In this document: positions 1-64,000 of the stretch, piece by piece | Position numbering within the stretch: the stretch's first letter is position 1 | Layout: every line of letters begins with the position of its first letter | DNA from: Liolophura sinensis | Taxonomy: Eukaryota; Mollusca; Polyplacophora; Chitonida; Chitonidae | Direction: 5' to 3' | DNA: 64,000 nucleotides | Assembly: GCF_032854445.1 (NCBI RefSeq) | Contig: NC_088301.1 | Span: 27,822,402-27,886,401 of the forward strand | Made by a program: the position numbers and the translations under genes | The notes under the pieces: generated by a model | Databases searched by the model: none | What the model saw: only the letters and a program-made list of their open reading frames with translations | What the model was told of the DNA's origin: nothing

Positions 1-122
1 TTTTCCTCTTGATTAAATTGTAAACAACAAACCTTAATTTTTTTGGCAAAAATTATTGCCGACATGGTTCTCCTGTTAATGTTCTATTTAAGTATTCTAT
101 TTTTTCAAAGTACATTTGTAAG

Positions 123-398
123 GTTTATTTATTCATTTATTTGATTGGTGTTTTACACCGTACTCAAGAATATTTCACCTATACGACGGCGGCCAACATT
201 ATTGTGGGAGGAAACCAGGCAGTGCCCGGGGGGAAACCCACGACCATCCGCAGGTTGCTGGCATGACCTTCCCACGTACTGCCGGAGAGGAAGCCAGCAT
301 TAGCTAGACTTGAACTCACAGCGACCACAGTGAGTGAGAGGTTCCTGGGTTATTATGCTATGCTAGCGCGCTAACCTACTGAGACATGGAGGCCCCCC
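123..398 (-). mobile_element. SINE-A, full length
   Basis: tRNA-derived SINE read on the minus strand: head GGCCTCC..GTCTCAGTAGGTTAG (box A like) and GAGTTCAAGTCTAGC (box B like), a body ending in ATAGGTGAAATATTC, and an AT-rich tail. Imperfect 12-bp target duplication CATTTGTAAGGT at 113-124 and CATTTGTGAGGT at 398-409. Confidence 0.85.
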
Positions 399-673
399 AT
401 TTGTGAGGTCATTGGGGTCCCCATCTTTGAAAAAAAATACTATTTCCTGTGGCTGAACGAACCAAAGCCGCTTTGACGTTGGAAAAATCCAAAGGGTGAG
501 GCCATGGTGTTTTGAGTCAATTATGAATTATACAGCTTTGTTTGGTTTATTTCTGGCTAAAAATATGCTGTATTATATTGCATTATAAACAAATATATAC
601 AAAATACGGAAAAAAAAATTTAACACAATCATTACAATGTACATATATGTGTATTTATTCTCAGAACTTTCAC

Positions 674-808
674 CCTGGTTTCCTCTCCGACAGTAAGTGG
701 GAAGGTCCGTCAGCAACCTGAGGATGGTAGTGAGTGTCCCCCGGGCTCTGCCAGGTTTCCTCCCACGATAATGCTGGCCGCCGTCATATAAGTGAAATAT
801 TCTTTAGG
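674..808 (+). mobile_element. SINE-A fragment (body)
   Basis: Body of the same SINE on the plus strand, from the TTTCCTCTCCG motif to AAGTGAAATATTC. Head and tail missing. Confidence 0.75.
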
Positions 809-1182
809 CTACATCATATTAGCCTAACTGATTTTGACGTTGAACTAAGTTTAATCGATGCGAACTGTCTTTTGCCAAGGGCTTTTCCATTGTTAGTTTC
901 CTATAAACGTGTAACAACTTTGTAACCTAAAGATTCAATTATAGTGTTCTGTAGTGTACATGGTTTTATATATGGAACACCAGCATCTCGGAACTGTACT
1001 GCTTAGTGCTATTTACATGTATTTCTTAGTGATTTCCATATTCGTTTGCAGTATTAGGTGTTGTCAAACGAAATGTAAGCCCTATCACATGAAAATACAC
1101 CACTGATGTTTTGGGGACAAGATTTAGGTTGTGTTATATCAGATTTCGCTTTACATCGCTGCACAGGCTGCCGTGTACTTAC

Positions 1183-1260
1183 ATTATGTGATTTTCTGGA
1201 CCTGTTGTATTCTATAAGCTCATCTGCAATCTGGTAAATGGTCAAGAACACAGCAGCAAT
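1183..1260 (-). CDS. TRPA-like exon 12 (rest of S2 helix); last exon in window
   Basis: Acceptor TTTTCAG/ATTGCT, donor CATAAT/GTAAGT, 26 codons: [20 protein letters not shown] then SRKSHN. No further exon was recognised between base 1 and 1182, so the remainder should lie to the left of the window. Confidence 0.85.
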
Positions 1261-4200
1261 CTGAAAACAAAAGCACAACCATGTGTTACTTTTACACAGC
1301 CTGCAACTATTCATCATGTTCGGTTATTTTTTGTTCTGCTTCATTGCAGTATGGCTTCTGTAATATTTCTTTACTAAAGCAGGCATTAAACTGCACAGAG
1401 TTTTGTTGAAAATATGAGATCAGAGTATGGTACATTTATTTATCAACTGAAAGTGCTATTCTGTGAAGAATGAAAATTCCAACAGATTAATCCTGACAGC
1501 ATTCAACTCCTGCACACACAGTTTCCCTCAGACAATGATCGAATGATTTATTTATTTGATTGTTGTTTTACGCCAAACTCAAGAATATTTCACTTACACG
1601 ACCATCTGCAGGTTGCTGTCAGGCCTTCTCACGTACAGCTGGTGAGAAAGCCAGCATGAGCTGGACTTGAACTCACAGCGATCGCATTGGTGAGAGGCTT
1701 CTGGGTCATTGCACTGCACTCGCGCGCTAACCAACTGCGCCACGGAATGAAGGAACATACCTGGAGATGTACTCACTTGTGTACACATCTGCTTGTACTA
1801 CAGCCAATACTATTAAAAGTTTACTCACGAATAACACGACTCTCCACCACTGATCAGGCAGAACATACACGTGTCTCTTGTCATATTCTACGACCACACC
1901 CATGATTGTCCACAGAAGGATGAAGAAAAAGTTAAACAAAACTGCCACCCAAGCCCCTTGGCTGCAACAGATAGAACCTTGTACTATATTCTTTGTACAC
2001 AGAAAAGTGTCTTTGGAAACTTTTAATTTAACCCAAATTTTAATTCCACCCAATGTACAAGTATTCTTGTTGTTTTTTTTTGTTTTTTTTTTTTGACAAA
2101 TATTTACTCCTGAGCCTTTATGAACACAGCCTTCAATTATTATCTCAATGTTTCCTAGATCACTTTGCACACAAATGTTTACTCCCAAGCCTTTATGAAC
2201 AGAGCCTTCAATTATTATCTCAGTGTTTCCTGGGCCACTTTGCACACAAATGTTTACTCTTAATAATCAAATTAGGTACTTTGATAAAATGCAATTAACA
2301 ATTTATCAAATAATTCTTGAAATGGAAACTGATAGAGAAAAAATAAGTGCACTTTGTTAAAAGAGAAAACAAAAAAAAACCAACAACACTATAATGATGC
2401 TACAATATCAAGTTGTTTACATCCAATAGCATGTGCTGTAATTCTTTTCTCAACATTCCTGAGACGTTTATTCGGGCGAATTCCAAAGGCATTATTCTGT
2501 GTAAGCTTATAACATTAACCTTCCTATGAAGCCATTAAATAAGTCAACCCAAACAGCCTAGGTCTGTGTCGAAAATTAATTAAATACTGTAGGTGAATAA
2601 ATCATACTCAAAGTTACTCTTTCATATGCGAAAAGATTTTGGAATGAATGATGATACCTGTGTGCATGTATTACCATAACAAAGTCTAATATTTGTCACA
2701 ACGTGAAATTTAATAAATAACAATAATATAAATAATGCTAAGCTATATTACACTACACTAAAAGTATTTCTAATCTCATAACTTAATCTTATCTTTCATC
2801 CAAATTGACAATCAAGTACATAACACACAATTCATATGTCTCCTCTTGACACATCCATAAAAGTGAAGATATATGTAGTATAGAGACAAACTTCAAACAT
2901 AAAGTACCTGTTTTCTGCAGCCCGTAACGTTAACAAAGACAAGTTCTTTAGGACATCTTTTACAGAAACTTGTGTGTTCATTATTTATCTTTTTTAAAGG
3001 CTTGAAAGAGCTAGAGAAAGTTATTTCAATTTTCACTTCAAAATCTTCCAATGTGTCCAGACATGGTTTCTTTCTTTCCAATGCACATTTCTTTTGAACA
3101 CCTTAAACCCTAAATCTTACACCTTACTTTGAAACCTGCATATTGTCATACCCATTTTTTTTTACTTTGAGTTAGTTTTAAGGCCTGACAAACAATCCAG
3201 AATTTCAGTCACCAATGGGAAACCCTGTGTTAAGTTTTTTCCACCCAAGGCTTCCCTTCACTGACCCACCTTGCAAACATCTTCCAGTCCACCCGTAAAA
3301 GCTTTAACATGACTTTGTGTGTTAGTATATCGTGCTGTTTGTGAGCTACGGCTACCAGCATCTGAAACAGTATGGACAGGTGAGAAGGGTTAAGACAGGA
3401 CAGTACACGTTGAACTGTTAATTATTAGCCAACCATGATTACAAAGGCACTGGTATTCTGTTATTACACATTAGAGAATTACACATACTTTATGGCAGGT
3501 ATACTTTCATACACAGCAGTACATTTTGCACATGTAGATTTCACTTTCTACATGTAAGTACATTTTGCACATGTAGATTTCACTTTCTACATGTAAGTAC
3601 ATTTTGCACATGTAGATTTCACTTTCTACATGTAAGTACATTTTGCACATGTAGATTTACCTTTTTCACATGTACATTGCATTGTACAAGAATGAAACTT
3701 TGCATATCTGGTATATTTTACATATGTACATTGTACAAGTATGAAACTTTGCATATCTGGTATATTTTACATATGAAAATTGTACAAGTATGAAACTTTG
3801 CAAGTGTAGGTATATCCTACACATGTACACTGTACAAATATGAAACTTTGCACATCTAGGTATATCCTACACATGTACATTGTACAAGTATGAAACTTTG
3901 CACATCTAGGTACACTTTGCACATGTACATTGTACAAGTATGAAATTTTGCACATGTACATTGTACAAGTATGAAACTTTGCACATCTAGGTACATTTTG
4001 CACATGTACATTGCACAAGTATGAAATTTTGCACATGTACATTCCACAAGTATGAACCTTTGCATGTGTAGGTATATCCTACACATGTACATTGTACAAG
4101 TATGAAACTTTGCACATCTAGGTATATCCTACACATGTACATTGTACAAGTATGAAATTTTGCACATCTAGGTACATTTTGCACATGTACATTGTACAAG

Positions 4201-7200
4201 CATGGAATTTTGCACATGTACATTGTACAAGTATGAAACTTTGCACATCTAGGTACATTTTGCACATGTACATTGAACAAGATGGCCAGTATTATGGTGG
4301 AAGAAAACCCGGCAGAGCCCACATGACACATGGCCATCCGCAGGTTTCTGGCAGGCTTTCGCCACAGAGGACCATAGAAGAAGCCTGCACGATCTGAGCT
4401 CAAACCCATCTCTATGAAGTAAGACAGTAGGGTAGATCCTATCTTGTGATAAGGTGATCAGTTGCAGTGAGGACAACACTTTAATTATAAATGGCTCGGT
4501 GAGTTCCAACTAACCCCACCCCCTCCACCCTGCAATGAGGCTTCTGAACAAGACTATAAAAGAACTGTGAGGGACTGTGCAGTCGTTGTGAAGCACCATG
4601 CAACTGTCTGCTTTTCAGCTCTCCATATTCCTACTTCAACTCCTTCCAAACCCGACCCACCCATTAGCTAGCACCTTAATACATGTACTTAGTAATTTAT
4701 ATCTGTGGTTAATCCAATATCACTACATGTGGATGTTAAGGAGAACTGTGCTGTATTACAGAGTAGTTACCCAGCTACATGTTAAGCTTGACACAGATGA
4801 AAAATGCATCAGTGTTTATAAAGGTGAGGCATCAACATGTGCATTGCGGTAGTCAATTTTGTTAGCTGTCAGTCACATGCACATGCAAACAAGGCTGAGC
4901 AGTGCATACGCACCGAGCAAACTGAGCCCACTGGATCTGTAGTAGTCGATAAACTGTAAGATGTGTCACAAGCTCAAACTGCTTGTGAGATACAATACAC
5001 TGGAGCTACAAGACAAAATAACATAGACATCATACACTTGGACTACAAGATAAAATAACACAGATATCATCAACTGGGGCTACAAGATAACACAGATATC
5101 ATCAACTGGAGCTACAAGACAAAATAACATAGACATCACCAGCTGGGACTACAAGACAAAATAACACAGACATCATACACTTGGACTACAAGACAAAATA
5201 ACACAGATATCATGTACTGGGACTACAGGATAAAATAAAACAGATATCATCACCTGGAGCTACCAGATAAAATAACATAGACATCATACACTGGGGCTAC
5301 AGGATAAAATAACACAGATATGATCAACTGGGGCTACAAGATAACACAGATATCATCAACTGGAGCTACAAGGCAAAATAACATAGACATCACCAGTTGG
5401 GACTACAAAACAAAATAACACAGATATCATCAACTCGGGCTACAAGATAAAACAACACAGATATCATCAACTGGGGCTACAAGATAAAATAACACAGACA
5501 TCATCACCTGGAGATACAAGATAAAATAACACAGACATCATACATTAGGAGTACAGGATAAAATAACACAGATATCATCAATTGAGACTACAAGATAAAA
5601 TAACACAGATATCATCAACTGGGGCTACAAGACAAAATAACACAGATGTCACACACTGGGGCTACAAGATAAAATAACACAGATATCATCAACTGGGGCT
5701 ACAAGATAAAATAACACAGATATCATCAACTGGGGTTACAAGACAAAATAACACAGATATTATACATTGGGGCTACAAGATAACATACATAACAGATATC
5801 ATACAATGGGTATTTTACATGATATTCTCACATTACAACCCCAATATTTCCACTCCCAAGTGATATGCTATTGTTGTCATCAACTAGGGACATTATTGTT
5901 TCTTTCCACCCGAAGCCACGACCTCAGCGATTCCTTTTATGGTAAATGGTTTCATGCACTGCATTCCTTATATGGCAACAAGTGCAGTCACATAAAACAT
6001 TGTTTGTACTGTGTGTGTTTTCCAAAAATTCAAAAAGTGAATGAATGATGGACACATAGCACAGACAACATTTCCTGATAGGCAACAGAAATAAGAGTTG
6101 TTCAATTCCCCACCAGGCACAGTGTATAAACTGTAAATTTATAATCACTGCTGTTCTTTAATCACTCACACATAATGATTTCCCTGATTAAAATTCAGGT
6201 GTGTGTTTTTAGTATCAAACGTTAAACTTTGAGAAACCTTACATCCCGTTGATGTCACTAATAATATGCTTGTTTTTCTTTTTTGTTAAAATATTTTAAA
6301 TAAATATTTATCTTCTGCATGTATATATGTGTATGAGAGAAAAATAAACTTCACATTTTTAATAAAGTACAACAGTAACTTTACAATTTAAATTGTTCCA
6401 AATAAAATTGTCACAACTGACTACACACAGTGTGTCTTGTGTGCTACTACCATGGGGATGCACATGTGTTTGACCAAAAAACATGTCAAACACAGTGTAC
6501 AATTTGTAAATTTACAATCAGTGCTGTTTTTTTTTTTTTTTTTACAATAACTCATACATTAACACATGATAGTATCCTAATTATAATTTAGATGTGTGCA
6601 TTTAAAATCAAACATTAAATTGTGAATATCGCTATGAGTTCAAGTCCAGCTCATGCTGGCTTCCACTCCAGCAGTACGTGGGAAGGTCTGCAAGCAACCT
6701 GCGGATGGTTGGGTTTCCCCCGGGGTCTGCCCGGTTTCCACCCACCATGCATGTGCCTGTATGTATAGGGGATAGAGACTAATCACCTTATTGTAATAGC
6801 AATTTAATTACTTTTGAAAGACGAATAACTAGTTTTCACCGTAAAAATGTCACATAACTGAATTTTGTTAAAATGTATTATATGTATTTCTGCAGGTGAC
6901 TGTAGCTTCCATTCTTATCACTTGTGAGTGAGAGAGTCAGTGAGTTTTTGGGGTTTAACGCCATACTTAACAATTTTTTACTCATATGACGACAACGGAA
7001 TCTTTAGGGTGCATGTAATGTGCCTCCTTGTTGCAGGACAGATTTCCACTGCTCTTTTATCTAGTGCTGCTTCACTGAGACGCCTTAACGAAGGCAAGTA
7101 AGCCGCCCCGCTCGAGGCATTACACTGATCTGGGTCAACCAGTCATTGCACTATCCCCTTCATGCTGAATGCTAAGCATTTAAAGTCTTAGGTGTGACTC

Positions 7201-10200
7201 GACCCAGGATTGACCCTGGATCTACCACTCCGGAAGTGGACGCTCTACGAACTATGCTATCGAGCGAGTATGTCATTTTTGAAGTCTGAATTAATGATGC
7301 AAATGGCAAAGTAAAAACTGAACCTCTGAACAATTCCACAAATATTAAAGCAAAAGACCTCTAAAAATTGAAGTAAGCATCACTAAGCAGACCACTTCAA
7401 ACTATACATAAATATACTTTCATTTATTTTTTTTAGAGTTTTGTGAAGAGAGTTCAAGGCACTCCAACAATTGAATTCTAAGGTGGGCTTTATGGACCAT
7501 ACTATCAGAGGTTAGGAATTCTGACGTCACAGGAATTTTATCAATCACGACACTGAATGATGGAATTAATCCTTCTAACATTGAGTGAAAGATCACTGAA
7601 ATAATGTTCCAAAAAATTCCTTCCTTCTGGTGAACATCAGGAAAAGAGGTGGTGTGACATCAGAGTTCATCCCTACCCTCAGTATGGCTCATAAAGCCCG
7701 CCATAGTTTTCAAATATTTGAATGCCTTTCAACACTCTCAAAAAAATATGAAAAAAAAAATGAAACCATTTTTAACGTATAGTTTTCACTTGTCTTTATG
7801 ATGAGCCTTACTTTGCATTCTGCCTCTCTTTTACTTTAAGAAAGGCATGGTAGAGATAGGTTGTACATAAATGTAACTTATGTTACCTGTTTGCTCAGAA
7901 AGAAAACAGAAGCGCAGAAGCTGAATTAAAACAACTTCCCTGACACAATGCATGGATTGGGCAAATCCAGGCACAGGCTACAACAACACTTAATAATTAA
8001 TCAGTGGTAATCAGAGAGCTGGTTAATCAACAAACTGCTTTTTAATGATGGTTATGTGTTGGTAATTATCCCCACCCAGATTTGTCTGATAATGATGCTT
8101 ATGTGTTGGTAATTATCCCCGCCCAGATTTGTCTGATAATGATGCTTATGTGTTGGTAATTATCCCCACCCAGGTTTGTCTGATAATGATGCTTATGTGT
8201 TGGTAATTATCCCCACCCAGATTTGTCTGATAATGATGCTTATGTGTTGGTAATTATCCCTGCCCAGATTTGTCTGATGATGCTTATGTGTTGGTAATTA
8301 TCCCCGCCCAGATTTGTCTGATAATGATGCTTATGTGTTGGTAATTATCCCTGCCCAGATTTGTCTGATAATGATGCTTATGTGTTGGTAATTATCCACG
8401 CCCAGATTTGTCAGATAATGGTGATAATCATTCTAGGTAATTATACAGCCGAGGCTGTTAGTCCAGAAATAAAAAATCAGACAAGTCAGACAGCCACTTG
8501 TAGGGTTCACCAAATGAATTGGCTAATTACATTTTTTCCGAAATAAAAAATCAGACAAGTCAGACAGTCACTTGTAGGGTTCACTAAATGAATTGGCTAA
8601 TTACGTTTTTCCCGAAATAAAAAATCAGACAAGTCAGACAGCCACCTGTAGGGTTCACTAAATGAATTGGCTAATTACGTTTTTCCCGAAATAAAAAATC
8701 AGACAAGTCAGACAGCCACTTGTAGGGTTCACTAAATGAATTGGCTAATTACTGTTTTTTTGTACACAATAACATGTCAGTTTTTAGCACATAATTTTCT
8801 GTTCTTGATGCCAGTAACATTTCTGTCAAGAATGCGACAAACTGTTTATCCCTACTATTTAAATCTACCAACCTTATATTAAATAAAGGCGCGTTGTTGT
8901 TTTCATGCACATCTTTTCAATAGGTCTATAACAGTCTTATACCATTTGATCAAATAATAAACTTTCCTCATGTAAGGCTTTTGTCACTTGTAGATAATTT
9001 CTTTGACAGCCTTAACGATTGCTCACCTTTACTGTCATTGTGTTTGTAACACTGATCATATGCTCTTGACAAAAACTTGCATCTGCTGGCTCTAGATTTC
9101 ACTGCTACCAAGTACCAGTAAGCCTACCAGCTGGATCAGCGGGTTCACATATACACAACTGCGGGAATGATCTTCCCAGCAGATTTAAAAGGTACTTATT
9201 GAAGACATTGTTTCTAGGTGTAAATAAAATGCTTTCGAATAAAACAGCACATTTCTTTTATTTGTCAACCATAAGCATAAGTCATCCAGAAGCTTGTTTT
9301 GTGTGGTCTATGTTGTGTTTTGTGTGGCCTATGTTGCGTTTTGTGTGGTCTGTGTTGTGTGTTGTAATGTTTATGTCGCGTTTTTTAATGGTAAAAAGGC
9401 TTTTGATCTCATAAATATTTATGACTATGAAAAAGCCAGTGAAACTCAATCCTTGATGACCTGGCGTGTTTAACTTACAAAGTTAAATTTTTTTTACAGT
9501 GTGAGGAAAAGATTAGACAACTCGAGTCCCTGTGTGACGGGACTCAAATTAACAGACTTGAGTGATATTCATCGTAACATAGGGACCCTCAATGTATAAC
9601 CTCTGTTTATACATTGAGGGTCCCTATGTTACGATGAATATCACTTACAAAGTTAAATTTTTTTTACAGTGTGAGGAAAAGATTAGACAACTCGAGTCCC
9701 TGTGTGACGGGACTCAAATTAACAGACTTGAGTGATATTCATCGTAACATAGGGACCCTCAATGTATAAACAGAGGTTATACATTGAGGGTCCCTATGTT
9801 ACGATGAATATCACTCAAGTCTGTTAATTTGAGTCCCGTCACACAGGGACTCGAGTTGTCTAATCTTTTCCTCACACTGTAAAAAAAATTTAACTTTGTA
9901 AGTTAATCATGCCAGGTCATCAAGGATTGAGTTTCACTGGCTTTTTCATAGTCATAAATATTTATGAGATCAAAAGCCTTTTTACCATTAAAAAACGCGA
10001 CATAAACATTACAACACACAAGTTGTTTTGTGGACAAAATAACAAAGACATAATACACCAGGGATGGAGGACAAAATAACACAGATACCATACACTGTTC
10101 CTAGAGCGCAAAATACCATATGCTAGCTTGGACTAGAAAACAAAATAACAGACAATTATACAATGGGACTAAACATCTTAAATTTGTAGAAATATTTGAA

Positions 10201-11006
10201 CTGGCCAAAGGTTGAGAAACATGTTTATGAAAAATCCCCACTGATAAAATACAGGACCTCAGAATTAATAGCACTTTCAACAAATTGGTCCATAATTTTC
10301 AGTTTCAAAACTCGTGAAAATTGGAAACCCTTTTTGTAGAAAAGGAAGCAGAGATTCAAAGAAACAATAATTTTTACTATGCACTTACTGGAGACTGTGC
10401 CTCGCTTCCGTCTGAATTTTCTGTAAGCAAAAAAAAAATGGATTTGACGAAATTATTACATCAATCCAGGTATTCAAAGAAGTTTTGGGCAGGGGTTAAA
10501 TTGAGTTTATCAAATCTGAACACACCAAAATGGAATCTAAATTGAGTTCATGGAAAATTTTATGCTGTATAATTATCTATAGATTTCTCTAAATATTCAC
10601 TTCAGTTTTACAAGTAACTGATTTTGAGAAGAACTGAATTATTATTTTTTTCTGATAAAACTGATAGCCTGCAGATTACAACTACAGGTGGAGCAAGAAT
10701 AAAGAAACTTAAAAGAACTTAAAAGTAGACTTGGAATCCAAAAAATGCAAACCATGTCCTACATACATTATATTTACAGGTGGTTTTCAGTCACAGAATT
10801 AATTTAAAGAATATGTATTTTTCCATATGTTTAAATATGCCCTACACTTTTTTCTTAAGTTAGCCCTGGACAATCCACTGTGTATTTATTGTTCCTGGGC
10901 CTCGAATTTACAAGTGACCCTTACTTTAATACCCACGTGGCCTAAGTTACAAGGTACATTGTAGACAGGTTACTTTTTGGAATGCCTTTGTAACAATCAT
11001 GGTGTA

Positions 11007-11069
<63 letters not shown>

Positions 11070-14000
11070 TTCCAATATAACAATTTGTCAACTTGGCCTA
11101 CATCAACTTGAAATAAAAATGAAAGTGAGTTACCTCCCCTACTGAAGAACACACTGGTTGAACATTCATAAACTTTCATTTAACACAAATTCCTAGAGTT
11201 GTAAAGATGCCCTAGCGAACATTTAGTTTATCTCTGTTTGTGCTTTACCCTTGTCAAACACATTTTTTGATAAGGGTTAGTGTCGTCGTGTCATCAAAAC
11301 AAGCCAAACGTATGACTTCCTTTTTTCAATACAACGACCTGAAGAGTGACAGCTTTTTTGATTTTGATGGATTTTTATTGATTTTGTCCAAGGCAAAGGG
11401 AGAGTATATTGTGTGACATGCTCTGGGAAAATTTCGTTTTTGGCACCCAAACTGACTAAAGTTATATTTCTGTTGTTTTTTACCAAAAAAATTCAGTTTC
11501 CAACCACACAATTGAGTTTTAAACTCAATTTTACAAACCAAACATCAATTTCGTACATAGCACTGGACATGTATGAATCCCTGCACTCATATTTGTCCAG
11601 CATTCAAGAGTAACTTTTACCAATAGTGACCAACATGAAAACTAGACTTCAGAAATTAAACTAAGCCATATTGCCCAAATATACAGTAACTGTTCAGAAA
11701 ACAGTTACACTTTGGCATGTTAATATTTATTTATCTATTTATTTGATTGTTGTTTTCCGCCGTACTCAAGAATATTTCACTTATACGACGGCGGCCAGTA
11801 TTATGGTGGGAGGAAACCAGGCAGAGCCTGGGGAAAACCCATGACCATCCGCAGGTTGCTGGCAGACCTTCCCACTTACGGCCAGAGAGGAAGCCAGCAT
11901 GAGCTGGACTTGAACTCACAGCAACCGCATTGGTGAGAGGCTTCTGGGTCATTACGCTGCGCTAGCACGCTAACAGACTGAGCCACGGAGGCCCCCCCAA
12001 GGCTTGTTAATATACATGTAGGGCAAGATGTCCAGCTTGGAATTCAGATTGCTGCATTTTTATGATAAATATGCCTTGAAAGTTATCACTTGCATATACA
12101 CTATGGATTGTCACTATGTATTGTCAATTTTTTGTTGTTTCAAAGTTGCCCTCTTTACACTAGTACACACTGACAATGGTGGTGATTTTTAAAAGCGCAT
12201 GCCATAACATGCAACCATAGGAGGGCCTACATGACCTGGATACTTAAGCACACACCTGCCTGAGGTGGGAGGTTAAATACAAGTGATCTTGATTTATTTA
12301 TTTATTTGATTGGTGTTTTACGCTGTACACAAAGAATATTTCACTTATACGACGGTGGCCAGAATTATGGTGGGAGGAAACCGGGCACAGCCCGAGTGGT
12401 CTTGGATGCATGCAGCACTTAACACTGATATCAAGGGTCAATATCATAGAATATACACATTGCACCAACCCTGTATTAGATAACTCAAAAAATAATATTG
12501 CTTCCTCTCTGCTCGGTATTTCTTGTGGAATTGATCTAAGGCATCTTTGGCCTGCAAAGAAAAGTAAATGACTGTATGTTTTCATGCACCCCTCTATTTC
12601 ATACACAACAGCAGTTCATTACGGCTGGAGGAATTTTACATGTACATGTACATATTCAGGTATTCAGACCAAACTTCTCTGCTACATTAACTTTTGTTCA
12701 AAGATATCTTCAACCCATGATCTGCCTTAGATGAATGAGGTGGACATTACCCCAGTGACTACACAGAAACTGGGATGAGAAAATGCTAAACAAGGCACTA
12801 ATGAGATGCATGCACCCCTCAGTCATCGGCAGAGTTCCAAGACAGTGTATGTTTACAAGGTCACAGAGGCACAGGCTCAATAATCATAAAAATAGGTCAA
12901 GATTTGATAAAAAGGCTTAAGGAGTTTGAGAGATATCAAGTGTACAGTCTGCTCACAAAACAGAATTTAAATGACCCCAATGACCTTGAAAAACCTGAGT
13001 CACATTATTCCAGTTGCCTAAATGTACACATGTTTGAAGTTTGATAAACTTGGCTAAAACTGTTCAAGAGTGAAAATTGCAAAGAAACAAACAAGCTGTA
13101 TTTACACTAACTACTGCGACAATAATCTTAGGTCTGTTTTGGCTGAGGGGTAAAAAAAAAAAAAACCCAAAAACCCCCCCAAAACAAAAAACAGATCAAC
13201 TTACAACAGGTGGCATCTTTGTGATCATGAGGGTTATTGCTTTTTGACCACAGTTGTCTGAAACTCCAACAGGAGCACCTAACTCCAGTAACAAACGAGC
13301 CGTCTCACTACGATCTGTGCAAACAAAAAAACACTCTGTTGACTTTCCAAGCGCTTGTAACTACAAGAAGATCACAGGTAAATGCATGTAAATTTCCATA
13401 TACATATATGGTATGGACTTTGGAAGTGATCAGTGACCTTTTACACAGAACATTACATTACCGAATAGTTAAAATGAACATGACATGTCTTTGGCCACTT
13501 TAATCTGTTCTAGAAACATCTTCACACTAAAGATAACTCGAGTTTGGACTACATATGACAGTATTTCTCTGAAATTTTTAAAACTTCACAGTTATCTTTT
13601 GTTTTTTCTATTCAACCTCACACTGTCTGAACTCTGACAGGCTGTCTAAATATATTACACTATACAATCACATCGTGCATGAAGTCAAACAAAACCCATC
13701 CAATGAAATGTGCTGACGCACCCAATTCAGCTGCCACATGGATTGGTGTTCGGCCTTTGTAGTCTCTAACCATTCTGAACTCACAGCCTCTCTTGATGAG
13801 AGCTTTCAGGGAAAGGCAAGCATCATGTTTGGCTGCATAGTGGACGGGTCCCTGCAGCTCTCCATCAGTGAGAGCCTCTTTGTCAGCTAAAAGAAAAGAT
13901 TTTAAATGTAGGGACCGGAAACATATTAATAATGAAAAACAGAGAAAGACAGGCTTCTGAGTAACCGAGAAAGCCTCTCTGCCAGCTTTCTGCCTGACAG

Positions 14001-17000
14001 TCAGCAATATAAATATTGCTTTACTGGTTTAATAATGTTAAATGCTGTGCTCGAGAAGTTTTCACTTAAATGACAGCAGACTGGTTATATGGAGAAGACC
14101 CAGAGTGCCCAGATTAAACCACCAACCTTCATCAGGTATCTGACAAACCACTTGACTCATGGCCCCATGTACATGAGAGCTGGATTCAAACACACAACCT
14201 CATTGGTCAAAGGCCTGATACTCAAAGAGGCAGCACTCAAACCATCTGAGGCAGCACTCAACCCATCTGAGGCAGCATTCAAATCATTTGAGGCAGCACT
14301 CAACCCATCTGAGGCAGCACTCAACCCATCTGAGGCAGCACTCAAATCATCTGAGGCAGCAATCACACCATCTGAAGCAGCACTCAAACCATCTGAGGCA
14401 GCACTCAAACCATCTGATCCAGCGAGGCCTCCTTTCACATGAAGAAGTTAGATGTACCTTCATTTATCCGGTAACTTCGATCATTATTTTACTTCCAAGT
14501 TCCAACATTTTTGATGGTTGCAGATATAACTGTGACCTCATCATTTTTCATTCCTGGTCAATCAAGGATTTCATTAAAAATCAAAAAAATCATTTTGAAT
14601 TCTTTACTTTTCTTTTCTTGTGGTAGATAGACATAATATCTGCGGGTGATCAGAAATACACGTGAATAGCTCACCACCATGATCTATCAGGAGGTGGTAG
14701 ATAGACATAATATCTGCGGGTGATCAGAAATACACGTGAATAGCTCACCACCATGATCTATCAGGAGGTGGTAGATAGACATAATATCTGCGGGTGATCA
14801 GAAATACACGTGAATAGCTCACCACCATGATCTATCAGGAGGTGGTAGATAGACATAATATCTGCGGGTGATCAGAAATACACGTGAATAGCTTACCACC
14901 ATGGTCTATCAGGGGGTGGTAGATAAACACAATACCTGCTGGTGATCAGAAATACACATGAATAGCTCACCACCATGGTCTATCAGGAGGTGGTAGATAG
15001 ACACAATATCTGCTGGTGATTAGAAATACACGTGAATAGCTCACCACCATGGTCTATCAGGAGGTGGTAGATAGACATAATATCTGCTGGTGATTAGAAA
15101 TACACATGAATAGCTCACCACCATGGTCTATCAGGAGGTGGTAGATAGACATATCTGCTGGTGATTAGAAATACACGCGAATAGCTCACCACCATGGTCT
15201 ATCAGGGGGTGGTAGATAGACATAATATCTGCTGGTGATCAGAAATACACATGAATAGCTCACCACCATGGTCTATCAGGAGGTTAACCATTTCCGGATA
15301 GTCGACCGCGGCGGCCACATGTAGCGGGGTGCGACCAAATTTATCAGGCTGGTTCACATCTGCTCCCTGCTCAATAAGGAACTTAGCCACATCACTGTGC
15401 CATGCCCGAGCAACCTTAAAAAGAGAGGATGCTATCAACAAACAATTCCCCAAAAACCATTTCTTTTTTATTTCTGGTCAGAAAGTCAATAAAACAATAG
15501 CAATTCTTCAATAGTTTAATATATAATTTCACACATAAAAATCATATAATTATTGATTTCGGACCTACAGTGTAATTGTGTATTTAAAGCTTGTTAAGTC
15601 TCAGACACACATTTAACTTATATAGATCTATTTTACCTACCTCGTGCAAAACAGTCTGCCCATGTTTGTCAGTGCAATCTACCTGGGCTCCCCCTTTTAA
15701 TAAAGATTCAATGAAGTCCAAGTTAACATTCACGCTATCATCTTGCTTTCTTCCAAGGTCAGCAAAATAGTGAATCAGTGCTCGGTTATTTTCGGCACAG
15801 AGTTTACTGTTACGCTTCCCATCCGTGCCGTCGATTTTGTTGTTGAGGAGATAATCATCGTGAATTTCATCCAGCCCTAGACCACTGGTTTTAGTTCTTG
15901 ACAACACATCCGCACTTTCAGCTGAAAAAGACAGTAGAGTGGAGGAGCTCATCATTAGCAAGCCTGGTGACAATACAGCTTATGTGGCTGAATATTAAAC
16001 TCTGGGGTAAAGGATACATGAAAAGGAACTATAAAACAAAGATTCTATGTTTCTATGCCAAATGAATGAAAATTATGCCCCAGAATTTTTGCTAAAAAAA
16101 TTTCATTTTGGGGGGGTATTTTTATACCTGTTAATTATCACTCTATATTACGCATATTTTCTGTCAACAGTCAGATTTTTCCAGAAATTATGTCATTGTT
16201 GATCTTGCCCTGAACTCAGTGAACACGAATTGCCCCTAGCCCAGTGAACAGTGTCCCTACAGTGTGGGCAAGGTGACATGTACACAGATACTGTATGGCT
16301 TCTTCGGGCCAGCTTAGCGTCCCCTCCGTACCCCCATTTGGTCTGTTCCCCACACCCCTGCTCCCAAAGGGCCACACCCATTTGGTCTGTCTCTCCACAG
16401 AGTTCTTTTTAAACAGGGATCATCGTTGATGTCATCTCTGTAAGCTACTTAATTTTCGGACTGACCGCTGGGGCATTATGAAAACTGAACTTTGAACATA
16501 TATTCCCCCACCACCCCCCATCCCCCATCCCCACCACCCAAAGAGGAAGATGAAAAATTTCTTTTATTACACATAATAATCTGCACATTGAGAAATTAAA
16601 AAAAAGTTTCATGTATCCCTTAAGACAGCAACGTGCAAGTCTTGAAAAATTCCCCTCAACTGATGCAACTAAAAACTGGTCTATACACACATCTAAACAA
16701 TTAGACTGAACTGCTACATTAAATTTCCACATTTGTTTTTAGCTGGATTCTTTTCCACTTCTTTAGTAGAAAATGTGCACATTTCTAATTTTTTTTTCTA
16801 TCCACATAATGAGCCCCCAGTAGAATATTTCTCAGCATTTACAAGTTTTTCAAATCAACATCTCTCAATGCTTCATAAATAACAATTAAATAATATACAT
16901 GATACATAAATTAAACAATAAAAAGAAAAAAAAAATCATTAAATATGTCTCTTAATCAGTTAGTAATAAAGCCTACAATTCAGTGAGAATAAGTATGTTC

Positions 17001-20000
17001 TTTGACAGTGCTAAATATACCTCCTAAAACATTTAGAAATGAAACGGTGCTAAATATACCTCCTAAAACATTTAGAAATGAAACGGTGCAGTCTGAAGTA
17101 ACAAAGCCAAATGTGCACTGTGAAACAGCTTGAAACGATCTCCAAACTACTAAACAGGGTGATAAAAAAAGCCAATGACAGATTTCATGCAGACACAGAC
17201 TTATATGACTAAAAGTGCACCTTAAGCATATGGGGGCATTACTGGAGACTCCCAGGAGCAAGGTGTCTCGATTTGTTAAAGCAGAAATTAACAGCCTTAA
17301 TCCATACTACAGGGTTTATTATTATTTTTTTTTTTTTGAATGTTAGTAGTCCCTTTTGCAGAGTTTATGTCAGCAGATTACATATATGTATATCTAATCA
17401 CAAATTGTGTACTCAGTTCATAATCGGATAAATGTATATTAGTCTCAGCTGGGACTATTGTATATATATTGTATATAGTAGTCCCCGGTCTCAAGTCAGA
17501 ATTCTAAATTTTTGAGCTGGATTCTTTTCTGGTGTTTAAATTCACTAATTGCCTTTGGGCATTTGTAACAAAGCTTAAAAGATCGACAGCCGTACGTGGG
17601 AAGGTATGCCAGCAACCCGCAGATGGTCGTGTGTTTCCCCCGGGCTCTGTCCGGTTTCCTCCCACCATAATGCTGGCCGCCGTTGTATAAGTGAAATATT
17701 CACGGCGTAAAACACCAATCAAATAAATAAATAAATAAACAAAAGATCAACAGCAAACTGATTATGTTGTATGTACAATAAGAAATGACAGTTCAAATAT
17801 CTGAAACCAAAAAGTTCTAAGTGGGTCTTTCAAATACTATGTTGTCTTCAATTACTTTGTTCTCTACTATCTTTAAAACAATGTTTCTATATACTTAAAA
17901 TTCAAAAATATCTATTGCTATCTGTTTCTGTACACCAAATCCCATCCCTAATCTCACACTCTGGCCACGCTCACACCTTTTAATCTCATGATTCAAGGGT
18001 AACTTCTATAAGATGCCAAATGATGACTATGAATAACTAGAGCGAGCTATCATTTGTTAATAGCAAATTTCAGTTTGACTCAAGAAAATTGTAGGGTAAT
18101 TAAGATTAAAAACATAGTGAGGCTAGTGAGTTTTCTCTGGCCATTGTGTTACACTGAGTGGAAATTGGCCTTAATGTATAGCTTTCAGATGTATATATAT
18201 ATATATATATCACTTCGCAAAAAGGCTATATATGTAAATAAGCCAGGATCATTATGGGTTCACTCTCACCTTTTCGATTTTCCACTAAACAAAAAAGATA
18301 CCGAAGAAAAAGAAAAAGAAAAATATAATAATGTGCAGCTCTGATAGCTAGAAGTAAGTGGAACACATTGCTTATCTATATCGGATAAGAACTCAATTCT
18401 AGACATATGAAGAAGACATATCAATACATGCATGTGGAGTTACGTGTCTTTTATGATAACTTACCATGCCATCGCTTCCCTGCTAGACACAGTAATGAGA
18501 GAATTGCATATATAACAGTGCACACGGTTCTAAATATCATCACAATAAAGCGATGTACAATCCTGGAAGAAATGGCTGGTGTATTTTGAAGTGTACCTTA
18601 TTAGTTATTGTGTACAATTTACACTTCATTTTCTCTGGGTACATTCCTAGGGTAGCTGTATATCCATGAGGTCCGACAAAAGCGTGATTCTGAACTCCCT
18701 TGAGCAATGTACTAGTTTATGAGAGATATGAATTCTCAGGAGTTCCACGTGGGGGGCGCATACGCTTATACCGTAAACTGAGGGTTAGAACCCTACTGAT
18801 ACACAGCCTTCGGGCATGAGCGGTGGGCAAGTGGAGCGTTTTTTTAACCCACGCGCACGCGCATATACTATGAACTATCATACTTCCATAAACCAAGCTG
18901 CTCAGTGACTGGAAATGCAGTCCATGAATTTGAAAGCACTGTAGCTCCATTGCTTATCCAAAACCATCTACATGTACCTAAAATTTACGCAAAAAAAAAA
19001 AAACACAAGCATGAAACTTGGTGCCTGACATTTTTGAAAACATCCATATTGTCCACATTGTAAAACAGTGGACCACTTGAGGTCTCTTGCCAAAGACAGC
19101 AGTGAAGATCATTCAGTCACAATATACTGACACAAGGGTTGATCAGTTATATTTGGCCTGTCCCCTTGTGCTGGGCACTTTATGCAATGCGGGCTTGGTC
19201 CAATTCAGATATTTAAACCAAAGCCTATAACTTATAAAGCAGATGTCCTAACCTCTTGGCCACTATACAGTGGCCTTTGATACAGGCAGAATTGCTGTTA
19301 TTGGCAATATTTAAAGTAACACGATGAGAGACTTACACTCTTCCTTATGGAGTCGTCTGCACGTCACATACTTCCTCCAACGAGTTCCTGATGCCTTTGC
19401 ATTTGATATGGCTTGGAATGCATTCCTCTTTGGCCCTACATTTTCTACAGCCTTCTTGAATGCTGACAAAGATTTCCTGAAATGCAAAATAACGATTTAC
19501 CGTTACAAATGTTTTGATCACGATTAATTGGAATGAATCTGTCCATGTCCCAAAGGTATGTCCAGTTTTGTCAAACCAAAAAAGTCTGACCATTATTGCT
19601 CACATCGTATTATTAGCTAAATATGCATTGCATAACAATGGAATACTCAATAAGTTGAGTGGATTCGACTAAGAGTTGTACATGATCTCATCTTGATGAA
19701 ACTAAGTGAAAGAAAATCAAGAAACATGCATATTACTTTTATTTATCTGATCGGTGTTTTACTCTGTATTCAAGAATATTTCACTTATACGACGGCGGCC
19801 ATCATTATGGTGGGAGGAAACCGGGCAGAGCCCAGGGGAAACCCACAACCATCCGCAGGTTGCTGACAGACCCTTCCCATGTACAACCGTAGAGGAAGCC
19901 AGTATGAGCTGGACTTGAACTCACAGCGACTGTGAAAGAAAATCAAGAAACGTGCATATTAGAATCTGTATTAATACCACCAACTACAATTACAATTGGC

Positions 20001-20461
20001 ACCTCCTTGGCTCGGTTGGTTAGCGTGCTAGCACAGCGTAATGACCCAGTAGTCTCTCACCAATGCAGTCGCTGTGAGTTCAAGTCCAGCTCTTGTTGGC
20101 TTCCTCTCCGGCCGTATGTGGGAAGGTCTGCCAGCAACCTGTGGATGGTTGTGGGTTTCCCCTGGGCTCTGCCCGGCTTCCTCCCACCATAATGCTGGCC
20201 GCCGTCGTATAAGTGAAATATTCTTGAGTACAGTGCAAAACACCAATCAAATAAATAAATAAAAAAATAACAATTACAATTGAATTTCACCAACAAATTG
20301 ACATTCAAATGAACTTTCTGCTACCTGTTAAAGTTTTTGGTTTTGTCCTCATCAGTATCCTCCATCTCAAAGGCATTGTTGTTTTCCCCCAAAGGACTCT
20401 CCATCAGAAGGAGACACTTTGGATCGCCTCTTCTTCTTCTTGTTTATATTTGGATCCATCC
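1183..20461 (-). CDS. TRPA-like ankyrin-repeat ion channel, 5' part (pore and C-terminus beyond window)
   Basis: Coding exons read on the minus strand: 20325-20404 (start uncertain), 19337-19476, 15641-15921, 15264-15414, 13722-13886, 13205-13314, 12470-12551, 9027-9091, 3270-3361, 1829-1961 and 1183-1260. They sum to 1,377 nt (459 codons) and every splice phase agrees. The product has an acidic N-terminus, about five ankyrin repeats ([16 protein letters not shown] and TPIHVAAEL type motifs), a linker, and two hydrophobic helices ([18 protein letters not shown], then [16 protein letters not shown]). This order, ankyrins then S1, a short loop beginning EYDKRH, and S2, is that of ankyrin-bearing TRP cation channels. 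The linker and S1 resemble my recollection of invertebrate proteins annotated as TRPA1 homologues, so TRPA type is an inference. The ankyrin count is far below the 14-17 of TRPA1, so a short or basal TRPA clade is possible. TRPV-like or other ankyrin-membrane proteins are alternatives. A frameshift in the first coding exon is treated separately. Confidence 0.65.
1543..1747 (-). mobile_element. SINE-A with internal deletion
   Basis: Tail and head both present, but the GGCGGCCAGCATTATGG portion of the body is deleted. Lies about 80 nt inside the intron after TRPA-like exon 11. Confidence 0.8.
1829..1961 (-). CDS. TRPA-like exon 11 (S1 helix and S1-S2 loop)
   Basis: Acceptor GTTGCAG/CCAAGG, donor TTATTC/GTGAGT. 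Reads [20 protein letters not shown], then [20 protein letters not shown], then RVVLF: one transmembrane helix, a charged loop, and the start of the second helix. Confidence 0.85.
2101..2260. repeat. Two-copy tandem duplication, about 72 nt
   Basis: GCCTTTATGAACACAGCCTT and GCCTTTATGAACAGAGCCTT start the two copies; both continue CAATTATTATCTCA. Confidence 0.85.
3270..3361 (-). CDS. TRPA-like exon 10 (pre-S1 helix)
   Basis: Acceptor TGTTTCAG/ATGCTG, donor GCAAG/GTGGGT. Reads [20 protein letters not shown] then [10 protein letters not shown], the amphipathic pre-S1 segment next to the membrane. Confidence 0.8.
3517..4275. repeat. Compound minisatellite
   Basis: First about three 39-nt units (CACATGTAGATTTCACTTTC), then many units of variable length built on CATTGTACAAGTATGAAACT and TTGCACATCTAGGTACATTT. 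The overlapping open frames here (repeating Cys, Thr, Met, Tyr) are products of the repeat. Confidence 0.95.
4281..4400 (-). mobile_element. SINE-A fragment
   Basis: Starts GGCCAGTATTATGGTGGAAG and covers the middle of the element; directly abuts the minisatellite ending at 4275. Confidence 0.65.
4990..5810. repeat. Minisatellite, about 37-40 nt, some 20 units
   Basis: Unit CAACTGGGGCTACAAGATAA plus AATAACACAGATATCAT, with many point variants and short deletions. Confidence 0.95.
6629..6749 (+). mobile_element. SINE-A fragment
   Basis: From box B (GAGTTCAAGTCCAGC) through the body to CGGTTTCCACCCACCAT. Confidence 0.75.
6925..7268 (-). mobile_element. SINE-B, near full length
   Basis: A second tRNA-derived family: minus-strand head ATAGCATAGTTCGTAGAGCG (box A like) with GGTAGATCCAGGGTCAATCC (box B), a different body (GCACATTACATGCACCC), and a tail region (GGGTTTAACGCCATACTTAA on plus) resembling that of SINE-A. 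Confidence 0.8.
7335..7865. mobile_element. MITE-like fold-back element, family D
   Basis: About 530 bp with imperfect inverted arms: TTGAATTCTAAGGTGGGCTT near the left and AAGCCCGCCATAGTTTTCAA near the right. No ORF of a transposase. Other copies at 43390-43905 and 47062-47495. Confidence 0.75.
8050..8420. repeat. Minisatellite, 47 nt, about 8 units
   Basis: Unit GATAATGATGCTTATGTGTT plus GGTAATTATCCCCACCCAGA and TTTGTCT. Confidence 0.95.
8459..8752. repeat. Minisatellite, 74 nt, 4 units
   Basis: Unit GAAATAAAAAATCAGACAAG, then CCACTTGTAGGGTTCACTAA and ATGAATTGGCTAATTACG. Follows the previous array within 40 nt and shares the TCAGA motif. Confidence 0.95.
9027..9091 (-). CDS. TRPA-like exon 9 (short linker exon)
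   Basis: A 65-nt exon with acceptor AATCTAG/AGCC and donor AAAG/GTGAGC. Completes a GAG codon with the previous exon and reads [20 protein letters not shown] then VK. It is the only segment I found in the interval that satisfies phase 1 in and phase 0 out, so it is less certain than its neighbours. Confidence 0.55.
9356..10020. repeat. Long palindrome, 290-bp arms, about 84-bp spacer
   Basis: Arm 9356-9646 is the near-perfect reverse complement of 9731-10020, with a few differences (for example GGCGTGTTTAAC against GGCATGATTAAC). Each arm contains a nested inverted repeat around ACCCTCAATGTATA, and the spacer is a direct copy of part of the arm. It lies in the intron after TRPA-like exon 8. 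Confidence 0.9.
11006..11064. repeat. (TC)n(TA)n microsatellite
   Basis: A run of TC dinucleotides followed directly by about 18 TA dinucleotides. Confidence 0.95.
11727..11998 (-). mobile_element. SINE-A, full length
   Basis: Complete head to tail with a 9-bp target duplication TGTTAATAT at both ends. Confidence 0.88.
12292..12394 (-). mobile_element. SINE-A tail fragment
   Basis: Tail and first 80 bp of body only, 75 nt downstream of the TRPA-like exon 8 donor. Confidence 0.75.
12470..12551 (-). CDS. TRPA-like exon 8 (post-ankyrin linker)
   Basis: Acceptor CTTTGCAG/GCCAAA, donor ACAGG/GTTGGT (a weaker donor). Reads [20 protein letters not shown] then FLSYLIQ. Confidence 0.75.
13205..13314 (-). 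CDS. TRPA-like exon 7 (last ankyrin repeat)
   Basis: Acceptor TTTGCACAG/ATCG, donor CTGTT/GTAAGT. Reads [20 protein letters not shown], then [17 protein letters not shown]. Too short to stand out as an open frame; found from splice sites and phase continuity. Confidence 0.8.
13722..13886 (-). CDS. TRPA-like exon 6 (ankyrin repeats)
   Basis: Acceptor CTTTTAG/CTGACA, donor TTGG/GTGCGT. Reads [20 protein letters not shown], then [20 protein letters not shown], then [15 protein letters not shown]. Phase 1 at both ends. Confidence 0.85.
14035..14220 (-). mobile_element. Diverged SINE-C-like copy
   Basis: Starts with the shared tail domain (AATGCTGTGCTCGAGAAG, TTTTCACTTAAATGACAGCA) and continues with GACCCAGAGTGCCCAGATTA and a degenerate tRNA-like end (GGATTCAAACACAC). 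Abuts the 21-nt minisatellite. Confidence 0.5.
14223..14420. repeat. Minisatellite, 21 nt, about 9 units
   Basis: Unit GAGGCAGCACTCAAACCATC. Being a multiple of 3 it is open in several frames, giving spurious repetitive ORFs on both strands. Confidence 0.95.
14620..15290. repeat. Minisatellite, 74 nt, 9 units, overlapping the exon 5 splice donor
   Basis: Units start GTGGTAGATAGACATAATAT at 14620, 14694 and so on. Each unit contains AGCTCACCACCAT, the reverse complement of the ATGGTG/GTGAGCT donor of TRPA-like exon 5, plus about 15 nt matching the exon end. The last unit (15250-15290) is the real exon boundary. Confidence 0.95.
15264..15414 (-). CDS. TRPA-like exon 5 (ankyrin repeats); end lies in a minisatellite
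   Basis: Acceptor TTTTTAAG/GTTGCT, donor CATGGTG/GTGAGC. Reads [20 protein letters not shown], then [20 protein letters not shown], then DHG: a full ankyrin repeat and part of the next. The last exon bases and the donor are one copy of the 74-nt tandem repeat that fills the next 640 bases of intron. Confidence 0.85.
15641..15921 (-). CDS. TRPA-like exon 4 (first ankyrin repeat)
   Basis: Acceptor TTTTTCAG/CTGAAAG, donor CACGAG/GTAGGT, 281 nt. After an acidic, polar lead it reaches [20 protein letters not shown] and QTVLHE, a canonical ankyrin finger and helix start. Leaves in phase 0. Confidence 0.8.
17009..17086. repeat. 39-nt tandem duplication
   Basis: GTGCTAAATATACCTCCTAA continuing through AACATTTAGAAATGAAAC, twice. 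Confidence 0.9.
17588..17743 (+). mobile_element. SINE-A, 5'-truncated
   Basis: From the CGTACGTGGGAAGG motif to the AAATAAATAAATAAATAAAC tail. Confidence 0.8.
19337..19476 (-). CDS. TRPA-like exon 3 (basic pre-ankyrin region)
   Basis: Acceptor TTTCAG/GAAATC, donor GAGT/GTAAGT. Reads [20 protein letters not shown] then [20 protein letters not shown], a lysine- and arginine-rich segment preceding the ankyrin repeats. Enters in phase 2 and leaves in phase 1, matching both neighbours. Confidence 0.7.
19735..19932 (-). mobile_element. SINE-A, head-truncated
   Basis: Tail, body and box B region present (TGGACTTGAACTCACAGCGA at the right); the rest of the head is missing. A stretch next to it (GTGAAAGAAAATCAAGAAAC) also precedes the element, consistent with a target duplication. 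Confidence 0.8.
19999..20269 (+). mobile_element. SINE-A, full length with 13-bp target duplication
   Basis: Head CTTGGCTCGGTTGGTTAGCG, box B GAGTTCAAGTCC, body, AAATAAATAAAT tail. Perfect 13-bp duplication ACAATTACAATTG at 19986-19998 and 20270-20282 proves insertion by target-primed retrotransposition. Confidence 0.93.
20325..20461 (-). CDS. TRPA-like exon 2 with start codon; apparent frameshift
   Basis: Acceptor TTTTAG at 20462 and donor AACAG/GTAG at 20325. One frame starts ATG at 20459 ([20 protein letters not shown]) but hits TGA after 29 codons. The frame that splices correctly into exon 3 reads [20 protein letters not shown] and has its own ATG at 20404. The two frames join smoothly if the five-base C run at 20386-20390 (plus strand) is one base shorter. 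Either the run is an indel or error, or translation starts at 20404 and the MDPN frame is an upstream ORF. Confidence 0.6.
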
Positions 20462-21179
20462 CTAAAATCAAAATGCACTGACCTCATCCCTTAAAACGTC
20501 ATGAGCTCAAACAATTTTACGGAGTAGCTTTCTTTTTTTTTTTTTGTTAAACATGGAGAAAACATAAAAAGGACATAAAGTTCAGATGAATATTTTGCCA
20601 ATAAGTAAAGCACAAAACAAGGCAGTTGTTATTAAGTCAATAAATGTTTGGACGGGTAACAAAAAAATTACCTGTCACATTAGGCAAGTTACCAAAGCAA
20701 AAAAGTAGAAAAACACAACAGATGAAACAATAAATTTGTCAATAAGTGAGCTACTGAAATACACCAAACCAACTGGGTGTAATTTTTTTGTTTCCTGCAT
20801 AATCATAATTTTCATTTTAGAGATCATTTTTCATGAAGTTACCTGGGGGAATGTCCAAGCATTTTAAAGCCTGACACTAGCAACAGTTTCAACGGGCAAT
20901 ATTACATTCAAAAAAATTAAAATGTCACCTGAGCTGGGGAGAGTCTGATGAGTGATCTTCCATGAAAAGCAAGTGTTCAAGTAATTCCATAAGGGGAGGG
21001 AATACGGTAAACAACGTAAACATACAATTACAACATTTACAACAACAAACACTACAATTAATGTAAATATGCACGATGCAACCAGCCTAGGGTTTGGTCA
21101 AAACTAAAACAAGGGCTATATATCGGTGTGCAGAATAACTAAAAATTCAAATCTGGAACTTTCCACAACGCAATAATAC

Positions 21180-21260
21180 CTGAAGATTTCCGCTTTCTTA
21201 ATAAATCCAGTAACAGGTTAGCATCCACGAGGTGCAGTGCCCGCCGCCATCTTGTAAATA
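21180..21260 (-). other. Probable 5' untranslated exon of the TRPA-like gene
   Basis: On the minus strand a stretch around AAGATGGCGGCGGGCAC runs to a good donor (TCTTCAG then GTATTA, exon end 21180). It precedes exon 2 (acceptor at 20462-20463) in the right order. Its ATG opens only a nine-codon ORF, so it is likely untranslated. The transcription start is not determined; the left limit given here is approximate. Confidence 0.4.
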
Positions 21261-21354
21261 ATGCTAAATACCGTCCGAAGCCATGGTTACGAACCCTGAC
21301 GAAGATAGACGAATTAATTTCACTCTGTCTTTTTTTAACATTATTTGCTTGCAT

Positions 21355-22289
21355 TTTTATTATTTATTTTCGTATATTTATTGCTTATCGTAAAGTTGTA
21401 AGAATTGAATAAAAAAACTATTGACGGAAACGGTGAATAAGAGTGAGTAATCTATGCTGTACGCGCCGAAAGAAGTCCTATATTTTTATTTTGGCTGTGG
21501 ACTATTTGTTCCTAGAGAAACAAAAATAACACCAACTGACTAAGAAATGATCTTACTGATACCAACGTATGGGAAACTGAAGCATTTGGTACAAATATCC
21601 CGTTGGTCCTTTCTCAATGAAAGTAATGAAACATCGACAATTATAACCGGTGGATGAATTTAGTAAACATGTCTGCTCTGCAGTGAACGGGATAACTCCC
21701 ATTACCGTCACATTGCGCTGGAGATTGACGTCTGCTTTTTCCGCCATTGAAGTTCGTCCGAAGAATGGTTGAGACTATCATCGTGCATGGCTAAACTTTC
21801 AACTTATTCTACCGCGAACAACCACAATATTGGTGCCAACCACCGACATCATGTCGCCAAAATTGACTGCAAAACATCTGAAAATATGTACATTTTTGTT
21901 GATGTCAAATTTGTGTTACGTTTGCACGTAAATGGTTGGAGATGACCGGGAAATCACCATGTATTTCGTCGGGAAAAATGAACTAAACAAAATGTCAAGA
22001 CCGCTTCCAAACTCGGCTCCCATTTTCGTCAGCTTGTGAGGGGATAGAAACCGACAGCTCGGAAGGGGAATATAACCTCAACATGTCTCTTTTACGCCAT
22101 AGATTATCGTTTGTTTGAAGATCGGCTAATATATATTTTTGTATTGTAATGTAAAAACAAAGCAAAAAAATCCACAAAAAATCTATATATTGGAATTGAA
22201 TGTTGTTAGTGTATGACATGCAGATGACATCCGTAGATATCAGCTAGGTTAGGGTAATGATACGACAGTAGAACTGTACGACAATAGAA
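21355..22289. promoter_or_regulatory. Divergent intergenic region between the TRPA-like gene and C6orf62
   Basis: About 0.9 kb separates two head-to-head genes and must contain both promoters unless there are distant 5' exons. No clear TATA box or CpG-rich block is visible. A 64-codon minus-strand ORF lies within it. Confidence 0.5.
21553..21747 (-). CDS. Unrecognised small ORF or first exon (64 aa)
   Basis: ATG in a good context (TCA ATG GCG GAA) opens MAEKADVNLQRNVTVMGVIP and runs 64 codons to TAA. A consensus donor (TATCA/GTAAGA) overlaps the stop, so it could be the first exon of a minus-strand transcript. It lies between the two divergent genes, upstream of the TRPA-like 5' exon. I do not recognise the protein. 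Splicing to the TRPA-like exon 2 would put that exon in a frame that stops. Confidence 0.25.
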   Translation of the reverse strand: MAEKADVNLQRNVTVMGVIPFTAEQTCLLNSSTGYNCRCFITFIEKGPTGYLYQMLQFPIRWYQ

Positions 22290-22418
22290 ATGGGAGACCC
22301 TTACACGAGGAGAAGCGCGGCTGTAAGCCGCTTGAGGCATCAGTTACGCAAGAAAAGAGAATCCCTAGCCGACCACTTCGAGTTCAAAATGTACATAGCC
22401 TTCCACTTCAAAGACAAG
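22290..22418 (+). CDS. C6orf62: C6orf62 exon 1 (start codon)
   Basis: ATG at 22290, donor GACAAG/GTGAGG. Reads [20 protein letters not shown] then [20 protein letters not shown] and KDK. Confidence 0.93.
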
Positions 22419-25400
22419 GTGAGGGGGGAGAGTGAAATCATTAACCTGAAACAAATTGGAGATTCAAGTTAGGGTCTCCTGATGACAGATATCTGCAAAT
22501 TTATTTTCGACTATATCATGCTTTATACTAAAGATAAAACACCAGTAAACAGCTCAAAATAACCCTTATCAAACAGTGACTAAATGCAACATATATAAAA
22601 GCGTGATTAAGATTAGTGATTAAGATTAATTATCTTCTAAGACAATGGCATGGAGTAAAACGTACATTTCTCTTTCTATTTCTCATAGATGTGTAAAAGA
22701 CAATGCAAAACAATCCTTGTGTCAGTGTGGGACACCCCACAAGTGCCTTTTGAAAATATCATATTTTATAGCACCAAACGAGTGAGAAATGTAATTAACA
22801 TAAACAGTAAATTGTGAATGATTGTTTTGACAGTGCTTTTGTCAGAAATTTGCAATAATGTGGGTAAAGTCTTGTTTGGTGTCATAGTCTGGGTCATTAA
22901 GTGGAAAATTTAAAAACTTTTGCATGTTCTAGTCCATATGCCATTGTCTCACAGGCCATTTAAATAGAAAAGATGCGATTAGTGTCTTGATATGGTGAGT
23001 ATACTCTGTACTCTGAAGATTATTTTGATGGGGGTGGCCTCCGAGGCTCAGTTGGTTAGCGCGCTGTGAGTTCAAGTCTAGCTCATGCTGATTTCCTCTC
23101 TGGCCGTACTTGGGAAAGTGCTGTGTAAACATAGGAACAAAGATTGTCAGGTGAAGATATGCACACTTTCTGACAAATGTCACGGCAGGTGACCCTTAAC
23201 TGTGGAAATCTCACTGGCTATAATCACTCTAAAGTAGAAAGAATTCATTATCTTTGATTCTGTTAGCTGAATCCACATTTCAGGAGTATTGTGAGCTATT
23301 GTATTGGGCGAAACAAGGCGGGGGTTATCACAAACCAGCTCAGCTGGACATTATGATTTTATGGTGTTTTCTAAGGCTGCCATTAAGCTGATAGATTGAC
23401 TGGTATGCAAGATGTATAATAAGTCTAGCAAGTACTTAAAAATCATGCCTATTCAAGGCATTAGTTTCAAAAAACTTCAAATTTACCCAAAATTCAGCTT
23501 ATTGAACTATGAGTTAGAAAACACTTATTGCTTATCTGGTTGTTACTGTGGTTATTGAGTATTTGAGACCTCGGACATCCAGACATTTGTCATCTTACTC
23601 TCACCAACAGTCTTTGCTGACACAGATACAGTGCTGAAAACATTGCCAAATTAACATGGAAGTTAATACCAAACTTGTCCAAAACTAGGTTTTGTTTGAT
23701 TGTTCTTTGGTCTAACTTACTCTAATATCCGGTTATTGTTGACTGTCATTCTCAGAATGTCAGCAAATGTTATTCATGTCCTTGTTGTGAAAAATTATAT
23801 GTAGAAACAGATTCTATTCTATTATGATTGCTGTTACCACTTTTTATTAATGAAGGGCTTATTGGTTAACCCAGTTACTGACGTATAATTTAAAAAAAAA
23901 AAAAAATCGGTACTTAAGAGCAGCAAAATACAGTCAAATATATGTGTAGATTTTTCAGCATAAAACACTTGTTAAGTTACAGTGTACTGTTGAATTTTTC
24001 AGAAGAAAAGCAGTGCCGTATTTGAAGTGACAGAAGTTGTACCGGTGATGACTAATAACTATGAAGAGACTATTCTTAGAGGAGTAAAGGTACAGTAATA
24101 GGGCTATGTAAGCCCAAAAAGTCTCTTGATATTTGGGGAATATTCAGTGTGAAAATAACCGGAGTCATTTGGCAGAGAAAAACACATCTTGACATTCCAG
24201 AGATTACCATCTTTCTTGAATTAAGGTGTTGTATGTGAAAAATGAGGATTTTAGAGCCATTTTAGTTCCAGAAGACGTTGGGGCTCCCAAACTGTGCGGC
24301 ATCCAAGCGAATTAAGCTGTATTAAAACAAGTCACTTGAACAAGAATGTACTTGTTTACCAATAAAAAGTATACATAAACTTGAACACCCTAAAAAAGCA
24401 TTATCTTGAATTGCGTTTTATGAAATTTTTGTTTTTGAATATTATGGTCATACGGTCATACTTTTGAAGATTTAGACCTGTGTAATGATGTCTGACTTCT
24501 GAAATTGAAGACAATATTCTTCATTCTAGACTCGGCTCTAAGTAATTGTCAGCTGTTAAACTAATATTCAGAATCGTCAGCAGATTAAATGTTGATCTCA
24601 TTTCGGTTGATCAGCCCGATTTAGGAGGTTAACAGGTAGAGGGCAGTTATTTACTCCAGACATTCTGATTCTCTCCACCGTTAACCTCGCTGCCGTGTTA
24701 TAAGTCAAAAATCAGGGATTCGTACACGTAGATTTTACACTCCGGTATTCAGTGGTAAAATTAAGCTAAAACTGAGTAGTGGGGGTTAAAAAAAAACTCA
24801 ACTCTGTGTCTGTCTGGTACAAATACTCAAATTTTTGGACAAAAAATTGAATTGCATGAGAAAATATTTGTGTAGGCTAGCGTTTGACTCCGAGTTCAAA
24901 GGTTCAAAGACGGACCGTCATCACAGAAGATTTGAGACCAAACATCCCACACTTAATGCTAAATCACATGACCGTTTGTCTTCAGCAACTTTATGATCTG
25001 TCCAGCAGATTCAGGTCAATCTGCATAGCTGCCTCGTTAAGTCTGTATGGCTGCCTCGTTAAATCTGCATAGCTGCCTCGTTAAATCTGCATGGCTGCCT
25101 CGTTAAATCTGCATGGCTGCCTCGTTAAATCTGCATGGCTGCCTCGTTAAATCTGCATGGCTGCCTCGTTAAATCTGCATGGCTGCCTCGTTAAATCTGC
25201 ATGGCTGCCTCGTTAAATCTGCATGGCTGCCTCGTTAAATCTGCATAGCTGCCTCGTTAAATCTGCATGGCTGCCTCGTTAAATCTGCGTGTTGACCTGA
25301 GTCACTCAGTAGAAGCACAGAGCCTTGTCTGCTAAGCGTGTGCAATGTGATTATGTATTTACGATTACAGATTCTTTGTATCCAAAAAGTACAGTGTATA

Positions 25401-28400
25401 GTGCAAAGCACTGGGTATTACAATAAAACGCTCACACATGTATTGGTTTTATTTAGGGAGCAGGGATCTATTTGAATCAGTTACTGAGTCTACCATAATT
25501 CCTCAACCTACTCACATACGAAAGGGCAAACAGTGCAATTTATTGTCAATTTTAATTTGATTTTGGAGACAAAACTTCATTAGTTGGATTGGCGAGTTTC
25601 TGGGCTTGACAAAAAGGGTTTTTTTTCTCTGTCAACCTCAATAATGCCTTCGGAATATGCTTGAATAAACACCTTGCAAACATGCAAAAAGATTGAAGAA
25701 TTACAGAATTCTCTGTGAATTTACCATATGTGATTTAAATTAGTTAACTTTAGTGATGGACGATTGTATATCACCTGGGGTCAAGATTGTGACAAACTGA
25801 AACTGATTCATGTAGATCTTAAATTTTGTAACAGCAAGGAAGATTTTTGCTTCACGCCTATGTCATCAAAAAATCTCCTAGAGTGCCCCCTTTTTAAGTT
25901 GGTGTCAAACATTATGTTCTTCCCAGCTTGAGTTGCTGTGTGAAACCCATACAGGAAAGTTCACATACAAGGATGAGGCTGATATTTCACCCTAAAACTT
26001 TATGTAACACAACATGATGGTGGCTCGCCTCTTCCTGAAGTATAAGTATTTTACAGGAAATGTAAATTAGGTCAAAGCTATTCAGTGATCTGAGATGAGT
26101 CTCCCTTGTGTGCTTACACTCAACAGAGCCAAGCATACAATGTACCTGTGTGGAGGATTTTCTAGGGCTTTGTTTAATATAACAACCAACAACAGAACAT
26201 GGAAGGTTTTTAACTGTTTTATTATATACATGTGTAACTGATCTGATCAGAAAAAGCCTTTGTTTGATGTAATATTTGTTCATTTCTTTCTTTTAATGTA
26301 ACACACAACAACTGAACATGCAGGATAAGCCTCATCTCTGTATTTTGCACATGTTGATATAATGTTTTTGCGTTCCTTTCTTTCCTTTAATACAACAACC
26401 AACAGCTGAACATTCATCAGTCATGGTTTATAACTGTTTTATTATACAATGTATTATTTTATTATATCTCTGATCAGGATAATATACTTGTAAAAAATAT
26501 ATGTTTGTACCAATAAAATCAGAATTGAACCTCTAACAAAATTAATCTTTCTCTATATGTATATATATTTCATATATACTTTCACACTCACAAAATTACC
26601 TATCGCTAATGTGGAATTATACTCAATACCAGGTTAAAGTCGGCATTTAAACTAGAAGTAAACTCAGTGTAATCAGAAAAAGTCTCAATTTTAAGTTTGC
26701 AGTTGTAAAAATTTGGACTTCCATGAATCCCTGAAAATTCTGGAGTTCTGTGTGAAACACCAATCAAGTAAATGAATAAATGTTCTCTTGTGCATTGTAG
26801 GAGGAAGCATATTCCTTAGAGAGCAGTAAGGAGTTACTAGAGAAGGATGTTGTTCAGCTACATGCTGCTAGATGGCAGTCCTTAAGAAAGGCAAGTTCAA
26901 ACACTTGAGGGGCCTCCGTGGCTCATTTGGTTAGTGCACTAGCGCAGCGTAATGACCCAGACGCCTCTCGCCAATCCGGTCGCTGTGAGTTCAAGTCCAG
27001 CTCATGCTGGCTTGCTTTCCGATTTTTATCTTAAAATCACTAGATAATGAGGCTGGTTTTATGCATTTTTTCTCACTCAGTAGTCTGCCAAGTTATGTCA
27101 TAATAGTCAAGCGTTTATTCGCTACCAGAGCTTTGCCATTTGGGTCAGTGTTTACAAAAAGTTACAAGAGTGACAACAAGCTCATCGAATTTCTCCATGA
27201 AATGGTGTTCTGTTCAACATATGATTGTGAAAAGGCATTCTGGAAGATAATTTTCCAATTCGGAGACAATTTGGTCCTGAGGAAGGCGTAGATTTACAGC
27301 ACAAAACAGAAGGATTTTGTACCCACCAAAAACAGCCATGTCTTTCTCGCCATTATACAGCTAGAAGGTGAAAGGGATACAGCTGGATTTTCACAATGGC
27401 ACCAGTACAGTTATAAAATACCATTAACTGAACTGAAAACCGATGGATAGTAACTTTGTATACGCTAATACTGACATCCACATTGTATCCACACGACTAT
27501 ATATCCCTGTAGACTATGGCTATTCAGAATGATACAATAACATATAACAGTAGTTGGAATGACACTTTGGGTATAAATTTAGAATTTCTCGGAGGAATAG
27601 AATGATATTTATTGTGAAGTGGACAGAGGGAAAATAAATAAATATGAAATCTTAATATACACGCACAAAATGTACTTTGTAACACAGGATAAAGCTATAG
27701 CTTACCAGTCAAATTCAACATCTGAAAACTTGGAATCTGAAGTCTGGTTAGAGTTGTCATTGTTATAATTTGGAACCTCTGTGGTATAAAATTGATACGG
27801 GAGTATATTTGCTTCTTTGTAGCCTGAATCCAAAATCAAAAATGACATCGTTTTGATCTGAATTCCCATGTTATTTAGGCTGGGCTAAGCTTGGGTTGGC
27901 CATCTGTGACGTCACCTGCTGAGCCGTGCAAGGTGGCAGGCTGGAGATTGGCTAGGGCAGTAAATGTTGTTTTTGGTGGATTTAAAGTCATTATGTTTCT
28001 CAGAAACCATCCTGGCAACATAATATTTAAACAGGCTATTATCTTTATAATTAGGACGAGTGGCTAAATCTGAACACTAATGCTTTAAGTACAACATTAA
28101 ACCTCAAACATACATATATTCAAAGCCACAGGCCACATGTTCAACAACCTTTCATCTAATACATTTATCTTCTTATTTGTTTTAAGGACGTTTTGGGGTG
28201 CACTACGGAAATAGATTTCTTTCTTTGGCCCCGAAATGACATTGACAAGATAGAATGCCACCTGTTTTCCCGGTGGAAAGGAGATTCCGATGCTTTTAAG
28301 CCTATTCAGGTAAGTTTTTTTTTTTTCACTGGCATTGCATTTGGTTTGGCACAGTGGTTACAACTGAAAGAAAGGTGACTTAAGAGATTTGCCAAAGGTT

Positions 28401-30503
28401 TTGTTTTTGGATTCAGAATCCTGTCAAACAGTAAATTCTGTTCCATAATGTTCATCTCATTTTTAATATTTAGTGGCACTTAATAGCCTTTACTATCACA
28501 TGAAAGACAGATTAATTATATATGGTCTAAATTAAGAGGTTTGTAATAAAAATGCACTTTGATGTTCTCTTTGCAGGCAGTATTTGAGTTCAACCACGTA
28601 GACTATGAGAAGCAGTTGATACGTTTGTTGACTCGCCGTCAGAAGTCTGGTCTGATCATCAACAATGCCTCCCAGTCCATGTTCCTCTTTATAGACAAAC
28701 ACCACCTCCAGGTAAGCTGAAAAACAGGTATCATCAGACTTAGACTTTGCCTATATGCCAAAAACCAGATATCATCAGTCTGGGATCTTCACATATGTTG
28801 AAAACCAGATATCATCAGTCTGGGACCTTCACATATGTTGAAAAACAGGTATCATCAGTGTGGGACATTCACATATGCTGTAAAACAGGTATCATCAGTC
28901 TGTGACATTCGCATACGCTATAAAACAGGTATCATCACTCTGGAGCCTTCACATATGCTGCAAAGCAGGTATGATCAGTCTGGGACATTCACGTATGCTG
29001 TAAAATAGGTATCTACTGTCAGGAGCCTTCACGTATGCTGTAAAACAGGTATCATCAGTCTGGAGCCTTCACGTGTGCTATAAAACAGGTATCAGTCTTG
29101 GACATTCACATATGCTGTAAAACAGGTTTCATCAGTATGGGACATTCACATATGCTGTAAAACCAAAACCGGTATCATCAGTCTTGGACATTCACATATG
29201 CTGTAAAACAGGTGTCCTCAGTCTGGAGCCTTCACTTATGCTGAAAGAGGGGAGTCTTCTCGGATGCTTAAAGACAGGGGTCCTCACCAATGCTGAAAGC
29301 TCGGGGGATACATGTGCTAAAAAAAAAAACAAAAAAAAAAAACAGATGTCATAAGGGGCTCTTCACAAACTGAAATACAGGCTAACTCATCATGTCTGGT
29401 GACATCTACCGTACCTTGTATGTACACTGTCATAATATTTAGTGAAACTATATTCTGTTTTCAGACCAGTAAAAACAAAGTGATAGTGTTCAAGCTGTCA
29501 AGCCTCTGCCTGTACCTGCCTCAGGTAAGTTCTTCCCTATTTGTCTGCATTTCCATGTATATATAGATGTACAGTCTGTGATAGAAGAGAATTGAAAAGG
29601 AGTGAGTGAGTGCTTGGGGTTTAACGTCATACTCAACAATTCTTCAGTCGTATGACGACGAAGGAATCCTTAGGGTGCATGTACGTGTAATGTGCCTCCT
29701 TGTAGCAGGACGGATTTCCACTGCTCTTTTATCTAGTGCTGCTTCTCTGAGACGACTTACCGAAGGCAAGTAAGCCGCCCTGCCCGAGCCATTATACTGA
29801 TACGGGTCAACCAGTCGTTGCACTATACCCTTCATGCTGAACGCCAAGCGAGGAAGTTACAACGTCCTCTTTTAAAGTCTTAGGTGTGACTCAATCAAGG
29901 ATTGATCCTGGATCTACCGGTCCTGAAGCGGACACTCTACCAACTGTGCTATCCATGCCGGTTAATTGAAAAGGAAGATTCTTGTTCATTTTGTTTTCAG
30001 TTTGAGTTTAGTATTAATTCTCAAATATTGTTTTTTTTTAAACAAGAAGCAAAGACCCATCCAATCGAGTTTTATTGGTTGATTCATGAAGACTGTCAAA
30101 ACCAGTCATGAAATAGTGTGTGGATACTTGTCATGTGTGGCCATTGTCATGATCTCAGGCATGTATTTTGACTGCCACAAATTATAAACCAGTATTTTTC
30201 ATCAAAATTACATGATATGTTTGATAAATGGTGCATCATGTATGAAGGAGTGCTGACTTAGCTTTCGCGTGTCAACCGTTGGAATGGAAATCATAGGGTT
30301 TGTTGATATGATAGATGTCTTAACGTATGTAGAAAAAATTAGATGAATTTTTTATCCTTGTATAACTTAAAAATAATAGAAACAAAAAAATTGATCAAAA
30401 GTAAGTATTCTGATCAGTGACTGTTGCTGAATGTTTTCAGGATCAGCTGACGTGCTGGGGTACAGGCACTGCCGAGGACATTGTACGCCCTTTCCTGTCC
30501 TAG
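22290..30503 (+). CDS. C6orf62: C6orf62 orthologue, complete, 7 exons, 228 aa
   Basis: Exons 22290-22418, 24003-24089, 26801-26890, 28187-28309, 28577-28711, 29465-29524 and 30441-30503. All are whole codons (43, 29, 30, 41, 45, 20, and 20 plus stop), so every intron is phase 0. The protein matches human C6orf62 (229 aa) along its whole length: [86 protein letters not shown]. The family is conserved in animals but its molecular role is not established, and the sequence shows no signal peptide, membrane helix or catalytic motif. The start is chosen because MGDP plus a basic helix aligns with the human start. The gene is divergent from the TRPA-like gene and convergent with HBS1L. Confidence 0.95.
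23036..23125 (+). mobile_element. SINE-A head fragment
   Basis: GGCCTCCGAGGCTCAGTTGG to GCCGTACTTGGGAAAG, with a short deletion between boxes A and B. Confidence 0.7.
24003..24089 (+). CDS. C6orf62: C6orf62 exon 2
   Basis: Acceptor TTTTTCAG/AAGAAA, donor GTAAAG/GTACAG. Reads [20 protein letters not shown] then EETILRGVK. Confidence 0.93.
25025..25290. repeat. Minisatellite, 22 nt, about 12 units
   Basis: Unit GCTGCCTCGTTAAATCTGCA plus TG; units are almost identical, suggesting recent expansion. In C6orf62 intron 2. Confidence 0.95.
25575..25740. repeat. Interspersed repeat family E, copy 1
   Basis: Shares TAATGCCTTC, CAAACATGCAAA, GAAGAATTACAG and neighbouring order with 45445-45610. Type unknown. 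Confidence 0.55.
26165..26450. repeat. Imperfect tandem units in C6orf62 intron 2
   Basis: Three diverged copies of a block with AATATAACAACCAACAACAG, GAACAT and TAACTGTTTTATTATA. Confidence 0.6.
26801..26890 (+). CDS. C6orf62: C6orf62 exon 3, with GC splice donor
   Basis: Acceptor CATTGTAG/GAGGAA. Reads [20 protein letters not shown] then [10 protein letters not shown]. The exon ends AGAAAG/GCAAGT: a GC donor with the strong flanking match (AG before, AAGT after) typical of real GC-AG introns. No GT donor in frame fits the conserved junction. Confidence 0.92.
26909..27016 (+). mobile_element. SINE-A head, next to a GC splice donor
   Basis: Head and start of body. Begins about 18 nt after the GC donor of C6orf62 exon 3. 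Confidence 0.8.
28187..28309 (+). CDS. C6orf62: C6orf62 exon 4
   Basis: Acceptor TTTTAAG/GACGTT, donor ATTCAG/GTAAGT. Reads [20 protein letters not shown], then [20 protein letters not shown] and Q. Confidence 0.94.
28577..28711 (+). CDS. C6orf62: C6orf62 exon 5
   Basis: Acceptor CTTTGCAG/GCAGTA, donor CTCCAG/GTAAGC. Reads [20 protein letters not shown], then [20 protein letters not shown] and KHHLQ. A minisatellite begins about 5 bases after the donor. Confidence 0.94.
28716..29250. repeat. Minisatellite, about 40 nt, some 13 units, starting at a splice donor
   Basis: Unit GCTGTAAAACAGGTATCATC plus AGTCTGGGACATTCACATAT. The first unit begins within the donor GTAAGCTG of C6orf62 exon 5. Most units carry ACAG/GTATCA or ACAG/GTTTCA, which resemble splice donors. 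Confidence 0.93.
29465..29524 (+). CDS. C6orf62: C6orf62 exon 6
   Basis: Acceptor GTTTTCAG/ACCAGT, donor CCTCAG/GTAAGT. Reads [20 protein letters not shown]. Confidence 0.93.
29602..29963 (-). mobile_element. SINE-B, full length with 12-bp target duplication
   Basis: 362 bp. Minus-strand head ATAGCACAGTTGGTAGAGTG plus GGATCAATCC, body, and GTGAGTGAGTGCTTGGGGTT on the plus strand at the tail. Perfect duplication AATTGAAAAGGA at 29590-29601 and 29964-29975 defines the exact element. Confidence 0.92.
30441..30503 (+). CDS. C6orf62: C6orf62 exon 7 (stop codon)
   Basis: Acceptor TGTTTTCAG/GATCAG. Reads [20 protein letters not shown] and stops at TAG 30501-30503, one or two residues short of the human end. 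Confidence 0.92.
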   Translation, partial: DQLTCWGTGTAEDIVRPFLS

Positions 30504-32897
30504 AGAGAGAGAGAGGAGACGTTCCCAGGTGGACAGTGATATCTCTGTCTAGCCAATCACAGGACCACGTCACTCTCAACACTACAATACTCTCCACACC
30601 ATGTGACTGCAGTGTGCAGTTGAGGTGGAAACACAGCCATAGTTCAAGCTTATTAGATCTATACACGGACTCAGCAAGTGCTATACATCTGATGTTTTGT
30701 GTTAATCGCACGCAAGGCTGTTTCAGTCCAGCAAAACCGCATGCGGCGTTTTTTTTTTTTTTTTTCTAGGACAAATTCAATTGTGTTGACTGTCGCATTG
30801 TGATGATAATAGCCATTTTGAACATTTGCTTTTATTATCCCATTCTGTATCCAGGGTTAAGCCACATTGCACAGAATTTGCAAGCTGAAGTTCATACTTG
30901 TAAATGTCTTGCTTCTGCTGTTTGTGTATAAATACCTATTTATACGAGAGTTAGCATTGAAATAGTGGCACAAAGTATATACAGACCCCCCATTACCATT
31001 TTCTTAGTTTTAATGTTTGTCTGGCCAGTAATTCACTTATCATCCCTTTCCGTGCTAGCTCAAAACTTCCTTATGCAGTGTTCCCAAAGTGTGATTTGTC
31101 ATCTGGACCAGTCAAATTAGACTAGTAGAGTTCGAATATAGGATAGGCTGTGCTTCATTAGCCACGCTCTTTATGATAAAATGGTGTTTGTCCTGCTTTC
31201 CAATAGCTTCCAACAAATCGCACCTTGTGAATGGGGCAAAAGGTAACCTAGCAAACTACGTGCAGAAGAGGTCATGTGGTCAAGACAGCAGGATTTGTGA
31301 ATTTTGTCCTGGTTTACCACAGGCTTCGAACTCGTGTAGTCCACGCCTGGCTTTCATCCCGTGGTTTGCGTATCATATATCCTACTGTTCACCTCTATCC
31401 ATCATCCCACCTTCTCCCCCACCACCCTTCATCCCATCTTCATCCCACCTTCAAAACACCTGCATTCTCTCCTCCCCTACTCCCTGCTAAGCCCAAAAGA
31501 GGTAAATCCGTACACCGGTTGTCTTTAACGGATATGATGCTTTAGAATTGCATTCAGTGCTAGTAGTGACAAGGCTAACCAGAAACCTCTATCATCCTTT
31601 GTCATTAGCCTGCAATTCGTCTTTTATACTGATAAGGGCTGTGAGTTGCATATATACACGAAGACACTGCAACACATTCATACAGTTGCCAAAGCTGTAT
31701 TAAGCAGCCGAGCAGACTTACGACCTTTTTTTTTTTTTTTTTTTGGCGGGGGCGAAATTTAGATTACTCATTACCTCTGTAGTTTTGGTTCTGTGCATGT
31801 GTTATCATCATATAGGTGATATGTGCATCTTATAGGTTATTACATATAACATACAAGGTCAGAATTCACTTCATGCATGGATAAGAAACTGAAAGCATTA
31901 CAATCCCAGCTTTCGATATAGCGCATTTTGGGTTCTTCTATACAAGAGATTTGTTTTCGATGGCAGTTATTTTCTGAGATTTTTGTGTTAATATAGATTT
32001 GTAAACCTGTAGAATGGACGTGCTGAGTGAATGAATGAAGTTCATTATTTGGATATGATTGTTATCCATGATGAATGATTGTTCATGGTTTGAACACAAA
32101 CGGAAACTTGAATATTGCACAAAATGCAATCAGGATGTGCAAGCCAAATTGTGAATAGGCTATCCCTATTTTTAGACACACTGTCACTATCTGTGGATAC
32201 AAGTCAAGTCAGAAGTTCACTGTCAGGTGAAAATCTGCAAACATGGGTTTCATTGTGACTGTTTCACTTACTTCACTGAGGAATGGCATGCTTGAGTTCA
32301 CTTAGGGATGGCATGCGTGCATCATTTTTTTGCCAATAGTCAAGTAGGACAAAAACATCAGTGTATGTTTAGTTTCTAGACTACATCATTCCACATCCTG
32401 TTTCAGTGCACACATCTGTATAATTTGACAAAAAATACATGTACCCTTAAGTTGGGTTGTCTGTCTCCAGTATTCTAGCAGTTGAAACATTATCACCACA
32501 TTTACTACAGTGACAAAATTGCTCTGCGAACTTTACTGTGAAGAAAACAGGTACAGGTGCAGTGCATCTGTTCAGCTGATTGGGTATCTGATAAAACTTT
32601 GGTTATCCTATACCTCCATTCAGTGGAAAAGAAAATTATGTATTGTAAGAAAGTGAAAGTTCTACCAGGATTTGCTCGTGTTAATATCTCTGAAACAAGG
32701 TTATGTACTGTCATTATCTGCCCTTGGCCTACTTCAAGCTTTTAGAAGCCCTTTTATGAGCCTGTGAGATAAGGCGTACTGGTTACTGTTTTTGCAGCTT
32801 TGCGACGATTTTTTTTTCGTTTCAAAGTGAGCTCGTTCCTGAACTATTGTATATTTTTTTCTCTATATCCAGTCACTTGGCATTTATTCTGATTTGA

Positions 32898-32903
32898 AAT
32901 AAA
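32898..32903 (+). promoter_or_regulatory. C6orf62: Candidate poly(A) signal for C6orf62
   Basis: AATAAA on the plus strand, 2.4 kb after the stop codon. Human C6orf62 also has a long 3' UTR. Other AATAAA hexamers lie further downstream (about 34078 and 35664), so the site actually used cannot be decided from sequence. Confidence 0.25.
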
Positions 32904-33134
32904 ATTAGTAAATAAAAAATAAGAGCCAATCTAAAGCCTGTAAAATCGAGGGTGTCAGTTTATTTTTCATTTTTAGATGAAATGGTTAAGCCGTAATCAT
33001 TCATTCATTCATTCATATGAAAGGGTACTAGTTCAGAGCATTAGATTTAGCATTATACAACTCTCTCTGAAGTTTTTGATTAAATAGCTGGCCGGAATCA
33101 GTTTACTGCTTTACATGTAACAGGCCTGTTAGTC

Positions 33135-33480
33135 ATTTTTTTTTCTCAGTTGGCAGTGACCCCATTTAGCCATAGACTTGATAGTCATGGTTTTCTCATT
33201 TGGCAGTGACCCCATTTAGCCATAGACTTGATAGTCATGCTTTTCTCATTTGGCAGTGACCCCATTTAGCCATAGATTTGTTAGTCATGGTTTTCTCATT
33301 TGGCAGTGACCCCATTTAGCCATAGACTTGTTAGTCATGGTCTTCTCATTTGGCAGTGAGCCCATTTAGCCATGGACTTGTTAGTCATGGTTTTCTCATT
33401 TGGCAGTGACCCCATTTAGCCATAGACTTGTTAGTCATGGTTTTCTCATTTGGCAGTGACTCCATTTAGCCATAGATACT
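33135..33480. repeat. Minisatellite, 50 nt, 7 units
   Basis: Unit TTAGTCATGGTTTTCTCATT plus TGGCAGTGACCCCATTTAGC and CATAGACTTG. Downstream of C6orf62. Confidence 0.95.
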
Positions 33481-33754
33481 AAAGTGTCTTCAGTCCCCTT
33501 CCCTGAAGAAACCCCTGGCTGATAAAGTCTGCATGTGTGATGCAATTATCCTCACAGTTACAGGGGAGTTTTCAAGTTTCTTGAAAAAGTTACTTTGTGA
33601 AATCTGGATATTTGTGGTCTGTTTTTATGCAGGAGCCAGACAAACCATGCCGTTTAGAAATGGTAAAATGGAGACAGCAGCATGCCTGGTTTCCTAGTTG
33701 GGACACAAGCTGAAATGTTTCACATGTTGCTTGGGACTTGTTTAAAAGGAACTT

Positions 33755-33890
33755 TTTGGCATGCCCTAAATGACCAAAAGTTTCATTCATGACTAAGTTG
33801 CTTATTTTTCGAGATTCTAGGGAGTTCTATTGATTTTACGGAATGCTCTTTCCTGGTCGAATTGTTATTTGGGATAATGTAGATTCAATG
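33755..33890. repeat. Interspersed repeat family F, copy 1
   Basis: CCCTAAATGACC, TTAAGTTGCT-like, AGATTCTAGGGAGTTCTA, shared in order with 55635-55765. Confidence 0.55.
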
Positions 33891-34159
33891 TACTAGTTTG
33901 GTTCTTTGAGCATTTTCAGTTAAACATTTCAAGCCATCAGAATTTATTATCTATAATTGCACATTAAAGTTCATAATATCTGGCATAAAATTGTTGGACC
34001 CAGATATAACCCAAGTCATTTGCTCATATAGCCTTCTCAATATCACATTTATTTGTTATGTTTCCTTAATAATCAGAATAAAACTTTCAGCAAGACGACA
34101 GCTTGTGTTCAACTTTTGTTTCTGAGTGTAAACATCCCGTTTAAAGTATTCATTCTGTA

Positions 34160-34665
34160 GGATAAGGCAGTGTTGTCGGATGTTTTTTTGTGAAAGGTTA
34201 AAATTTACTTTAAACACTTCGATTTCATACACTAGTAAACTTGAATGCCATCATTTTCGCTGAGGGCAGTGTTGTCGGATGTGTTTTTGTGAAAGGTTAA
34301 AATTTACTTCAAACACTTCGGTTTCATACACCAATAAACTGGAATGGCATCATTTTCGCTGAGGGCAGTGTTGTCGGATGTGTTTTTGTGAAAGGTTAAA
34401 ATTTACTTCAAACACTTCGGTTTCATACACCAACAAACTGGAATGGCCTCATTTTCGCTGAGGGCAGTGTTGTCGGATGTGTTTTTGTGAAAGGTTAAAA
34501 TTAACTTCAAACACTTCGGTTTCATACACCAACAAACTGGAATGGCCTCATTTTCGCTGAGGGCAGTGTTGTCGGATGTGTTTTTGTGAAAGGTTAAAAT
34601 TTACTTCAAACACTTCGGTTTCATACACGAATAAACTGGAATGCCCTCATTTTCGCTGAAGGTAT
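34160..34665. repeat. Minisatellite, 99 nt, 5 units
   Basis: Unit GGGCAGTGTTGTCGGATGTG, then AAAGGTTAAAATTTACTTC and CTGGAATGGCATCATTTTCG. Confidence 0.95.
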
Positions 34666-36589
34666 TGGCCTCTTCGTGTACAACACTTGCCAACAGTGTA
34701 AAATGGGATATGGCACAATCATGCCTATGAAGCTGCCTTTGTCAAAAGTTCAGTGTTCTGGTGTTAACCTCAGATTAACCTGGCTTCTTCTCTTGGGTTC
34801 AATGCCAAAAGTCAAATATTTTCATTGTATATTAAATAGTATACATTTAAGAGGACAGCTGATAAGGGCTGCTTGTTGGAGAGACTGGTGCAGTATCCAT
34901 CCCATTCTTAAGTGAGCAAGCGCCATAAAAATGATGCATAGTTCTCGCGTTACACAGAAACTTGTCATCGCATACGATTCCCACCCCTGAAGTCATTCAA
35001 CACTGAAAGCAACATTGTTTTTTTTTTTAAAAAATGTTATTTAAAATTACACCAAAACATTGAGCAGTGTTAAATTCTAGACTTTATTTCCACAAGTATT
35101 AAGACTTTAAATTAACCATAAAACATTCCCCTGGACCACTTTTGAGGTACACGGCCGGAGAACCTATTGCAATTTTACCCCAACGTGTCATTCATTGCAC
35201 TTGGCTGTGGTTGATTTTTTCCTCCCAATCTTTTAAGTTGTTGCCAGAAAAGTTTATATTATTAAATTATGTGCAAGCTAATTTTGTGAACTGTGTTTCT
35301 TGTAACAATCTTGTCTTTGGCAACATGTCCATGTGTCTCAACCCTCTAAAGGCACGTCACACTTGCATGAGTTTATCACAAGAAAAAAAAATTGGCCATT
35401 GATCACAAAGTGATAAAATCGACTGAAATCTGTTCGCATAATGTGAAAAAATCAGCCACATGACTTCTGATTCGTAGTAGGAAACGTAGTCACGTCATAC
35501 ATGACGGCCGTTTCGAACAATTTTGTGAAACGGTAAATTGCTAATGAAAAAATCATTGTGACCGAACTACAGCAATTACCTCCAATAAATTAGTGCATGT
35601 GTGTGCTGTTCCAGTATGACCCTCAGTGAAGAGTCATGAACACATGTCAATGTTGAAGCCAAATAAAATTTGTGTGTCCATTAACATTTTATGTTCACCA
35701 TGCAACATGCTATCCAAGACAACAATGTTCATGAAACAGTGAAAAAACTGAATTGCTTATTAAACATTTGTGGACAAGTCTGGAGAAAATTTTATGGCTA
35801 CCATTAAAGAACTCAAATACTGAGACAAAATGCTTTTTTTAAAAGTTTTGCCTCTGTTGTGGAAGGCATTTCTTAGAGATTTTCCAAAAAGAGACATTTG
35901 CATAGCCAGTGGACAGATGTTACCAATCTCTTCATATGTAACATCATAATAAAAATTGCCATCGTTGAAGACATGTCTCCTCTAGACACATGAAATCCTA
36001 CAGCTACAAAAATCCATAAGAATAATATCTTCATATCCACTTGGTTAAAAACCCTGTGACATGGTTCAATTTATCAAGGGAGTTTGCAAAACATGAGCAA
36101 TATTAGCAGATCTGGTTTTACACTGACATCTGGTCCTCTTCTTTACTATGTCAGCAGAGGTAAAGTTACACATGAGCCACTGAAACGACTTGCATATCTG
36201 AATGAACATCCTCAAGACTACGAATCGCCACATAACCCTTTCAAGATAAATAAAATACTGCCCTTTCCACCGCTGAATAATTTAAATAACCGATAAGTTA
36301 GTTGTTGAGACATCCATTTTAGGCAAGCCAGAATCCAGAGAGGAAACTGGATATCCATTGTTTGAGGAAAATCAGCATCAAAACAATGGCAGCAATACAA
36401 TTCCGTGTAGCCTGTCATGAAGAATATCCACTAGTGAGTCAATTATGCTGTCCGTCATGTGACTGCCCTCTTCACAGCGAGGAGAAATCAGCTGGCAAGA
36501 ATCTGAAAAATAAGTAATTTTCATCAAAAATATTTGGAAAATTATTACTGAAAGAAAGAGAACCACTGCCTGGTTTAAACTTAAAAATT

Positions 36590-36906
36590 TTTCAGTCACG
36601 TCATGACAAAGGTATCTTTAGAGTGCATGTAATCTTTCCCCTTGTTGCAGGATGGATTTCCACCACTCTTTTATCTAGTGCTGCTTCACTGAGACAACCT
36701 ACCGAAGGCAAGTAAGCCGCGCCACCCGTGCCATTATAATGATATGGGTCAACCAGTCGTTGCACTATCCCCTTAATGCTGAACGCCAAGCGAGGAAGCT
36801 ACAACTTCCTCTTTTAATGTCACAGATGTGACTCGCCCCAAAATTAACCCTGGATCTACCGCCCCCGGAGAGGACGCTCTAGCAACTGAACTATTGGCAC
36901 CGGTCC
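36590..36906 (-). mobile_element. SINE-B, tail-truncated
   Basis: Same body and head as the copy at 29602; tail domain shortened to TTTTTCAGTCACGTCATGAC. Confidence 0.8.
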
Positions 36907-37180
36907 CACATATCATATTTTTACTAAATTCTATAAAACCGTGGTATATTTTACACATTTCATGGCACCCGAGGTTACGAACTTCAACACATGTGACCAT
37001 TAAAAATGATTAAATCACTTCTCAATAACTTAAACTTAAAGTCAAAACTGGTTTTGTGGAATCTGCCACGGATTTTGGCCCTTTTCATTCTCAAATGGAG
37101 AGACTGATCCAACATGCTGCCGAGATCAGCAGAGCTCAAGGGAGACCACTCTGCTGCTCTTCATGTAGAGTACATATAAG

Positions 37181-37367
37181 TCATGTTTGAAGCTGACAAA
37201 CTGGCAAATCATTTTGACCCACCTCTTCCACTAGTCCAGCAGCTATGGTCTGTCCACTGCTTCGTAACATAAATCTCCCCAGGTCTTTAAAATCCTTGTA
37301 CAGTTCTAAACACACCGGTCTCTCCAGTTCCAACTCGATCACAGCATTGCTATTTTTGGTCAGACAC
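37181..37367 (-). CDS. HBS1L: HBS1L exon 16 (C-terminus and stop)
   Basis: Acceptor CGCTTACAG/GTGTCT, stop TGA 37183-37181. Reads [20 protein letters not shown], then [20 protein letters not shown] and TIAAGLVEE, followed by a short non-conserved tail. Confidence 0.94.
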
Positions 37368-40300
37368 CTGTAAGCGTATGGTGTGTTGACAGACTTTAGA
37401 TATGAATTGTAAAAATTGATGACATAAAAGGAAAAATTGATGACATGAAAGAAAAAAATACAGACAAGTTTACCTGGTATACAGGTAGACACAAACAAAA
37501 ATGTCTAAATGATATTTTTTTCTTCCACATATATCAACAAAAAATCAAACAAGTCAAAAAGAACAGTTTTTATGTCCATAAAGATCAGGGAAATCACACA
37601 TGATCACAGCAACCACACCTGTTGACAATTTTGAAAGCTGGCTTTAATTTTCATCACAATCTTCTTTTGGCATTCTAAAAACTGTGTCAATGGCCCAGTC
37701 TAACTTACTTGGGTCGTTTTTTCACCACTTCTCCTGAGGTTTTGTGGAGCTGACAGATGAGGCGTTTAATCACAGCTGGTTCACTTAATGACTGGTAATG
37801 AAATACCACCTGAAAAACAATTAGCAAAATAAGCAAATAACAAAACATGTATGGGTTACGTCAGCTTTAAGCAAATCATTTAGCGTATGTTTGAATACTA
37901 GTTATTGTCCTTTGAAGGATTTATTTGATTGGTGTTTTACGCTGTACTCAAGAATATTTCACTTATACAACGGCAGCCAGCATTATGGTGGGAGGAAACC
38001 GGGCAGAGCCCTGGGGGAAACCCACGACCATCCGCAGGTTGCTGAGAGACCTTCCCACATACGGTCTGAGAGGAAGCCAGCATGAGCTGGACTTGAACTC
38101 ACAGCGACCACATTGGTGAGAGGCTTCTGGGTCATTATGCTGCGCTAGCGTGCTAGCACGCTAACACACTGAGCCACAAAAGCCCCCTCCTTTGAAGGAC
38201 AACTTGGTTCATATTTGTTCAGCAGTTTATTGAGACTCATTACTTCATAAATTGACAATATTTAAAAAGTTCTGAACAAAGGAGAACTCAAATCATAATT
38301 GGTACGTTGTTCTGCAGTAAAAGAAAAAGCGTACAAAGTTTAAACTTCCTGGAGCAAAAAAGATTTAATTACAGCTGTTTGAATTTTTGACTTAAGTCTA
38401 AAGACATCTTAACCAGTAAATCATTATAAAACAGGCTGACACAACACTTGTTTCCTATCTTTAGTACACACGACAAAGTTCGAGAGCAAAAAGATTTAAT
38501 TATAGCTGTTTGAATTTTTGACTTAACTCTAAAGACCTCTTAACCAGCAATTTGATATAAAACAGGCTGACAAAACACCTGTTTCCTATCTTTAGTACAC
38601 ACAAGAAAGTTCATGTCTAAAGCCTTGCTTTCCTTGAAACAAAGTTTCTGTAAAACTAGAAGAGATAGAGTAAATGGGGTCCTTCTTACTTACAGGATAG
38701 CCTTTGGTTAAAGGCAAGGGGATGTTGAATACGACTACTCTGGCCCTGATTAATGTAGCACTGTGTATAGGGTTGGCTGGATCACATAATATACTACCTG
38801 AAAGTACACAGTACAGTTAATTTATATACATGTATATTATCTGATTGGTGTTTTATGCCGTACTCAAGAATATTTCACTCATACGACGGCGGCCAGCGTT
38901 ATGGCGGGAGGAAACTTGGCAGAGCCCGGGGGGAAACCCATGACCATCCGCAGGTTGCTGTCCGACCTTCCCACTTGCGGCTGGAGAGGAAGCCAGCATG
39001 AGCTGGACTTGAACTCAGTTAATTTATGCGAGAGGAATCTTCAGTTTTGATGTTGGAGCATGAATGAGCATGGGTCCCTGTAACTCAAATATAAAACTTA
39101 TCCAAATCAAGTTGCTATTTATTCATTAATCTGTTTATCATATTCCAAACATCAAATTAGTAATCAAAATTCGCAGAAAAAGAAAATTTGACACAAAAAT
39201 GTAAAACAGAAAAACTCATATTCTATAACCCTCGACCTTTTGGGTATAGCATATAAAGATAAGCCACCAATGCATAAAAATCCCATGTTTTGCTCAATTT
39301 TTCAAATGGAAAACACAAGAAAATTCATTTTCAGAAGCACATAAGGCCTTAAAATGATACTATTGATTCAAACACTAAAGTGTTTGTAATAAGAAATTAA
39401 TAAAACAAAAAGTGGCCCTAAAAGAAAGATGAATTAATAAGAATCAAGCAAAATGCATTAGTGAACAATGCTAAGCTTTAGCTAAAATACAAATCAAAAC
39501 CTTGAATCACAAATGGACAGGCTGCCATGATATGAGTGACTTGTAAACTGTTCTCTAGTCCTTACCTACAGTGACTTTATTGATATCTACACCAGTTATG
39601 GTAATGCCCACATGGTCGCCTGCAAACCCATAGTTGGAGGTCTCAGTCTCTATAAAAACACCCTTAGCTGTGCCCACTTCCCCAGCGGGCATCACCAAGA
39701 CTTTATCCCCGTTCTGTATGGTCCCGGACTCCACTCGTCCTGACACAGTAAAACCACTGCCCACACCCTTAAAAATGTCCCCCACACAGAGTCGGAATGG
39801 TCGGTCGATAGGCCGAACAGGTGGGCGGAATTTATCTGTTATAAACAAATATAAGGCAGAATACATTAACTGGATTGACAGTGTCAGGAGCTGCTCACAC
39901 TATCAGAGGCAACTGTTCATTAGACACTAAACTTAACTAAGCTAAAATTCTTTCCTGATTTACATGATTAATGTTTTAACGCCATGCTAAAGAACTTTCG
40001 TCTTATACCATGGTGGTCAATTTTATAGATGGAGCAAACCAGAGTGTCCAGGGTAAACCTTTGTCAATGACAAGATCTGCATAATGTATTGATGGGAGAC
40101 AACAGTGCAAAACAGCCACACAACAGTCATCTCCCACTATCTTATGGTCACTACAGCCCTATCCAAGGCAGGATTCGAACCTGCACCTTTAGGGTTTCAC
40201 TAAATGAAAAGTAAGCATATTGACCACTCAGCCACAGCCCACTTCACAAATAAAATTCAAATTTATTTAACTTTAAGTTTGACTGTGGCTTAACCCTGTA

Positions 40301-43300
40301 CTCCAGAATTTTTTGGCTTATAAGAGGGCAGTAATTTCTATGGTTGGAGGAAACTGGAGTGCTTGGCATAAACCACTGAACCTTTGGCAGGATATTGACT
40401 ACCTTTCCCACATTTGACATCCAGATATTCACTCCACAGTTACATGTATGTAGCGCTCCACAGCTACATGTATGCAGCGCTCCACAGCTACATGTATGCA
40501 GCAGGGTCTGTAGTTTGTATAGCTACATAAATAGTCTCCAGGAAAACACAACCCTCTGTCAGATACCTACCAAACATCCTGAGGTAAAGCTGGACTTAAA
40601 CAAAATATGGGCTCATTCAGGGACCTGGGTCAGTAGTTATCAAACACAGCTACAGTTAAACTGCTTTGCTCTAGAAGAGTTTAAAATCTGCACACTGACT
40701 CTTTATTGCAGAGCAACGTTCTGATCATAATTTGAGATCTTTCCTGTTCTGAGTTTGGCTTTATTAAGGACTTTAAATTTATGACTTAAGTTGTAAGTTG
40801 CTTGATAAATAATAAATTGATTTGTGAGGTTATCTGCTGTTAAAGCCACAGCTACAACAATAAGAGGCCCCTGCCATCCATCAAAGTATCACATTCCACC
40901 CAGTGACACACCAGCCTTACCAATCTGTTTAAGTAAGGTTGGCCCACTGTACCAGGAAGACAACCTTGGCTCCTGGACTGGCTGAGTCAGATTTTCACCA
41001 CTGAGTCCACTGCAAGGGACATATGACAAGTCTGAGTCTTTAAAACCTGCTTGTTTGAGAAACTGACTCATCTTTTTGACGATTTCATCAAACCGCTTTT
41101 GAGTCCAGTCCACTGTGTCCATTTTATTAATTGCCACAATCAACTGAGACACTCCTGGAGAAAAAAAAGAAAAAAAGGAATTTAAGCTCAGGGAAATTTG
41201 CATCATCCATAAAACAACATCTATACTAACCCTGATTACCTTCTAAAGACAGCCTTACGTCACGCTATAACTAAGCCACACATTTAAGATTGCTGCACTC
41301 TTTTCCCATGTTAATTTGCTTAAAATCTGAATCCCTTAAATAGGATGACCATCCACCAGTAGCAGCTTTTTCCATGTCTCTTGATCATTTTACAGGCAAA
41401 CCACAAGCACGCCACTGACAAACCACTGGCAAACCACTAGCACACCACAGGCAAACCACTAGCAGACTAGAAACTCCCTACTTGTTCACAAATACCACAT
41501 CTTATTAAATGCATCTACACAGTGATAGTAAAAAGCCTGAATCAGTATCCTTACCCAGGGACCTAACAAGAAGGGCATGCTCTCTCGTCTGACCACCAGT
41601 CTCAAATCCTGTCTCAAATTCTCCCCGTGTGGCGTTGACAACTAAAATCCCAACATCAGCCTGTGCAGCACCTGTATATAGAACCCAAAGAGATATACTA
41701 CTTCAAATTCAGATCCACGGTATTTCACTTAGGGAAAAAATAGTACAATTTTTACCAAATACTGTTTTCCATTGTCTTTCAGAGGATGATACTCTTAAAA
41801 GTAAAAGACAATACAACATTAAGTTATCATCATCACAAATAATATTGAAAGTTGTATCTAAAGAGACCTCCTCTTTTTTTAAAAAGTTCCTTTGAACAGA
41901 ATTAAATTCAGGTATTTCAATTCTATAGTGGGCTTTACGGACTAATGACATCACGATGTTTTCTATTTTTACCATAAACCATATATTCACTGTCAGGATA
42001 GCTCCTATATTTATGTGTTTTAAAGTAAACATATATGAGCCCACACAAATCACTCACTGATTTATTTGTTGATGTGATTGGTGTTTTACGTCCTACTTGA
42101 GAAGATTTCACTTATACAACGATGATGGACAAGAGGCCTATTATGGTGGGAGGAAACTGGGCAGAGCCAGGGGAAACCCACGACCGTCCGCAACTAACCA
42201 TGAACTAACCACCTCGACCACAGAGGTCCTAATGAACCTCTGTGGACCCCCTTTGATTTATTTTATTTATTTGATTGATGTTTTACGCCGTACTCAAGAA
42301 TACTTCACTTACACGACGGCGGCCAGCATTATGGTGGGAGGAAACCGGGCAGAGCCCGGAGGAAACCCACAACCATCCGCAGGTTGCTGACAGACCTTTC
42401 CATGTACGTCCGGAGAGGAAGCCAGCATCAGCTGGACTTGAGCTCACAGCGACCACATTTTTGAGAGGCTCCTGGGTCATTACACTGCGCAAGCGTGTTA
42501 ACCGACTGAGCCACGGAGGCCCAGGACCTCCTTTGAGGTTCAGTAATAATAACATGCCTAATGAAGTACATCTTCAAATATTTAAATGCATTTAATTCTG
42601 TTCAAGAAAGACTTTAAAAAATATACACAAAAATTTCCAGTTCCAGTCGGACATAAAAACTTCTCACTTTTTTACTATCTTAAAACAGGCTTTGCCTTCA
42701 GGCCTTGTTATAAATGACAGGAACTACAATCTACAATGACCACAGGATGCCCAATGTAGTAGTTGTAAACAACGCTTGGTTATGAGAACACCCTGTCATT
42801 TTGGGCATGAAAGGATTACCTCAGATGACATTAGATTTTACCAATCACCTATACACATACATGTAGCCTACCTGTGATCATATTTGGGATAAAATCTTTG
42901 TGGCCTGGAGCATCAAGAAGCGTCACAGTTTTACTGTCCGTCTGAAAGCATGTCTGTGCCACATCCATTGTCACACCTCGTGACCTAAAATCCAGAATTA
43001 AGCGAGATTGTTTACTGTAACAACTGAACAAAGAAACAGACAAAAGCTGTAAAATGATTCTTTTGATGCCAATACGCAAGTTTGTCTGGTAAGAATCTTC
43101 AAGCTTCAAGTATAAATGAAAACTGAAAACTCTTCAGTGGCCCTATCAGGTGAGTGAATCACTCAAAATCATGCAGTATGTGTCATTCGGTGCTGATGAA
43201 AAGAAGCAGGGACACATACTGTTATATGTGGCTGTCACAAGAAGCTATATAAAGTTACTCGGGTCAGTCAAGTTTTTGACATCCTGTCTTTAAGCTTGGG

Positions 43301-46300
43301 TGAGTTGGTCAATTTTTTTAAATCCTGTCTTTGAACGTGGTTCATTCCCTTAATTAGGGTCCTGAATGGGCAGCCAATATGGAGTTTTAAAGGAAAAGAC
43401 CTCTAAAAATAGAGGTAGGCATCACTAAATAGACCACTTGCAGAAAAACTATGCAGAAATACACTTTCTTTTTATTTTTTTAGATTTTTGTGAAAAAGAG
43501 TTAAAGGCGTTCAAACATTTGACTTCTAAGGTCAGCCTTATGGACCATACTATCAGAGGGTTAGGAACTCAGATGTCACAGGAAGTTTTTCCAACTTTAA
43601 TCACAACACTGAATGTTGGAGTAACTCTTTTCACCTATGAGGAAGGAATTACTGAAAAAATGCTCCCAGAAATTCCTTCTGTCCGATGAACATCACGAAA
43701 AAAAGGTGATATGACGTCAGAGTTCCTAAATAACATCAATATGGCTCATAAAGCCCACCATAGAATTCAAATATTTTAATGCCTTTCAACACTCTTAAAA
43801 AAATCTAAGAAAATAAATAAAGTATTTTTAGGCATAGTTTTCAGTTGTCTATATGATGAACCTTACTTCATATTTTAGCTTTCCTTTACTTCAAGCAAGA
43901 TACAAGTTTTAGCAAGTATTTTCAGTTAGTGTTTTCTGTCTTATGGTGTACCATATACACAGTACTTATTTTCTAAATATTTTCGCTGCGCCCCCACTGC
44001 ATATGAAGGTTAAAACATTGGCTAGCTGCGACTGTCAGGCTTGTAATCAATGTGGCTTGAAGTCAAAAGGTTTGTCAAGTGCCTGGTGAATCTGATGGTT
44101 TACTTTGGGCATTCTGGTTTCCTCGACCGACAAACTTGGTCATGACCATAACCATATATGCGGAAACTCTTGATATTACATGTTAAGGCTCCAATCCAAT
44201 AGACCAATTTCCCTGCAGACATTTTTTTTCCAAATATTACAGTTGGTCTTTGTCAGCTCTTGGTATTTTACATGCTACAAAAAATTCTCCAGATCTTAAA
44301 TCATTACACTTGAGGCCACGTCCACCTCTCATTCGCCTTTGAATCTAGGACAACTGCTCCTTCATTACCTCTCCTCTTCTGTCTCATCCAGAACCCATGC
44401 ATATGCAAATGAGCCCTTGCCCACTTTTTTGGCTTCCTGTTCATATTTATGCATAGTCCTCTTATTGACAGCTCCTAACTGATACAGCAAATGTCCCATC
44501 AATGTGCTCTTCCCAGCATCCACATGACCTGATGTAAAACAATACAAACACAATATATTGACATATATAGTCTGAAAATAATGGTTCCTAAAGGCCAGTG
44601 CACCCTACACAATTTTGTCACATGTAATTTTTCTCCATTACGAAGCAGCCGATGTATTTGACATATTATCATGAGACATAATAATGTTTCATCGGTTTAC
44701 CAATGTTTCACAGACCATTTTGTTGTGAGCAGAGTGTATCATTTGATCTGAAACGATTCTGTTGCTTCCAATAAAATCATATAAAATGTTGATGAAGGCA
44801 GGCCTAGAAGACACCCTGCCATCTTTTATTTGTAGAAATAAACAGCATAGCAGGACATTATTTAGGGTTACTTGCACATGGCCTGCAACTGAACTGACAC
44901 CATGGTAGAAATGTGGAGATGAGATTTGACAATGTCTAGCCAGTGCTTGCCTTGGGAAGCAATATTTGCCAAACCAAATATTCTGCATTTCTGTACCAGT
45001 AACACAAAATAACACATGATTACAAACCTATAACAACAAGATTGATGAGATCTTTGCTTCCCTGTCGTTTCCTATACTCTTCCATCATCTTGGCTTGATC
45101 TTGTCGATTTCTGGCAAAGGTAAATTAAAACAGAAGCTATATGTGAGTATTACACTTTTAGACTGTACTATGTCTACCAATTTGAAATTTAAAATCTGAT
45201 TTAAATGTGAAATCTATTTTAGTATATGAAATATACTTTTAACTATTTTAGTATATGAAATATACTTTAACTATTTTAGTATATGAAATATACTTTAACT
45301 TGTAAAAATTACACTCATCACTATGTTGTAAATGTAAGTATACAATAACCAACAGCAGGGGACACACTAGGCAAATGTTTTTGTTCACAGAGGCATATTT
45401 TGCAAATTTTTAAAATTCACATTTATAATCTGATGTTGGAAACTTACACTGGTTTGGCCAATTGGCCAATTTCAGGGCTTCAACAAAAAAATACAATTTT
45501 ATCAGTCTGCACAGAATAATGCCTTCAGAAAACGTCTGAATGAACAAACATGCAAAGAGGTCGAAGAATTACAGTAGCGTATATGAGAACAAATTCATCC
45601 AAAATGGATCCTAATGTTATATAGTATATGGTTAATGATAGCACATCATAATGTATTTCTCTATTAGCCACTTTCAAAGTCATTCAAAGTGGAAGTATTT
45701 ATCACTCAAGGGCAAAAGCCAAACAAACTTTGATGATTTTGGAATAGCACCAGTTGATTTATCCCCATCTCCATCTTTCTGTGGAGTTGCCATGTCAACA
45801 ACATCAGAAGGCGGCTCCATTGATAACGAGGCCAGCTTTGTATTTGTGTCATTCTCTGTGGAACAGAACGCAATTGTACAGAAGCAAGAAAGCTCAGAAA
45901 CTTCAAGATTTTCCTGCCATGGAGTATTTATTAGAAGAGTGTTTTACGCTGTTGCTCAGAATATTTCACTTATTTAACAGTGATCAGCATTATAGTGGGA
46001 GGAAACCTGGCAGAGTATGAAGGAAATCCATGATCATCCGCAGGTTGCTGGAGGACCCTCCCACTTACGGCCGGAGAGAAAACCAGTCTGAGCTGGACTT
46101 GATTCGGCAATTGCATTGCTAACCACTCAGCTTTGGAAGACCCCTATCATCCTATAATTGAAAAACTCGAGTATGAAGGTCAATAACAATAAATTATTTA
46201 TTTATTTGATTGGTGTTTTACGCAGTACTCAAGAATATTTCACTTATACGACTGCGACCAGCATTATGGTGAGTAGAAACCGGGCAGACCCCGGGGCAAA

Positions 46301-49300
46301 CCCACGACCATCCGCAGGTTGCTGACAGACCTTCCCACGTACGGCCGGAGAGGATGCCAGCATGAGCTGGACTTGAACTCACAGCGACCGCATTGGTGAG
46401 AGGCTTCTGGGTCACTACGCTGTGCTAGCGCGCTACAATAACAATAAATAAATGAATCAATCAGTTTGGAGAAATTCAGGTGTGAGAGCGCTCGAATACT
46501 GGCATGTAGGACCTGTGGGAAACCGACACCCATTACACCAGTACTTGACAAGATTTCTGGCAAAACAGCAAAGCCAAGCTAGATGCGTCTGCATATATCA
46601 ACATGACAACCTCATTGGTGCAAACAATGCACACTATACGGATAGTTTTACATATTTGCAATTCAATAATGTCCTGATTTTTGGTTAAGTAAATTAGGGA
46701 AAGAGAAGAAAACCAACCTGAATCTTTGGCAAGCTTCTTCTCATTCTGTGGGGTGATGACTTTGGAGAAATCTGCTGCTTTCGCCGCCGTACCATCATTA
46801 GCTTTGACCGTCACCACACGGGGGACTGGATTCTTCAGGGTAACAACAGGCGGTGATGGAGCAAAGGCAGAAGCTGTTGATGTGAACCAAGAAGAGTTAA
46901 TGCCCTTGCCATCTTTGACAAGATTACTCTGACTTTTATAATGGACTGGTTAATTGTTGTTTATTTTCATTCTTAAGAATTCTTCACTAACACAATGACG
47001 GTCAGGTCTATCATTAAAGGAAGCCTTTGTGCCTGATGTAAACCACCAACGTTTAGCAAGTTAAAGTAAAAGAAGCCAAAATACTGAAACTATGCGTAAA
47101 AATACTTTCATTTACCTTTCAGATTTGTTTTGAAGAGTGTTGAAAGGTATTTAAATATTTGAATACTATGGTTGGCTTTAACAGCCATACTGAGAGTATC
47201 TTAGAACTCTGACTTTTTTCGAGAGCATTACTTCAGTAATCTTTCATTCATGGGTAAAAAGAGTTATTCAAACATTCAGTGTTGTGAATAGAGTTGAAAA
47301 AATATCAGAGTTCCTAAACTCTTACAGTTTGGTCCATACAACCCACCTTAGAATTCAAATGTTTGAATGCCTTTAACTCTTTTCAAAAAATCTAAAACAA
47401 TAAATGAAAGCGTATTTCTGCTTAGTTTTAAATGGTCTACTAGTATTTAGTGATCCCTATCTCAATTTTTAGAGGTCTTTTCCTATCAATAACAAACATT
47501 CCTATGTGTAACGTAAGAACTTGCATACCACATTGATGGAAGACAAGTGGTCTTCAAAAAAGGTACAAATACCTCAAGAACCCCCCATGGACAGCTCGTC
47601 ACCAAAGCTCTCCTATGAACAGTTAGGGTGGATGATTCAACAAATAACCTTATAGTTAGTAGTCAAGGCGTCTTACTCACTGAGTAACACCCTGTTCTCC
47701 ATTTTTATCTGGATATTTATTTATTTATTTATTTGTTTATTTGATTGGTGTTTTACACCGTACTCAAGAATATTTCACTTATACGACGGCGGCCAGCATT
47801 ATGGTGAGAGGAAACCGGGCAGTGCTCGAGGAAAACCCACGACCATCCGCAAGTTGCTGTCAGGCCTTTCCACGTACGACCGGAGAGGAATCTGGATAAG
47901 AGGTTAGGAAAATATACTGATATTATATTGAATATAATGGCTGATTGATGTTTACTGTCAGATTCCACTAAATGTAGCTTCACAAGTCAGTCTTGTCCAA
48001 CAGGTTTTATACTTGTGCAAGCTACAAAGCCATGGTCCAGCTGGAGAGTGACACACTACCAAGTCAGCTTCACCTATAACCCGTTATAGATCTGACACCC
48101 AGAGTTTCTCATGAGAATTAAACTTTAACAAGGTGCCGACTTATCCCTGGATATATAGCCACATGTATCTTACAAATACTTACACAAATGTTCAGAATGG
48201 ATTTGCAGCAATGAAAATTGGACCCTAAAACCATTTCTGTATAAGTGCACATTTCCCAGATGGTATTAATGTGAAAGCAATTACATGTAATAATAAGTAT
48301 TCCATTTTTCAACCTAGAAATAATTTTGAGCGAAAACACTGGTCTGAGTGAGACTCAAACCCAACACAGTGGTGCGTAGTCATAACACCCTACCAACTGT
48401 ATGAGCTACCAAGCCAGACTGTCAATGATGAAAATGGCAGTTATATTAAGAATTCTGGATGTAGTGCATTTGCAATACATATTTGCTACGCGCTTGACAA
48501 AAGTGGTCAAAATCTTCCATAAATTGGACAAAACAGTAAAAAATTCAGAGCTGATCTGTAACATGTCTTGGTGAACAATGTGAAACAAAGTTTCAGTTCA
48601 AAATAATGAAGAAAAATAAAAGTCTGGATAACTGACAAAGATCTGAAACACGATGAAACAGCCGTAACATTGCTGAAAATTTACAAATCATCTTGATTTG
48701 TAACTTGTCATGGTGAAATTTTTGTATCCACAATTTCACCACAAACAAGAGTTCGGGTGAACACAACGTATGTCCGAAACAAATGCATTTGTCTGCAAAT
48801 GTACAAAAGAATACCAGCAGCATTAGGGTGAGTATAACCCCTGAGGGCAATCTTCATGGGTGTTCATAATAGGTATGTGGTTACCATGACAACTGTGTAA
48901 GTGGATAAATGTGTCCGCCAAAAAATGAAAACTTTATCTGGAAAACAGTGGGAGTTGTAGCCCGGATACGAAATCATTTCTATTTATATAGTAAAATGGC
49001 TATCTGGTAACCATAACAACCACAGAAATAGACAAATGTGAGTCGCCATCTGTGTATGCATGTATCCACCAAAAATTAAAACTATACGCACAAAACAGTT
49101 GGAGGTATAGCCCAGACATGAAATCCTATCTATTTATATAGTATACATGAGGATATGGCAATCTGGTAACCATAACAACTGTGGAAATGGACAAACGTGA
49201 GTCGCGACACATCGTCGTCTGTGTATGCATGTATGCAACAAATACTAAACTATGTGGAAAACTGGAGTTATAGCCCACACACGAAACCATATCTATCTAA

Positions 49301-52300
49301 ATATGTATATAGGGAAATTGGTGATCTGGTAACCATGACAACTGCGGAAACACGGTGCACTGCCAGAACTATCATACACTGCACAACAAATGTGAGTTGC
49401 GACACATCATCATCTCTGCATGTATGTACCCACGAAAAAATTAAAACTCTACGCAGCAAACAGCTAGAGTTATAGCCTGGACACAAATACGGACGGACAG
49501 AGAGACAAAATCACTCTAACATAATATGCTCCATTTAATGGTGGGGTGTATAAACACTTATTTACATGCGTTAATGGTATTTTAAAAACATAGCAATGAC
49601 ACACGCCCTCAAATTACATGTAAATTAATAATCAGCAAGAGCTGGGTATTCAAATAAATTAAACGCTCACAAGATTGCTTAATCATAACATAATGAGTAT
49701 AACTAGCAAAATCTGTTTTCAAAGTTTCAATGTTTATTTGGAATAAGAGATCAATTGAATTTCTCATTAAAAACAATATATACAAAATCAGCCCAGTTCA
49801 CAACACGCATCTTTGAATGTTCACATTTTTTTGCTACCAATTTTATGATACCAAGATTCAAAACAAAAATACCACTTTACATTATAATAATGCAAATATT
49901 CTTGCACATGATAAAAAAATCCATCTCTGAAAATTAAATTATCTATCTACATACCGAAATATGACCACTATTAATAAATTCAATGTTCAGTTGTTGATTT
50001 TAATAGTGCTCAAAATAGAACTGGATTATTTATTAATTAACAGATCCTTTCTGCCAAGCTCATTATTATTTTATTTCCTTGATCTCTGTCAGGTTTGAAT
50101 TTTACTGATGGAAAATGAAGAGTTTTGGAGGAAACCACCGCCCTTTGCCAGGTACCTGACAAAGCTCCTGACCTGAAGCCGTAGCCGAACTGTACCTATG
50201 CTGCGTCCCAAATCTGTGACCTCATTGGTCCGCAGCGGCGGTGAGTTCTCTTATACATGTATGACAGCGCCCGGGGGGAAACTCATCTGCAGGCTGCTTC
50301 CCATGTATGACCAGAGACAGAGCCAGCGTAACCTGGACTTGAACTAACAGTGACTGCACTGGTGAAAGGCTTCAGGGTCATTGTGCTGTGCTTGCATGCT
50401 AACCACTCAGCCAATGAGGCCCCCATCATTTAGAAAGGCATTATTACCACGACAGTTCAAAGCCTACACTATGTGCTGTAAATTTATTTAGTTATTTATT
50501 TGATTGATGTTTCATGCTGTACTCAAGAATATTTCACTTATAAGACGGCGAACAACAGTTTGATGAGAGGAAACCGGGCAGAGCCTGGAGGAAATCCACG
50601 GCCATCCGCAGATTGGTGGCAGACCTTCCCACGTATAGGTGGAGAGGAAACCAGCGTGAGCCAGACTCAAATCACAGTGACCGCATTGGTAAGAGGCTAC
50701 TGGGTCATTACACTGCGCTAACGCACTAACCAGCTGAGACATGGAGGCCCCCTATGTGCTGTAAAGGTAGTACTTTGGTACACGCCTAGTGAAATGCACA
50801 TGGGTAGGCAAAGAAATGTTTTCATCATATGGCAAAATTTACAACTTGTCAAAGACTAAAAATGATAATATGGTAATACATGTACTGTACAATTTTAAAG
50901 ATCAAGTGACAAAAATCCAATTTTCGATAACTACAAAATGTCAGGTCACTAATATACAAACTCTTTCCCACAAGAATCCCACAAGAATAATTTGCTCATG
51001 ACCATCATCGACCCTATGTTTCTAATGAAGTTGTCAACACTGCATTTCATTCACAAACATGTATGTTTTTGTCTTTAAAATGCCACTCAAGAATTTCACA
51101 AATGTATGTACAATGTAACTCAGTCGATAAAACCAAATTACCATCCCCGACAAAGTCAAATTAATCACAGATCATTAACTGAGACATTTACAGCTTATAA
51201 TCTATCTATACAATAGCTGCCCACAAATGTATTAACTGTGGGCAGCTATTAATGTATTTAACATATTAAATTAGATGTGATTTAGAGTAATTTCATCTAG
51301 AGCATGATAACAAATATGAGTAAGCACTGGAGTTCATGTATGAACATCACACAAAGACAACTGATGAATTTTTTTTCCATAAGAGAAACTCATGTCCCAA
51401 GACTCTGTACTTTGTAGATTCCTCTTACTGAAGTCTCAATGGTGCTATGATAATGCTACGTGTGGGAGAGAAAGTCATCAAGGGATATCTTTGACCCATA
51501 AAAATATATCTTTGTGAATAGTTTTTTTTTTTTTTTTTTTGCATTAAATAAAGAACAACTTGTGTTATGTAATGGAAACTTTTTTTTTTCAGTTAAAATA
51601 ACTTTTCAAGTGCCAGTTTAAACATGACTACCTCTTACAGGCATGTGTAAGCTGGTATGTAGAGTACTTATCTTTCAAATGGCAATAAATGGAAGATGGC
51701 TTTGAAAATAATAATAATAATAAAAGTGTCCCACTTTCAGTGACAGGAAATTCACACTTTCTAATTCCACTGGATCATGACCAGCAACTGCTTCAAGAAC
51801 TGAATAATACACAAATGCACAGTTTTTAAACATATGATATACTGAAATATATAAAATCAAATGGATATTAAAATAAAAAAAGACAAGATGAAAGAAGTAG
51901 TCAAGTACACAACAAATGAATGAATGATTACATGTATGAATGATTACATGTATGAATGATTACATGTATGAATGATACCATGGTAACCTTCCACAGAGTA
52001 ACAGACCTCATAAACAGTATCAACACTACACACAGCTGCCATATCATGGCAACCTTACACAGATACACATAGCTGCCATATCATGGCAACCTTCTACAGA
52101 TACACATAGCTGCCATATCATGGCAGCCTTCCACAGATACACACAGCTGCCATATCATGGCAACCTTACACAGATACACATAGCTGCCATATCATGGCAA
52201 CCTTCTACAGATACACATAGCTGCCATATCATGGCAGCCTTCCACAGATACACATAGCTGCCATATCATGGCAACCTTCCACAGATACACATAGCTGCCA

Positions 52301-55300
52301 TATCATGGCAACCTTCCACAGATACACATAGCTGCCATATCATGGCAACCTTCCACAGAGACACATAGCTGCCATATCATGGCAACCTTCCACAGAGACA
52401 CACAGCTGCCATATCATGGCAACCTTCCACAGATACACATAGCTGCCATATCGATATGTGGCATTTGCCTTCTTCACTAGCAAAATTATGAATGCTGCAG
52501 TATGCTGCCCTTATTTCTCAACTTCTTGTTTAAAGGATGAGCATTTGATATTTATGCACATAAGTAATTTGATTGCGAAAATAAATTTAGATCACTGGGC
52601 AGGCTTGATCAATTTTGGGGCATGACACGAGTATGAAGAGGAGAGTAACGTACTCCAGAAACAGCCATGCTATAAACATAGGCCGAACGAATAAAAACGA
52701 GCTATATGCTCTATAATCTCATGAGATGTTTTCACGGTTGGGGGTAAGGGGTGGGGGCAAATGATAGCACTCTTAGTCTTAACACTGTAATGTTAAGGCA
52801 TTTAGATGGTGGACTGCCAGAACTATTATATCTTGCTCTAGGAGCAGAGATATATCTAGTGTTGGTGGACATGCAAATACATGTACTCCTTCTTCAGACA
52901 TTCTGAAACTTTTATATGTACAGAATCAGGTCACCAGCCCTCTTCTTGATACTTCAAACAGAGTACAAGACTTTTTTTTTGCTTCACTGAAACTGAATTC
53001 TGTTGAAATACTGGGTATTCCAATTACACAATTAAATTAAATTAAAAAAAAAATAATAAAAATAAAAAACACTCCCTCACACATGCACATACATCAACAT
53101 TCTGAACTGAACCCGAAAGTAAACGAAACATCCTATTTTTGGCAGATTATTACTTAATATCATTCTGAAAGGCATTCCACAGTGAGTCTGAAAGCGAACA
53201 TGTATCACGTATCTGGGTGGTTTGAGTGATGTAGGTATATGTAACAAGGCCTCCACTTCATGACCTTTGCACTTTTATGAGTCTTCGCATGATGAAATAT
53301 GAGTTTACGTCCTTTTCATTTGCTTTATGGTCAGTCCTTTTACATGTGCTCAACTGAAGAGCACTGATAGATGCATATGTGTAAGTCTGTCACCAGGGAC
53401 TTCTGTTGCAATGTAAGTTATCGATCACCTTACGTCAGGGGCTTGCTGCTGAGGGCAGTAAATGCCTGCTCTTGTTTGGCCTTAACCAGGTCATCTGGTG
53501 ATGGGGTGGAGAAATCAAACCTCACACACGCCCCAATGTGGGCAGGTGGGGAGGGCAGTTTGGATAGTATTTTAGCCTGCCTACAGTAGCTGAATGAAGG
53601 GAAACGCAACTGTGGACATGTATCCGGTTCAAATTTGTGTGACATCTGTGCCACTACACCTCCAAACTGAGAAGGAGGTGCTTTAACCTCACTGGTTACT
53701 TTAATTTCATGCATGTCAAAAGTGATCTGAGTTTGGGCCTGCTCTAAGTCAACGGCCCCAGTTGTTTCTTCCTTCCATCCATCCTCCATTGCAACAGTAT
53801 TCTCTGTTCCATCAGCAGTCATTGATACAGAGTTAGTTTCTTTAATGGGTTTTGAAGTCAACAATGCTTTTGTCAGATCAATGCCTTTAGTACTGGAAGG
53901 TGAATTTCCTGAGAGTAACTTCTGTTTGGAATGTAAAGAGTTCCCACCATTGACTGATGTTACAGTCATTGCCATTGGTCTGGGATCAGACATCAAAATG
54001 TTTCCCTCATGTGGATTGGCTAAATCCTCCTTTACCTTTGCCACTCCACTTTTAACACGGAAAAGCTGATTGGGTAATTCAGGCATTGGATTTGAGGGTT
54101 TTTTTACATGTAACCTGGCCAATTCGGCTAAAGACACTGGTTTGCTGGAACAACTACTTCCATGATTGGCCAAGCCAGCTTCCTTTTTATGATGCTGACT
54201 GCTCAAGTCTGCTAATGAAACTTTGGACAATTTCTTGGGCACCTCTTCGGAGTCTGCATCGGGCCTAATATCCGAAAGTTTTATTTCACCATCGTGTGTT
54301 TTGCCCATGACTGGCTTACTTTGTTGACAGCTGTGCTTGTTGGCCAAATCTGCCAAAGACAACTTTCCCACCCCTGAGCTCAAACTGTTTGATGACAGCG
54401 TTGCTCTCTTCCCTTCATGTTTCTTTGCCAGCTCTGTGAGACAGCTTTGCTTTTCTTCTTGCTGAATGCCCTTTGAATCACTCTTATATAATTTCTCAGT
54501 AGCATTCAAAGAAAGAAATGCAAGCTTGTCTTTCACGATTTGATCACTTGAAACAAGATTTGGAATGTCAATGTTTTTAGGAGGGCTTCGAGAATCCACT
54601 GCCTTTTTTAACATGGATAATGGGCTTTCAAACTGAAAAACCTTTGCTTTTTGATTTAATTTACTCCCTTTTGAAACTGAACTATTTTTGCTGAAGTTGC
54701 TTGGGCTAGGAAGTAAGTCAGTATATTCCTGGTTACATAAGGGTGGAATAATTTCATTTGACTCAGATTCCGAGTCATCTGAACAATCAGAATGATCATC
54801 TCCTTACCTTACCGTAGCCGAAATAAGAAATACCATTGAGGGGTGAGGGTTAAGTTTGAGTAATCACATCCAGTAGTCAAGGAGCGGGGGTCACGCAAAG
54901 GTGAAGAAAGAAAAAGAAAATAGGCAAACTGTTAGCGACTGACAGTAATGCATATCCAAAGTTAATTTACAAAATAGATGTCTCTCTAAATAATGTGACG
55001 AAAACTTACTGTTCCATGCTCTAGTGATATTGTGTAAAAAAACAATTTTATGCTTCCTGTCCATTTCTATAAACAAGAGAATCTACTGTTAAACAGTTAT
55101 GAAAAGTTTCACACCTTGTGACCGAGCTCTCCTGTTCTGTCGTGGCTCACGCTGGGGTTTCGGGGCATCTAGAAGGAGAAAAATGACATATCACAATAGT
55201 GGTATAATGTACAATGTAAATGATATACCAAAAGGCCAACCAGTCGTTGCACTGTTACAAACGTCCTCTTTTTCAAGGTCTTAGGTGTTACTTTATTCCT

Positions 55301-58300
55301 CAACACAAGGAAAGTTTCATGTATTATAATGCAATTACATGTAAATGTACAGTAAGTAAAAGTATATTATAATCAAAATACAGTTCTCTCCCTATACACA
55401 ATGTATTTGCTATCACTTGGCTGAACTCTTGTTTCTGGAAAAAAAATTGTGAGCACAACAAAATTTGTTTTTCTGTTTCTGATTTTTAATTCATTTACTA
55501 TCTTAGTTCATTCTGTGATAACTTATTTATTTATTTGATTGGTGTTTTACGCCGCACTCCAGAATATTTCATTTATACGACGGCGGCCAGCATTATGGTG
55601 GGAGGAAACCGGGCAGACATTCTGTGATAAAATTTAAGTAAGGGCCCTACAAAATGTCCACCCTAAATGACCTAAAATTCCGTCCAAGATTAAGTTGCTC
55701 ATTTTTCTAGATTCTGGGAGTTCTACTGCTTTTAGAAAGGTTCTTTGAAAGGTGTTTGGAAGGAGGGATAATATACCACTTGGAAAATGTGAATTTTAGC
55801 ACCACAAGTAATATCTCTTGAAATTTATTTGCCTCAAAAATGTTCTTTTTGTGGTAAAATTTTTATATATTTATTTTTTATATATTTTATATATTTATTT
55901 GATTGTGTTTTATGCTGTATTCAAGAATATCTCATTTATATGACGGCAGCCAGCATTATGGTGGGACGAAACTAGAGCCCAGGGAAAACCCATTCGCAGC
56001 TTGCAAGCAAACCTTCCCAAGTATGACCAAAGAGGAAGCCAGCATGAGCTCATATGACGGCGGCCAGCAATATGGTGGGAGGAAACTGGGCAGAGCCTGG
56101 GGGAAACCCACGACCATCCGCAGGTTGCTGACAGACCTTCCCACTTGTGGCCAGAGAGGAAGCCAGCATGAGCTGGACTTGAACTGACGGCAACCGCATT
56201 GGTGAGAGGCTCCTGGGTAATTAGGCTGCACTACCGCACTAACCAACTTAACCTACGTGTGCTTCCTGACCCAGTTGTTCAAAAGTGTTTACGCAATTAA
56301 GCCTGGTATTAGCTTTAGTCTGGACAACAATGCCAGTTTTGCATTAGGCCAAGAGTGGTATTAAGATTTAAGCCTGGATTAACGTTTAATACATCCCCAG
56401 GGTCATGTTGCTAACACTAACCCTTAGGACACAGAGGCCCCAATGAATGAATCCTCAGGAAATCAAAGCATGGCTTTCCACAACACATCGTTATCATCTG
56501 ACCTAGAAGTGACTTACATGTACAGTAAATCTTTAACCTATTCAACTTTTAAAGCACTTTTTTAATAGAAATTCATGCATATAATTATTAAGAAAATGAC
56601 AATAAAATGACTTGCTTTCTTTGTCATTAAAGATGCAAATTATTTCTCTACACACCACAGTTCTTTCAGAATGTTTTAAAATCATGGATGCAGAGGTTGT
56701 TTAAGGGAGATGAAAACTTAAAAACATGACACTATAGGCTGAAAAGAGCACATTTTTTTCTATCTGGTGGTGCCTGCTGCATAATTTTGCGATTTTTCTT
56801 CGCCATACATGTAAAGCCCGAATATGGCAAAGCTGGCATAAATCGCTGAGTCCATCGCGTCCTCCATCTTTAACACCCTGTAATTTATGCTGGAGGTGTG
56901 TTGCCGCTCAAACAATGAGAGACATTAAAACTGCCGGCTTGTTCGTGTAAACTCGGAACCCATGTCCAACAATCCGGTTTCCCGATCGTCCAGTAGAAAA
57001 TGAACTGTACTGTTCGCTACGTTCTGGGAAGAAGAGTTCTACCGGAAATGTACGAACTGCACTTTGGCAGTTTCCGACAGCAATTCTCCTCACAGAAGGC
57101 TTCAGGACTAATTCTTGGGCAAAATGGAGTCGCCCACAGCGGATTCTAGTGCTGACTTTATTTATAATTTATCACCTTGAGGTACATATTAGAATTTTTT
57201 TATAGCATGCACCTGCGAGGAAATGCATACTCTTTTCAATGGTATTTGATTGATATTTAAATTTTCTTCTCCTTTAAAAAATTGAAGAATTAGGGTAATA
57301 TATCATTTATTCTATGCAGCCTGAAACAGCCACAACTTTCAAGAAGTTAAACGCAAATAAAATGCCTCTTGTCTTTTTCTAATCAACAATTTACACTAAA
57401 ATCAGACACACATAACCTGACAGGAAATGATGTTCACATAATGATAGATCTGCGTTTCTTGTAACTTTTTTCGCTCTGTGTGAGACAAGCACATTCAGAG
57501 AATTTCTATGCCATGCCAAATATCCATAACCTACATGTATATCCGGATCAGGCTAGGCTTAAAACTTGAACTGCACACAAACTTTTATCAAAACTGGAAT
57601 GTAATATATGTAGTTTTTCATTTATGTAATGGGAAGCAGTCATAAGTGTGGAGGAAACCGGAGTGCTCAGGGTGAACCATTAGCCCCTGGCAAGTTAGTG
57701 ACAAACCTTACGCAAGCCATATTGGTGTAAGACATATGGTCAAACTAAGACTAATAAAATGGCAAAACAGTGTCTTGGGCCACTTACAGTTAAGGCCTCG
57801 CTAGAAGTGAGAGTGAGTAAATATACAAATTTCCTGTCCAAGACCGGGTTTGAACCCACACCTTGTGTGTTCTGGAAGACTGAAAGACTGTACCTTGTTG
57901 AGACAGCAGGACGTTCAAGGCCTTCTGTGTGTCATAGCCCTGGTCTATAATGGTAGTGATGAGGGTGTTGTCTGGAAATGTGTCCCCCAGGATTCCTCGC
58001 ACCTCCTCTAGACAACTATTCAGTCGTACTACAACAGCAACAAACACTCAGAAAGTTTATCATCAAGTTACATGTATTTGTTCCAGTGATATTTTTTATT
58101 GAGTTCCAAGATAACTGGTTAACCAGATTACTGTTTTACCATAGTCAAAGTTATTTACTAACTGGATACGGTGTCTTACATGTTACTGAAGTTTATCTGT
58201 TTCATACTAAATTGATCTTTTACACTGTACTCCAGATTATCTGTCCAACAGATGTGTGTTTTGCAACATACTCAAGATTATTTTCACATGTAACATCACT

Positions 58301-61300
58301 TGCAATAGAAAAGCAATTATTTCCTGTAACCATATAAGATATGCATCTAGGAACCTACGTCATTTTGCTAAATGTTAATTACGGCGTTTAATGCTATACT
58401 CAAGAACATTTCACAAAAAATAACAGCCCTCAGGTTTATGGGAGAGCATCAAGGATGAAACCACCTTCTCTGGCTGGTAACTGACAACTCCTTGTCCCGT
58501 GATTAGGCCTGGTGGGGTGACTAGAGCTTACATCCCTCTTGGTCAGTGACTACAGACTACATTCATCTTGGTCACTGAGTTTAGGCTTTGTGGAATGACT
58601 AGAGCTTAAATTCACCTTACCCACTGAGTTTAGGCTTTGTGGAATGACTTCAGCCTAAATTCACCCCACTCACTGAGTTTAGGCTTTGTGGAGTGACTAG
58701 AGTTCACATTTGTGATCTTGGTCACTAAGTTTTGGTGTAGAGGTAAAAGCTTACATTCATCCTGGTCACTGAGTTTAGGTCTTTTGAAATCTCTGGAGTC
58801 GCTGAGAGAGTCATGATGATCGCTGTCACTCTCCTCCCCTTCCTCTTCTGGGATTTCCTCCTGACCCATGTAACTGGACAGATCTGTCTTACGTTCTCTG
58901 TTGAACGTAAACTGTGCCGCTGTAAAGACCAAATATATATTCCAACTAGTATTCCGCAATAAAGCCCAAGAGCACGCACGAGTAGGTAACACCTAACTAC
59001 ATTCATAGGCTAGCTATAAAAAGGGTATCTCTAATTCTGCTTCTGGCCCCAAAAATTTAACCTCGCCTATAAAGTTAATACTTGTGTTCACCAAACCAAG
59101 ATAATCTCCTTTCATTTACCACACTTCAAACATTAATTTAAATATGGTGGTTGATATTGAGAATGTATAAATAATACAGATAGTGTCCACTGTTAAGCCA
59201 TCAGATGGTCAAATTTTTTATTTATCTGATTGGTGTTTTACGCCGTACTCAAGAATATTTTACTTATACAACGGCGGCCAGTGTTATGGTGGAAGGAAAA
59301 AGGGCAGAGCCAGGAGGAAACCCACGACCATCCGCAGGTTGCTAGCAGACCTCAGCTGGTCAAGGCAAGGTAACAAATAAATGCACACAACTCTACCTGT
59401 GGCCGGCGATATGCAATAATCATCGTCTGGAACCGAGTGGCCATACACTGTATCTTCTTCATAATACTCTGTGAAAGGAAAGAAAAGAAGATTATCATAT
59501 TTGCCCTCTTGCCCACCCCATTCTTTTGTAATTACGGGAACAAACAACATAAACCACATAATTAAGTAACAATGAACAGAATTACAGCCATGTTCTTAAT
59601 TAATCTGATAATCTGATCATGACAACATGTGGCAGTGAGAAAGATTGTCCAAATTTAAACTGATTTAAACTATATGGTAATTATATGGTGATCTGTTGGG
59701 ACCCAATGGGCTATAATCAAGTCCATATTTTGTGCTTGAAACAGACTGTTTCAAGGTCCATTTGGTGAATGCACGCATAGCTTTATATCTATATGCATTT
59801 GAAATGCAATAGCCTATCAGCTTGTGTATTGTGTCAAATGCAATCATAACAAAATAAATCCACAATGCGCAGTTCCAACACTCATGCCATACAGGAATGT
59901 CTCTTTGTCTTCTTTTAACATTGTGAAACTGGTTTAAACTATCTGAGGGATAACAGAGAAAACAGAATTTACATATATGTCATGTATGTTTATTTATTTA
60001 TTTATTTATTTTATTGTTAAACATAATTTTTCAATTATATTATGGCAGTCAGTTTTACAGGGTGCCCGGGGTAGAGGAGTTGGAACAAAATCAATAACAG
60101 TAGAATATATACTGCGAAATAATTAAAAACTTCAGAAATCATGAAAGATTTATATTAGGAGTTACCCAGGTGTAACAATTAGTTGTGGCGGCACAACTAT
60201 TTGTTGAAATCAAAATACATAAATGCTTTGAAATTGAAGCCAGTGGTTTATTGGCAAATAAGCAGACCAACATGACACAGAAAAGAACTGGCTGGTGTAC
60301 TGGAATACCACGAACAAAGCAGAAAATGCACTTACATGTGTAATATTGAAGTTTCTATGTTGATGGTTCTTTAATTAGCGTCCTTTATGTCCTCTATGCA
60401 ATAATAAACGAAATTTCCAGTAATTATAGGGCCTATATCATTACAAATGTTGATCTACTGTTACTGAGTTTAATGGATTTATCAGCTTATTTTAGAAGAT
60501 GCGGTAAATCTGACAAATTACATCTTATCAGTTTATCTAGTTCAGTCTGGAACCAACTCAAGATACTGGTCATTATATTATTTATTGTGATCCACTACAA
60601 TCCACCCAAGCATGCAACAATTACTTTCCTCTATTATCAACAGGTAAGTTGAAGCCTCAGATAACAGGTGTAAATGATTTAAACACGCCTGTGCACCAGT
60701 AGGAGCTTCCTTTAAACAGCATCCTTACTCTATATGAACGATATTACACGATGAGTAGGCCTGTAGGCTTAATTGCCTCTATGTGTATTCACATCCATTA
60801 GAATTGAGCTCTTGTGTACGTGTACCGAGAGGAAAATACTGCAGAAGTAGGTTTTGTATTACTTCCAAGAACTCTGATTTCCAGGTCTGACGCTTCCGTC
60901 TCCCAAATAAGGTGGTATGTATACACTTTTTACTTTGCTCTTTCGGTTGGCGTCATCTTTTTTGAAAGTGGATCGGAAAGTATATCAGTACTCTGTCAAA
61001 GACATGCAATATTCTGATTTTCTAATGTTAATCAAAAGGGCCATTTTTGGATTTTTTAACACTGAATTTCACTGAAAATGTGCTTCCGACCTCCAATTCA
61101 CTTCTGCAGTCAATAGCTTGATATGTTATCTACGTTGACACAAAATTTTATTTTTCTCAATTAATTGGAAAGAAAGTATTTCAAATAACGAAAAATCATT
61201 TTACAGCACGGCCTTTTTCAGATCACTGTATCTAGCTAACCAAGTCTCTTACAGCTGTCTAACATGCTCATAGGTGGTTTTCTAACCAATTCAGAACTGT

Positions 61301-62516
61301 TCTTGGTTCGATGTACTTATGGGGGAAAATGTTACACAGAGGCAATTTATGTGTTCTTTGGAGAAGGCTCCTATTCTGGGTCTAGCTGATCAAAGTGTAC
61401 ATCAAAGTGGGACAAGACTGCATGAAGCCTTTAAATACTTCAACAGACCAGCATGCAGTCAGCGGGTCAGTCATCCGTGACCAGGCCAAGTAGTGCCTCC
61501 CTCTAATCTACCTCCATGGTGACATTTATCACCCATCAAAACAAAACAGGGGAGGGCAGGACATGTTGATGTTATAAACCACTTGTTAAATTTCCTCTTA
61601 CTAGGTGACAAGCTGAACTGAGCATACAGCATAGCCAAGCAGGTTGTCAAACCCACATGAACTGTTTAAATTGTTTGTCATCTCCAAGACGGTGTTTCCC
61701 TTCCGGTAATATATCCTGTTTTTATTTTCTACTGATATGTATAAAAGGATCTTTGAGTGATGAATTTCCACAATACACATGGTTAATTTAGTTCATATAT
61801 ATGTAAGCTTATTGAATTCAATGATTGTAGAATACAAATGGTCTAAGTAGACACAACTAAGAAGACTGTATTTGGCATTATGTTATGTTTTAAACTGACC
61901 ATGCTGCTTTCAAATAAACAACAAATGTTAGTAGTTCATGGAGCTGAAAAAATTAGGTTGCTGTCTACTGTTCACTCTGCTCGTATGTTTACTGTGAAAG
62001 GCAGTTTCTTCAAAGAACTGACATCATATGCTTTACCTTATGCTTCTAACTTATTGCAAAAATATCAACCCAAACAATTACAACTCCCACACACAGCTTG
62101 GTTAATTCTTGAAAGCAAACATGCAGCTGGTGAAATACTCCGAATAAATTTTCACACACAATGTTATGAGCAATTTTCGGCCACAGATTTTCTTTCACTG
62201 TCGGTAGTTCAAAAATGGCTACTTCAACTCCTCTCTTTATGCTGGTCTGGCGGTTATCATAGCCACAGGGAAATTAATGGTTAACCATACACCGATTCAC
62301 ACCGATAAATGCAAAAACTGGTGAATAACAGCAGAATATTCCTCTGTCAACATTGAAATGACTGACATTCGTCGTTGTTGTTGTTGTTGTTCTAAGTTCT
62401 AAGCAGGCCGTCATATAGCCTATGCAAAACGCTAACTGTTGACATTATTGAAATCTGTTACATTTGACCGTACCATCATCGATGTTCATAGTCCGGATAT
62501 TTCTGTGTCTTGCCAT
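37181..62516 (-). CDS. HBS1L: HBS1L orthologue, ribosome-rescue translational GTPase, 16 exons, 706 aa
   Basis: Complete gene; exons in order are 62474-62516, 59397-59468, 58755-58919, 57894-58028, 55115-55168, 46718-46873, 45729-45855, 45028-45110, 44369-44528, 42872-42984, 41555-41671, 40921-41154, 39566-39835, 38694-38797, 37709-37809 and 37181-37367. They sum to 2,121 nt with all phases consistent (human 684 aa). HBS1L partners Pelota to recognise stalled ribosomes with an empty A site (no-go and non-stop decay). The N-terminus matches human ([28 protein letters not shown]), followed by a small helical HBS1_N domain (about 100-135) and a low-complexity linker. The EF-Tu type G domain starts near 275: G1 GHVDAGKST 279-287, G2 RGVTMD 334-339, G3 DAPGH 356-360, G4 NKMD 418-421, G5 SGLSG 457-461. 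Beta-barrels II and III follow, ending [20 protein letters not shown]. All GTP-binding residues are intact. Confidence 0.96.
37709..37809 (-). CDS. HBS1L: HBS1L exon 15 (domain III)
   Basis: Acceptor GTTTTTCAG/GTGGTA, donor CGACCCAA/GTAAGT. Reads [20 protein letters not shown] then [13 protein letters not shown]. Confidence 0.93.
37920..38188 (-). mobile_element. SINE-A, full length with 11-bp target duplication
   Basis: Complete element; CCTTTGAAGGA at 37909-37919 and 38189-38199. Lies in HBS1L intron 14. Confidence 0.92.
38355..38612. repeat. Tandem duplication, about 120 nt
   Basis: GCAAAAAAGATTTAATTACA / GCAAAAAGATTTAATTATAG start the two copies; both end CCTATCTTTAGTACACAC. Confidence 0.9.
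38694..38797 (-). CDS. HBS1L: HBS1L exon 14 (domain II to III junction)
   Basis: Acceptor CTTTCAG/GTAGTA, donor TATCCT/GTAAGT. Reads [20 protein letters not shown] then [15 protein letters not shown]. Confidence 0.92.
38836..39017 (-). mobile_element. SINE-A, head-truncated
   Basis: Tail and body up to GAGCTGGACTTGAACTCA. The segment AGTTAATTTAT recurs on both sides, consistent with a target duplication. Confidence 0.82.
39566..39835 (-). CDS. HBS1L: HBS1L exon 13 (beta-barrel domain II)
   Basis: Acceptor TTATAACAG/ATAAAT, donor CTGTAG/GTAAGG. Contains [40 protein letters not shown] and [18 protein letters not shown]. Confidence 0.95.
39958..40245 (-). mobile_element. SINE-C, tRNA-derived
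   Basis: A third family: minus-strand head GGGCTGTGGCTGAGTGGTCA with box B GGTTCGAATCCTGCC (type with a long variable arm), a body with GGAGCAAACCAGAGTGTCCA on plus, and the shared tail domain (TTTTAACGCCATGCTAAAGA). Confidence 0.75.
40270..40420 (-). mobile_element. SINE-C fragment
   Basis: GGTTGGAGGAAACTGGAGTG and GGCAGGATATTGACTACC motifs of the SINE-C body, with a degenerate tail domain. Adjoins the copy at 39958. Confidence 0.6.
40438..40503. repeat. 24-nt tandem, 3 units
   Basis: CGCTCCACAGCTACATGTAT repeated. Confidence 0.9.
40921..41154 (-). CDS. HBS1L: HBS1L exon 12 (G4 and G5)
   Basis: Acceptor TTTTCTCCAG/GAGTGT, donor CAGATTG/GTAAGG. Contains [14 protein letters not shown] and [12 protein letters not shown] and ends TLLKQI. 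Confidence 0.95.
41555..41671 (-). CDS. HBS1L: HBS1L exon 11 (G domain)
   Basis: Acceptor TATATACAG/GTGCTG, donor TCCCTGG/GTAAGG. Reads [20 protein letters not shown] then [19 protein letters not shown]. Confidence 0.95.
42056..42235 (-). mobile_element. Diverged SINE-A
   Basis: GATTGGTGTTTTACGTCC, a GATGATGGACAAGAGGCC insertion-like variation and a short remnant of the head. Confidence 0.65.
42255..42525 (-). mobile_element. SINE-A, full length
   Basis: Complete head to tail, directly following the older copy; short flanking similarity CCTTTGA. Confidence 0.88.
42872..42984 (-). CDS. HBS1L: HBS1L exon 10 (G2 and G3)
   Basis: Acceptor GATTTTAG/GTCACG, donor ATCACAG/GTAGGC. Reads [20 protein letters not shown] then [18 protein letters not shown]. 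Confidence 0.95.
43390..43905. mobile_element. MITE-like fold-back element, family D
   Basis: Arms of about 190 bp: AGACCACTTGCAGAAAAACT...CTTATGGACCATACTATC on the left pairs with the reverse complement of the right arm (TATGGCTCATAAAGCCCACC...GTTTTCAGTTGTCTATATGA). No transposase ORF. Confidence 0.8.
44369..44528 (-). CDS. HBS1L: HBS1L exon 9 (G1 P-loop)
   Basis: Acceptor TTACATCAG/GTCATG, donor GAGGAGAG/GTAATG. Reads [20 protein letters not shown], then [20 protein letters not shown], then [13 protein letters not shown]. Nearly identical to human HBS1L. Confidence 0.95.
45028..45110 (-). CDS. HBS1L: HBS1L exon 8 (start of G domain)
   Basis: Acceptor CTTTGCCAG/AAATCG, donor GTTATAG/GTTTGT. 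Reads [20 protein letters not shown] then DLINLVVI, the helix and first strand before the P-loop. Confidence 0.92.
45218..45300. repeat. 28-nt tandem, 3 units
   Basis: ATTTTAGTATATGAAATATA followed by CTTTTAACT-like spacer. Confidence 0.9.
45445..45610. repeat. Interspersed repeat family E, copy 2
   Basis: See 25575; both contain GGGCTT(G/C)A(A)CAAAAA and AATAATGCCTTC in the same order. Confidence 0.55.
45729..45855 (-). CDS. HBS1L: HBS1L exon 7 (linker)
   Basis: Acceptor TGTTCCACAG/AGAATG, donor TCATCAAA/GTTTGT. Reads [20 protein letters not shown], then [20 protein letters not shown] and SS. Low complexity and poorly conserved, as in human. Confidence 0.8.
45930..46135 (-). mobile_element. 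Diverged SINE-A
   Basis: GTGTTTTACGCTGTTGCTCA through GAGCTGGACTTGATTCGGCA. More divergent than its neighbour. Confidence 0.65.
46195..46435 (-). mobile_element. SINE-A with 14-bp target duplication
   Basis: CAATAACAATAAAT at 46181-46194 and 46436-46449. The first part of the tRNA head is missing although the duplication is intact, so it was 5'-truncated when inserted. Confidence 0.9.
46718..46873 (-). CDS. HBS1L: HBS1L exon 6 (linker)
   Basis: Acceptor CACATCAACAG/CTTCTG, donor GATTCAG/GTTGGT. Reads [20 protein letters not shown], then [20 protein letters not shown], then [12 protein letters not shown]. The acceptor was chosen by phase; an upstream AG at about 46927 would break the frame. 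Confidence 0.8.
47062..47495. mobile_element. MITE-like fold-back element, family D
   Basis: Same family as 43390: ACTATGGTTGGCTTTAACAG on the left and CACCTTAGAATTCAAATG on the right form the inner arms. Confidence 0.75.
47716..47889 (-). mobile_element. SINE-A, 5'-truncated, 9-bp target duplication
   Basis: ATCTGGATA at 47707-47715 and 47890-47898; the tRNA head is absent. Confidence 0.87.
48340..48418 (-). mobile_element. tRNA-like SINE head, other family
   Basis: Minus strand reads GGTAGCTCATACAGTTGGTA (box A) and GTTGGGTTTGAGTCTCAC (box B). No intact cloverleaf; a pseudo-tRNA or SINE head. Confidence 0.4.
48890..49490. repeat. Diverged tandem duplication, about 130 nt, 4 units
   Basis: Each unit has ATCTGGTAACCATAACAAC, a GTGAGTCGC motif, TGTATGCATGTA and GAGTTATAGCC-type segments in the same order. 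Confidence 0.75.
50090..50240 (-). mobile_element. SINE-C-like fragment
   Basis: GGAGGAAACCACCGCCCTTT and CAGGTACCTGACAAAGCTCC, the SINE-C body motifs. Confidence 0.5.
50241..50425 (-). mobile_element. SINE-A fragment
   Basis: Body and head remnant from GCGCCCGGGGGGAAACTCAT to GCCAATGAGGCCCCCATC. Confidence 0.65.
50483..50752 (-). mobile_element. SINE-A, full length with 13-bp target duplication
   Basis: TATGTGCTGTAAA at 50470-50482 and 50753-50765. Confidence 0.92.
51915..51976. repeat. 16-nt tandem, about 4 units
   Basis: GAATGATTACATGTAT repeated. Confidence 0.9.
52014..52452. repeat. Minisatellite, 37 nt, about 11 units
   Basis: Unit AGATACACATAGCTGCCATA plus TCATGGCAACCTTCCAC. About 1 kb downstream of the SKI7-like stop codon, so possibly within its 3' UTR. 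Confidence 0.95.
53430..54802 (-). CDS. HBS1L: Alternative terminal exon encoding the SKI7-like region (457 aa)
   Basis: By far the longest exon in the window, open for 1,373 nt and ending TAA at 53432-53430. It begins with an acidic tract ([17 protein letters not shown]), then [12 protein letters not shown], and carries four copies of a short motif, [SC]-L-[AT]-[DE]-L-[AS]-x-x-H, at isoform residues 277-285, 305-313, 352-360 and 380-388 (for example [18 protein letters not shown]). It ends in a conserved-looking tail, [20 protein letters not shown]. No folded domain is evident; composition is that of a disordered scaffold with linear motifs, as expected for Ski7-type adaptors. The acceptor (GGTAAGGTAAG/GA) has a poor pyrimidine tract, which would suit a regulated exon; the exact 5' edge is the least certain part. 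Confidence 0.85.
53430..62516 (-). CDS. HBS1L: SKI7-like short isoform of HBS1L (HBS1LV3 type), 613 aa
   Basis: Exons 1-5 of HBS1L (156 aa) spliced to the alternative terminal exon at 53430-54802. Exon 5 ends in phase 1 and the alternative exon begins with two bases of a codon, so the frame is preserved and the total is exactly 614 codons with the stop. Human HBS1LV3, the cytoplasmic SKI7 that links the RNA exosome to the SKI complex, is 632 aa with the same plan: shared N-terminus plus one long unique exon and no GTPase domain. The match in length, exon position and reading frame is the basis for the call. Transcription of this isoform is inferred. Confidence 0.85.
55115..55168 (-). CDS. HBS1L: HBS1L exon 5 (last exon shared by both isoforms)
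   Basis: Acceptor TCCTTCTAG/ATGCCC, donor CAAG/GTGTGA. Reads [18 protein letters not shown], a short basic segment. Leaves in phase 1, compatible both with the SKI7-like exon at 54802 and with exon 6 at 46873. Confidence 0.85.
55524..55618 (-). mobile_element. SINE-A fragment, strongly truncated
   Basis: Tail and body up to GGAGGAAACCGGGCAG. CATTCTGTGATAA flanks both ends, consistent with a target duplication of a 5'-truncated insert. Confidence 0.8.
55635..55765. repeat. Interspersed repeat family F, copy 2
   Basis: CCCTAAATGACCTAAAATTC and AGATTCTGGGAGTTCTACTG, same order as 33755. Confidence 0.55.
55885..56260 (-). mobile_element. Two overlapping SINE-A copies
   Basis: A diverged tail-to-body piece (55885-56050) runs into a second body and head copy (56051-56260) beginning TATGACGGCGGCCAGCAATA. 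Confidence 0.75.
57610..57884 (-). mobile_element. SINE-C-like element adjoining HBS1L exon 4
   Basis: GTGGAGGAAACCGGAGTGCT and CCCCTGGCAAGTTAGTGACA body motifs, with box B-like GGTTTGAACCCACACC. Its right end is about 10 nt from the exon 4 donor at 57893. Confidence 0.6.
57894..58028 (-). CDS. HBS1L: HBS1L exon 4 (HBS1_N domain)
   Basis: Acceptor CTGTTGTAG/TACGAC, donor CAACAAG/GTACAG. Reads [20 protein letters not shown], then [20 protein letters not shown] and LLSQQ, a UBA-like helical bundle matching human HBS1L. A tRNA-type SINE starts about 10 nt into the intron. Confidence 0.93.
58378..58500 (-). mobile_element. SINE-C-like tail and body fragment
   Basis: GGCGTTTAATGCTATACTCA, AGAACATTTCAC and CTGGTAACTGACAACTCC. 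Adjoins the exon 3 minisatellite. Confidence 0.5.
58510..58785. repeat. Minisatellite, 49 nt, about 5 units, overlapping the HBS1L exon 3 donor
   Basis: Unit (plus strand) CACTGAGTTTAGGCTTTGTG plus GAATGACTAGAGCTTAAATT. The rightmost unit is the coding end of exon 3 and its donor; the others lie in the intron and carry decayed or intact donor copies. Confidence 0.92.
58755..58919 (-). CDS. HBS1L: HBS1L exon 3; 3' end derived from a minisatellite unit
   Basis: Acceptor CTTTACAG/CGGCAC, donor GATGAAT/GTAAGC. Reads [20 protein letters not shown], then [20 protein letters not shown], then [15 protein letters not shown]. The last 25 or so exon bases and the donor are a copy of the 49-nt tandem repeat that continues into the intron. 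Confidence 0.9.
59215..59365 (-). mobile_element. SINE-A fragment
   Basis: Tail and body to GGTTGCTAGCAGACCTCAGC, 30 nt downstream of the HBS1L exon 2 donor. Confidence 0.78.
59397..59468 (-). CDS. HBS1L: HBS1L exon 2
   Basis: Acceptor TTTCACAG/AGTATT, donor CCACAG/GTAGAG. Reads [20 protein letters not shown] then SPAT, the conserved acidic N-terminal motif. Intron 1 is 3 kb. Confidence 0.93.
59469..62473 (-). other. HBS1L intron 1
   Basis: 3 kb, mostly unique AT-rich sequence with a small SINE-tail-like fragment near 59990-60075 and a GTT microsatellite at 62374-62393. A plus-strand 134-codon ORF (61880-62284) has no recognisable similarity. Confidence 0.5.
62374..62393. repeat. (GTT)n microsatellite
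   Basis: GTTGTTGTTGTTGTTGTT in HBS1L intron 1. Confidence 0.9.
62474..62516 (-). CDS. HBS1L: HBS1L exon 1 (start codon)
   Basis: ATG at 62516-62514. Reads [14 protein letters not shown], then donor GATG/GTACGG. Nearly identical to the human N-terminus; only 43 nt of coding sequence. Confidence 0.93.
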
Positions 62517-62948
62517 TTTTGGGATTCCACGTTTGATACTCCATAAATAATAAAATTACGATTAAGGACAAAACTTTTTACAACACCGACACGAAAGCGG
62601 CGAGACAGGTCGACCCTGACCTTTGAATACTTGCCTTGACCCTTCAACATGTCAAGCGGAAAAACCTTCAGCCGAAATTGCTCCATTGGCGTGCATCAAT
62701 ATTTCGGAGATGTCCGTTGAAATGTACATGTAACATCTACGCATTCTAGAAGCACATGGATTTTATATTTTGCAGGCGGCTCATTCATAGTGAGTTATTA
62801 ATGCAGTTGAAAATAACTTATCCGTTATCGCCCGGAAGAGGGCACTTATCCAGGACACCTGTACTTTTTACATTTTGGCGGGATTCTCCGAAACACGTGT
62901 GAATATTTTGATTCAGCAAGGTTATTTGGCAGCCAGACTGTGTTTTCA

Positions 62949-63165
62949 CTAATTTAGTTTAACAGAGTGTAAAACAGAAAATACGATCGCGCTAGGAATT
63001 AACGACAAATAGTTCTGAAGGTGTTGATGCAGTGCCTTTTCCTTTTTCTTCACCCTTGTCATTGACACTGCACGGAGGCCCACGGTTAGCTGTTTGAGTA
63101 GAAAATATTTCGAGGTAACCCCATAGAGGAGAGGATATGACATCCGCAGAGTAGACACTACCCTC
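62949..63165 (-). CDS. Weak candidate first exon upstream of HBS1L
   Basis: On the minus strand an ATG near 63141 opens MSYPLLYGVTSKYFLLKQLT then VGLRAVSMT, a run with basic but no acidic residues like a mitochondrial presequence, with a possible donor (AAGG/GTGAAG) soon after. No homologue recognised and no second exon seen; chance is a serious alternative. Confidence 0.15.
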
Positions 63166-63280
63166 AGATTGGATGAAGAACCGCCCTGTAAGCTGAGACT
63201 GACTGAAAAGGCTACGACCGAAGTCTGTGCTGGAGGAGACACAGTTATTGAAGGTTGACTAATACTAAACTATAAAAGTA

Positions 63281-63480
63281 NNNNNNNNNNNNNNNNNNNN
63301 NNNNNNNNNNNNNNNNNNNNNNNNNNNNNNNNNNNNNNNNNNNNNNNNNNNNNNNNNNNNNNNNNNNNNNNNNNNNNNNNNNNNNNNNNNNNNNNNNNNN
63401 NNNNNNNNNNNNNNNNNNNNNNNNNNNNNNNNNNNNNNNNNNNNNNNNNNNNNNNNNNNNNNNNNNNNNNNNNNNNNNNN
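63281..63480. other. Assembly gap (200 N) with identical flanks
   Basis: Exactly 200 N. The 18 bases before the gap (TACTAAACTATAAAAGTA) recur as the first 18 after it, so the contig ends probably overlap and the gap may be of zero or negative size. Confidence 0.95.
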
Positions 63481-63575
63481 TACTAAACTATAAAAGTATT
63501 CATTGGAATTTTATAGTTGAGGTTGCTGTCATGTGGTAGATTGACAGCAGTTCATTGAAGAACCAGCTTTTCACA

Positions 63576-63698
63576 ATGAAGGTCCGAGAAGGGGCTCATT
63601 CGTCATTGACGAACAAAAGTACAATCCTAGTCTTCATAACTGCTGCATTTATAACCCTTGCTGACTTTGAGAGTTTTAACGAGAGAGGATATAAATAA
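63576..63698 (+). CDS. Unrecognised 40-aa ORF with one hydrophobic segment
   Basis: ATG-initiated, 40 codons: a basic N-terminus (MKVREGAHSSLTNKS), a hydrophobic stretch (TILVFITAAFITLA) and a charged end. Compatible with a tiny single-pass membrane protein or the start of a type II protein, but equally with chance. It sits beyond the assembly gap. Confidence 0.15.
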   Translation: MKVREGAHSSLTNKSTILVFITAAFITLADFESFNERGYK

Positions 63699-63867
63699 AA
63701 AGTTTAAATTAATAATTTAACAATTAACAAATTGCAAAACCCCATCACTTCCTCGCTACTAAAAATAAGAGGTACAGAAGTCGAAATTTTCCAGTTTGAT
63801 CACAAGAACAGCTACACAATTAACCTACTCCAGTCAGACACACGGTATATATGAAGGATACCCCCAT

Positions 63868-63935
63868 GTGGGTCACATCAGCATGTGAACTTCGATTTCC
63901 ACAGCCAGAACCCAGTGCTCTACCAACTGAGCTAT
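63868..63935 (-). mobile_element. tRNA-like fragment
   Basis: Minus strand ATAGCTCAGTTGGTAGAGCA followed by CTGGGTTCTGGCTGTGGAAA and ATCGAAGTTC. Looks like a tRNA-derived SINE head rather than a functional tRNA. Confidence 0.35.
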
Positions 63936-64000
63936 TAAATGGAAAAACCCAGTAGTTACTGCTAGTATAAGGACAGTTCTTCAAGTTACTAAGGCAAGCC

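Follow-up and report, generated by a model that had tools for sequence, protein, structure and literature searches.

The question raised by this locus is whether the long open reading frame (ORF) in the fifth intron of an HBS1L gene is an alternative last exon through which that gene, besides the ribosome-rescue protein HBS1L, would also encode SKI7, an adaptor between two RNA-degrading machineries. In the 64,000-nucleotide stretch of DNA that was analysed, here called the window, the surrounding gene is complete: a 16-exon model on the minus strand runs from 62516 to 37181 with GT/AG at 15/15 introns and gives 706 aa, and residues 1-694 of the product align with Hbs1l, its best PDB match (5lzw_jj, E 1.2e-224). 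HBS1_N and the EF-Tu-type domains 1-3 (Pfam PF08938, PF00009, PF03144 and PF03143/PF22594) lie in one open reading frame, which is the composition of an HBS1 translational GTPase. The final 12 residues are unaligned to Hbs1l and uncertain, and the model may read through a donor there. Common to both predicted isoforms are exon 1 (62474..62516, with the start codon, MARHRN..., aligned with the Hbs1l N-terminus), exon 2 (59397..59468, GT/AG) and exon 3 (58755..58919, with an acidic stretch), both also aligned with Hbs1l, exon 4 (57894..58028), which holds the UBA-like HBS1_N domain (ILGD; PF08938 E 4.8e-8 on the surrounding ORF), and the 54-nt exon 5 (55115..55168), which ends in phase 1 and after which the isoforms diverge. 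The HBS1L-specific path continues with exon 6 (46718..46873, phase-1 acceptor), exon 7 (45729..45855), exon 8 (45028..45110, phase-2 acceptor) and exon 9 (44369..44528), where the GTPase G1 loop GHVDAGKST is found (Pfam GTP_EFTU). The remaining GTPase and domains 2 and 3 are encoded by exons 10-16 (37181..42984), with exons 10-13 at 42984-42872, 41671-41555, 41154-40921 and 39835-39566 and exons 14-16 at 38797-38694, 37809-37709 and 37367-37181, all on the minus strand.

The initial annotation placed a SKI7 exon at 54802-53430 on the minus strand, and its account of the frame was confirmed: the 1,373 nt are open, join exon 5 phase 1 to phase 1 and end in TAA, and together with exons 1-5 they give exactly 613 aa with a single final stop and without reaching any GTPase exon. 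At the DNA level this product thus has the N-terminus of HBS1L and no GTPase. The other two minus-strand frames of the same interval contain 23 and 44 stops. With 457 codons the ORF is the longest in the window, followed by one of 179, whereas the longest ORF in 200 first-order Markov sequences of 64 kb had a mean of 153 and a maximum of 245 codons. A codon score, trained on HBS1L exons only, was 0.225 per codon in frame, and none of the five other frames exceeded 0.062; the highest value among 2,000 random stretches from the first ~30 kb of the window was 0.155, so that 0/2,000 reached 0.225. A chance ORF is therefore excluded by length (457 versus at most 245 simulated codons) and by codon score, two tests that agree on a coding exon. 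No Pfam family matches this exon.

That the exon is specific to SKI7 is well supported, since searches in both directions match human SKI7 and since a complete GTPase-coding HBS1L surrounds it. When the PDB was searched with the 457-aa ORF by phmmer (E up to 10), the sole sequence returned was chain 9g8m_E (E 0.0052), which its depositors named 'Isoform 2 of HBS1-like protein'. This chain is taken as human SKI7, because the human PFDFxxxSPDDIVKxNQ motif is present (PMC6143672) and because its residues fit the numbering of Leu454 and Ile458 in PMC11540850. The likening of the 457-aa region to human HBS1LV3 in the initial annotation is upheld by this alignment, and the PDB search returned no unrelated protein. 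In the reverse search of 9g8m_E against the 2,238 window ORFs of at least 20 aa, the SKI7 ORF had an E of 1.1e-4 and the next ORF 2.1.

The similarity is concentrated near the C-terminus. In the Patch 4-like region 15/26 residues are identical to human SKI7 (AITPFDFKSASPDDIVKANQKKAFTR), and the motif, whose human counterpart is PFDFKSASPDDIVKANQKKAF, was located at 53460..53522 (minus strand) by PDB match and alignment. Judged against the animal consensus IaPF[D/R]F[K/D][S/T]aSPDDIV+A (PMC6143672), it is an animal-type Patch 4-like motif, though some consensus letters differ (R for P, L for I). Upstream of Patch 4 animals have a SKI7-like motif with the consensus A+PShFAahL (PMC6143672), to which the stretch at 53652..53681 (minus strand; human ARPSAFASTL) is a partial match: A, P, S and F are kept in a stretch of human length, without the positive second residue and without the A after F. 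From APPSQF to CRQ here and from ARPSAF to SRQ in human there are 35 residues each, of which 8 are identical. The SKI7-like match is weaker than the Patch 4-like one; in human cells it is the SKI7-like motif that is reported to be necessary and sufficient for exosome recruitment and Patch 4 that is reported to be neither (PMC6143672). Past the aligned AFT the protein continues for 8 residues here and for 2 in human (numbering of PMC11540850). Outside the C-terminal ~80 residues no significant alignment of human SKI7 with the exon was found, the repeat region alone had no PDB match at E up to 10, and a search of viral contigs for relatives gave 4 pattern matches, none of them a relative.

The upstream edge given in the initial annotation did not hold. 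Acceptors were scored with a matrix made from the 15 other acceptors of the HBS1L gene (14 intron bases plus 1), a small training set whose members were themselves scored leave-one-out. The acceptor before 54802 (taaggtaag/GAG, the slash marking the splice point here and below) scored -4.8, below all 15 others (-0.1 to 11.9), and was rejected on this score as the likeliest junction; joining exon 5 to 54802 is probably wrong. Another acceptor, in frame and in phase 1, lies 24 nt downstream before 54778 (attctgattgttcag/ATG). Its score of 3.2 is higher than that of just three of the 15 others but compares with -4.8 at 54802, and the likely coding exon therefore extends over 53430..54778 on the minus strand (1,349 nt, TAA end), with a predicted protein of 605 aa; the 24 nt at 54779..54802, included in the initial annotation, are open and have the very poor acceptor. 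With a matrix of 20 intron bases the order was unchanged (54802, -3.9; 54778, 2.0; others, -0.9 to 15.0). An out-of-frame AG before 54728 scored 5.5 (4.8 with 20 intron bases), which is above the preferred site at 54778, and an out-of-frame AG before 54807 scored -1.7; the preferred acceptor is shortly preceded by AGs at 54808, 54803 and 54800. Farther upstream in the same intron are acceptor-like sites stronger than 54778, such as the one before 55066 with a score of 7.2, but neither this nor any other upstream acceptor can serve the frame of the exon, because an in-frame TAA stands at 54806-54804, and a reading from upstream was ruled out accordingly.

The sequence AAG/GTAAGG at 54802..54810 (minus strand) forms a composite acceptor/donor-like site with a donor score of 10.9, printed as the 100.0th percentile. 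Within 54802-54815 an overlapping donor-like ACG/GTAAGG (99.9th percentile) and this AAG/GTAAGG stand exactly where the SKI7 frame opens; AG/GTAAG occurs twice on the minus strand of the window and four times on the plus strand. A recursive splice site at AG/GTAAGG (54808/54807) was considered and is not claimed, the acceptor side scoring just -1.7.

Taken at a probability of about 0.88, the best explanation is that the ORF serves an intact HBS1L gene as an alternative last exon specific to SKI7; the transcript, the exact acceptor and the use of a poly(A) site are inferred. Skipping of the exon would yield HBS1L, the Pelota-partner GTPase, and its inclusion after exon 5, with the junction most likely at 54778, would yield a GTPase-less SKI7 of ~605 aa. 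By homology with the human supercomplex (PMC11540850), the shared N-terminus would contact the 40S, the middle region SKI3, and the C-terminal part the exosome and SKI2, so that binding of both the exosome and the SKI complex may be predicted for the SKI7 made from this exon.

The downstream edge admits two other uses of the exon. Its stop TAA is contained in a donor-like GAC/GTAAGG (53428..53436, minus strand, splice after 53434) that scored 5.8, which places it at the 96.5th percentile of 4,112 GTs; the donors that the gene itself uses score 2.8-10.0. A hypothetical junction from 53434 to exon 8 is in frame and has no internal stop, and the exon would then not always be last and could contribute to a plant-like protein of 1,060 aa comprising SKI7 and the GTPase. 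Such a fusion gains from the rarity of the coincidence, as just 63/3,682 stop triplets on the minus strand (59/3,573 on the plus strand) overlap or abut an equally good donor, and from the downstream sequence, where neither AATAAA nor ATTAAA was found between the SKI7 stop and 50500 (2.9 kb), a result that also counts against the reading as a last exon. The variants CATAAA (53329, 53279 and 52556) and TATAAA (52916) occur below the stop in the part searched, down to 51500. Exons 6 and 7 would nevertheless have to be skipped, and animal SKI7 is described without a GTPase (PMC6143672; PMC7924785, for vertebrates). The fusion is considered very improbable because the donor was found after the fact and because the protein as read here ends close to the end of human SKI7. 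A second donor-like site, AAG/GTGATC, directly follows the stop with a score of 4.1; if it were used, the exon would be a cassette that tunes HBS1L levels through nonsense-mediated decay and no source of SKI7. Unproductive splicing of SKI7 has a precedent in plants (PMC6143672), yet a poison exon would not be expected to hold a long open frame with exosome-binding motifs, and we give this use of the exon only a very small chance.

Origin of the ORF as a decayed or unrelated insertion (a retrocopy or transposon) in an HBS1L intron would suit a window as rich in repeats as this one. It is nearly excluded by homology: the frame is open throughout, strand and phase are correct, the SKI7 motifs appear in the correct order, and the position within an HBS1L intron is that of human, which together make an insertion the most remote of the explanations considered.

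Within residues 121-232 of the ORF are four 9-residue repeats of the type SL[A/T][D/E]L...H, namely repeat 1 (54417..54443), repeat 2 (54333..54359, SLADLANKH), repeat 3 (54192..54218, SLADLSSQH) and repeat 4 (54108..54134, SLAELARLH), all on the minus strand, and in sequence they are similar to the SKI3-docking helix of human SKI7. That helix, residues 451-464, sits between TPRs 29 and 30 of SKI3, where Leu454 and Ile458 occupy the cleft (PMC11540850); by the numbering of construct 372-546 (a 179-residue chain) it is NLSLSELIAETIDV and carries an SL-x-x-L-type motif, and SLSSLAFHKA is included in human residues 430-450. Motifs were counted here and in human residues 375-631 with four patterns, all written after the repeats had been seen, and 20,000 composition-keeping shuffles were made for each. 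Of the strict human form SL[ST][DE]L the exon has no copy and the human segment two, a count reached by 1/20,000 shuffles. For [STC]L[STA][DE]L (4 here, 3 in human), [STCP]L[STA][DESQ]L (4 and 5) and the latter with a following H (4 and 2), no shuffle reached either count.

Comparison of codons across the six repeat pairs gave 9 identical, 17 synonymous and 10 amino-acid-changing pairs in the motif columns (S, L, A, D, L, H), and 1, 3 and 14, respectively, in the spacer columns. The few amino-acid changes in the motif columns prove nothing alone, because these columns were chosen for likeness. The DNA does differ in 17/26 of the codon pairs that encode the same amino acid, as might be seen in old copies kept at the protein level. 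A recent DNA duplication was rejected, as no direct repeat of at least 15 nt joins two of the units; the sole direct repeat of that length is an 18-nt pair (83%), one copy of which overlaps repeat 1 by 7 nt and the other of which, at 54634-54651, lies outside all four units. Tentatively, the part of animal SKI7 described as a long 'insert of unknown function' could consist of degenerate copies of a single short helical motif for docking on SKI3, a possibility that we rate as rather less likely than not. The putative array would comprise four [SC]L[AT][DE]L here and three copies, or five by the wider pattern, in human residues 375-457. Against it stand the Ala or Ser at the position of Ile458 in 4/4 repeats, none of which is a strict SL[ST][DE]L, and the finding that the extra human helix was unnecessary; just one human docking copy has been seen bound in the structures described in PMC11540850. 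Docking of the present repeats on SKI3 is a prediction from motif likeness. Were the array real, SKI7 would be a multivalent tether able to grip the SKI3 superhelix at more than one site or in more than one state, and the repeated SL-x-x-L motifs suggest a testable mode by which SKI7 might hold the SKI complex. A literature search on repeated or multivalent SKI3-docking motifs in SKI7 found no matching report.

Elsewhere in the window, a SINE-like element with a tail like ...GGCGTAAAACACCAATCAAATAAATA was noticed by eye, unaligned, in several copies within HBS1L introns (55560-55620, 55900-56240, 59220-59345, 46218-46424 and 47753-47907), and a literature search for its tail string gave no match. 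Many tandem arrays occupy 1-37500, including a 37-bp unit x 22 at 4998-5810, a 74-bp unit x 9 at 14620-15284 and a 99-bp unit x 5 at 34166-34659, and a 37-bp array of 11.5 copies lies at 52027-52452, ~1 kb below the SKI7 stop. When eight other window ORFs were searched against Pfam, 1/8 had a match: the ORF at 13663-14028 (minus strand) resembles ankyrin repeats (Ank_2, E 7.9e-6; 26.8 bits, the cut-off being 27.3) and is perhaps an exon of another gene.

A survey of SKI7 splicing published in PNAS in 2018 is said to have covered animals. SKI7-like proteins recognised by the two motifs were reported in 2018 from molluscs, brachiopods, cnidarians and others (PMC6143672), and the proposal of the initial annotation that a dual gene predates the vertebrate-mollusc split is therefore not new. 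Nor is the finding new in kind, being the known human arrangement in another animal. In a literature search on mollusc and invertebrate HBS1/SKI7 isoforms, PMC6143672 was the only source found to treat mollusc SKI7 (PMC4342817 was also checked), as far as the accessible parts of these papers go. PMC6143672 leaves undecided how gene and transcript structures evolved in animals and at what point the GTPase disappeared, and to this question one complete gene structure is added here. The placement of a GTPase-less last exon as in human suggests an early origin of the design within animals and, should the host be a mollusc, as the initial annotation and the kind of interspersed repeats suggest, its presence in the bilaterian ancestor.

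Human HBS1LV3 is SKI7 (PDB 9g8m and 9g8r; PMC11540850) and has, like the predicted protein here, a shared N-terminus, an alternative last exon that replaces the GTPase exons, and a Patch 4-like motif. Human SKI7 has 632 aa and the predicted protein 605 or 613 aa; the isoforms share 144 residues in human and 156 here (exons 1-5), and the split lies just behind the UBA-like region in both. The middle regions show no alignment beyond short SL-x-x-L motifs. Five coding exons precede the SKI7 exon here, whereas in human it is the fifth exon, described as a possible last exon of HBS1L (PMC3597508). Zebrafish hbs1l/ski7 likewise has a GTPase-less SKI7-specific exon with both motifs (PMC7924785), the SKI7-like match being partial here; its product has 576 aa, the exosome is recovered in pull-downs with its Patch 4-like peptide, and its expression, which peaks in ovary, eggs and early embryo, and its mutants have been studied in vivo. 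In plants and fungi, too, a single alternatively spliced locus gives both proteins in many species (PMC6143672, PMC3597508), but the plant SKI7 form retains the GTPase and some fungi may make a truncated form, whereas the exon here stops before the GTPase.
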